Shown here in pieces: positions 1-37,523 of a DNA stretch of 37,523 nucleotides (the stretch's first letter is position 1; every line of letters begins with the position of its first letter). Source of the stretch: Candidatus Lokiarchaeota archaeon (GTDB lineage Archaea > Asgardarchaeota > Thorarchaeia > Thorarchaeales > Thorarchaeaceae); the NCBI GenBank assembly GCA_014730275.1, contig WJIL01000083.1:1-37523 (forward strand), read 5' to 3'. Under the pieces are notes generated by a model that was not told the DNA's origin, searched no databases, and was given only the letters and a program-made list of their open reading frames with translations. A program made the position numbers and the translations under genes.

Positions 1-63
1 CTGCAGAATCAGGCTCCTTGCCTCACTTGGAGGACGCCAGATGCTGCCTTCGTATTCTAGCAT
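1..63 (-). CDS. Radical SAM protein, N-terminal 21 codons (runs off window)
   Basis: The reverse complement of 63-1 opens with ATG and encodes MLEYEGSIWRPPSEARSLIL before leaving the window. The Y-E-G-x-x-W/Y-R-P-P-S-E-A opening followed by S-L-I-L-Q is the characteristic start of a family of radical SAM enzymes in which the CxxxCxxC cluster motif follows a few residues later; that motif lies outside the window, so the call rests on the N-terminal signature alone. On the minus strand a TATA-like CCTATAATAAG lies at about 105-115, some 45 nt upstream of the ATG, which fits an archaeal promoter with a short leader. It is divergent from the giant gene that follows. The substrate cannot be inferred. 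Confidence 0.7.
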   Translation of the reverse strand, partial: MLEYEGSIWRPPSEARSLILQ

Positions 64-260
64 GATTTATACCGACTCTTGAGGAATGTTGTCTTTCTAG
101 GCTTCTTATTATAGGGTTGTTGTAACGGTGACCAATCGGAACGGTACTGGCAAATCAGCCTTTTGAAAATACATTAGGACACTCGATTTCTCGAAGGGAG
201 CAAACCATGACTATGTTTTTATGAGCCTATCCCAAGACATGTTTGAGGAGTGAAGCCGTT
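64..260. promoter_or_regulatory. Divergent intergenic promoter region
   Basis: This spacer separates the minus-strand radical SAM gene from the plus-strand surface protein. It holds a minus-strand TATA-like element near 105-115. At 245-251 it holds GAGGAGT, a Shine-Dalgarno-like stretch about nine bases before the TTG at 261. No open frame of note is present. The plus-strand promoter is not clear; an A/T-rich stretch around 165-175 is the best candidate. Confidence 0.45.
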
Positions 261-3200
261 TTGAGCACGCGTTCGCCACATTCAAGAATTTTCCTACTTG
301 TAGCAATTGGAGTTCTGTTAGTCATTTCTATTTCTAATAACGGAGTAACGATGGATTCCCAAGACCATTTCGACCATGATTCATTTGATGCTGATGACAC
401 AGATGCAGCTCCGGTTGGAGTATCCAAACATAGTGAATCTGGAGATAGAAACTTGACTTCGAGCATGACTATAGAGGATACCAGTTGGACTTCCTCTAGG
501 GGAATCAATGTGACAAGTGGAGCAGATGTTGTCTTCAGGAATGTTAGCTTCTGGTTGAATAATGCCGAGTACCCCTCTGCGTGGATTACTGTTGAGGATG
601 GAGCCACGCTTGTACTGGATAATTGCACAATCGAACATGACCCGGACGGTGCAGCGCCTGGAATAAGATACCTAGACGGAACTGATGGAAATATCACAAA
701 CACGAGAATTCTCAATTTTACAAAAATAGACATTGGAAATTTAGCATCAGATGGCTTCACATTGTATGGCAATGAGTTCCTAGATTGGAGTGCGCTGCAA
801 CCGATCGTGGTGCAGGGTACAGGAGAGGTAAATATAACGGCAAATGAATTTACCAATCTTGGCGATGAACGACTTTACAATCTTATCGATTTAATTGACT
901 CTCCAAACGCAACTATTGTTGGCAACAGCTTTCACGATTTTGGAATTAAAGAGAGAGGAACCTTTTGGGCCACCTGGTTGAGAGGACTCATAGATGCTGA
1001 TGTCGGAGCTATTATTGCGAACAATACTTTCGAAAACATCGGTAGAGTTGGCAGTGGGGGTTTCTACTGCATTAACGCTAATGACGATAATCTCACAATA
1101 GATTCCAATATCTTTTCCAATATACGGGGTTTTGGTCTCAAAATCTATGGGACCGAGCACCTCAATGTTACAGGCAACCTCTTCAGAAATATGACGGGAA
1201 CTACAGAGACGTCGAAAAATGAATATGAGTCGAGCGGGGCAATTCTGGTTAGCATAACTGAATCTTCCAACGGAACTGGAATCATAATCGAACACAATCG
1301 GATAGACAATGTAGCTGGTGCCGGGATTTTCCAAGAAAAGTCAAACAACATCACGGTCAGATACAACACCTTGTCATCCTGCAATGGTTCCGCGCTAAGA
1401 TTTGGTGATGAGGGAAGTATTGACTATGGCTCTTTTGGGAAGACCTACGGAAACTTGTTCTTTGAGAATTCCATAGGCATTTTCATCCAGAATGGCTCGG
1501 ATAACACGTTTTACCGGAACGCATTTATCAACAATGATCTAGCTGCTAGGGATTACAATCATACGCGCAATGAGTGGAACAATTCCGCCTATGGCAACCT
1601 GTGGTTTAATGATTACCAGGAAGAAGACTCCAACAGCGATTGGTTAGGCGATACAACACCATTCAACTATGACGAGAACATTACTGACAACCACCCCGTC
1701 TTCAGAATAGGAGAACTACCACCGTCAAGTGGAGTCTGGGAAATCGAAATACCGACCGTATTCCAGTGGAACAGCATATCAGTACCTGCGGATATTGCTG
1801 TAGTCAACTCTACTTTCGGTGCGTTTGGTGTTCTCAACACGACAGTAAATCTGGTCAATAATCCAACCCAGGTGACAATTGAAAATAATACCGTAGCTGG
1901 GTTCCTGAATGCAACATTCACGAAGGGGCTTTCTATCGATACATATGTTAGCACTTCGTTGCAGACTTCCCTGATTCAAGGAGACTTGACATTCAATGGC
2001 CACGATGTTGGACAGCAGATTGAAGGCTCAATAGTTACGGGTGATACCCTGATTCAACATATCGATGGTTTCATGATGAATGACAACTATCTGAATGGCA
2101 CCACCGGTTTGCAGTACATTTCGAATTGCATCGCAGACAATAACACCTTCAATGATCAGCTCTCGATTGATGATTCGATTGATTGCACATTCTCCAACGC
2201 GAGTCTCAAAGGTGATTTGGGAATAGATGGTCCTTCTTATTACATTACATTCGAAGATTCAACTTTTGATTCTCTGACCATTTTTGGTCCCACGACAATT
2301 AATCGTGATGTCCACTATATCACCTTCGACAACTGCACCTTCGATACGACCTCTTGGCAGTTGGGGGCCGATTATCGGTTTGTCAACATCCTCGATAGTA
2401 CATTCTACAGCGGTTTTGATGTAACTTATGATCCTGTGCATAATGTGAGTGTACTAAACAATGAATTCTACCTGAACGGAGGAACAGCTGTTGATATCGA
2501 TGGTGACAATGCCACAGTAACCGGAAACTACATTGTCAATTCCACTAACGCCATAGTCATTGGCGCTAGTTCTAATGCCTATACCCCGGTGGTCAATGAG
2601 AATGAGATAGTGAATATCACTGGAAATGGAATTGACATCCTAACAGACGCTTCACAACTACAAATAAAATCGAACTGGATATCAAACTGCTCTGGTTTCG
2701 GAATCCGCGCACATGGGGTAAGCAACCATTCAGTGATCAGCAATAACTATGTGGAGCTGGCTGGGAGCTACGGAATCTATATTGAAGCCTACCCCGTTGG
2801 AGTACACGGTTACTTTAGCAATGTCACACACAATGTAGTGAAATCCTGTGCCGGAAACGGAATAGAGATTGATGAGCTGGACAATAGTACGATTTTCAAC
2901 AACACACTCACCATGAATGGTGGTTTTGGTGTCGTGCCTACCAGTTGTGGTGACGCGGCCTTCTGGATGAATATTCTCTATGAAAACGATGCTGGCAACA
3001 TAGATGGTGCCGGAGGGATGCAGTTCGATAATGGCACCCATGGGAATTTCTGGGGTCCATCAGGGCCCGAAGGCAATGATTACTATCATGGCTATGACGA
3101 TGGAACTGGCAATCCTTGGATTGGTGATGTTCCTTACGAAGTCGCTTCTGGCATCTACGATAATTACCCGCTTTTGCATAACCAACCGATGTTTCTGAAC

Positions 3201-6200
3201 AACCCCGCAGTCATTGATACCGTATTCTTCGTTAATTTCCGTCTTATTGTCTTGAATACGACTGCTTATCCTCAGCAGGATATGTGGATACGTCAAGGTG
3301 GAAATCTAACCCTAGTTGGTACCACTATCGAGTTTCAATCTGATGCTTCCCACGTACAATCAATAATCGTAGAAACAGGTTGCGAACTTAGACTCATTCG
3401 GGGTGCCACCATTACAGCCAACAATACTCAAGCAACCTATGGATTTGGTCTCAGAAGTGGCGCCAGACTAGTCATGAACAACGCCTCAATCTATCGATGC
3501 GGCTATGGAGCAGGGAATCCGGGATTCCTTGTCAACATCACTACGATCTCATTCAACAATCTGAGGATAGGAGATTCCAACATCGGAATGGAGCTCTATC
3601 AAACAAGCCTGAATGTTTCGAATGTTAGATTCACGGATTGCGGAGTAGGCCTTCTTGTGAGAGGATGCTCTTCTTGCAACATCAGTAGCTTTACTTTCAG
3701 CAATGTCGATAGTGGAGTACAAATCAATTCGTCTAGCGATTGCACAGTCTCCATGAACGACTTCACGGGATGCAATGACTACGGGCTATCCATAGATCCC
3801 GCCTCAGTAAACATTGTTGTTCGCGACAACGAGTTTGTTGAAATCAACACTGCGGCGGTCTACATCGCGTCGAGTGGAAATGAAATCTACATGAACGCGT
3901 TTGTGAACAATACATACCATATCGACGAAGCAGGATCTCTGAGCAATACGTATAACAACGGCACTTTCGGCAACTTCTACTTCGACTATGATGGAGTGGA
4001 TGATGACGCTAGCTTGATAGGAGACACACCATACTCTTCTGCTATATCAGATGTTGACGATCCATTGCCAATGATAGTATATGGCTCACTTCCGACTCCG
4101 ACCGGGTGGACCGTGGACAGGCTCACTATCGCGCTTAATACCAACTATACGATCACGGGTGATGTAGACGTTAATAGCAATCTCATGCTCTTTGATACTC
4201 GACTGTGGATGAACTCGTCAGAATCTGCAACCTATCTAACAATAACTGTCTATGATGGAGCGAGCTTGACTTCTCATGCTGCTACTATCAGAGCTGTGAA
4301 TGCAAGCCATAGGTTCAAGCTTACAGCAAATGCGGGTTCAGCTATCTGGATTTACGATACACAGCTAATCTATCAGCATTGGTTGCTGTCGCGAACAACG
4401 GACATAGTCGTACTGAATACAACCTTCACAAATGTATATGACGGGATTGCTCTTTTGGGTGGTGGAACAGGAAATATTACCCTTAGGAACTGCACCGTCA
4501 ATTCAGCGGAACATCATGCACTCTTCATAGATCAATACAGCAACATCACAATCCGCGATTGGGTCTTCGATTCTGTTTACATCGCGATATATCTCGATCA
4601 ATCAGCAGACATCTACATAGAAAACATACTGGTTCATGGATGCACACATGGGATCCGTTACGAGGATACTTCAGGTGTGGTGGGTGTAAGCAATTCAGAT
4701 TTCTATGAAGCTGGCTATGTTATCACGGGAAATATCGATCGGTCTGGCCCTGCTGAGAAGCTGTTAGTAGACGGCATTAACGCCTATAAGACCGAGACCA
4801 TGGGTATCAATTGTTATTACGTAAACAATGCAACAGTACTCAATTCTCACATTGAGATGAATGGTGCCGGGCGAGCCTATCACTTCGACTGGCAGACGAC
4901 AGAGTATCTTCTGTGGAATTCCTATGCCTTCAACGGGACCTATGGTGCTTATGTCGATGATTACTCAAATGGAACTATCAATGAATGTGACTTCTATAAC
5001 TTCACGACCGGCGTAAGCCTAAGTGACGTTGTCATGCCTGCGAACCTTAGTCTGGTTGGCAATCTATTCTATGGTTGCGACACTGGACTCCTTGGAAGTG
5101 GGAGTGTTGCCATCGGATCGAGCGCCAATACTTTCAGATACTGCGGTAAAGCAATCGATGCTGTTGACTCAAGTTGGAGTAGTTTCCAAAACAACGAGTT
5201 CTTTGACTCAAACTATGGAATCTATACAACTAACGACAATTTCCAGTACTGTCAGATAGCCGGAAACTCTTACATTGATACTAATTATCCCATCTACATG
5301 AACGGAGACCAAGACAGCTTCCAAATTGAAAATGAAACGATGCAGAATTGCATTGATGGTATAACCCTGTATGGTACTTACAATGAGTATGTTGGTATAG
5401 ACAACATAACCATGAGCGGAGTAGCCGGAAATGCAATCTATCTGAGGTTCTGTAACAATGTTCTGCTATCAAACCTAACCTTTGATAATTTCACCTATGG
5501 AGTGTTCATGAAACGTGAAGCACTAAATGTGGTCATGAATGCGAGTAGCTTCACGAATGGAGATTGGGCAGTCCATCTGGAAGACCCCTCTCTAACTATG
5601 AGAGATTGCACAATATCTGGTATGACTTCGGGCGCCTTTGAATATGCAGATCTTTGGTCCCCTGATTTGTATCTCGATATTGATACCAGCAATACGCTCG
5701 AAGGACTACCAATCTACTCCTACTTCAACGTATCAGATTCAGTCATATACGGCCATGAAACATACTCTTTGTCGGTCATCAAATCAAGCAACGTTACTTT
5801 GGCAGAATTCGAAGTACAGGAAATGGATGACCTTCTCATTTTCGATTCCACAAATGTGACTATGTCCAACTCTAGTATCTATGCGGACATTTCCGTGGAA
5901 GGCAGCAATTACACTTTCATCGGAAACGTTTTCGACAATGTTACTGTCGATTTCATCAATACGATGGATAACGTGACCTTCACGCTGAATGCCTTTCTTA
6001 CTGACTATGACTTTTTGAACGAATGGCAAGCAAACGATTTCTACTTGAATGGCTCAGAATATGGCAACTACTGGTACGATTATTCAGGTACGGACTCAGA
6101 TGATGATGGCATCGGTGACACTCCTTTCGATGTTACAAGTGCGGGTGAGACTGACTATTACCCATTAATGACTAACCCTCTGGAATACTCGGTTACGATA

Positions 6201-8024
6201 AGCATATACGCCCCTCTCGATGGTGTTACCCTTCAAGGAATCACGAGTGTTTCAGTCAATGTTGATGTTGATGCCGGGTTCTACTATGAAGGTTCTACTA
6301 CGGTATCCACAATAATCACCGTAGATGGTTCAGAGATAGGAAGTGGCGGTGAAGGAGATATAGAATTCAGCTGGAACACTACTGAGCATGACGATGGTCC
6401 TTACACCCTCAGGGTGACCGCTACTGTTAACGCTGTTGAAGACTTCACAGAGGAAATCTCAATCACGCTTGACAATACCGGACCCACTTTGGATCCCGAA
6501 ATAGAAGATGGCAAGGCAACAGATGATAGCAGCCCAAGCTGGCGAGTAGATGCTACGGATGAGCTTTCAAACTTGGCTTGGATTGCTGTCTATCTGGACG
6601 GATCGGAAGTATCGAATGAAACAGCGTCTGGTCAAAGCGATTACCTTGATTTCACTCTTAGTTTGACCGAGGAGAGAAGCTACGAGCTTTGCCTATGCTC
6701 GATGGACGAGGTCGGAAATATAGGCATGGTTAATCTGACCATCTACTACGACATAACCGCCCCTGATCTTTCCTCACCTTCAGATTTCAGCTATGAAGAG
6801 GGTGCTACGGGGAACGCCATTACTTGGACTGCAAGCGATCTGACACCTAGCCATTACAATGTTACTGTGGATGGAAGTCCATGGACCAACGGCGATTGGA
6901 ATGGCTCTGACATCGAGATCAATGTGGATGGTCTTGATGTCGGATTCAACACAGTACGCATTGAGGTGCACGACCAGGCTGGCAACTATGCAATAGATGA
7001 AGTAGAAGTGACCGTTACCGTAGCAGGTGCACCTAGCATTGACCATCCTGCAGATATCGAGTATGATGAAGGTTCAACAGGGCATAGTATAACCTGGAAC
7101 CCGGATGACGTCAGTCCAGATTCATATGTTGTGTTTCGAAATGGATCAGAAGAAGAATCCGGCAATTGGGATGGTTCATCAATAACAGTGCCAGTAGATG
7201 GCCTTGGATTAGGAGTGTACAATTTCACAATAGTGGTTAACAATACAGGTGGCTATTCAGTAGCGGACATTGTTTTCGTGACAGTAGTAGATGGTACTCC
7301 TCCCACAATCAATGAGCCGGGAGATATCTGGTTTGATGAAGGTGATTCCGGGTGGTCCATATCGTGGAATCCTGATGATGACCACCCCGCAAGCTATGAG
7401 ATCTTCAGAAACGGAACACTAGTGAAGTCGGGAGCATGGAATTCCACAGAGGAAACCATCACTATCTCCCTTGAAGGCCTCAGTGGCGGCGTCTACAATT
7501 ACACTGCAGTTGTGTATGATGTTGGCACAAACAGCGTATCGGATGATGTAATTGTTCATGTGATACCAGACACCGATCCGCCAGTAATTCCTGATCCTCC
7601 GGCAGATATCAACTTCCAAGAAGGGCAGACTGGAATAGAGATCTCTTGGCATGCCTCTGATGCCAATCCGGCAAGCTACGTCATATTCAGAAATGGTAGT
7701 CAGATTAAAGCAGGCGCTTGGAATTCGTCATCTGAGCCTATCACCATCTCTCTTGATGGTTTGGAAGATGGCATCTGGAACTACACCGTGATTCTGAAGG
7801 ATATCCATGACCAATCGGTAAGCGATACCGTCATCGTTACTGTGAATCCTTCAACCACAACTACAACGACAACAACTACTGGAACCACCGAGACAACCAC
7901 ATCAACTACAACCACAGGACCACCTCCTGCACCCTTGCCGATTGAAATCATCATAGCAATCGTTGGAGCAGTTGGAGCCATTGTGGTTGTTATAGTGATA
8001 GTCGTTATGAAGAAGCGGAAGTAG
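261..8024 (+). CDS. Giant secreted NosD-like beta-helix / Ig-repeat surface protein with Thr stalk and C-terminal TM anchor
   Basis: This roughly 2587-aa protein opens with a signal sequence (RIFLLVAIGVLLVISI). Residues of about 60-1970 are short N-x-F/I...G-I-x-I...N-x-I/T-x-x-N repeats of right-handed parallel beta-helices (NosD/Beta_helix families). Four blocks end in the NosD-type cap G-N-x-W/F...G-D-x-P-(Y/F), around residues 463, 955, 1254 and 1952. Ig-like domains follow (about 1975-2528), including four roughly 90-residue repeats with the pattern E-G-x-T/S-G-x-x-I-x-W. A pure Thr-rich stalk, one TM helix (about 2560-2582) and a K-K-R-K tail close it, giving an extracellular, membrane-anchored topology. 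N-x-S/T sequons are dense throughout, suggesting heavy N-glycosylation. TTG 261 is preferred over TTG 243 because the GAGGAG motif lies just before it. NosD relatives bind or deliver copper, but in archaea such proteins are mostly surface or adhesion proteins, so ligand and function are unknown. Confidence 0.85.
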   Translation: MSTRSPHSRIFLLVAIGVLLVISISNNGVTMDSQDHFDHDSFDADDTDAAPVGVSKHSESGDRNLTSSMTIEDTSWTSSRGINVTSGADVVFRNVSFWLNNAEYPSAWITVEDGATLVLDNCTIEHDPDGAAPGIRYLDGTDGNITNTRILNFTKIDIGNLASDGFTLYGNEFLDWSALQPIVVQGTGEVNITANEFTNLGDERLYNLIDLIDSPNATIVGNSFHDFGIKERGTFWATWLRGLIDADVGAIIANNTFENIGRVGSGGFYCINANDDNLTIDSNIFSNIRGFGLKIYGTEHLNVTGNLFRNMTGTTETSKNEYESSGAILVSITESSNGTGIIIEHNRIDNVAGAGIFQEKSNNITVRYNTLSSCNGSALRFGDEGSIDYGSFGKTYGNLFFENSIGIFIQNGSDNTFYRNAFINNDLAARDYNHTRNEWNNSAYGNLWFNDYQEEDSNSDWLGDTTPFNYDENITDNHPVFRIGELPPSSGVWEIEIPTVFQWNSISVPADIAVVNSTFGAFGVLNTTVNLVNNPTQVTIENNTVAGFLNATFTKGLSIDTYVSTSLQTSLIQGDLTFNGHDVGQQIEGSIVTGDTLIQHIDGFMMNDNYLNGTTGLQYISNCIADNNTFNDQLSIDDSIDCTFSNASLKGDLGIDGPSYYITFEDSTFDSLTIFGPTTINRDVHYITFDNCTFDTTSWQLGADYRFVNILDSTFYSGFDVTYDPVHNVSVLNNEFYLNGGTAVDIDGDNATVTGNYIVNSTNAIVIGASSNAYTPVVNENEIVNITGNGIDILTDASQLQIKSNWISNCSGFGIRAHGVSNHSVISNNYVELAGSYGIYIEAYPVGVHGYFSNVTHNVVKSCAGNGIEIDELDNSTIFNNTLTMNGGFGVVPTSCGDAAFWMNILYENDAGNIDGAGGMQFDNGTHGNFWGPSGPEGNDYYHGYDDGTGNPWIGDVPYEVASGIYDNYPLLHNQPMFLNNPAVIDTVFFVNFRLIVLNTTAYPQQDMWIRQGGNLTLVGTTIEFQSDASHVQSIIVETGCELRLIRGATITANNTQATYGFGLRSGARLVMNNASIYRCGYGAGNPGFLVNITTISFNNLRIGDSNIGMELYQTSLNVSNVRFTDCGVGLLVRGCSSCNISSFTFSNVDSGVQINSSSDCTVSMNDFTGCNDYGLSIDPASVNIVVRDNEFVEINTAAVYIASSGNEIYMNAFVNNTYHIDEAGSLSNTYNNGTFGNFYFDYDGVDDDASLIGDTPYSSAISDVDDPLPMIVYGSLPTPTGWTVDRLTIALNTNYTITGDVDVNSNLMLFDTRLWMNSSESATYLTITVYDGASLTSHAATIRAVNASHRFKLTANAGSAIWIYDTQLIYQHWLLSRTTDIVVLNTTFTNVYDGIALLGGGTGNITLRNCTVNSAEHHALFIDQYSNITIRDWVFDSVYIAIYLDQSADIYIENILVHGCTHGIRYEDTSGVVGVSNSDFYEAGYVITGNIDRSGPAEKLLVDGINAYKTETMGINCYYVNNATVLNSHIEMNGAGRAYHFDWQTTEYLLWNSYAFNGTYGAYVDDYSNGTINECDFYNFTTGVSLSDVVMPANLSLVGNLFYGCDTGLLGSGSVAIGSSANTFRYCGKAIDAVDSSWSSFQNNEFFDSNYGIYTTNDNFQYCQIAGNSYIDTNYPIYMNGDQDSFQIENETMQNCIDGITLYGTYNEYVGIDNITMSGVAGNAIYLRFCNNVLLSNLTFDNFTYGVFMKREALNVVMNASSFTNGDWAVHLEDPSLTMRDCTISGMTSGAFEYADLWSPDLYLDIDTSNTLEGLPIYSYFNVSDSVIYGHETYSLSVIKSSNVTLAEFEVQEMDDLLIFDSTNVTMSNSSIYADISVEGSNYTFIGNVFDNVTVDFINTMDNVTFTLNAFLTDYDFLNEWQANDFYLNGSEYGNYWYDYSGTDSDDDGIGDTPFDVTSAGETDYYPLMTNPLEYSVTISIYAPLDGVTLQGITSVSVNVDVDAGFYYEGSTTVSTIITVDGSEIGSGGEGDIEFSWNTTEHDDGPYTLRVTATVNAVEDFTEEISITLDNTGPTLDPEIEDGKATDDSSPSWRVDATDELSNLAWIAVYLDGSEVSNETASGQSDYLDFTLSLTEERSYELCLCSMDEVGNIGMVNLTIYYDITAPDLSSPSDFSYEEGATGNAITWTASDLTPSHYNVTVDGSPWTNGDWNGSDIEINVDGLDVGFNTVRIEVHDQAGNYAIDEVEVTVTVAGAPSIDHPADIEYDEGSTGHSITWNPDDVSPDSYVVFRNGSEEESGNWDGSSITVPVDGLGLGVYNFTIVVNNTGGYSVADIVFVTVVDGTPPTINEPGDIWFDEGDSGWSISWNPDDDHPASYEIFRNGTLVKSGAWNSTEETITISLEGLSGGVYNYTAVVYDVGTNSVSDDVIVHVIPDTDPPVIPDPPADINFQEGQTGIEISWHASDANPASYVIFRNGSQIKAGAWNSSSEPITISLDGLEDGIWNYTVILKDIHDQSVSDTVIVTVNPSTTTTTTTTTGTTETTTSTTTTGPPPAPLPIEIIIAIVGAVGAIVVVIVIVVMKKRK
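6759..7846 (+). repeat. Four tandem Ig-like repeats inside the giant surface protein
   Basis: Four units of about 270-285 bp begin near 6759, 7030, 7297 and 7580. Each encodes a strand with P-x-D-I/F-x-Y/F-x-E-G, then G-x-x-I-x-W, a central F-R-N-G-S hairpin in units 2-4, then G-L-x-x-G-x-Y/W-N-(Y/F)-T and a closing V-x-V-T-V. They are diverged at DNA level but clearly the same domain. The same unit occurs five times in the protein encoded at 37416-33316. Confidence 0.8.
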
Positions 8025-8090
8025 CCACGCTTTGCGCACCGGCGAATGCTGTAACATGGCGGATGGATAGGAAGATGCGTTGTGTTCTGG

Positions 8091-8115
8091 GTGGAGCCTA
8101 GGTAGAAGGCTCCAC
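8091..8115 (+). terminator. Perfect 8-bp hairpin downstream of the giant gene
   Basis: GTGGAGCC (8091-8098), a nine-base loop, and GGCTCCAC (8108-8115) form a perfect stem 66 nt after the stop of the giant surface gene. No T-run follows, so it is not a classical intrinsic terminator; it could be a 3'-end stabilising stem or the core of a small RNA. The role is inferred from position only. Confidence 0.4.
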
Positions 8116-8224
8116 AGGATATTCCTCGCCCACTGTCGTTCCTGATTCTGTCACACAGCAGCGAAGTGCGCTCTAGATTTATTGGAAAATTTTTACGGTA
8201 TTTGACGGCTATTCTCGGGAAGCA

Positions 8225-8476
8225 ATGGAACTGTCAAAACCAGAACATTCGGGCATCCGACTAATCTTCCAGTTTATCATGATAATCTTTCAATGAGTGG
8301 CGGCTATTACTTCCTTTGAACATCTACTCACTGTAGAGCCAAATTTCGGAGCTGGCACAGATGCCATGCTTATTTTTCTAATATCCTTCATATTGTTCGT
8401 GTTTGTGCATGCACCCTACAGAGTGATTGACGCAATTCTAACACGGGGCGCCGCCAGAAATGTTGAAAGTGAATGA
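8225..8476 (+). pseudogene. Small two-TM membrane protein frame interrupted by one in-frame TGA
   Basis: ATG 8225 opens 23 codons (MELSKPEHSGIRLIFQFIMI...) ending at TGA 8294-8296. The very next codon, GTG 8297, continues in the same frame for 59 codons to TGA 8474. Read through the stop, the product would be 83 aa with two hydrophobic helices: one spanning the stop (L-I-F-Q-F-I-M-I-I-F-Q-*-V-A-A-I) and one at about 47-62 (A-M-L-I-F-L-I-S-F-I-L-F-V-F-V-H), then a basic/polar tail (ending N-V-E-S-E). A TGG-to-TGA change would explain the break and restore a membrane-interface Trp. Alternatives are a sequencing error, two separate peptides, or recoding. I do not recognise the family. A weak TATA-like stretch lies near 8177-8186. 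Confidence 0.45.
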
Positions 8477-8826
8477 AGGAGCCACGAAAAAAATCTCTAT
8501 TCAGTCGTCAATTGGTAACCCTAGTTACTGTGTTTGTTCCTCTGAATATGCGCCAGGGATCATCATGAAACCGTTATGGTCTTCTAAAATCGGGATATAG
8601 GCTCTATGAGCGCCTTTTATTTTACTGAATAAGTTTAAATCCCATTAAATTGCATATTGTGAATTGAAGTGACAAGTTTTACACCAGCTAAGCTATCCTA
8701 GTTGGTAGTGCGGAGCCATACGTTATCTATGATGCGTCTAGGATGCTCAAGCAAGTCGGTTAGTCTTGTCTCTCAATTTACAATCAAAAATCATAAGTTG
8801 TAAGATTCGTATTCTTTGATGAATTC
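8477..8826. other. Gene-free stretch with an orphan promoter-like element
   Basis: No reading frame with protein character is visible on either strand over these 350 nt. The clearest element is the TATA-like TTTAAAT at 8634-8640. The stretch from about 8660 to 8780 is more mixed in composition than the A/T-rich ends and could be a leader or a non-coding RNA, but it has no tRNA-type T arm and no obvious long hairpin. The last 60 nt (8775-8826) are A/T-rich and may hold the promoter of the next gene. Confidence 0.35.
8634..8640 (+). promoter_or_regulatory. Candidate archaeal TATA box without an adjacent gene
   Basis: The TTTAAAT core in the context AATAAGTTTAAATCCC matches the archaeal TATA consensus with an A-rich BRE-like flank upstream. 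Transcription would be expected near 8662. The next supported start codon is at 8827, so either the leader is about 165 nt long or a non-coding transcript starts here. Confidence 0.35.
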
Positions 8827-9477
8827 ATGCTTGTTCAAAACGCGCGCAGAAATTTTGGAATAGGAAGAGATTATGTGAATGAAGAGCCGCCTGATTCAAC
8901 TATGCAGGATAATTGTAAGTCTCTAGAAATCCTTTCAGGTACTGCAGAGAAGGGTCTAGGAGCGTTGCATATTGTTGCAGGAATTTCTCTTTCGATTGCT
9001 CAGCTGATGATTCGACCATGGCACTGGTTTGTTGATTTCGGGTTGATTATGCCCTATTCGCTGGTGATTTTGGGAATAGTCTGTTTCATTCTTCCTGGTC
9101 GGGAATGGTTCAAGGAAACGTTGCTGCCCCGAGTGGAAGAAGGTTTTCTGCTAACGCCATCGGATCGGGAGCGGTATATGAGCTTCGGACGAACATTGAA
9201 CCTAACGATAATCTGTTTTGGATGGGCATGGGCCATCTTATGTCAAGCGGGATGGACCTCTCTTTTCTATCTCGCTATGACTTTCCCTGGTCCATTCAAC
9301 ATTATTGGGAAGGTCATTGCTGAGCTAACTTTTCTTGGCATTTTTGCTGTCTATCCTGGAGGGCTTTTTTTGGCATTTTCACCCCTGGAAAATACCTTGA
9401 TAGAGCATCACTTTGATGATATTCGGCCAATCCATGAGAAAGCCAATGCTATTGCCATGGAGAATATGAGATCTTAG
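8827..9477 (+). CDS. Membrane protein of unknown function, about four TM segments
   Basis: This 216-aa protein has a polar N-terminus of about 45 residues. Hydrophobic segments lie near residues 44-62, 70-94, 127-150 and 160-184, and the C-terminal tail of about 30 residues is charged and contains H-H-F-D-D. The loop between TM2 and TM3 (about 95-125) is amphipathic and charged, placing a sizeable cytosolic or external loop there. I do not recognise a family. The start is uncertain: ATG 8827 has no Shine-Dalgarno site, and ATG 8902 (MQDNC...) would remove 25 polar residues without harming the membrane part. It stands alone, with about 200 nt to the next gene. Confidence 0.65.
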   Translation: MLVQNARRNFGIGRDYVNEEPPDSTMQDNCKSLEILSGTAEKGLGALHIVAGISLSIAQLMIRPWHWFVDFGLIMPYSLVILGIVCFILPGREWFKETLLPRVEEGFLLTPSDRERYMSFGRTLNLTIICFGWAWAILCQAGWTSLFYLAMTFPGPFNIIGKVIAELTFLGIFAVYPGGLFLAFSPLENTLIEHHFDDIRPIHEKANAIAMENMRS

Positions 9478-9573
9478 AAAACAACCGTAAATGGTAATTT
9501 AAGATTCAATTCGAAGACCCTTTTGTGAGGACATATGCAAAAGATACACAAGTGAGGTATTGGACTAAATCAT

Positions 9574-9593
9574 GCATCCCCGAGAGGTGATGC
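9574..9593 (+). other. Hairpin with GAGA (GNRA-type) tetraloop in a 5' leader
   Basis: GCATCCCC (9574-9581), GAGA loop (9582-9585) and GGTGATGC (9586-9593) form an eight-pair stem with one mismatch, capped by a GNRA tetraloop. It lies about 85 nt upstream of the FecR-domain gene start at 9678. The 3' arm includes GGTGAT, which is also a good Shine-Dalgarno sequence, so the stem could hide it. A structural RNA or leader role is inference. Confidence 0.35.
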
Positions 9594-9677
9594 AGTTCAT
9601 GCATTGCTGAGTGTCATTGTCGTTTTCAATGCAAGAGTCATGGACCGAGCATTATCGGAAACCGAGAGACATCTACG

Positions 9678-10763
9678 ATGGCGAAAACGAAGATTGATTA
9701 CGTAATAGGAGAAGCTTCTGTAACTCGAAATGGAAACAAAGAACGACTGGATGTTGACATAGGTTCGGAAGATAGCTGGTTCACGATTAGGGATGGTGAC
9801 ATGCTCGAAACTGAATCGGATAGCTACGTAGTTCATATACAAGAGTATGGACGTTCGAGTGGAACAAACAGAATTGGTGTTGGCCCTAATACGAAATTGG
9901 CTATGAAAATCAGTGGCGGAGTTATTGAGCAAATTAACCTGGAACACGGTCACTTAACATTAACTGCAAACGTGCCGGTTGCTACATCTTTAGCCACCGT
10001 GAAATGTGCGGCAGACAAATCAAAATATGCTGATGAATCTCTTTCTGTAATTCGTTTTGCAGACGAACAAATGGAAGTTGCTAACTTGGGAGGCGCACCA
10101 TTGAAAGTACAGAACAATATGTCCGGAGAAACAATTTCCGTCACAGCCAATACTGCTGGGGACTATGTATATGAACAACTAACAGTATCCTCTAATGGAA
10201 GCAAACTGGACGGAATTACCCCTGAAATGAAATCTGTATTCAACAAAATCGAGGATCAGCTAGCAACCGAAAAAAGGGAGAAGCTGATGAAGGCTATGGG
10301 AGCTGATAACGCTGGCAAGCGCTACGTTCAAGGAATGGAAAAAATGATTGCCAATATGCGTCAGGATATTGAGGAACTTGAGAAGGAAGGGGGGGCTCCA
10401 AAGGAGCTGAAGCGGGGTGTTAAGAAGCTGGAGATGCAGTTGAGTGACGCTAAGAAGGAGCTCAGAGAGAAGGAAATGCAGAAACAGCAAGAAGCGGTTA
10501 AGAAGAAGGAACATGATGAGTGGGAGAAGAAGTTTGAGGCTCGCGAAAAGCAATTCGAACGAGACCTCGAAAAAATGGCCACAGAGGTGGATTCACAGAG
10601 TTCTAGTACTCCCACAGATGGCTTGACAGACTTAGAAAGGAAAATACAGCAAGCAGGAGCAGAGATTGACACAGAGGAAGACAGCGGTGGCTTAGATTCT
10701 GACTTCAGTGATCTTGAGAAGAAAATTGAAGCTGCGGGCAAAGAACTCGACGAAGATGAGTAA
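9678..10763 (+). CDS. FecR-domain protein with C-terminal coiled coil, apparently cytoplasmic
   Basis: This 361-aa protein has residues of about 5-120 that follow the FecR-domain plan: G-E-A-S-V-T-R-N-G, an acidic loop, I-R-D-G-D-M-L-E-T-E-S-D-S-Y, then a beta strand, P-N-T-K-L and an L-E-H-G-H-L strand. A second beta-rich segment runs to about 175. From about 190 to 300 it is strongly charged, Lys/Glu-rich heptad-type coiled coil, ending in an acidic tail with a short duplicated D-L-E-(R/K)-K-I motif (about 315-320 and 344-349). There is no signal peptide or TM, unlike typical FecR anti-sigma regulators, so it may be a cytosolic scaffold or sensor. A GAGAG-type Shine-Dalgarno site precedes ATG 9678. 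Partners are unknown. Confidence 0.7.
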   Translation: MAKTKIDYVIGEASVTRNGNKERLDVDIGSEDSWFTIRDGDMLETESDSYVVHIQEYGRSSGTNRIGVGPNTKLAMKISGGVIEQINLEHGHLTLTANVPVATSLATVKCAADKSKYADESLSVIRFADEQMEVANLGGAPLKVQNNMSGETISVTANTAGDYVYEQLTVSSNGSKLDGITPEMKSVFNKIEDQLATEKREKLMKAMGADNAGKRYVQGMEKMIANMRQDIEELEKEGGAPKELKRGVKKLEMQLSDAKKELREKEMQKQQEAVKKKEHDEWEKKFEAREKQFERDLEKMATEVDSQSSSTPTDGLTDLERKIQQAGAEIDTEEDSGGLDSDFSDLEKKIEAAGKELDEDE

Positions 10764-10886
10764 TGAAACTTGATATCTCATCTCTGTTAATGCAAATACA
10801 AATATGCAATGTACCTACGGAGAACCTCAGCCTCGTTGGACTGATATACCACTCTATCTGTGCCATTGAGGGTTGCATTTCATTTC

Positions 10887-11468
10887 ATGGAGCCTGAATT
10901 AGTAGTGATTATTGAGAGTTTCGTCTTAGCTCTAGTTACCGTATCCGCAACGGAGCTTGCTGACAAAACGATGCTTGTTGCAGTCTGTTTTGGAGCCGAA
11001 CAACAGAATAACGGGAGGATTCTATTGGCTGTCGTCTCAGCTCTGATGGTTTCAACCTTTTTCGCCACAGTGCTTGGTAGTGGTTTGCGAGCCATTATAC
11101 CGATAGATTGGTTGACATACATTTCCGGCGTGTTGTTCATCGTACTCGGCATCCATTCGATTTTCTTTCGAGATGATGAGGAAGAGATTACTTGTGCATC
11201 CGATGCTCAATTAGGAACCATGTTTTCAACGGTTCTGGTTTCAGAATTAGGTGATAAGAGTCAACTCGCAATTCTGGGTTTGGCTGTTGACTCTTTATTC
11301 CCGGTTGCTGTCTTTGCTGGTGCTGTTACAGCCTTCATCGTTGTCACTGTACTGTCAATTGGTATCGGTTCCACGCTTGGTACATTTAGTGAGAAACGCA
11401 CTATTCACAGGATTGTAGGTGTGATTTTCGCAGTTGTTGGTCTACTTGTCTTATTTGGAATTCTATGA
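10887..11468 (+). CDS. GDT1/UPF0016 (TMEM165-type) cation transporter
   Basis: This is a 193-aa integral membrane protein of the UPF0016 family, whose characterised members move Mn2+ or Ca2+ across membranes, often against protons. The duplicated hallmark E-x-G-D-(K/R)-(S/T) is present as ELADKT (residues 23-28, Gly replaced by Ala) and ELGDKS (120-125). Each sits in the first helix of a three-TM half, giving about six TM segments separated by an acidic loop (D-D-E-E-E, about 96-100). Length is normal for prokaryotic members. A GTG at 10860 would add nine residues, but ATG 10887 leads directly into TM1 and has GAGGG upstream. The stop overlaps the open frame of the next gene, suggesting cotranscription. 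Confidence 0.85.
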   Translation: MEPELVVIIESFVLALVTVSATELADKTMLVAVCFGAEQQNNGRILLAVVSALMVSTFFATVLGSGLRAIIPIDWLTYISGVLFIVLGIHSIFFRDDEEEITCASDAQLGTMFSTVLVSELGDKSQLAILGLAVDSLFPVAVFAGAVTAFIVVTVLSIGIGSTLGTFSEKRTIHRIVGVIFAVVGLLVLFGIL

Positions 11469-11575
11469 GATTCGGTGCCAATAGCAGCATTGTTTTGCCT
11501 GAGCTTGAGTTTGGAAAGCGCCAAGAAACGATTGAAACAAAAAGGGGTGTTTTGCTTCAAATAGAGGCGAACACC

Positions 11576-11995
11576 ATGCGTAACCAGACATCATTCGCGC
11601 TTTGTATCATCGGTGGATTTCTCTTGATTATAGCGGGTTATACACAAGGAGTATCCACGATTCATTTGATCTACAATTTTACACACTCAATACCTGCGCT
11701 GTCGTCGTTCTATTGGCTAATCGACTTGGTGTTGTATATTCTCTGGATTATCGCTTTGGCCGGGGGATTTGCTGTGATTTTTGGTGGCTATCTCCTTACC
11801 ACTTCTCATGTCCTCGCTGGCAAATTCATTATAGCTATTGCATCTGGTTTTGGTCTATTCAGCTTGATAATCACGATAATTCATGCGTTGATTGTCTTTG
11901 GATTGGCAGGGCTTTTGGTACTAGCCTGGCTGATAATGAATTCAGCATGGGCATTGGGATTGGTTTTGACTATCGTTGCTCGGGAGAAAGCTTAG
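11576..11995 (+). CDS. Small four-TM membrane protein, unknown function
   Basis: This 139-aa, very hydrophobic protein has TM segments near residues 6-24, 46-70, 79-104 and 107-134, and almost no charged residues until the closing A-R-E-K-A. ATG 11576 is preferred over the upstream ATG at 11465 because a GAGGCG Shine-Dalgarno site sits eight bases before it, and the 37 upstream codons encode a polar stretch unlike the rest. It follows the UPF0016 transporter by about 107 nt and may share its transcript. I do not recognise a family; it could be a small accessory subunit. Confidence 0.6.
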   Translation: MRNQTSFALCIIGGFLLIIAGYTQGVSTIHLIYNFTHSIPALSSFYWLIDLVLYILWIIALAGGFAVIFGGYLLTTSHVLAGKFIIAIASGFGLFSLIITIIHALIVFGLAGLLVLAWLIMNSAWALGLVLTIVAREKA

Positions 11996-12192
11996 TAGAA
12001 CCATTTTGTTTTTCTATTTTCATAAGGACTTGCTGGGTATAACACCACTTTCTGAAAAATTCAGCACGGGTTATCTAGAGAACGTTGCCAGATTTATGTC
12101 CATGTCTCTTTTGAAGATTGAAAATCTTAGCTGGATTCTGTGTCCAGATAAAGACAAGTACGTCATAGGGGGCCTTTGTCAGTGAAGGGATA

Positions 12193-12432
12193 TCACGTTC
12201 TTGTTTTCTCTGATCCCTGCTTGCCGAAGTTGACCTTGTTCCAGATTCGCTCGTGTAGGAAGTAGAGTGGCATTCGAATGCCGACATCGGCAATACCTAC
12301 TCCTAGTGTGAAATCCAGTCTGCCTGTTACAAGGAAAATTACCATCATAATTGATGCAGTGGCAAGGATTCGCCAGCTGAAAGTCTTTACAACACTTCTA
12401 TGCTTACATTCTTCGAGTTCGGCTGTAGCCAT
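12193..12432 (-). CDS. DUF2061 small membrane protein
   Basis: This 79-aa minus-strand protein matches the DUF2061 pattern: an opening H-R-S-V-V-K-T-F-S-W-R (about 11-21), a TM helix with the V-T-G-x-L-D/E end, a second amphipathic/TM segment, and the closing Y-F-L-H-E-R-I-W-N-K-V-x-F-G. The domain is widespread in bacteria and archaea; its biochemical function is unknown. It stands alone between a plus-strand gene ending at 11995 and one starting at 12616. A minus-strand TATA-like TTTTAATATATC lies at 12476-12487, placing transcription start close to the ATG with a leader of about 20 nt. Confidence 0.85.
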   Translation of the reverse strand: MATAELEECKHRSVVKTFSWRILATASIMMVIFLVTGRLDFTLGVGIADVGIRMPLYFLHERIWNKVNFGKQGSEKTRT

Positions 12433-12615
12433 GAGAGGAATTCCTACTGGCTTTACATTCTATATTATCATATTTGATATATTAAAACAACCTAGCTCGT
12501 ATCAGTTGTCTTCTGGCAAAGCAAGATGTAGTCGCTAGAATATGGAAGGCCTTTCAACCGATAGCGACTTATTGCACCGCTGGGAAATAGAAGATACTTC
12601 GGCGGATGATCACCA

Positions 12616-13590
12616 TTGATAGTAACAGTAACAGGAGTCGTAATCCTAGCATTAGGCATCCTTTCGTTGGCTCTAACGTTCTACGGAGGCTGGATTGCTG
12701 CTTCGATTACAGAGGATTCAGAAATCGAGACCGAATACAGGTCTGAACACCTCTACTACCTGCTTTCCATGATTGGCCTCATTGTCTTGGTCACACGGCT
12801 TTTCAATGTGCCTTTGTTCTTCTGGCTGTTACAATCGTTAGTTCCATTCCTACCTGGTGCCATGTGCGCATATGGAGTGGTGAACGCCGGCTATCCTTTC
12901 TCCACAATGGCACTCCTGTCCAAACTAATCCTACCACTGTTTTACGGAGTTTGGTTGACCGTTGATTTGGCAAATCGAAGGCAGCCGCGAATTCCACTGA
13001 TGAGGACATTGGCTAGAACTTTTCTGGTAGTTCTACTCCCGTTGGTTCTATTCGATAGCGCCATGGATTTGGTTTTCGTAATCACACTGCAACCGATTGA
13101 TGTGCCTTGTTGTTCTAGTGTGTACGATGTCAATCCTCCCTTCTCTCCATCATCGCTCTTTGGACCCGTGGTAAGCTTTGTAATAATGGCATTGACAGTC
13201 ATCTTGGCTCTCGCTCTGTCTGCTTTGCAATGGCAGCGGAAGGATTCCAACCTAGTGCGATTTGGCACTGTTGTGCTTTCGGGAATAGTGGCTATTCTGT
13301 ATGTTCTGGCCATTCATGATGTCTTGGCACCTCTTTCTCTTGGCCTTGCTACTCACCATTGTCCATACTGTCTGTTCCAGGAGTTTCCTGATACAGCGCT
13401 TTTTGCAGGTGTCTTCTGGCTTGGAATAGCAGCCTCTGTGTGGAGAGTGATTCTGGAGATTACTTGGAAACGAAATGGACTTAATGGAAAACATATAGAG
13501 ACCATAGCCTTGGCTTTGCGAAAGATTTCATCTGTAGCCCTACTATTTAGCATGGTATCAGCAGTCTCACATATCATGCTGGCTCTATAG
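12616..13590 (+). CDS. Polytopic membrane protein with CC and HHCPYC motifs
   Basis: This 324-aa protein has eight or nine predicted TM segments (near 3-30, 46-65, 66-92, 98-117, 131-157, 182-205, 215-236, 262-281 and 300-322). Three sites stand out. C84 lies in P-G-A-M-C-A-Y-G. A vicinal pair C165-C166 lies in a loop (D-V-P-C-C-S-S), and H247-H248-C249-P-Y-C252 lies in another loop. The CPxC plus vicinal CC arrangement suggests a membrane thiol-redox or soft-metal function, but I do not recognise the family. The TTG start has GGATGAT just upstream and an in-frame stop at 12607, so no longer form is possible. The nearby NosL-like operon also handles cysteine motifs, though linkage is only suggestive. 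Confidence 0.75.
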   Translation: MIVTVTGVVILALGILSLALTFYGGWIAASITEDSEIETEYRSEHLYYLLSMIGLIVLVTRLFNVPLFFWLLQSLVPFLPGAMCAYGVVNAGYPFSTMALLSKLILPLFYGVWLTVDLANRRQPRIPLMRTLARTFLVVLLPLVLFDSAMDLVFVITLQPIDVPCCSSVYDVNPPFSPSSLFGPVVSFVIMALTVILALALSALQWQRKDSNLVRFGTVVLSGIVAILYVLAIHDVLAPLSLGLATHHCPYCLFQEFPDTALFAGVFWLGIAASVWRVILEITWKRNGLNGKHIETIALALRKISSVALLFSMVSAVSHIMLAL

Positions 13591-13649
13591 GACTCTCTGA
13601 TACGATAACCACCTTTCCGTTTATTTTGGTAACAAGCAAGGACTGATAT

Positions 13650-14948
13650 ATGGCCCCCAAATCCAAACCGACGAGAACCATGCCAAAAATCGCAAGAGGC
13701 CTAGCGGATATTCCTCAGAAAACCATCTACGTGTTGCTAAAGCTAGCTGAAGAAGGAGATATTGTTAGTCTTGGTGTCGGGGAACCCGATCTCGATGCAC
13801 CTCCAGCGGCAATCAATGCAGCAACCAATGCTCTCGAATCCGGAAGAACCCATTACTCACCCGACCCGGGTCTGTTTGAACTAAGGGAAGCAGTTCGAAA
13901 GAAAACCGTACGGGACAGCGGATTTGATTTTGATCCTGAACGCGAGATTATTATCACACCGGGGGCAAGTGCAGCGCTTTTTGGTGTGTTGCTTGCCACA
14001 GTCGAACAGGGTGATGAGGTCATCATTCCGAGTCCGGGATATCTCGCTTATGAACCAGTGGTGCAGTTTACAGGTGCCACTCCCATTATTGTTTCTTCAA
14101 ATGAAAGTAATGGCTTCATACCCGAAGCTGACACGCTAAAGGATGCCGTAACTGAAAATACAGCAGGTATGATTATCTGCACTCCCAACAACCCGACTGG
14201 AATGATGTGGAACAGGGAATCACTGGAGCTTGTGAGAGACCTAGCAATAGATAATGACTTCTATGTGTACTCGGACGAGCTTTATTCCAACATAGTCTTT
14301 GATGATAATGAACATGTAAGCATCGCTTCACTTAATGGCATGGATAAGCGCGCGGTAACCATTAGCGGCATGTCAAAGAACTACTCTATGACCGGGTTCA
14401 GGATCGGTTGGGTAATTGGATCGGAGAGTGTCATAAGTGCGTATCGTAAAATCCACCAGTATACCGCGATAGCTGCGTCCACGCCTTCTCAGATAGCTTC
14501 GATAGCCGCTCTCGAAGATTCAGGTGATTATGTCGATGCGATGGTCACAGAATACGAGCGAAGGCGAAAGTTGCTTCTACAGCGTTTTGCAAATGACATA
14601 CCCCTCATTAGGGCAGTAAAGCCAGACGGATCGTTCTACATGATGGTGTGTGTTGCTGAACTAGTGGAAAAACACATGGATGATATGATTGCTTTCTTGA
14701 AATCAGAAGAAAACCGTTGTCTCTATGATAAATTCCCTCAGGCTGCTAGGGATTGGGTACATGAGGGTCGCTCGGGTTCAAAAATTACGGTGCTGTATCT
14801 TCTTTGCAAAGCTGGTGTTCTGACTGGTCCTGGCATCGCTTTTGGAGAATCAGCCGAGAATTACCTAAGGATATCTTTCGGGCAGAGTTATCCATTGATT
14901 GAAGAAGCTCTCAACAGAATGGAACAGACCCTCTCAGAATGGAAATAA
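13650..14948 (+). CDS. Class I/II PLP-dependent aminotransferase (AspAT-like)
   Basis: This 432-aa fold-type I aminotransferase should transfer an amino group between an amino acid and a 2-oxo acid in the cytosol. Visible hallmarks are L-G-V-G-E-P-D (41-47), P-G-A-S-A-A-L of the PLP phosphate loop (104-110), T-P-N-N-P-T-G with PLP-contacting N181, Y-S-D-E-L-Y with D209 that pairs to the pyridine nitrogen, Schiff-base K243 in S-G-M-S-K, R251 in the phosphate site, and N-Y-L-R-I-S-F-G near the C-terminus with the carboxylate-binding Arg. About 35 residues more than usual lie between the P-D-G-S-F-Y strand (about 324-329) and G-P-G-I-A-F-G, a family-specific insertion. AAGGA lies seven bases before the ATG. 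The substrate cannot be set from sequence. Confidence 0.9.
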   Translation: MAPKSKPTRTMPKIARGLADIPQKTIYVLLKLAEEGDIVSLGVGEPDLDAPPAAINAATNALESGRTHYSPDPGLFELREAVRKKTVRDSGFDFDPEREIIITPGASAALFGVLLATVEQGDEVIIPSPGYLAYEPVVQFTGATPIIVSSNESNGFIPEADTLKDAVTENTAGMIICTPNNPTGMMWNRESLELVRDLAIDNDFYVYSDELYSNIVFDDNEHVSIASLNGMDKRAVTISGMSKNYSMTGFRIGWVIGSESVISAYRKIHQYTAIAASTPSQIASIAALEDSGDYVDAMVTEYERRRKLLLQRFANDIPLIRAVKPDGSFYMMVCVAELVEKHMDDMIAFLKSEENRCLYDKFPQAARDWVHEGRSGSKITVLYLLCKAGVLTGPGIAFGESAENYLRISFGQSYPLIEEALNRMEQTLSEWK

Positions 14949-15010
14949 TCAAAATCAAGAGGGTACCTATTTTAGACATCAAAGCACATCTTGGAAATCA
15001 TGTGGTTTAA

Positions 15011-16552
15011 GTGACTCACTATTGCTTTCATCATCCTGTAAGAATGAGGGATGGAGCTGAGCTATCAACGATTACAATCCGTCCCGAAGAAACCGGGAAG
15101 TACCCTACAGTTCTAATGAGAACTCCTTACAATGCAAAAGGGTTTGTCAGCCTAGCAAAAGGCTTCTTGGATGAGATTCCTTACGCTTTTGTAATTCAAG
15201 ATGTCCGCGGAAGGTATGATTCGCAAGGAGAGCGCTTCATTCCATTCAAAGAGAAGAACGACTCGCTTGACACCTTTTCTTGGATAAAGAAACAACCTTG
15301 GTCAAACGGACACGTGGTTGTCTTTGGACCATCTTACTTGGGCTATACTGCCTTACAGGTTCTAAATGATGAATGTGACTCAATAGATGCTGTGTTTGCC
15401 CCTATGACATTCACTGGCCCCAGTGAGGGTCTGGTATATCGCAGTGGAGTACTGCAACTGCATTGGGCCTTGCCTTGGGCGATAATGACTTCAACTAGGG
15501 TTCAAGCCTCTTTGAAGCTCATCAATGGTTCGTGGCCGGATGCGTTCAAAGGGCCCTTGAAGAACAAAGTAAAACAACTAGGCTGGCCACAGCACGTCTG
15601 GGATATGTTTCTATCTCCGCTCGATAATGAAACATGGAACGAAGCTCGTTTGGAGTTTAGCGAGCCTGTGAAATCAAGAATATGTCTCATTGGTGGATGG
15701 TATGATTTCATGCTTGGAGCCACTTTGAGAAGCTATGGAGATTTAGTTAATGCTGGTGGCGTGAAGCCAGATCTCATAATAGGAGGATGGAGTCATAACG
15801 GATACCTGCAGAGTCTTTCAGGCGTGGGGGACTTTGATTTGGGTGAGCAAGGCAAAGCACATGCAATAGAGGATTTCTCGAACCTTCTTAAACGAACAGA
15901 GACCGAGGCGGAACAGCTAATCCGAGTCTATGTTCTCCGATCCAATAAGTGGCTCGAACTTGATGAGTGGCCTCCAAGAAACATCGTCGAAGAGAAGCTC
16001 TATCTTGGTGGTGAATATGATTTGCTTCAGAACCCAACGAGTGAATCAGTGGACTTCAGCATTCCTGCGGATCCCAGAAATCCTGTACCCACAATAGGTG
16101 GGTCAGTCTGGGAATTTCCCCCTCACTTGGAACCTGGTCCAGCAGACCAATCGTCATTGAAGAATCGACCTGACATCCTTCGTTTTGTCTCTCCCCCATT
16201 TGATAGACCTAGAACAATACTCGGACCTATCAATGCAGAGCTTTGGGTATCAACCCCCTCTGAACTTTCTCACTTCACATCAAAACTTACTTTGATAGAT
16301 GGGGATAGTGAGCGCATCATTCAGGACGGAATCATACCAATTAAGCAGATTGACGAAACTCCAACTCAGGTTTGTGTGGATTTGCTGGCAACAGGTATGG
16401 AAATCAAAAAGAATGAGCAGATTGGGTTCGAAATATCATGGTCAAATTTCCCGAAATATGCGTTATCAGAAATATCTAAGCCCACAGTCCAACAGGTCCA
16501 TGTGTCCCATTCAATGCCTTCACACATCAGCATACCCTTTCTTACAGAATGA
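15011..16552 (+). CDS. CocE/NonD-type alpha/beta hydrolase (peptidase S15 family)
   Basis: This 513-aa enzyme has an N-terminal alpha/beta-hydrolase domain opening with V-R-M-R-D-G-A-E-L, and Q-D-V-R-G-R-Y-D-S-Q-G (63-73), which is diagnostic for the Xaa-Pro dipeptidyl-peptidase/CocE family. The nucleophile is S108 in G-P-S-Y-L-G, where Pro replaces the usual first variable residue of G-x-S-Y-x-G. The probable acid is D232 (G-G-W-Y-D) and the base H262 (G-G-W-S-H). A C-terminal jelly-roll domain begins near residue 340. No signal peptide is seen, so it should be cytosolic and act on acyl esters, amides or X-Pro peptides. The GTG start agrees with family N-termini; no Shine-Dalgarno site is evident. 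It follows the aminotransferase by 62 nt. Confidence 0.88.
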   Translation: MTHYCFHHPVRMRDGAELSTITIRPEETGKYPTVLMRTPYNAKGFVSLAKGFLDEIPYAFVIQDVRGRYDSQGERFIPFKEKNDSLDTFSWIKKQPWSNGHVVVFGPSYLGYTALQVLNDECDSIDAVFAPMTFTGPSEGLVYRSGVLQLHWALPWAIMTSTRVQASLKLINGSWPDAFKGPLKNKVKQLGWPQHVWDMFLSPLDNETWNEARLEFSEPVKSRICLIGGWYDFMLGATLRSYGDLVNAGGVKPDLIIGGWSHNGYLQSLSGVGDFDLGEQGKAHAIEDFSNLLKRTETEAEQLIRVYVLRSNKWLELDEWPPRNIVEEKLYLGGEYDLLQNPTSESVDFSIPADPRNPVPTIGGSVWEFPPHLEPGPADQSSLKNRPDILRFVSPPFDRPRTILGPINAELWVSTPSELSHFTSKLTLIDGDSERIIQDGIIPIKQIDETPTQVCVDLLATGMEIKKNEQIGFEISWSNFPKYALSEISKPTVQQVHVSHSMPSHISIPFLTE

Positions 16553-16613
16553 TTTGAAAATCTAGCTCTTCCCAATGCTTTCTTACCTGCTGGTTTTAAC
16601 CTGAATAATCCGG

Positions 16614-17288
16614 TTACTCAATTCTCCCGTTCCTGATATCCACAACTGTGTCTGCCCAGTCCAGGACCCGAGTATTGTGAGAAGCCACTACAACAGTCAT
16701 CTCTTCTTGGTCTATAAGCTGGCGCAATTGCGAAAGTGTGTTTGTCGTTAGGTCGACATCCATAGAACTACCGGGTTCGTCGGCAATCAGGATCCTAGGC
16801 GAGTTGATTAAAGCGCGGGCTATACTCACCCTTTGCTTCTCACCTCCACTGAGTTCTGCAACTCTGAAATTCTTGCGATGGCTCAACTCAAGCTTCTCTA
16901 GTTTCTCTTCAGCCTGTTCCTCTGCGTTTGAGATACTCATGTCTGTACAAAGCTTCGGAAGGGCAACGTTCTCTATTGCACTTAGATGAGGAAAGAGATA
17001 CTCTGATTGAAACACGATGCCAATCTCCTCTCTCCTCATCTTTGTTTTGAAGACTTCAGAGGTGCCTGAAATGCTTGTGCCTCGCAGAAAAACCTCCCCA
17101 CGACTGGGTGATGTAAGCAAAGAGATGATACTCAGCAGCGTCGTCTTTCCGGCTCCACTCGGTCCTGCAATGGCTGTTGCCTTGCCTTCCACTATTTCCA
17201 GAGTTACGTCAGCCACGGCGTGGACTTCTCTATTTGATCCGGTATGATAGGTCTTCCAGACATTCTCAAGTCGGATTGGACTTTTCAT
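16614..17288 (-). CDS. ABC transporter ATPase, MacB/LolD type
   Basis: This 224-aa nucleotide-binding subunit has Walker A G-P-S-G-A-G-K-T (42-49), Q-loop F-Q-S (93-95), signature L-S-G-G-E-K-Q-R (146-153), Walker B I-L-I-A-D-E-P (166-172) and switch H204. The A-loop region and the order of motifs are those of the MacB/LolD/FtsE group that works with FtsX-like permeases. The usual D-E-P-T-G after Walker B reads D-E-P-G-S. ATG 17288 is chosen over the in-frame GTG 17297 because GAGGTG lies directly upstream of it. It starts one base after the permease stop, so translation is coupled. It is the last gene of the six-gene operon from 20011. Confidence 0.92.
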   Translation of the reverse strand: MKSPIRLENVWKTYHTGSNREVHAVADVTLEIVEGKATAIAGPSGAGKTTLLSIISLLTSPSRGEVFLRGTSISGTSEVFKTKMRREEIGIVFQSEYLFPHLSAIENVALPKLCTDMSISNAEEQAEEKLEKLELSHRKNFRVAELSGGEKQRVSIARALINSPRILIADEPGSSMDVDLTTNTLSQLRQLIDQEEMTVVVASHNTRVLDWADTVVDIRNGRIE

Positions 17289-17289
17289 T

Positions 17290-18504
17290 TCACACACCTC
17301 GCAATACGATATCTGGTTCGGTAATGGCGTTTCGCCAAGCAGGAATCACCGAAGCAACTAGAATCGGAGCTATACCAACGGCGTAGGCTGTGAAAATAGT
17401 GCTTGGTGAAACCATGAGCGGCATACCACCTAGAAGCAAACTGGTGCTCCACCCCAGAACAAACTCAGAAAGAAGAGGTGCCCCCAAGAAATAATCATAG
17501 ACTATTGCAAAGCTGATTCCAGTGCTACACCCCAATAGGCCCAGAATGAGGTTCTCGAACATACGAATTTCTAGGACATCAACTGTGTCGAATCCAAGTG
17601 CCTTGAGAAGACCAACTTCCCTCCGTGCTTCATCTGAGCCTGAACTTGAAACTGTGAATGCAAGAAGAACCACAACAAGTAGCAGAACAGCCCAGAGCAA
17701 CGCTACTATGCCGGCTCGAACCGAATAAGCACGAAGTCCCATATCCCGCATGGCGGATTTGCTGAGTATCCGCGCCTCCGGGAAGGTGTTATCCATTTGA
17801 AGCGCTATGCTGTTGGTATTGTATCCTGGACTTGTCCAGACTGCGATATCCGTGCACGAGTCATTGGCAACTCCTAGCACCTCTCTCGCGCTCTGAATAT
17901 CCGTCATAAGGATATCATAGCTGTAGATTTTCGATTTGCTGGAGAAAATCCCAACAATTTCAAAGGGAATGAGCGAGTTGTCATAAGCAATCAAGCTTAT
18001 TTGAGAACCAACACCGAGGCTCACTGATGCCATTGACCTTTGCATCAAATCCAGAATTCCTTGTCCCACAACAAGCTTATGTGTGTCATTCTGGGGCAAG
18101 AACGATCCCTCTCCTATGATATCTGTTCCAACTGCCCCCGGAGTCTCTTCATACTGGGCAGGATTGATTCCCATAATCGTCATCAATTTTCCACTGCCAA
18201 CGTCTGCGTACCCCCAGACACGAGGTAAAACATCCTCAACACCACTGTATGCCGTCAGATTATCACGCCACGAAATGGGGCATGGTGCTTGTCTTCCTCC
18301 AACAAGTTTCTGTACTGTGATATCTGGACCTTCATCCAGTGAGAGGGAAAAATCCTGTGCAACGCCTTGCCTGATGAATTCAATTGAGCAAAGAAGTGAA
18401 GTAGACATGGCTAAAGCAAGAATGATAGCTACTGTCTTGCTTCTGTGTTTGATGACATTACCGATTGCGTAATTCGCCAGATTAGCGTGCTTTCTTACGC
18501 CCAT
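17290..18504 (-). CDS. FtsX/MacB-type ABC transporter permease
   Basis: This 404-aa permease starts with cytosolic N-Y-A-I-G-N-V-I-K-H-R-S-K-T-V, the usual elbow before TM1 (about 24-44). A large external MacB-like periplasmic/core domain follows (about 50-255). It then has three TM segments at about 266-290, 313-345 and 355-390, ending in A-W-R-N-A-I-T-E-P-D. E-A-R-R-E-V-G-L-L-K-A-L-G (about 294-306) is the FtsX coupling segment to the ATPase. A perfect GGAGGT Shine-Dalgarno site precedes the ATG. The start overlaps the preceding small gene by 23 nt. With the ATPase it should form a mechanotransmission-type complex acting on extracytoplasmic or lipid-associated substrates; cysteine-rich neighbours suggest a metal or thiol cargo, by inference. 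Confidence 0.9.
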   Translation of the reverse strand: MGVRKHANLANYAIGNVIKHRSKTVAIILALAMSTSLLCSIEFIRQGVAQDFSLSLDEGPDITVQKLVGGRQAPCPISWRDNLTAYSGVEDVLPRVWGYADVGSGKLMTIMGINPAQYEETPGAVGTDIIGEGSFLPQNDTHKLVVGQGILDLMQRSMASVSLGVGSQISLIAYDNSLIPFEIVGIFSSKSKIYSYDILMTDIQSAREVLGVANDSCTDIAVWTSPGYNTNSIALQMDNTFPEARILSKSAMRDMGLRAYSVRAGIVALLWAVLLLVVVLLAFTVSSSGSDEARREVGLLKALGFDTVDVLEIRMFENLILGLLGCSTGISFAIVYDYFLGAPLLSEFVLGWSTSLLLGGMPLMVSPSTIFTAYAVGIAPILVASVIPAWRNAITEPDIVLRGV

Positions 18505-18895
18505 ATGAGGACCTCCCTATGAGAATTATGATTGCAGGTGGGATAAGTGAAGAAAGTATCAATAACGTGATAACCTCAAGATTGCTTAGTTGGAGCACAA
18601 CTGGATATGTCTGGAATGGGATATCTACGGATATTGGATTTTCATGCATGATTGGACTTACTATGGGATTGCCCCTGTAAAGTGAATAGCCACCAGGTAT
18701 GTCTCCAAGAACCCCATGAAGGGTTTCTAGAATTGGTGATCTGAAGCTATACGAGTCCTGAACTATGCTTGGACCGAGCTCAGGAAATGGCCATATCCCA
18801 ATCCCAAGATTGGTTCTGCTGAATAGGAATGTAGAAGCGATACCAAAGGATACGAGGACAACAACGGAAGCCACGACTGCCTTCTTCTGTTTCAT
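18482..18895 (-). CDS. Two-TM membrane protein of the Nos-like ABC operon
   Basis: This 137-aa protein has an N-terminal signal/anchor helix (A-V-V-A-S-V-V-V-L-V-S-F-G-I-A, about 5-24), an external domain of about 75 residues, a second TM (about 105-127, N-L-E-V-I-T-L-L-I-L-S-S) and a basic tail R-K-K-A-R. Start ATG 18895 has GGGAGAAG immediately upstream; an in-frame ATG at 18922 would precede it without benefit. It overlaps both neighbours (18504 permease start) or lies within 11 nt of them (18906 NosL-like stop), so it is clearly cotranscribed. The family is not recognised. Its external domain between two helices suggests a small accessory subunit presenting or receiving the substrate. Confidence 0.75.
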   Translation of the reverse strand: MKQKKAVVASVVVLVSFGIASTFLFSRTNLGIGIWPFPELGPSIVQDSYSFRSPILETLHGVLGDIPGGYSLYRGNPIVSPIMHENPISVDIPFQTYPVVLQLSNLEVITLLILSSLIPPAIIILIGRSSYGRKKAR

Positions 18896-18905
18896 TCTTC
18901 TCCCT

Positions 18906-19376
18906 TCACTCTGGCCAAACATACGGATTAGCTACTATTTCCCCACTATATTCATCTAGGAAATGGCTTTCGCATAGATCTTCCCCGTAGGCGTCTTCAC
19001 AGACTGCTACTATGGTTGGTTCCTCGGTGGTGGGATTCACATAATTCTCAGAATAGATCCAGACAATCATTGGATCGTTCCAGTCCATTTCCATACCACA
19101 GATTGGACAGTGGACCCTGATATTCTCCAGTAGACTGATTTCCCCCGTTGTTTTCAGTCTCTCAAAAGCTAGTAGAGAGATGTTTATGCAACAGTAGTGC
19201 CTTTGGCTTCCGTTTGCAAACAGGAATGTGACCTCGTTGCCTAACGGATTCATGATAGGATCTCCGGTCCAATCACAATAGTCTGTTGTAGGTAACGTGA
19301 TGGTGTAACTGTATATTGCCACGCAACCTAGTATGACAAAGACGACCTGTACCATCTGTTTCTGCTGCTGGTTCAA
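18906..19376 (-). CDS. NosL-like membrane-anchored cysteine protein
   Basis: This 156-aa protein has one N-terminal anchor helix (about 8-26) and an external domain rich in cysteine: C34 in D-Y-C-D-W-T-G, a vicinal pair C62-C63 after Q-R-H-Y, C90-P-I-C93-G-M, C126 and C135. The (F)-A-N-G-S-x-x-H-Y-C-C segment and the C-x-x-C-G-M motif recall NosL-type copper chaperones of nitrous oxide reductase clusters and related MerB-fold proteins, although the spacing is not that of classical NosL. It probably binds a soft metal ion outside the cell. The start is TTG 19376 with GGTGA upstream; it lies 14 nt after the DUF4418 gene. No nosZ is in the window, so a denitrification role is not implied. Confidence 0.7.
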   Translation of the reverse strand: MNQQQKQMVQVVFVILGCVAIYSYTITLPTTDYCDWTGDPIMNPLGNEVTFLFANGSQRHYCCINISLLAFERLKTTGEISLLENIRVHCPICGMEMDWNDPMIVWIYSENYVNPTTEEPTIVAVCEDAYGEDLCESHFLDEYSGEIVANPYVWPE

Positions 19377-19390
19377 TTTGGATTCACCGG

Positions 19391-19588
19391 TTACTCAGCG
19401 GTTCCAAGAGATGTATACATGCCTAGGAAACTCAGGAGTGCAATGGCCGCACCTAGAACCGTCTCTACATCCCGAGTAAACCAGCATCGCATCTGCGTTA
19501 CACAGACCGGTGCAAATGTCCATGGTGCTATTGCTACGAGGATTCCAAGAATCATAGTTAGAAGATAGATTATTGCTTCAGTTTTCAC
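19391..19588 (-). CDS. DUF4418-like small membrane protein
   Basis: This 65-aa protein has two TM helices (about 6-25 and 41-61) joined by a loop with F-A-P-V-C and M-R-C-W-F-T-R, followed by G-A-A-I-A-L-L. The C-x(n)-M-(K/R)-C-x-x-T loop is the hallmark of DUF4418, small membrane proteins found next to MacB-type ABC transporters in anaerobes. Members are usually longer (about 120 residues, with two further helices), so this one is half-length. It starts at GTG 19588 and sits between the Ig-like protein and the NosL-like protein. The paired Cys/Met loop suggests a metal or thiol ligand facing outside. Confidence 0.7.
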   Translation of the reverse strand: MKTEAIIYLLTMILGILVAIAPWTFAPVCVTQMRCWFTRDVETVLGAAIALLSFLGMYTSLGTAE

Positions 19589-19615
19589 GTTTTTTCAACT
19601 CAGTCTTTGTTTGTT

Positions 19616-20011
19616 TTAGATGTCGATAGTGTAGGTCTGCGAATCAGCAGAATTCTGCATCTCGTCGAAAGCGGTCACATAGAAACTGTAACTGTCACCA
19701 CTGCTTGCCTCTCCGACCGATGCTACCCAGCGGCCTCCCGCAATACAAAGACAGGCAAAGAACTGCATGTCTCTGGTCTGATATTCTTCTCCATTCTTTG
19801 AGAAGTGTAGTTTCGCTCCCGAGACCCCAGAAGGATCAATGCAGTAGATTACTACACGGACTTCATCATCCGGCTTTGGTGGGGAAGGCCTTATGTCGAT
19901 TTGATAGATATTGGGTCCGCTCACATCACTGAAGGCTGCAGAATAAATGGCCCAGGAGAGTCCAACTACTAGGAGAACTCCCACGCAGGCCAGCTTAGTC
20001 TTTGTCTTCAT
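19616..20011 (-). CDS. Secreted single-domain Ig/FNIII-like protein, first gene of the operon
   Basis: This 131-aa protein opens with a signal/anchor helix (L-A-C-V-G-V-L-L-V-V-G-L-S-W-A). It then has one beta-sandwich domain of about 100 residues: P-S-P-P-K-P-D-D-E-V-R-V at the first strands, a C-I-D-P-S-G-V loop, and a final Y-S-F-Y-V-T-A-F-D strand typical of Ig/fibronectin-like modules that bind sugars or proteins. Cysteines at about 57, 86 and 88 add to the operon's cysteine theme. It is the promoter-proximal gene, divergent from the LDI-like gene across about 146 nt. It probably acts as an extracellular accessory or binding protein of the transporter; the exact role is unknown. Confidence 0.7.
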   Translation of the reverse strand: MKTKTKLACVGVLLVVGLSWAIYSAAFSDVSGPNIYQIDIRPSPPKPDDEVRVVIYCIDPSGVSGAKLHFSKNGEEYQTRDMQFFACLCIAGGRWVASVGEASSGDSYSFYVTAFDEMQNSADSQTYTIDI

Positions 20012-20097
20012 TCAACTCACAGACTCCAAGCTATTCAATGAGGTGGTTCTGACGAATATCAGTCTTTCGACGAACTCTTCTTCGACTCGGTGGAAAG

Positions 20098-20105
20098 TAT
20101 AAATA
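20098..20105 (+). promoter_or_regulatory. Strong TATA box of the LDI-like/ECF operon
   Basis: TATAAATA within GGAAAGTATAAATACC is a near-consensus archaeal TATA box with a purine-rich BRE (GGAAAG) directly upstream. Transcription should begin near 20127. That falls after the in-frame GTG at 20122 and about 30 nt before ATG 20158, so it decides the start codon of the downstream gene. Confidence 0.75.
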
Positions 20106-20157
20106 CCCGGCGGAGTCTATAGTGAAAATCAAAGCCGCTTCTGGACGGATTGAGACA

Positions 20158-21792
20158 ATGAGTCAAGCCATCAAGCAAAACAAATACTTCCTTACTACCG
20201 TCATTCTGAGTATTATTCTCTTCAGCATGACATTTGGAAACTTACCCGGCCCCTCCACACAATCGGGAATAGTAGAGGCGAATGGGACGAAATATGATTT
20301 CAGCGAGTATGGCGTTGTGAACAAAGAACAGCTAGGACTGTTCAATTACCTTAACACGCTTGTCAGCCATGAGTATCAAGATTACGGTGAGTGGGACGGC
20401 TGGTACGCTGAAGATTTCCATGGCCTTCATCACTACGTTCTGGCATTCATGGATTACGCTGTTTCTGGTTTGTTCGAGACGACGCCTGGGTACAGATCAG
20501 AGCATTATCGCGGATTCGCACACGATCTTGTCAAGAAAATGAACACTACCGAAGATGTCTGGGGCAATAGCAGCATAGAATGGAAGGAATGGACGCACCC
20601 AAGCTACAACTACGTGGATTATTACTATCCGAATGCCACACACCCCGACGGTGATGATGTATATACCGGTGGCTTTCGTGGGCCTGCCAACATCATGTGG
20701 ACCGGACACTACGCACTCATGATGTCACTCTATGAGCGTTCATTCAAGACCGGGGAGATGACAGACGAAATCTCTTGGTTTGTTGAAGACTGGAATACTT
20801 CATTGACAACTGACGGACTTGGTAATCCGAAAGAAGGTGGCATATGGGGCGTAGGGCTTATCCCCTGCGAGCCATACATTGTCTTTGTTCAATGCAATAG
20901 CATACCGATTTACGCAACCGAGCTCTATGACAATATGTACGGAACACAATACATGGAAAGCGGTATGTGGGATGCTGGTTTGGAGTATGCCAACGAAGTG
21001 ATGCAAGATGAGTATGACCTATTCACTGACGGCTATTTCGTACAGGAACAATTCGGCCACTTCTACTCCGAAGAGCGTTTGCCTGATGAATATCCTGGGC
21101 CGCAGATGTCATTCTATGTTGATGACAAACCAAAGGTATCCTCATATTGCGACGCATGGGCACTAGCATTCTTGGAGTATACACAGCCCGAGAAAACCGC
21201 GGAAGACTACCCTGTATTTATGGAGCATTTCAAGAAGGAAGTTTCCAGCGACCAATGCTACATGATGGATACCTATAACAATCCTGACGGCTTCGGCACC
21301 TACGACATCCTAGGTAGCTTATTCTCAATGGCGCTTACCAAACAGCAGGACGATTTTGTAACCTTGGAACGATTGATGAATTTTCTTTACAGTTCATACA
21401 ACAAAATCTGGGATGGGCGGAAGATGCATTTCGATACCATGAGTCTAGAGCCCTTCCTTCAACCTGTGCTTGCATTTGGCTGGCTTTGGGCAACCACACC
21501 GATTACGGTGAAAGACTTGGCAGACACAAGACCGGCAGCCTTCTGGGATTATCCCTATATCAGTGAAGCCGATGACGAAAATATTTGGGTCTATCAGGCA
21601 GAGTGGGATCCAGATAAAGAAGGCTTCATTCTAAATGTGCAGGTGGATGAACAAGCTACAATCACATTCAGCAACTTCGACCATGAGCCAGTCCCATATC
21701 ATAATGGAGATCCACTTCAAGAAATGACGCAAGAAAACGGAGACTGGGTGTTGACACTGGACCCAGGTTCATATCAGCTGGTGATAACATGA
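20158..21792 (+). CDS. Secreted linalool dehydratase/isomerase (LDI)-like protein
   Basis: This 544-aa protein has an N-terminal signal/anchor (Y-F-L-T-T-V-I-L-S-I-I-L-F, about 10-24), placing it outside the membrane. The core is an alpha/alpha-barrel-type fold. It has the LDI catalytic pattern: M180-W-T-G-H184 (M125/H129 in Castellaniella LDI, from memory) and C237-E-P-x(5)-Q245-C246-N-S, matching the C171/C180 pair with identical nine-residue spacing and the Gln before the second Cys. LDI hydrates or dehydrates and isomerises monoterpene alcohols. A beta-rich C-terminal domain of about 85 residues is extra. GTG 20122 is rejected because the TATA box would start transcription after it. The stop overlaps the ECF-type gene by four bases (ATGA). 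The actual substrate, terpenoid or otherwise, is unknown. Confidence 0.72.
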   Translation: MSQAIKQNKYFLTTVILSIILFSMTFGNLPGPSTQSGIVEANGTKYDFSEYGVVNKEQLGLFNYLNTLVSHEYQDYGEWDGWYAEDFHGLHHYVLAFMDYAVSGLFETTPGYRSEHYRGFAHDLVKKMNTTEDVWGNSSIEWKEWTHPSYNYVDYYYPNATHPDGDDVYTGGFRGPANIMWTGHYALMMSLYERSFKTGEMTDEISWFVEDWNTSLTTDGLGNPKEGGIWGVGLIPCEPYIVFVQCNSIPIYATELYDNMYGTQYMESGMWDAGLEYANEVMQDEYDLFTDGYFVQEQFGHFYSEERLPDEYPGPQMSFYVDDKPKVSSYCDAWALAFLEYTQPEKTAEDYPVFMEHFKKEVSSDQCYMMDTYNNPDGFGTYDILGSLFSMALTKQQDDFVTLERLMNFLYSSYNKIWDGRKMHFDTMSLEPFLQPVLAFGWLWATTPITVKDLADTRPAAFWDYPYISEADDENIWVYQAEWDPDKEGFILNVQVDEQATITFSNFDHEPVPYHNGDPLQEMTQENGDWVLTLDPGSYQLVIT

Positions 21793-22403
21793 GCGCAGAT
21801 TCCGAAGAATCCAATGACGACATCCAGATGTCGCAAATCGTTGATCGACTGAATGTCAGCTCAGGAAAAGAGGCGGCTGTAACATTAGCAGCTGCGGCTA
21901 TTGCAGTGGTGCTTTATGTAATTCTAACAGCAATTCCATGGCCATACACAATGGTAAGTCTGTTCAAGTTGGGAATTCTTCCATCCTTAGCAGTTATATC
22001 TACCATTGGAGCGATTCGTGGTCCAGTAGCGGGATTTCTGACTGGGTATCTAGGAGAGATTTTAGCAGGACTTCTGTTGCATGGCACGATTCTTCTAGGC
22101 ACAGCTACTGCTGCAGCATTTGGTGTATGCGGGTTAGTCGTTGGAATCCTCTCATATGACTTCAGCCGTGGAAGGTCGCTCGGTAAGCTATCATTCATGT
22201 CTGCCTTTGGATTTGTGCTGACTACCTTGCTGGTTACAGCCCTCAGCCTATTTGTTGAAGTAACAGCACCAATGGCCGCAATTGGCTTCTTACTCCTACC
22301 CTATTTGACTGTAGGGTTGCCGACGATGATCTTGTTTACTCCTGTCTATGCACGTGTATGGCATATTTTCATGCGGAGATTCTTGCCCAGTCATCTCAAA
22401 TAG
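21789..22403 (+). CDS. ECF-type transporter S component (substrate-binding membrane subunit)
   Basis: This 204-aa protein has a polar N-terminus of about 28 residues and then six hydrophobic segments (about 30-50, 58-78, 79-99, 102-122, 134-156, 160-185). I-L-T-A-I-P-W-P-Y-T followed by G-I-L-P-S-L-A, and G-A-I-R-G-P-V-A-G-F-L-T-G-Y-L-G-E, are typical of S components of energy-coupling-factor vitamin/metabolite importers. No EcfA or EcfT is present, so it would need a shared module encoded elsewhere. Its ATG overlaps the TGA of the LDI-like gene (ATGA), so the two products are made together. The likely inference is uptake of the compound that the LDI-like protein produces or binds. Confidence 0.72.
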   Translation: MSADSEESNDDIQMSQIVDRLNVSSGKEAAVTLAAAAIAVVLYVILTAIPWPYTMVSLFKLGILPSLAVISTIGAIRGPVAGFLTGYLGEILAGLLLHGTILLGTATAAAFGVCGLVVGILSYDFSRGRSLGKLSFMSAFGFVLTTLLVTALSLFVEVTAPMAAIGFLLLPYLTVGLPTMILFTPVYARVWHIFMRRFLPSHLK

Positions 22404-22464
22404 CAACTGTTACAGAAAGAAATCTTGGTATGCCCCTCTATATGGTATTAGAGGAATCTCATGT

Positions 22465-22845
22465 TCAGTAGCTAAGGCTTTGTTTGTGCGTTTGATCCGC
22501 CCACAGCTTGCGATAAAAATAGAAATACTCGAAGAGTGCCGGGACATCATCGCAGAATAGGATTTCGTGTTCTCGGATGACATTCATTTTCATATAAAGC
22601 GGAAGCTCTTCAAACAACCTTACATCGTATTTATCCGCATTGATTCTCTTCCAGATTTCCCCGAGCAAATCCGCCTTCTCTTTTGGTGTTTCTGCATCTG
22701 GAGCAACAACACAGACGTCAATACCGCTTTTCGGGCTCATTTCCCCACGCACGTAAGAACCAAACAGCAGTACACCTTGTATCGGGGTCAAATCACTTAG
22801 CCACTCAAGTTCTTCTCTTATTTGGTGAAGCTCTGGGACATCCAA
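22465..22845 (-). CDS. MNT-type nucleotidyltransferase (MntA-like antitoxin) with degenerate active site
   Basis: This 126-aa minimal nucleotidyltransferase is of the kind that, as MntA, AMPylates and silences HepT toxins. The signature G-S-Y-V-R-G-x(6)-S-G-I-D-V has S30 and D43, but the first metal-binding Asp of G-S-x(10)-D-x-D is Gly41 (codon GGT instead of GAT). The third acidic residue is kept (D74 in K-Y-D-V-R-L). Loss of one metal ligand should cripple catalysis. A strong GGAGGAGGT Shine-Dalgarno site precedes the ATG inside the upstream HEPN gene, with a 28-nt overlap, so the two are coupled. It is convergent with the ECF gene ending at 22403. Confidence 0.85.
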   Translation of the reverse strand: MDVPELHQIREELEWLSDLTPIQGVLLFGSYVRGEMSPKSGIDVCVVAPDAETPKEKADLLGEIWKRINADKYDVRLFEELPLYMKMNVIREHEILFCDDVPALFEYFYFYRKLWADQTHKQSLSY

Positions 22846-23249
22846 TCTTCTACCTCCTCCATATACTTCTCTATTTTCGGAAGGGTTCGTCTTACACTTT
22901 CAATGAGTAGATCAACATCCAAGTCATTGTAGATGAGTACTATTCGATTTCTGAGTCCATTAGCTTCTCTAAGAACATTCGCTGATTCTTCAGAAATGAT
23001 GTGATTATTTTTTGCCATCTTGATATTCGAGTAGTTATCCATAGGTGGCAATTCGTTATCTTTAAGCATCATAGCTAGGACATCGGTTGAAACCTCGACA
23101 GCTTCTTGGTATGCCTTTTGTATTATGAGTAGAGTTTCTGTATCGTTGAAATCGCTATCCGACTGAAGTTTTTGGTTCAATAGAGAAATCCGCATTCTGC
23201 CATGGCTGAGTTTCTGCATGTATCGTTTGCGGCGGACTTCATTCGACAT
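22818..23249 (-). CDS. HEPN (HepT/DUF86-like) protein lacking the catalytic His
   Basis: This 143-aa all-helical HEPN protein would be the toxin RNase partner of the MNT gene. The family motif R-x(4)-H-x-Y appears as R100-N-R-I-V-L105-I-Y107: Arg and the AMPylation-target Tyr are kept, but His is replaced by Leu (CTC against CAC, one base). The N-terminus is basic (M-S-N-E-V-R-R-K-R-Y) and the rest is helical, with N-Y-S-N-I-K-M and A-N-V-L-R-E-A-N-G-L-R-N-R leading into the motif. The toxin is probably catalytically dead. Its 5' end overlaps in antisense the longest frame of the next plus-strand gene, which argues for a shorter start there. Confidence 0.8.
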   Translation of the reverse strand: MSNEVRRKRYMQKLSHGRMRISLLNQKLQSDSDFNDTETLLIIQKAYQEAVEVSTDVLAMMLKDNELPPMDNYSNIKMAKNNHIISEESANVLREANGLRNRIVLIYNDLDVDLLIESVRRTLPKIEKYMEEVEDWMSQSFTK

Positions 23250-23375
23250 ATTGCTTACACTCTCAGATGTTTTGTACTACTTGCCATTTTTTATCTTCTG
23301 CTTTTTTCAGATATGCGTACTCGCATAAGTCCTATATCCGTCACCTTAATTGCTTTTCATGCTATCTGTTTCTCT

Positions 23376-23846
23376 ATGCCAAAATTTCCTAAGGTAGTCG
23401 GAGAAGATCTCTTGGGAAACGAGATTGCAGTTCCTTCAGAGCTGAAAAAGGAATTTGATATTCTCTTGGTAGCTTTTCAGCGGTGGCACCAGAGTTTAGT
23501 CAATTCATGGATTCCATTTTTGAAGGATCTTGTCGAGAAATACTCAAACACTGAGTTCTACGAATTACCCACAATCCGCGAAATGAATCCTGTTTACAGA
23601 TTCTTCATCAACCATGGCATGAAAGCAGGCATTCCATCTGAAGAAACTCGAGGCAGGACTATTACTCTTTATTTGGATAAAGATTCGTTTACTGATAGCC
23701 TTGGAATAACTGATGAAAGCAAAATATACATCTATCTAGTTAAGCGCGATGGCCAGATTCTGTGGAAGAATACTGGCCCATTCACAGAGGAGAAGAGAGA
23801 TTCTTTGGAAAGAGCCCTGAAGAATGTAATTCATAAGGAGCTTTAG
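23376..23846 (+). CDS. ATP10-like thioredoxin-fold protein
   Basis: This 156-aa protein resembles the ATP10 family, a thioredoxin-like group named for the yeast F1Fo ATPase assembly factor. It has G-N-E-I-A-V-P-S-E-L-K-K-E-F-D-I-L-L-V-A-F (about 15-35), then W-x-x-x-L-V-N-S-W-x-P-F-L, a Y-E-L-P-T-I-R-E-M-N strand, I-Y-I-Y-L-V-K-R-D-G-Q-I-L-W (about 118-131), and a final helix after F-T-E-E-K-R-D-S-L. No CxxC is present, so it is not a thiol oxidoreductase. ATG 23376 is chosen: the 58 additional codons from 23202 encode an unrelated hydrophobic stretch and overlap the HEPN gene in antisense. Its function in archaea is unknown. Confidence 0.65.
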   Translation: MPKFPKVVGEDLLGNEIAVPSELKKEFDILLVAFQRWHQSLVNSWIPFLKDLVEKYSNTEFYELPTIREMNPVYRFFINHGMKAGIPSEETRGRTITLYLDKDSFTDSLGITDESKIYIYLVKRDGQILWKNTGPFTEEKRDSLERALKNVIHKEL

Positions 23847-23865
23847 ATGGCGATTCTCGAACTCG

Positions 23866-24495
23866 TCAAATATTGTCTTCAGGAGCGGTTTTCTGCCGGA
23901 GCGCCAAATCGTGGATCTGAGTCCCTTTCTTAGTAAGCTCAATAACCTCATCAAAATATGTGTGTGCTTCTTCTTTTCGTCCAATCCGCCTGTTTATTTC
24001 ACCCATGAGGTACTTCGTTGTAGCTCTTTGTTCAAGTGGAATTAGGTGTTGACTAAATGCTTTCTCAAATAGATTCAATGCTTTCATAGCATATTGCTTC
24101 TCTCGATTTTTGTTTCGCGCCCACCAGTAAGCTGTAACCCACTCACTTGCAAAGTCATATGGATCACTTTTCATGATTTTATGCTTGACCAAAAGCTCAA
24201 GGCATTTAATCGCATGTACAATTCTATCAGATAACATCCCTCTTTCTGGAATTGGCAGCTCTTTCAACTCATTATTGAGTTCACTGATATTTATTGTCAA
24301 TTCGAAAACTTTCCTGCGACCACAGAATCCACAGGAGGGACATAAATGGTAGTGAAATTCTGTTGGATTAGCTCCCCAGTAGTTCGGCCTGTAATCTGAT
24401 CTTGTTGAAGCATAGCCGCAACTTGCAACAACACTGCTTTCGAAATCCTCGTGGCAAGCTGGACAATTGAGGGTTATGGGTGCAAAGGTGGTCAT
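23866..24495 (-). CDS. DUF2225 zinc-ribbon / helical-repeat protein
   Basis: This 209-aa cytosolic protein fits DUF2225. It has an N-terminal zinc ribbon, with C11-P-A-C14 and then C52-P-S-C55-G-F-C-G-R-R-x-F, separated by a D-Y-R-P-N-Y-W-G-A-N-P-T-E-F-H-Y segment typical of the family. TPR-like helices follow from about 80 to 195 (A-M-K-A-L-N-L-F-E-K-A, Y-L-M-G-E-I-N-R-R-I-G-R-K-E-E-A). The function is unknown; related proteins sit near stress or sporulation genes in bacteria. It is convergent with the ATP10-like gene, 19 nt apart. A minus-strand TTTTATTCG element about 25-35 nt upstream of the ATG could be its TATA box. Confidence 0.85.
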   Translation of the reverse strand: MTTFAPITLNCPACHEDFESSVVASCGYASTRSDYRPNYWGANPTEFHYHLCPSCGFCGRRKVFELTINISELNNELKELPIPERGMLSDRIVHAIKCLELLVKHKIMKSDPYDFASEWVTAYWWARNKNREKQYAMKALNLFEKAFSQHLIPLEQRATTKYLMGEINRRIGRKEEAHTYFDEVIELTKKGTQIHDLALRQKTAPEDNI

Positions 24496-24715
24496 ACCGT
24501 AGAAATCCGAATTATCGAATAAAAGGAAAGATGGTATGTAATCGTCGGAGGATTCCCCTGAAAATCAATAGTGAAAATACAACCCAAAAGCATCAAGACT
24601 AATCAGCTCCTTTGCACATGTAATTCTAATCAGCAGAAGGATTGAATAGATAGTTTGATGGCAATATGTACGCCTATCTGATTCCTGATTGGAAGGGTGA
24701 ATTGGTGTAGATTGT
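24496..24715. other. Divergent intergenic region
   Basis: This 220-nt spacer lies between the DUF2225 gene (minus) and the SCP2-like gene (plus). The left end carries the minus-strand TATA-like element. A 14-codon frame at 24666-24710 (MYAYLIPDWKGELV) ends just before the SCP2-like start and could be a leader peptide, but nothing else supports it. Confidence 0.3.
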
Positions 24716-25084
24716 ATGGAAAGCGTTCGTAGCCAACCCAATGACTTCATTGGAATCATACTCTATACGATGCTTGAACAAAGAACTTCCGAGAATCCAG
24801 ATTATCCCCCATTTCATACTTGGAAGATGAATGTTGTCCTTGCTACTGATTATTATCCTCTAACTCTCATATTTGACAACGGATTGGAATTTCGAAAGGG
24901 AGATTTGCAGGAGCCTGACATAAGGATTGGTTTTCAATTCAATACTCTACTTGAGTTAGTTCAGGGGAAAAAGACACTCTTAGGAGCTATCCTTGGGAAG
25001 GCCGTCAAAATCGAGGGGCTTCTACAGCATCCAACGGATGTGTATCGACTGTACAAGCTAATCCGCTATATCATTGAGGAATGA
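24716..25084 (+). CDS. SCP2 sterol-carrier-like protein
   Basis: This 122-aa protein has the SCP2-like lipid-binding plan. It starts with a W-K-M-N-V-V-L strand, then Y-Y-P-L-T-L-I-F-D-N-G-L-E-F, D-I-R-I-G-F with a following helix (N-T-L-L-E-L-V), then G-K-K-T-L-L-G-A-I-L-G-K-A-V-K-I-E-G-L-L-Q-H-P and a C-terminal helix. SCP2 domains bind acyl chains or other hydrophobic ligands in a tunnel. No signal sequence is visible. GGTG lies about eight bases before the ATG. The stop is three bases before the FAD oxidoreductase start, so the pair is almost certainly cotranscribed, and the SCP2-like protein may present a lipid-like substrate. Confidence 0.75.
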   Translation: MESVRSQPNDFIGIILYTMLEQRTSENPDYPPFHTWKMNVVLATDYYPLTLIFDNGLEFRKGDLQEPDIRIGFQFNTLLELVQGKKTLLGAILGKAVKIEGLLQHPTDVYRLYKLIRYIIEE

Positions 25085-25087
25085 GAT

Positions 25088-26518
25088 ATGAATATCAAAG
25101 ATAGGCTGATTGAAATAGTCGGATCAAAATATGTCACAGATAACCTGGCTGACCGATACATCTATTCTTTTGATATGACCGAGAATCCAGGTCATCAACC
25201 TGATTTTATTGTCATGCCGGACACTGTCTATGAGATACAAGCAATTGTTAATTTGGCTAATGAAACATTAACTCCCTTGATTCCATACGTAACTGGACAG
25301 AGTGTGGGTGGGCTTACTATTCCTCAGGTTGAAGGAGCTGTTATTGTTGACCTGAAGCGGATGAATCGGGTTATTGAAATCGATCGGGACGCGATGTACG
25401 TTCTTGTGGAACCCGGAGTCACATTTGGTCATTTGAAGCGAGCACTGGAAACCGAGTGTCCGGAATTTAGATACACTTACCCCCTCGCCCCTCCATACAC
25501 ATCGGTAGTAGCAAATGCCCTTCTCCAGGGGCTTTGCGACCTTTCAACTCAACACGGCGCGATGGCTGACTTCATCAATGGGCTTGAAGCTGTTCTGCCA
25601 ACTGGTGAAGTTGTTCAAATTGGTTCGGGAATCTTAGGCGAAAGCAACTGGTTTGGGCGGTACCCTCTTCCTGATCTTGTAGGTCTTTTCTCAGGCTGGC
25701 AAGGAACGAGTGGTATCGTTACGAAGATGGCTCTGAAAATCTGGCCCAAGCCTGAGCATAAGAAACATGCCGCCTTGTTCACTGTTGGAGAACGAGAGAC
25801 AACAACTCTTCTCAAGCAGATTGCTTCAAGTCAAGTTCTTGAGGATGCTGACTGCATGTCTATTTCTATCGTGAAGATGCTTCTTGGAGCTGAATATCCT
25901 GTCAACGCCCTAGAAGGCGAACCAGACTATGGAACCGTGCTAGCTGTGTCTGGAAATACTGAAGTGGAAGTTTCAGAGAAGATGGCGGTAATCGAGGCAT
26001 TTGTGAAAAAGGCAAACCAGCATGGAGAGAAGCATCTCCTCGTAGACTGGGACACTGTAAGCAAGATGATGGGGTCCCAGGCAGAATCATGGATTGATTT
26101 TCCGTCAGACGCATTCAAGGTCCTGACTGAATTTGATGGCCTCACGTGGTGCGGCACCTATATTCATCCAAAGCATTGGGGAGAAGCCTTGACGGGCGGC
26201 CGTTCTATTGTTGAGAAATATGGTTTTGAATTGATGGCATTCCTGAAACCAATGAACGGAATGCATTTTGCAGAGTTCAAATTCATCATCCGATTCAAGA
26301 AAGAATCACACATTGTGGAGAAGGTTAGGAAATGCAATGATGAGCTCTTGGATTTTGCTCTGGGTTTGGGAGCGATTCCGTACAAAACGCCTGTTTGGGC
26401 TGCAAGGAAGCTCCAGAGGAGGATTGATTCGGGCTACCTCAAATTGCTGAGAAGGCTCCGTAGATTCCTTGACCCAAATGGCATCATGAATCCTGGACGA
26501 TGGGCCATAGATAGTTAG
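25088..26518 (+). CDS. GlcD-like FAD-linked oxidoreductase
   Basis: This 476-aa flavoprotein is of the vanillyl-alcohol-oxidase/GlcD type. The PCMH FAD-binding domain (about 36-225) shows F-I-V-M-P-D-T-V-Y-E-I, V-T-G-Q-S-V-G-G (pyrophosphate loop, about 68-75), V-E-P-G-V-T-F-G-H-L and G-W-Q-G-T-S-G-I-V-T-K-M-A-L-K-I-W-P-K-P. The C-terminal FAD-oxidase domain ends in the family's R-R-F-L-D-P-N-G-I-M-N-P-G-R-W. Relatives oxidise 2-hydroxy acids (glycolate, D-lactate) or alkyl-glycerone ethers and pass electrons to a CCG-type iron-sulfur partner. None is adjacent, but such a protein is encoded at 30261. Coupling with an SCP2-like gene hints at a lipid-like substrate, closer to alkylglycerone-phosphate-synthase relatives; this is inference. 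Confidence 0.88.
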   Translation: MNIKDRLIEIVGSKYVTDNLADRYIYSFDMTENPGHQPDFIVMPDTVYEIQAIVNLANETLTPLIPYVTGQSVGGLTIPQVEGAVIVDLKRMNRVIEIDRDAMYVLVEPGVTFGHLKRALETECPEFRYTYPLAPPYTSVVANALLQGLCDLSTQHGAMADFINGLEAVLPTGEVVQIGSGILGESNWFGRYPLPDLVGLFSGWQGTSGIVTKMALKIWPKPEHKKHAALFTVGERETTTLLKQIASSQVLEDADCMSISIVKMLLGAEYPVNALEGEPDYGTVLAVSGNTEVEVSEKMAVIEAFVKKANQHGEKHLLVDWDTVSKMMGSQAESWIDFPSDAFKVLTEFDGLTWCGTYIHPKHWGEALTGGRSIVEKYGFELMAFLKPMNGMHFAEFKFIIRFKKESHIVEKVRKCNDELLDFALGLGAIPYKTPVWAARKLQRRIDSGYLKLLRRLRRFLDPNGIMNPGRWAIDS

Positions 26519-26548
26519 ATTGGGTGCCTTGGCGCTGATTCATGAGAT

Positions 26549-27886
26549 TCATTTGTTCGCCTTCTGCGTAACTTCTTTCTTCATCTCAGCTTCACAGGGA
26601 TTTTCTGGTTGCTCATAGTGGGCGTCTTCGCTAGATCCAAGTATGTGTGGATCAAATGCATCCCCATCTGCTGGCAATTCACCGGCATTCAAGAGACTCC
26701 ATTTAACTGCAAGGGGCCCAATAGCTTCCAATGCCATCGTAGATAACGCAACAACTCCCAAGAGCAGGCTCCCAATAGTCGCAGCTTCTCCTCCCAGTGA
26801 AACGAATTGTTCCTCAATTATGAATGATAATCCTAGCGCTACCCCTGCTTGACAGAATAGGCAGGTCCCAAGGTATTCCTTAGTTACCTGTGACTCCTTC
26901 ATGAGGGTTGCACCCACGCGTGCTCCAATGTATTTTGCACCCGTTCGAACTACCAGATACAAAATCGCTACTACTAGAATGGAGATTAGAGTTGTCGAAA
27001 CCGTCAAGAGATGAGCCATTCTTGCTCCTACCATAGCAAAGAACAGCATTATGATTGGGGACATTATCTTCTGCATGAGATGAGGAACAGTTTCTGCATC
27101 ACTAGGGAGCCGTTTGCTAACTACGTACCCAAAAACCATCGCGGCGAAAATATCGCTGAATTCCAAGGCGTGTACGATGCCCACCAGCAGAATCACTACA
27201 CCTATTTCTGCTTCCAGAATGCTGGCACGATCAGGTTCATACTCAGTAATCCTTGCAAACAACAGACCAAATACACCGCCAATCAATGCAGCACCCAGAA
27301 TCTTGGCGAGGGGAACAAGGAGAATATACAATAGAGGACCTGTAGCAGAATTGTAGATCCATAATGCATACGCAATGGCAGAGTTGGTGAGAATAATGGC
27401 GGCTATATCGTCGGCGGCAAGCACAAACATTAGCGAGGATGTCAATGGACCTTTGCACTCACCCTCCCAAATGACATCAGCGGTTGCAGCAGGTGCGGTG
27501 GCGCTTGCGACGGCACCGAAAAGAAACGCCCAGTGCAATTTACTAACAAAGAAGTACGTTACAATGCTGACAAGCAAGAAAGTTGCGGTGGCCTCGATGA
27601 TAACAACGACGGAGAGCTTTTTTATCCGATTGCCTAGATTCCCATGATGCAATTCTTGACCAATATTATAGCCAATAAGACCCAGGGCAAGAGGTACTAC
27701 CATATTTAGAAATCGTACTGCGTCGTTTGTGAAAATTCCAACTAGACCGAGAATAATCCCTGCAATCATGAATCCTAAGGTTTGAGGAATTCCGATTCTT
27801 CTCAGTATTGTTGCTCCGACATAAGCTAAGACAATCGCGGCTCCAATTATCAAAAGAGGGTTTGTCCAGAGAGAGTGCTGTAACAT
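26549..27886 (-). CDS. CPA2-family cation/proton antiporter
   Basis: This 445-aa Na+(K+)/H+ exchanger-type protein (PF00999) has twelve or thirteen TM segments. The first half reads Y-V-G-A-T-I-L-R-R-I-G-I-P-Q-T-L-G-F-M-I-A-G-I-I-L-G, split here at the usual TM1-TM2 gap. A-T-A-P-A-A-T-A-D-V (about 131-140) is the crossed-helix region, and A-A-D-D-I-A-A-I (about 155-162) holds the ion-binding acidic pair of electrogenic members. The C-terminal tail is polar and lacks the KTN/TrkA domain of Kef proteins. A minus-strand TATA-like box lies about 25 nt before the ATG, consistent with a nearly leaderless transcript. GAGATGAT before the ATG could alternatively act as a Shine-Dalgarno site. It is convergent with the FAD gene. 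Confidence 0.9.
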   Translation of the reverse strand: MLQHSLWTNPLLIIGAAIVLAYVGATILRRIGIPQTLGFMIAGIILGLVGIFTNDAVRFLNMVVPLALGLIGYNIGQELHHGNLGNRIKKLSVVVIIEATATFLLVSIVTYFFVSKLHWAFLFGAVASATAPAATADVIWEGECKGPLTSSLMFVLAADDIAAIILTNSAIAYALWIYNSATGPLLYILLVPLAKILGAALIGGVFGLLFARITEYEPDRASILEAEIGVVILLVGIVHALEFSDIFAAMVFGYVVSKRLPSDAETVPHLMQKIMSPIIMLFFAMVGARMAHLLTVSTTLISILVVAILYLVVRTGAKYIGARVGATLMKESQVTKEYLGTCLFCQAGVALGLSFIIEEQFVSLGGEAATIGSLLLGVVALSTMALEAIGPLAVKWSLLNAGELPADGDAFDPHILGSSEDAHYEQPENPCEAEMKKEVTQKANK

Positions 27887-27906
27887 TTTATCATCTCTAC
27901 GTCGAT

Positions 27907-27919
27907 TTTAATTAATATA
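27907..27919 (-). promoter_or_regulatory. Candidate TATA box of the cation/proton antiporter
   Basis: On the minus strand TATATTAATTAAA sits centred about 26 nt upstream of the antiporter ATG at 27886. That would put the transcription start at or within a few bases of the start codon. The rest of the 295-nt spacer up to 28181 holds no supported gene; the 69-codon minus-strand frame in it lacks protein character. Confidence 0.45.
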
Positions 27920-28181
27920 TGTAATTACAAACTATGACCAATTTTAAGGTTTTACCAATGAACTCTAGCAGGTCATATGATTAGTTCAAAGAATGAAGAG
28001 ATTACTACCTGCCTTGGAGAAGAATCGTCAAAGGAATATCGAGTTATTGTACTTTCATTTCCTTTTGTATTTATGAGTGATTTAGTTTTGGTCTGGCATC
28101 GTGATGAAATATGCCGATTGGGAGAATAGCCAAATTCCTTAATAGCTTTCACTCTGTTCCTAATGAAAGAAGGTCTGGTCA

Positions 28182-28580
28182 TTGATTTCCCAAGATGAGC
28201 TCAAAGAGAAAACCATAGAGCTTGCTCCAGAACACATTGATTTGATAGTGGTATTCGGGTCTCAAGCTCGAGGAACAGCAACTGAAATGAGTGATTTGGA
28301 CATCGCAATTGGTGCAAGCGGCCTAGACCGACATGAGCGATTTGATCTTCGACTGCGTGCAATTTCTCAATTTGAAGGCCCTCTACAAGATGTAGATGTT
28401 GTGTTAATGCAGGACATAAACTGGACTTTGAAATATAGAATTGCTCGTGATGGAAAAGTCCTATACGACAGAACAGGAAACGAGTGGGCATATTTTGTTG
28501 AGAGGGTGCTGAAATATTATCCAGATTATAGAATCTTTGAGGAACGTTTTCTTAAGGAGTCTTTGGAGGGAGCTAGATAA
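28182..28580 (+). CDS. MNT-type nucleotidyltransferase (MntA-like antitoxin), intact
   Basis: This 132-aa minimal nucleotidyltransferase has the full active site: G26-S27-Q-A-R-G with G-S-x(10)-D38-L-D40 and the third carboxylate D72 in Q-D-V-D-V-V-L. In HepT/MntA modules this enzyme AMPylates the toxin's Tyr and neutralises it. The C-terminal 40 residues (V-E-R-V-L-K-Y-Y-P-D-Y-R) are helical and extend past the minimal fold. The start is TTG 28182, with AAGGTC upstream. The stop abuts the HEPN start (TAA then TTG), giving tight coupling. Gene order is MNT first, the reverse of the degenerate pair at 22465-23249. Confidence 0.87.
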   Translation: MISQDELKEKTIELAPEHIDLIVVFGSQARGTATEMSDLDIAIGASGLDRHERFDLRLRAISQFEGPLQDVDVVLMQDINWTLKYRIARDGKVLYDRTGNEWAYFVERVLKYYPDYRIFEERFLKESLEGAR

Positions 28581-29015
28581 TTGGCTATTGATGAAATCAT
28601 CGTTAAGAGAAGATTGGCTTCAAATCTGGAAGAGTGTCAGTTCATTCAGCAGCTGGAAGAGATGACTCATGATGAGTTCATTGGTGACGGACGAAATCTA
28701 AGGGCCTCAGCAAAAGCAATAGAGAATATCAGTCAGTTAATAGTAGACATTGGCAGTCACATAATCGCTCAGAGTAACTGGGGCATTCCCGAGACTTACA
28801 AAGAGGCTATTGAACTGCTAGGAACTCATAGGGTGATTCCGAAGAACCTCACTAAGAATCTAAAGAACTTGGTCTCGTTGAGAAATATCTTTGTTCACCG
28901 ATACATAGATGCTGACTATGATATCCTTTGGAGCTCTTTGGAAAGAGTATTATCAGATGCTCGCTCGTTTGTGTCCTTCATAAGAGAATACTTGGATCAA
29001 AAACAGTCATTATAA
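28581..29015 (+). CDS. HEPN toxin (HepT/DUF86 family), intact
   Basis: This 144-aa helical HEPN protein carries the complete R-x(4)-H-x-Y motif as R101-N-I-F-V-H106-R-Y108, so it can be an active ribonuclease and has the Tyr target for AMPylation. Upstream helices contain N-L-R-A-S-A-K-A-I-E-N-I (about 39-50), the usual DUF86 pattern before the motif, and I-P-K-N-L-T-K-N-L-K-N-L-V-S-L-R. The start is TTG 28581, with GGAGGGAG inside the MNT gene as a strong Shine-Dalgarno site. It is convergent with the membrane protein at 29884-29051. Confidence 0.87.
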   Translation: MAIDEIIVKRRLASNLEECQFIQQLEEMTHDEFIGDGRNLRASAKAIENISQLIVDIGSHIIAQSNWGIPETYKEAIELLGTHRVIPKNLTKNLKNLVSLRNIFVHRYIDADYDILWSSLERVLSDARSFVSFIREYLDQKQSL

Positions 29016-29050
29016 GATTCAGCTTGGAAACAACCACGTAGAATCGAAAT

Positions 29051-29884
29051 TCAGTAACTACTATTCTCTATCGTGTGCAGAACTGGATAGATGATGAAAG
29101 CGGTACCAATTATGTATAGGAGAAAAGAGGGATTCCAGAAATAGAGATAGGTTGGGCCAACAAATAGGAGGAATCCAACCGCAATCAGCATTCGGTAATG
29201 AGAGGGCATAAGGCGGATTGTATCAGAAACCTTCTGGACTGCACTTGGAGTCAATGCTTGAATCATCATTCCCACTGTTGAAACTAAGCACCAGACGATG
29301 GGCAAAATGCTCATAGAGTTAACAGATGGAATCCAGCTAGGAAACCAGAATGCACCTGCAACTTGAAGAGTTATGAAAAGAGTAACTATGCCAATGACCA
29401 AGACATAGGCGGAAAGTAGATACACCCAAGAGGCATTCTTGGTTTCTGGATTACGCATCGCTGTCAATACGACCCATCCTAGCAAAACTAGAACAACATA
29501 GCCAAAGCCGTATATGAACATAGTTGCCTTGCTCACTTTCACAACGGCTTCACCCAACGATAGTATTCTTGCAAGCTCTGGGTCAGTGAGGTTGCTTGAT
29601 GGGAAAAAAACGGTGGCAACAGTTGGAAGAAACATGAATAACAACCAGATTGCTGCTGCAAATTTGCGGGTTGAAACATCTAGTAGGTCTGAGATACTTG
29701 AGGCAGCTTTGTACATACCCGTACCTCCGAAAAAGCAATAGATTACGGATAGGGCCGCAGCTATGGTCTGGAGAAGGATTGACACGCTGTCCCACCACAT
29801 GATTGTGATGAATATCAGACTGACTACTATAACACCGGGCCATTCTTTTGGTTGATTTGTGCTTCTGCTCAACTGGCGACTCAC
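29051..29884 (-). CDS. Polytopic membrane protein, unknown function
   Basis: This 277-aa protein has about eight TM segments (near 17-35, 37-55, 75-96, 118-145, 155-180, 190-212, 225-245 and 250-268). It has few charged residues in the helices and a short external loop with F-P-S-S-N-L-T-D-P-E-L-A. No catalytic or transport motif is recognised. GTG 29884 is preferred to GTG 29896 because AAAGGTG lies about nine bases upstream of it and includes the 29896 codon itself. It stands alone: convergent with the HEPN gene on one side, with a 376-nt gene-free stretch on the other. Confidence 0.6.
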   Translation of the reverse strand: MSRQLSRSTNQPKEWPGVIVVSLIFITIMWWDSVSILLQTIAAALSVIYCFFGGTGMYKAASSISDLLDVSTRKFAAAIWLLFMFLPTVATVFFPSSNLTDPELARILSLGEAVVKVSKATMFIYGFGYVVLVLLGWVVLTAMRNPETKNASWVYLLSAYVLVIGIVTLFITLQVAGAFWFPSWIPSVNSMSILPIVWCLVSTVGMMIQALTPSAVQKVSDTIRLMPSHYRMLIAVGFLLFVGPTYLYFWNPSFLLYIIGTAFIIYPVLHTIENSSY

Positions 29885-30009
29885 CTGGGCGTGCACCTTT
29901 CAATTATCGCGGTTTCCACAAATCGCAGCTCCAAACCTCATGCGGTGGCAAGCATATGAGGAGTGGGCAACAAAGGGTGGACCATGTAAACTGATAGATG
30001 CAAGATAAC

Positions 30010-30021
30010 CCTATAAGCTCT
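30010..30021 (+). repeat. Direct repeat, copy 1 (TATA-type 12-mer)
   Basis: CCTATAAGCTCT here is identical to 30230-30241, 220 nt downstream. It contains a TATAAG core, so it may be an alternative or upstream promoter for the same gene. Confidence 0.4.
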
Positions 30022-30229
30022 TGTTGTGTAAACTACTATTTCTTCTCCCACAGAAATCCTTGTTTGTCTTTCTTACCTTTGGTGTGTTGGAAACGAAGCG
30101 TGGAGAATGAGGACCCAGACAGTATTATGTAATTCACTAGGTAGCTAGCATCTTTCCACTAACTTTCTAGACTGATTCTAATTCCGACAATTCCCCCTCC
30201 GATTTGAGACTGTCATAACAGAGACAACT

Positions 30230-30241
30230 CCTATAAGCTCT
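30230..30241 (+). promoter_or_regulatory. TATA box of the CCG iron-sulfur protein gene (repeat copy 2)
   Basis: TATAAG at 30232-30237 is centred about 26 nt before ATG 30261, which predicts a leaderless mRNA. That agrees with the absence of a Shine-Dalgarno site before this ATG. Confidence 0.55.
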
Positions 30242-30260
30242 CACTAACATTGAGACCGAG

Positions 30261-31403
30261 ATGAACATCCACTCAGATCTTCTTGAACAAGAAGAATGGC
30301 TCCATCGTTGCATCAAATGTAGCACTTGCAAATACATATTCAGGGATTATTCGCCTTCGTGCCCCTCGGGAGAAATGTTCAATTTCGAGTCATTCTATGC
30401 CTCTGGAAGAATCAAGATCGCCCAAGCCCTTGAACAGAGAGAGCTGGAATGGAATCAAGATCTCTTGCTTCCTATTTTCGCATGTCCTCTATGCGGAAAC
30501 TGCGAAGTTCAATGTCAAGCTCCACATCAGGATATCATCGTTGACCTCATGGAAGATTTGAGAAGAAGAGCAGTTGAGAAAATTGGCCCTCTTCCCTCGC
30601 ATTCGCGCTTTGCAAAAAGTGTTGAGAAGAATCATAATCCCTATGGTGAACCTCATCATGACCGATTAACTGCAGAGCAATTGGGCCTTCCTGAGCAAGC
30701 AGATCTGGTCTATTTCATTGGCTGCACATCCACTTATAGGGAACAACAAATAAGTGATGCGACCCTCTCATTGCTTGAGAAAGCAGGGGTTGAATTTACT
30801 GTCATTGACGAATACTGCTGCGGCTCTCCTCTCTTACGAACGGGACAAATGGATTTGACCAAGTCTCTAGCAAAACACAATGTTGAAGCTTTCAATAAAG
30901 CTGAATCAACCAGAATACTCACTTCTTGTGCAGGTTGTTATCGAACTCTGAGCAAGGACTACCCTAAACTAGGATTCACGCCTCCAGAAATAATTCACGT
31001 CACAGAACTTCTATCAGAACTGCTGCATAATGATAGACTCAAACTACGTAGTGGTATTGACACTCGCACGGTAACATATCATGACCCATGCCATCTAGGT
31101 AGGCACTGTGGGGAATATGACTCTCCAAGAGATGTTATTGAATCTCTTCCAGTTGATTTTGTTGAAATGGAAGCGAGCAGGGAAAATGCGTGGTGCTGTG
31201 GGGCAGGCGGAGGAGTGAAAGCAGGTTTCAATGATTTTGCAATTTGGAGTGCAGAGCAGAGAATTCAACATGCAAAGGACGTAGAGGCTGACATTCTTAC
31301 ATCTTCGTGTCCTTTTTGTAAAAGAAATCTAAGCGACGCAAGAAAAGATGGTGATCCTGAAATACTCGACTTGGTGAAGCTTATCGAGCGTATGCTAATA
31401 TGA
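30261..31403 (+). CDS. HdrD/GlcF-like iron-sulfur protein with two CCG domains
   Basis: This 380-aa cytosolic protein has two N-terminal cluster motifs: C17-x-x-C20-x-x-C23...C34-P, and C75-x-x-C78-x-x-C81-x-x-x-C85. Two CCG (cysteine-rich) domains follow: C155...C186-C187-G...C223-x-x-C226, and C277...C312-C313-G...C350-x-x-C353. This is the architecture of HdrD, GlcF and LutA-type electron-transfer subunits; in Hdr the CCG domain binds the noncubane cluster that reduces disulfides. Partner flavoproteins are usually GlcD-like, and one lies 4 kb upstream at 25088. The usual first motif has a C-P pair after a longer spacer, as here. ATG 30261 fits a leaderless start. It is convergent, six bases apart, with a ferredoxin gene. 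Confidence 0.88.
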   Translation: MNIHSDLLEQEEWLHRCIKCSTCKYIFRDYSPSCPSGEMFNFESFYASGRIKIAQALEQRELEWNQDLLLPIFACPLCGNCEVQCQAPHQDIIVDLMEDLRRRAVEKIGPLPSHSRFAKSVEKNHNPYGEPHHDRLTAEQLGLPEQADLVYFIGCTSTYREQQISDATLSLLEKAGVEFTVIDEYCCGSPLLRTGQMDLTKSLAKHNVEAFNKAESTRILTSCAGCYRTLSKDYPKLGFTPPEIIHVTELLSELLHNDRLKLRSGIDTRTVTYHDPCHLGRHCGEYDSPRDVIESLPVDFVEMEASRENAWCCGAGGGVKAGFNDFAIWSAEQRIQHAKDVEADILTSSCPFCKRNLSDARKDGDPEILDLVKLIERMLI

Positions 31404-31409
31404 CGATAG

Positions 31410-31631
31410 TCATACCAATGTGATTGCTTCTTTTGGACATACTTCAACGCAGTCTCCGCACCTTGTACAAAGATCTGTAAATGCTACATCTACCCGCCAG
31501 ACATCTGGATCGTCACTTTCATCATCTGTAGAGTAGAGCAAGAACAAAGCAGGGGCGCAAATCTGCAAGCACTTCTTACATTCTCGGGGGTCGCCGCATT
31601 TGTCGTAGTTGACGACGATATCTGTCTTCAT
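31410..31631 (-). CDS. Small two-cluster ferredoxin
   Basis: This 73-aa protein has C12-x(5)-C18-x-x-C21-x-x-x-C25-A-P and C55-x-x-C58-x-x-C61-x-x-x-C65-P, so it should bind two 4Fe-4S clusters and act as a soluble electron carrier or small subunit. The first motif is unusual: five residues instead of two separate its first two cysteines (C-G-D-P-R-E-C). An acidic loop (D-D-E-S-D-D-P-D) joins the halves. ATG 31631 follows two bases after the TAA of the upstream 4Fe-4S gene, so the two are cotranscribed and translationally coupled. Confidence 0.85.
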   Translation of the reverse strand: MKTDIVVNYDKCGDPRECKKCLQICAPALFLLYSTDDESDDPDVWRVDVAFTDLCTRCGDCVEVCPKEAITLV

Positions 31632-31633
31632 TG

Positions 31634-32518
31634 TTACCACTCGTCCTTGACCGCGGGAACGGCTGTTCTGTCAACCATCTCAATAGCTCCCTCCGGACAC
31701 GTTGTGGCACATAACCCACAACCATAGCACTTCCAAGCATCAATGAAGGGGCGATTCATTGAATCGGTAAATGTTAACGCTCCAAATTGACAGCGTGAAG
31801 CACAAGTACCACAGCCAGTACATTTGGAGAAATCTACCTTTGCAACGTATTCTCCTTTGTATAACGCATTAAGACCATAATCGATGCGAAGCCTCGTAGC
31901 TGCGCACTCAGGATATTCACAGCTGCAAAGAGCAGCGATGTACGGAACCGGGCCAAACCACACAGTGTTGACTCTTCCTCCTCGGTTCATTTTTTCCACG
32001 AAGTCTTTCGCTTCGTCAATGTGCAATCGTTCTGCACCATGCTCCGGGATGTATCTAGGAAGCTTTGGCACCATTTCCGCGAGTGCTCCGAAGGCCAGAC
32101 AGCAGGGATCCTCGATGCCACGAGTCATATGTCTGCAAGCACAGTTGACTTTGAGAATTGGGTCTGCAAGTTCTAGGATGTGCTGAGCGTCCTCAAGCGG
32201 CACCACTTGACCGGGATGCCCTTCAGCTCTCCGTGGATTTCTGCCTTTCAGTGGCTTCTCTTTGGTGAACCAACTGTTGATGTACCATTTGATTGCACGG
32301 CCTACAACTGGAATACTAAACTTGTAGCCCGGTCCCCTAGTTGAAATGCCGAATATCTTCTGGAGATATACCTTCTCAAAGTGTTTCCACAGCTCATAGA
32401 TATATTCGTGAGCCCCGACAGCTTCGGCAGTCTCTTCCAGGTAGTTTTTCGAGTTGAGATACCACTTCTTCCCAGCTCCATGTTTATAGCACCACTCGCA
32501 CATCTTGGTCACCTTCAA
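31634..32518 (-). CDS. Cysteine-rich 4Fe-4S protein with C-terminal dicluster ferredoxin domain
   Basis: This 294-aa protein ends in a standard two-cluster ferredoxin domain: C233-x-x-C236-x-x-C239-x-x-x-C243 and C264-x-x-C267-x-x-C270-x-x-x-C274-P. The N-terminal 220 residues carry more cysteine sites: C7-x-x-C10, C126-x-C128, C139-C140 and C198-x-C200...C205, and could hold another cluster or a redox cofactor. There are no TM segments. It probably passes electrons between a donor and the small ferredoxin encoded two bases downstream. The start context on the minus strand gives a clean ATG after a divergent spacer shared with the small GTPase gene. I do not recognise a named enzyme. Confidence 0.8.
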   Translation of the reverse strand: MKVTKMCEWCYKHGAGKKWYLNSKNYLEETAEAVGAHEYIYELWKHFEKVYLQKIFGISTRGPGYKFSIPVVGRAIKWYINSWFTKEKPLKGRNPRRAEGHPGQVVPLEDAQHILELADPILKVNCACRHMTRGIEDPCCLAFGALAEMVPKLPRYIPEHGAERLHIDEAKDFVEKMNRGGRVNTVWFGPVPYIAALCSCEYPECAATRLRIDYGLNALYKGEYVAKVDFSKCTGCGTCASRCQFGALTFTDSMNRPFIDAWKCYGCGLCATTCPEGAIEMVDRTAVPAVKDEW

Positions 32519-32686
32519 ACCGCAGATTGCAGAATCGTTTGCATTATCCCCTAAATTGCTTTCCCTGAATCAGCATAGGAAGAATCGGACCATTCCCTAG
32601 TCAAGCCGAATCCTCAACTGCACATATGGGCCGAGTTGAAGACAATATGAATAGATTATTAGGTGAACAACTTCAGAAAAAACAGG

Positions 32687-33280
32687 ATGTCGACCAAGCA
32701 ATCTTCGGTTCCGGTGTACAAGGTTATTTTGATAGGTGATGCCAGCGTTGGCAAATCCTCTTTGATTCGGAGACTACTCCTCGACGAATTCGATGAAGAA
32801 TATACCGCAACTGTTGGTGTCGACTTGAGTGCCGTAGCTTTCAACATCGAGGAAATAACACCTGTGATTCTTACAGCGATTGACTTGGGCGGCCAAGCTG
32901 ATTTTGATGAGCTACGCTCAAAATACTATCAGGGAGCACATTTCGCATGTTTGGTTTACGATATTTCTGATCAACGAAGTTTTGACAGACTTGAACACTG
33001 GTATGAAGGCCTCATCGATTCTGTACCCGATTTTGGTTCAGATAGCAAGCTTGGAATGGTATTCGGAAATAAATCTGACTTAGACGATGAACGTGAAGTC
33101 AACTCCCTGGATGGAAGACGGTACGCAAGTGAAATCAATTGGCCATTCTATGAAACAAGCGCCAAGACGGGGTATAACGTGAGCAAAGCCTTTACCCGAA
33201 TCGCGAAAACCCTCTATACGAAATACCCCCCTCACGAGGTATCAGCTAGCCATTCAGACCGACCTAACATTGGCGTATGA
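32687..33280 (+). CDS. Ras/Rab-like small GTPase
   Basis: This 197-aa G protein has all five motifs: G1 G-D-A-S-V-G-K-S (17-24), G2 T42 in T-A-T-V-G-V-D, G3 D-L-G-G-Q (66-70; the eukaryotic D-T-A-G-Q with its catalytic Gln kept), G4 N-K-S-D (128-131) and G5 T-S-A-K (157-160). G-V-D-L in switch I and Y-D-I-S-D-Q-R-S-F after G3 are Rab-like. The C-terminus (H-S-D-R-P-N-I-G-V) has no Cys, so no prenylation site, as is common in Asgard GTPases. ATG 32687 is chosen; GTG 32663 would add eight residues, and neither has a good Shine-Dalgarno site. Divergent from the 4Fe-4S gene. Membrane trafficking or polarity roles are inferred by homology only. Confidence 0.9.
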   Translation: MSTKQSSVPVYKVILIGDASVGKSSLIRRLLLDEFDEEYTATVGVDLSAVAFNIEEITPVILTAIDLGGQADFDELRSKYYQGAHFACLVYDISDQRSFDRLEHWYEGLIDSVPDFGSDSKLGMVFGNKSDLDDEREVNSLDGRRYASEINWPFYETSAKTGYNVSKAFTRIAKTLYTKYPPHEVSASHSDRPNIGV

Positions 33281-33315
33281 AATCACTTGTTTCTGTTCTG
33301 ATTGGTCATGCGAAT

Positions 33316-36300
33316 CTACAATCGCCCTTCCAGTTTCATTCTCGGAACAATGAAGAGTACCACTATCAGGGCGATTCCCGCTATAGCAACACCTGCTGCC
33401 AAGGCTATCATCATCGGGTTCGGACCTGGTGGCGGTGTTGTTCCCGTGGTTGTTGTTGATGTTGTGTCGGTTGTGGTTGTAGTGGTTGTAGTCGTTGTCG
33501 TATCAGTTTCGGGGAGCACAGACACTAGTACTGAATCCCTTGCCTGATTATCTCCTTCATCTGTAACGATTAAAGAGAAGTTGTATGTGCCCGGCGCGAG
33601 TGAGTCGACATCGACCACAATATCCGAGCCATTCCATTTTCCGTCATACAGAGCTGTTCCATTTCTCAACACAGAGTACGTCACCATTCCTGCATCACTA
33701 ACATTCCAAGAAATACTATGGCCGGTTGTACCCACTTCGTATATGATGTCTTCAGGAGAGCTGATGATAGGAGCAACCGTGTCGATTACATCAACGGTGA
33801 CTGTATCGCTGGCCTTGTTACCTGTGCCATCATAGACAGTCAGTGTGAAGTTGTACTCTCCAACTGAAAGACCATCGACGTCGTATTCGATGTTTGAGCC
33901 ATCCCAAGATTCACTCAGGACAAGTATGCCATTCCTGTGTATGTTGTAGATCTGAGGATCCAAGTCAGAAACAACCCAGCCTATTGAATTTCCTGTCGAG
34001 CCCCGTTCGTATTCCACATCTACTGGCGAATCAATATTTGGGGGAATAGTATCCGTCACAGAGACAATGACGGTATCACTTGCATAATTCCCACTAGAGT
34101 CATGGAGGATAATCATAACATTGTGTGAACCAAGTGAAAGACCATCGACATCATATTCCACGTTGGAGTCATTCCAGGACGAGTCTTGAACGATGCTGCC
34201 ATCCACATGTATCTCATATGATGACGGGTCCAAATCAGAAGCATTCCAGTTGATTGAGTGTCCTGTTGAACCGAGCTCGTATTGGATGTCATCTGATGGA
34301 TCGATTGCAGGTGCGGTAGTATCTATGACCGAGACCATTACCGAATCCGTGACAACATTGCCGCTGGTGTCGACAACTGCAATAGTGAAGTTATGTGTTC
34401 CAAGAGAAAGACCATCAATACTCTGCTCAATAGTCAATCCGTCCCAGGACGCATCCTCGATAAGACTGGCATTTCTGTATATCCGATATGAATCTGGGTC
34501 TAAATCTGCCGGATCCCAGATGATTGTATTGCCTGTTGAACCCAGCTCGTAGTCTATATCTTCTGGACGATTTATTTCCGGTGAAGTAGAATCGAAAACT
34601 GTTACGAACACACTATCTACCGAAATCTTGTCTAGAGTATCATTGATACTGATTGTATAGTTGTACACGCCGAGATCCAGTCCATCCACATCAACAGTGA
34701 GATTCGCACCTTCGGCGATGCCTGAATCTATGGCGGTGCCGTTTCTGTAAACTATGTAGGAATCTAAGCCCTGGTCTGATGCTGTCCAGGTTATTGAATT
34801 GCCTACTCCTCCCAACTCATAGCTGACATCTTGAGGTTGATTTACTGTTGGAGGATATAAGTCGAGTAAGCATGGGTGATTATCTACATTCATAGCAAGA
34901 CCATCTACTAGATAGGAGCCTGAACCTGCATAATCTGACCAGCAATTTCCAATGGTCCCATTATCCCAAGTAGTAGATTGGCTATCATCAAACCCATTGT
35001 AGTGATGATTATAGCCAATATTATTGCTGTAGAAGAGGTTATTCTCAGATGCGGCATCCAATTCTATTCCCACACCATTTTGAATAGCTGTGTTGTTGAG
35101 ACCAACGCAATCATCTGAATCATCAAAATTGAAACCGGTCAAGTCATTGCATGTTGCATTGTTATCCGTAAGGTTCAGATTACTTGACTTCGCGAAGTTG
35201 AAACCAAAATACAGATTCGCGATTGCAGAATTTTCTTCAAGACTGTGATTGACTGCTGAATCAAAGCTGAATCCCAGCTGGTTAGCAACCGCAGAGTTGT
35301 TTGTGAGTATCCACCCAATGCAGTTCTCCAAACTGAAACCACTGAATGAGTTGCTGGTGACAGTATTGGTGTGTAGATGGCCATTATCTGTCTCACGTAT
35401 AGAGATTCCGTTTATCCCATTCTGAGTGGCTTGATTACCAGTAAGATTAAGATTGGCTGAGCTGTCAATCCAGAAGCCGCATTCAACATTATCATTGGCA
35501 AGGTTGTTTGTTAGATTACAGTAGTTGGCGTATTCAACAAAGAACCCGTAATTGGTGTTGTTACTTGCAGTATTTCGGTTCAATGTAACATCTGTCATCG
35601 TGTTCCATTGCGTACCAGCTAGATGAAATCCATTATCCGAATTCTGCTTTGCAGTGTTATTCTGGTATACTATGAAATCCGAATAGAGAAGGCAGAAACC
35701 ATGATGAGCGTTTTTAAGTGCCGTATTGTTTTCCAAATGGATATGATTCGAACTGCGTACGCTGAAACCATGATTGACACTATTGAACGCAGTGTTGTTT
35801 TCAAGAGTGCAGTCTTCTGTTTGGATTAACCTATATGCATTAGCGGAATTATTCGCCGAGGAAGTTCCTCTGATTGTGCAGTTGTCACAGGATAGCAGAC
35901 ATACTCCTTCTGTAGCATTTTCATAGAGTCCAGTCTCGACCTCTACGAAAGATGAATTGACAACCACCATTTGTCCATATTGGCTACCGTCAATTTTTGT
36001 GTCGTTACCCCCGTTGAAATAGCCCAGCGCTTTTCCATTTACAGTGTTTCCATCTTCGCTTGTTATCCACTCCCTAAGCGAATCACCTCCCAAGTAGATT
36101 CCGCTTTGTTGAAATGTATTATTGTGGAGTGAGCATTGGTATACGTCTCTTGAGATATACATCCCGTACACGCTTTTTGAAATGGTATTGTTTGAGAATG
36201 CGGTCCAGTAAACTCTGTCAAGATAGAATGCGGATTCGGTGTTGTTTTGCACTTCGTTCATAGTGAAATTGGAGGTCTCGATATACTCTAGATTCAGACC

Positions 36301-37416
36301 GATGTGATTTCCCTTTACTACGTTTTGTGTAAAATTGCAGTCGATCGTTTGGATAAAGAAGCCATCCTGCGAGTTGTTTATTACTTCATTTCCAGAAAAT
36401 GAGCTGTTAGTACAAGAGATATCCATTCCGCGTCTGTTTTCCGTGGCTGTGTTGTTTGTTACTGTGCAGTTCTCAGACGAAATGTCAAAACCAAAGTCGT
36501 TGGCATATGCTGTATTATTAAACACTTGAGATTCGTGCGACTTGTACTGAAATATCCCGGATTTGCACCCTTGGACCGTATTATTTCTGATTGTTGCGTT
36601 GGTGCAGAATGCAAATTGAATCCCTCGAGACGCATTATTATATGTGCCATTTTCAAGCGTAATGTTATTGCAGTTCAATAGGATGGTCTGCCCGTGGGTG
36701 CTTGCGTCTATCTCGGTGTTGTTCAAATTCTTGAGATAAGCGAGATCTTTCCCGTTCACCGTGTTTTCTGATATATCGTGCGTGACCCAGTATTCGATTT
36801 GGTCACTTTCTGAGAAAACGAGCCCGTTGTTTTGGAAGGTGTTGTTGGCAATTGTGAAATTAGTCATCCCATTTGCTTTGATTGCAGATTCCGAATTGTT
36901 GGCGATAGTGTTGTTAATTAGAGCGCACTGATTGGATTGCACTACTTGTATTCCATTGCGGCCTGCTTCAGAAATAGTATTGTTCTTGAAAGTACAGTTG
37001 TTAGAAGTACTAAGCCAGATGTTGCTTTGATGTTTTTCCATCACACAATCCTGAATAGTCCCGTTAGGTGCTAAGAAAAGATACATGCCATGATTATTCG
37101 TGGGACTGGGTGCAGATAGCAAACAATTCTCGATTTTGTAATGAGCGGTTGTTGAGTCGATTTCAATGCAAAGACCACTAGTTGTTATATTTAATCCCTC
37201 AATTAGATACGGATTTGCTTTCGATCCGTCTCCTGGCCACCCCTGGGTTTCGAAATCACTATCACTATTTATGGAAATCGGGCCATGTGGGGTGTAAGCG
37301 GCTTGGAAACCCCTACCATTTATCGTGGGGTGCGATGTTGAGGTATGTTTCCCAGCTGTTTGAGCATTACTGAGCATAAGCAAAGCAAAAAAGAAGAGGA
37401 GAATCTTGTATTTCAT
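33316..37416 (-). CDS. Large secreted NosD-like beta-helix / Ig-repeat surface protein with TM anchor
   Basis: This 1366-aa protein opens with a signal peptide (K-I-L-L-F-F-F-A-L-L-M-L-S-N-A). Residues of about 40-835 are right-handed beta-helix repeats (N-N-T-x-x-x-N, G-I/F-x-x). Two copies of a NosD-type segment with N-T-V-N-G-K-x-L-x-Y lie near residues 218 and 458, and the block closes with G-N-C-W-S-D-Y near 830. Five Ig-like repeats of about 90 residues (about 853-1302, E-L-G-S-T-G-x-x-I-x-W) follow. A Thr-only stalk, a TM helix (about 1334-1357) and a short basic tail finish it. Start ATG 37416 has GAAGGCG upstream; the 20 codons from 37476 are not signal-like. It is homologous in plan to the protein at 261-8024. 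Dense sequons suggest glycosylation. Confidence 0.85.
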   Translation of the reverse strand: MKYKILLFFFALLMLSNAQTAGKHTSTSHPTINGRGFQAAYTPHGPISINSDSDFETQGWPGDGSKANPYLIEGLNITTSGLCIEIDSTTAHYKIENCLLSAPSPTNNHGMYLFLAPNGTIQDCVMEKHQSNIWLSTSNNCTFKNNTISEAGRNGIQVVQSNQCALINNTIANNSESAIKANGMTNFTIANNTFQNNGLVFSESDQIEYWVTHDISENTVNGKDLAYLKNLNNTEIDASTHGQTILLNCNNITLENGTYNNASRGIQFAFCTNATIRNNTVQGCKSGIFQYKSHESQVFNNTAYANDFGFDISSENCTVTNNTATENRRGMDISCTNSSFSGNEVINNSQDGFFIQTIDCNFTQNVVKGNHIGLNLEYIETSNFTMNEVQNNTESAFYLDRVYWTAFSNNTISKSVYGMYISRDVYQCSLHNNTFQQSGIYLGGDSLREWITSEDGNTVNGKALGYFNGGNDTKIDGSQYGQMVVVNSSFVEVETGLYENATEGVCLLSCDNCTIRGTSSANNSANAYRLIQTEDCTLENNTAFNSVNHGFSVRSSNHIHLENNTALKNAHHGFCLLYSDFIVYQNNTAKQNSDNGFHLAGTQWNTMTDVTLNRNTASNNTNYGFFVEYANYCNLTNNLANDNVECGFWIDSSANLNLTGNQATQNGINGISIRETDNGHLHTNTVTSNSFSGFSLENCIGWILTNNSAVANQLGFSFDSAVNHSLEENSAIANLYFGFNFAKSSNLNLTDNNATCNDLTGFNFDDSDDCVGLNNTAIQNGVGIELDAASENNLFYSNNIGYNHHYNGFDDSQSTTWDNGTIGNCWSDYAGSGSYLVDGLAMNVDNHPCLLDLYPPTVNQPQDVSYELGGVGNSITWTASDQGLDSYIVYRNGTAIDSGIAEGANLTVDVDGLDLGVYNYTISINDTLDKISVDSVFVTVFDSTSPEINRPEDIDYELGSTGNTIIWDPADLDPDSYRIYRNASLIEDASWDGLTIEQSIDGLSLGTHNFTIAVVDTSGNVVTDSVMVSVIDTTAPAIDPSDDIQYELGSTGHSINWNASDLDPSSYEIHVDGSIVQDSSWNDSNVEYDVDGLSLGSHNVMIILHDSSGNYASDTVIVSVTDTIPPNIDSPVDVEYERGSTGNSIGWVVSDLDPQIYNIHRNGILVLSESWDGSNIEYDVDGLSVGEYNFTLTVYDGTGNKASDTVTVDVIDTVAPIISSPEDIIYEVGTTGHSISWNVSDAGMVTYSVLRNGTALYDGKWNGSDIVVDVDSLAPGTYNFSLIVTDEGDNQARDSVLVSVLPETDTTTTTTTTTTTDTTSTTTTGTTPPPGPNPMMIALAAGVAIAGIALIVVLFIVPRMKLEGRL
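33510..34855 (-). repeat. Five tandem Ig-like repeats inside the surface protein
   Basis: Units of about 270 bp start near 34855, 34595, 34315, 34050 and 33780 on the minus strand. Each encodes D-(I/V)-x-Y-E-(L/R/V)-G-(G/S/T)-x-G-x-(S/T)-I-x-W, an R-N-G/A hairpin (V-D-G in one), D-(V/S)-D-(G/S)-L and a closing D-(S/T)-V-x-V-x-V. Adjacent units share more sequence with each other than with those at 6759-7846, so they probably amplified locally. Confidence 0.75.
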
Positions 37417-37523
37417 AAACAAAACGCCTTCAAGGTCTTGCCTGCGTGCTTTGTCCGAATAATAAATCCATCGCAACCTTTGTGAATCTGTGAGCCCATT
37501 ATCCTATCCTCACAAAGTATACC
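37417..37523 (-). promoter_or_regulatory. Promoter/leader of the second surface protein
   Basis: On the minus strand, GATTTATTATT at about 37455-37466 is a TATA-like element. It would start transcription near 37435, giving a short leader with GAAGGCG about eight bases before ATG 37416. Nothing else is visible to the window end. Confidence 0.4.

Follow-up and report, generated by a model that had tools for sequence, protein, structure and literature searches.

A protein of 544 residues belonging to the linalool dehydratase/isomerase (LDI) fold family is encoded in a Thorarchaeota-related archaeon and, judged from gene order across relatives, almost inseparably with a dedicated S-component-like membrane protein. 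The window analysed comprised 37,523 nucleotides (contig 83 of a 3.64-Mb genome that is 99.5% complete; most of its named close relatives are Thorarchaeota MAGs). A preceding reading of the same DNA, made without database searches (the sequence-only reading), had proposed a secreted LDI-like enzyme whose gene overlaps that of an ECF S component, the two tentatively forming an extracellular unit for conversion and uptake of a lipid/isoprenoid or a cofactor. The features discussed below are listed in Table 1.

Table 1. Features of the two-gene unit and its surroundings (window coordinates; fractions are counts of the family sequences that cover the respective residues)
Feature	Position	Strand	Basis
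TATA-like box (TATAAATA) preceding the enzyme and S genes	20098..20105	+	by eye
LDI-family (PF18566) enzyme, 544 aa, predicted exported	20158..21792	+	profile, fold, alignment
Y93, aligned with LDI Y66	20434..20436	+	invariant 27/27; hhalign
M180-x3-H184, aligned with LDI M125 and H129	20695..20709	+	invariant 28/28; alignments
C237-E-P-x5-Q-C246, aligned with LDI C171 and C180	20866..20895	+	invariant 28/28; alignments
Y330, aligned with LDI Y240	21145..21147	+	invariant 27/27; hhalign
S-component-like membrane protein, 204 aa, start overlapping the LDI stop (ATGA)	21789..22403	+	PF07155, PRK13661, TIGR04518 best matches, below cut-off
Polytopic membrane protein c42, CC and HHCPxC motifs, part of the module	12616..13590	+	no Pfam assignment; co-occurrence
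ABC ATPase of the FtsX-type transporter module	16614..17297	-	profile; homologue after LDI-S in L185-L187
FtsX-type permease of the module	17290..18504	-	profile; homologue after LDI-S in L185-L187
Small membrane protein c40 of the module	18482..18922	-	no Pfam; homologues beside LDI-S in L185-L187
Cys-rich exported protein c39	18906..19376	-	conserved with the module in Thorarchaeota
Small exported protein c20, oriented divergently to the LDI gene	19616..20011	-	homologues a few kb from LDI-S in L185-L187

The 544-residue protein matched the Pfam family Ldi (PF18566) with an E value of 1.7e-14 and 54.5 bits (cut-off 26.1), and the same cut-off was exceeded in 28 genomes of the phylum. Sequence searches of the PDB returned linalool dehydratase/isomerase entries only, with E values of 7e-9 for the single sequence and 3e-23 for the family profile. 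Alignment of the family with LDI in hhalign gave a probability of 99.5% over 290 columns, using an LDI sequence that was rebuilt from HMMER printouts and in which 13 unknown residues were set to X. An AlphaFold model calculated from 29 family sequences reached a pLDDT of 91.0 and a pTM of 0.89 (a single-sequence model had a pLDDT of 43). When this model was compared with the PDB using Foldseek, the first 27 matches were all LDI chains (best E value 1e-13, TM-score over the target 0.81); the next match had an E value of 2.5e-4 and an r.m.s.d. of 11.9, and alpha/alpha barrels unrelated to LDI (YteR, GH127 and GH76) were found at E values of about 1e-3. The proposed LDI-like identity is thereby confirmed, the PF18566 cut-off being passed and the Castellaniella LDI being the best fold in the PDB; a better match to an unrelated alpha/alpha-barrel family was looked for by profile, Foldseek and hhalign, all of which selected LDI. 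Hydropathy and the AlphaFold model divide the enzyme into an N-terminal hydrophobic segment (residues 11–29), an (alpha/alpha) barrel and a C-terminal beta domain (residues ~467–543), the last of which lies outside the stretch aligned to LDI.

The active-site pattern reported in the sequence-only reading, M180/H184 together with C237-E-P-x5-Q-C246, is present with the same cysteine spacing as in LDI and is invariant in the family. Two further invariant residues, Y93 and Y330, align with LDI Y66 and Y240, which we take to line the pocket. Only about 60–65 of the 544 columns of the family alignment are invariant and the profile, the fold and hhalign agree on LDI, so that conservation of the Met/His/Cys/Cys set is beyond chance. 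From these alignments M180, H184, C237 and C246 would share one pocket. The active-site residues of LDI given in the literature are H128, Y44, D38, C179 and C170, in a numbering that is lower by one (PMC12455561), and LDI mutants at C171, C180 and M125 have entries in the PDB.

LDI proper converts linalool, geraniol and myrcene and is a pentamer whose active site lies at the subunit interface. The two LDI residues contributed by the neighbouring subunit, Asp39 and Tyr45, are not conserved in the archaeal family, in a region where the alignment is weak (domain 1, 9.9 bits). Column 66, corresponding to Asp39, contains D9/R8/N6/T2/S1/Y1 (Asn66 in this protein), and column 73, corresponding to Tyr45, contains Y9/D6 and otherwise gaps. 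The capping disulfide of LDI is C48–C101 (PMC6600392); a counterpart is absent from this protein, in which cysteines occur only at positions 237, 246, 331 and 367. Because Asp39 and Tyr45 are variable and the disulfide is missing, the chemistry or substrate of LDI cannot be assumed, and because both features were tested and not found we do not call the enzyme a linalool dehydratase/isomerase proper. On the alignment as it stands, the interface-residue differences would call for caution and would not amount to proof of a different chemistry.

The reading frame of the enzyme is open from a GTG at 20122 to 21792 on the plus strand, and translation from the ATG at 20158 gives the 544-residue product; this start is considered sound because the aligned N-termini of homologues agree with it. 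It lies, by eye, some 50 nt downstream of the TATA-like box. The single hydrophobic segment at the N-terminus predicts an exported and possibly membrane-anchored enzyme. Of the earlier description as secreted, the export is thus retained, with the qualification that the protein may stay attached to the membrane.

The overlap of stop and start codons was also verified, the downstream frame beginning within the stop codon of the enzyme gene. This 4-bp overlap is found in this genome and in one relative of the same genus (G001) only; at other loci the S gene starts 0–14 bp past the LDI stop, and over the 25 loci where both are readable the start lies between -4 and +14 bp from it. In 149 relatives, matches to LDI were obtained in 27 and matches to the S protein in 32, of which the weakest LDI match (G102) and several weak S matches are unconvincing. 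Wherever the sequence extends past an LDI copy, an ECF-S-like gene follows directly, in Thorarchaeota, in Heimdall/Hodarchaeota and on one Methanomethyliaceae contig; the pairs outside Thorarchaeota include those of Hodarchaeota (L185), Heimdallarchaeota (L186, L187 and L189) and Methanomethyliaceae (L188, on a contig that may be misbinned). The conserved adjacency on which the proposed link depended was therefore found, with S beside LDI at all loci that are complete enough, in different archaeal phyla. In G003, G006, G026 and G029 the two genes have been duplicated together. Among 47 family genomes, 23 carry both genes, one carries LDI only (G030, at a contig end), one carries S only (G023) and 22 carry neither. 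The identity matrices of LDI and S correlate with r = 0.92 overall and 0.50 within Thorarchaeota (0 of 2000 shuffles of Thorarchaeota rows were as high), an agreement to which shared ancestry contributes. Traces of the S gene were seen in genomes lacking LDI: fragments in G007 (L076), a copy interrupted by four in-frame stop codons in G014 (L079) and the S gene alone in G023 (L071).

The best-matching families of the partner are ECF S components for riboflavin (PF07155/PRK13661) and folate (TIGR04518), all under their curated cut-offs: 24.1 bits against 26.7 for PF07155, and 26.6 against 99 and 22.2 against 60 bits for other curated S-family models. For its homologues, the best model was riboflavin S in 19 of 24 cases and folate in the other five, with scores far under cut-off. 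A profile search with the partner for a solved S component gave no match. Its size, its hydropathy and the conserved GPxAG...G and G-x2-G-x3-G-x3-Y patterns would fit a six-helix S component of the RibU/FolT type (PF07155, TIGR04518), from which it differs in its scores, in adjoining the gene of an exported enzyme and in having no ECF module genes adjacent. The earlier assignment as an ECF S component thus stands as regards best matches, size and motifs, but not as regards the curated family cut-offs. ECF systems usually share modules among S components, and three matches to CbiQ/EcfT over cut-off are encoded in this genome away from the locus. Since the S-component fold is also found in receptors (PMC11109136), we infer import by the partner and do not take it as given.

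That the two genes constitute a conversion-and-uptake unit appears to us about evenly balanced. This reading is favoured by the LDI profile and fold, the invariant pocket, the export segment, the near-obligate pairing with S and the EcfT genes in the genome; it is weakened by the variable Asp39 and Tyr45, the missing capping disulfide, the S scores and the receptor use of the S fold. The earlier proposal is accordingly kept for the LDI fold, the pocket set and the S linkage, while the LDI interface and disulfide and the S cut-offs speak against it and genomic context lends its substrate weak support. The enzyme would act at the external surface of the membrane by cofactor-free acid–base chemistry through C237, C246 and H184; the reaction might be a dehydration, a hydration or a 1,3-hydroxyl shift on a small molecule of the allylic-alcohol type, and the S protein would capture the product and, together with a shared EcfAA'T module, bring it into the cell. 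As substrate, an alcohol of the isoprenoid type suggests itself most readily, but this is a tentative choice, which we would sooner doubt than accept.

LDI itself is exported (PMC6600392) and cofactor-free (PMC6013536). The archaeal enzyme resembles the LDI of Castellaniella defragrans (PF18566; PDB entries 5G1U, 5HLR and 5I3T) in fold, Pfam family, spacing of the cysteine pair, the Met-x3-His motif, the two tyrosines and the export signal; apart from the interface and disulfide differences, it is distinguished by an identity of ~20% in the structural alignment, by the extra C-terminal beta domain and by the importer-like gene partner. The linalool isomerase of Thauera linaloolentis (PMC4791888) is likewise a membrane-anchored LDI relative (~20% identical to LDI) and cofactor-free. 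It has four N-terminal membrane helices, an enzyme domain predicted to be cytoplasmic and a gene apart from its neighbours, whereas the archaeal enzyme has one helix, a predicted external location and a partner gene.

Conversion and uptake could instead concern a vitamin or cofactor precursor, the enzyme trimming or rearranging a water-soluble, flavin- or pterin-like compound for import by S, with the LDI fold recruited for other chemistry. The riboflavin and folate matches of the S homologues and the loss of the LDI interface residues agree with this, and micronutrients are described as the cargo of known ECF S proteins (PMC4820897). We regard it as unlikely, as the S scores are far under cut-off (for example the 26.6 bits against 99) and no flavin or pterin gene is closely linked, the riboflavin kinase belonging to another gene block at a distance of ~6 kb.

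Just downstream of LDI-S, and on its strand, ten Thorarchaeota genomes encode a membrane protein followed or accompanied by a second isopentenyl phosphate kinase (IPK); in G022 the kinase-like protein stands alone, and in some genomes a peroxiredoxin lies in between. Assignment of the second IPK is firm (NF040647, 161 and 177 bits against 120). The membrane protein weakly matches CTP_transf_1 (Pfam, E 0.0034) and CdsA in the PDB (E 0.0023), and its motifs RK-x2-H, GGDG-x-AD-x2-GR and SP-x3-DN presumably reflect a resemblance to phytol/dolichol kinases. The two are candidates for archaeal polyprenol and polyprenyl-phosphate kinases. The pair adjoins LDI-S in 10 of 19 genomes, its association with LDI in the family is not significant (19/5/14/9, Fisher p = 0.21; within-genus p = 0.13), and G021 and G041 carry this syntenic block and lack LDI; in this genome the pair is located on another contig (C6). 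Strict co-occurrence of the pair with LDI was thus ruled out by the wider survey, and its adjacency to LDI-S is probably one ancestral event. Many Asgard genomes, whether or not they have LDI, carry a kinase-like/second IPK gene pair (L034:10544-12388; G000:C6:119239-120876).

Polyprenol salvage (VTE5/FOLK and VTE6; PMC9782597) requires one kinase acting on the alcohol and another acting on the phosphate, and the pair beside LDI-S looks similar; here, however, the second kinase is of the IPK family and not VTE6, and the link to LDI-S is not significant. The literature consulted contained no archaeal example of this salvage. A scavenging route in which the exported LDI relative isomerizes or hydrates prenyl alcohols from the environment, the ECF S protein imports them and the kinase-like and IPK-type kinases produce the diphosphate for ether lipids is rather improbable on this evidence. 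If true, it would provide the first isoprenoid ECF importer and an archaeal polyprenol salvage pathway; we know of no earlier case of either.

The S-like protein might also be a membrane receptor or an anchor for the enzyme, with no role in transport. The receptors that share its fold, its scores below cut-off and the lack of an ECF module gene next to the pair point this way; at 204 residues it has no fused signalling domain, however, and the EcfT genes in the genome suit the usual sharing of ECF modules, so that we consider a sensor or scaffold quite improbable.

The FtsX/ABC module lies divergently upstream of LDI-S in the window, with c42 farther off. At L185–L187, LDI-S is immediately followed by homologues of the small membrane protein, the permease and the ATPase, and those of c42 and c20 are found a few kilobases on; no counterpart of the Cys-rich protein (18906-19376) was detected at these loci. 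The module stands alone in most Thorarchaeota. LDI and c42 show a modest association (16/8/3/20, Fisher p = 2.8e-4; within-genus shuffles p = 0.034), in statistics that handle relatedness at the genus level only and for a gene chosen after it had been noticed near LDI. A larger envelope system made up of LDI-S, the FtsX/ABC transporter, c42 and the Cys-rich module, for instance a metal- or redox-dependent one with Met/His/Cys/Cys holding a metal, is the least likely reading: module genes adjoin LDI-S here, in G012 and at three loci of Heimdall/Hodarchaeota, in one or the other of two arrangements, but in most genomes the module is distant or on another contig, c42 is missing from eight LDI genomes, the Cys-rich protein has no copper-chaperone match by profile and the known LDI is cofactor-free (PMC6013536). 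Identification of the Cys-rich protein as a NosL-type copper chaperone, suggested by motifs seen by eye, was supported by neither Pfam nor PDB profiles. The module of FtsX/ABC, Cys-rich exported proteins and c42 is conserved also at L191–L200 and L210.

Searches of the open-access literature found no report of LDI in archaea and none of an ECF S component with an isoprenoid; a literature search for LDI-domain homologues in fungi gave unrelated papers only. The enzyme–importer pair is real and apparently undescribed, a known enzyme fold in a near-obligate partnership. Should conversion and uptake proceed as outlined, the pair would represent an undescribed way for archaea, including Asgard archaea, to convert a molecule extracellularly before importing it, and would extend LDI-type thiol acid–base chemistry to archaea. 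Among its carriers are archaea related to the ancestors of eukaryotic cells, and the invariant pocket and the obligate partner open the substrate to direct testing.

Two giant beta-helix/NosD-type proteins are encoded at the ends of the window (243-8024, 2593 residues; 33316-37476, 1386 residues). Immediately after the S gene and antisense to it (22465-23249), a nucleotidyltransferase (Polbeta/NTP_transf_2) overlaps a small ORF in a HEPN/MNT-like arrangement, with HEPN assigned by eye. At 24716-26518, an SCP-2 sterol-transfer-like protein (marginal, 21.4 against 21.3 bits) directly precedes an FAD-linked oxidase.
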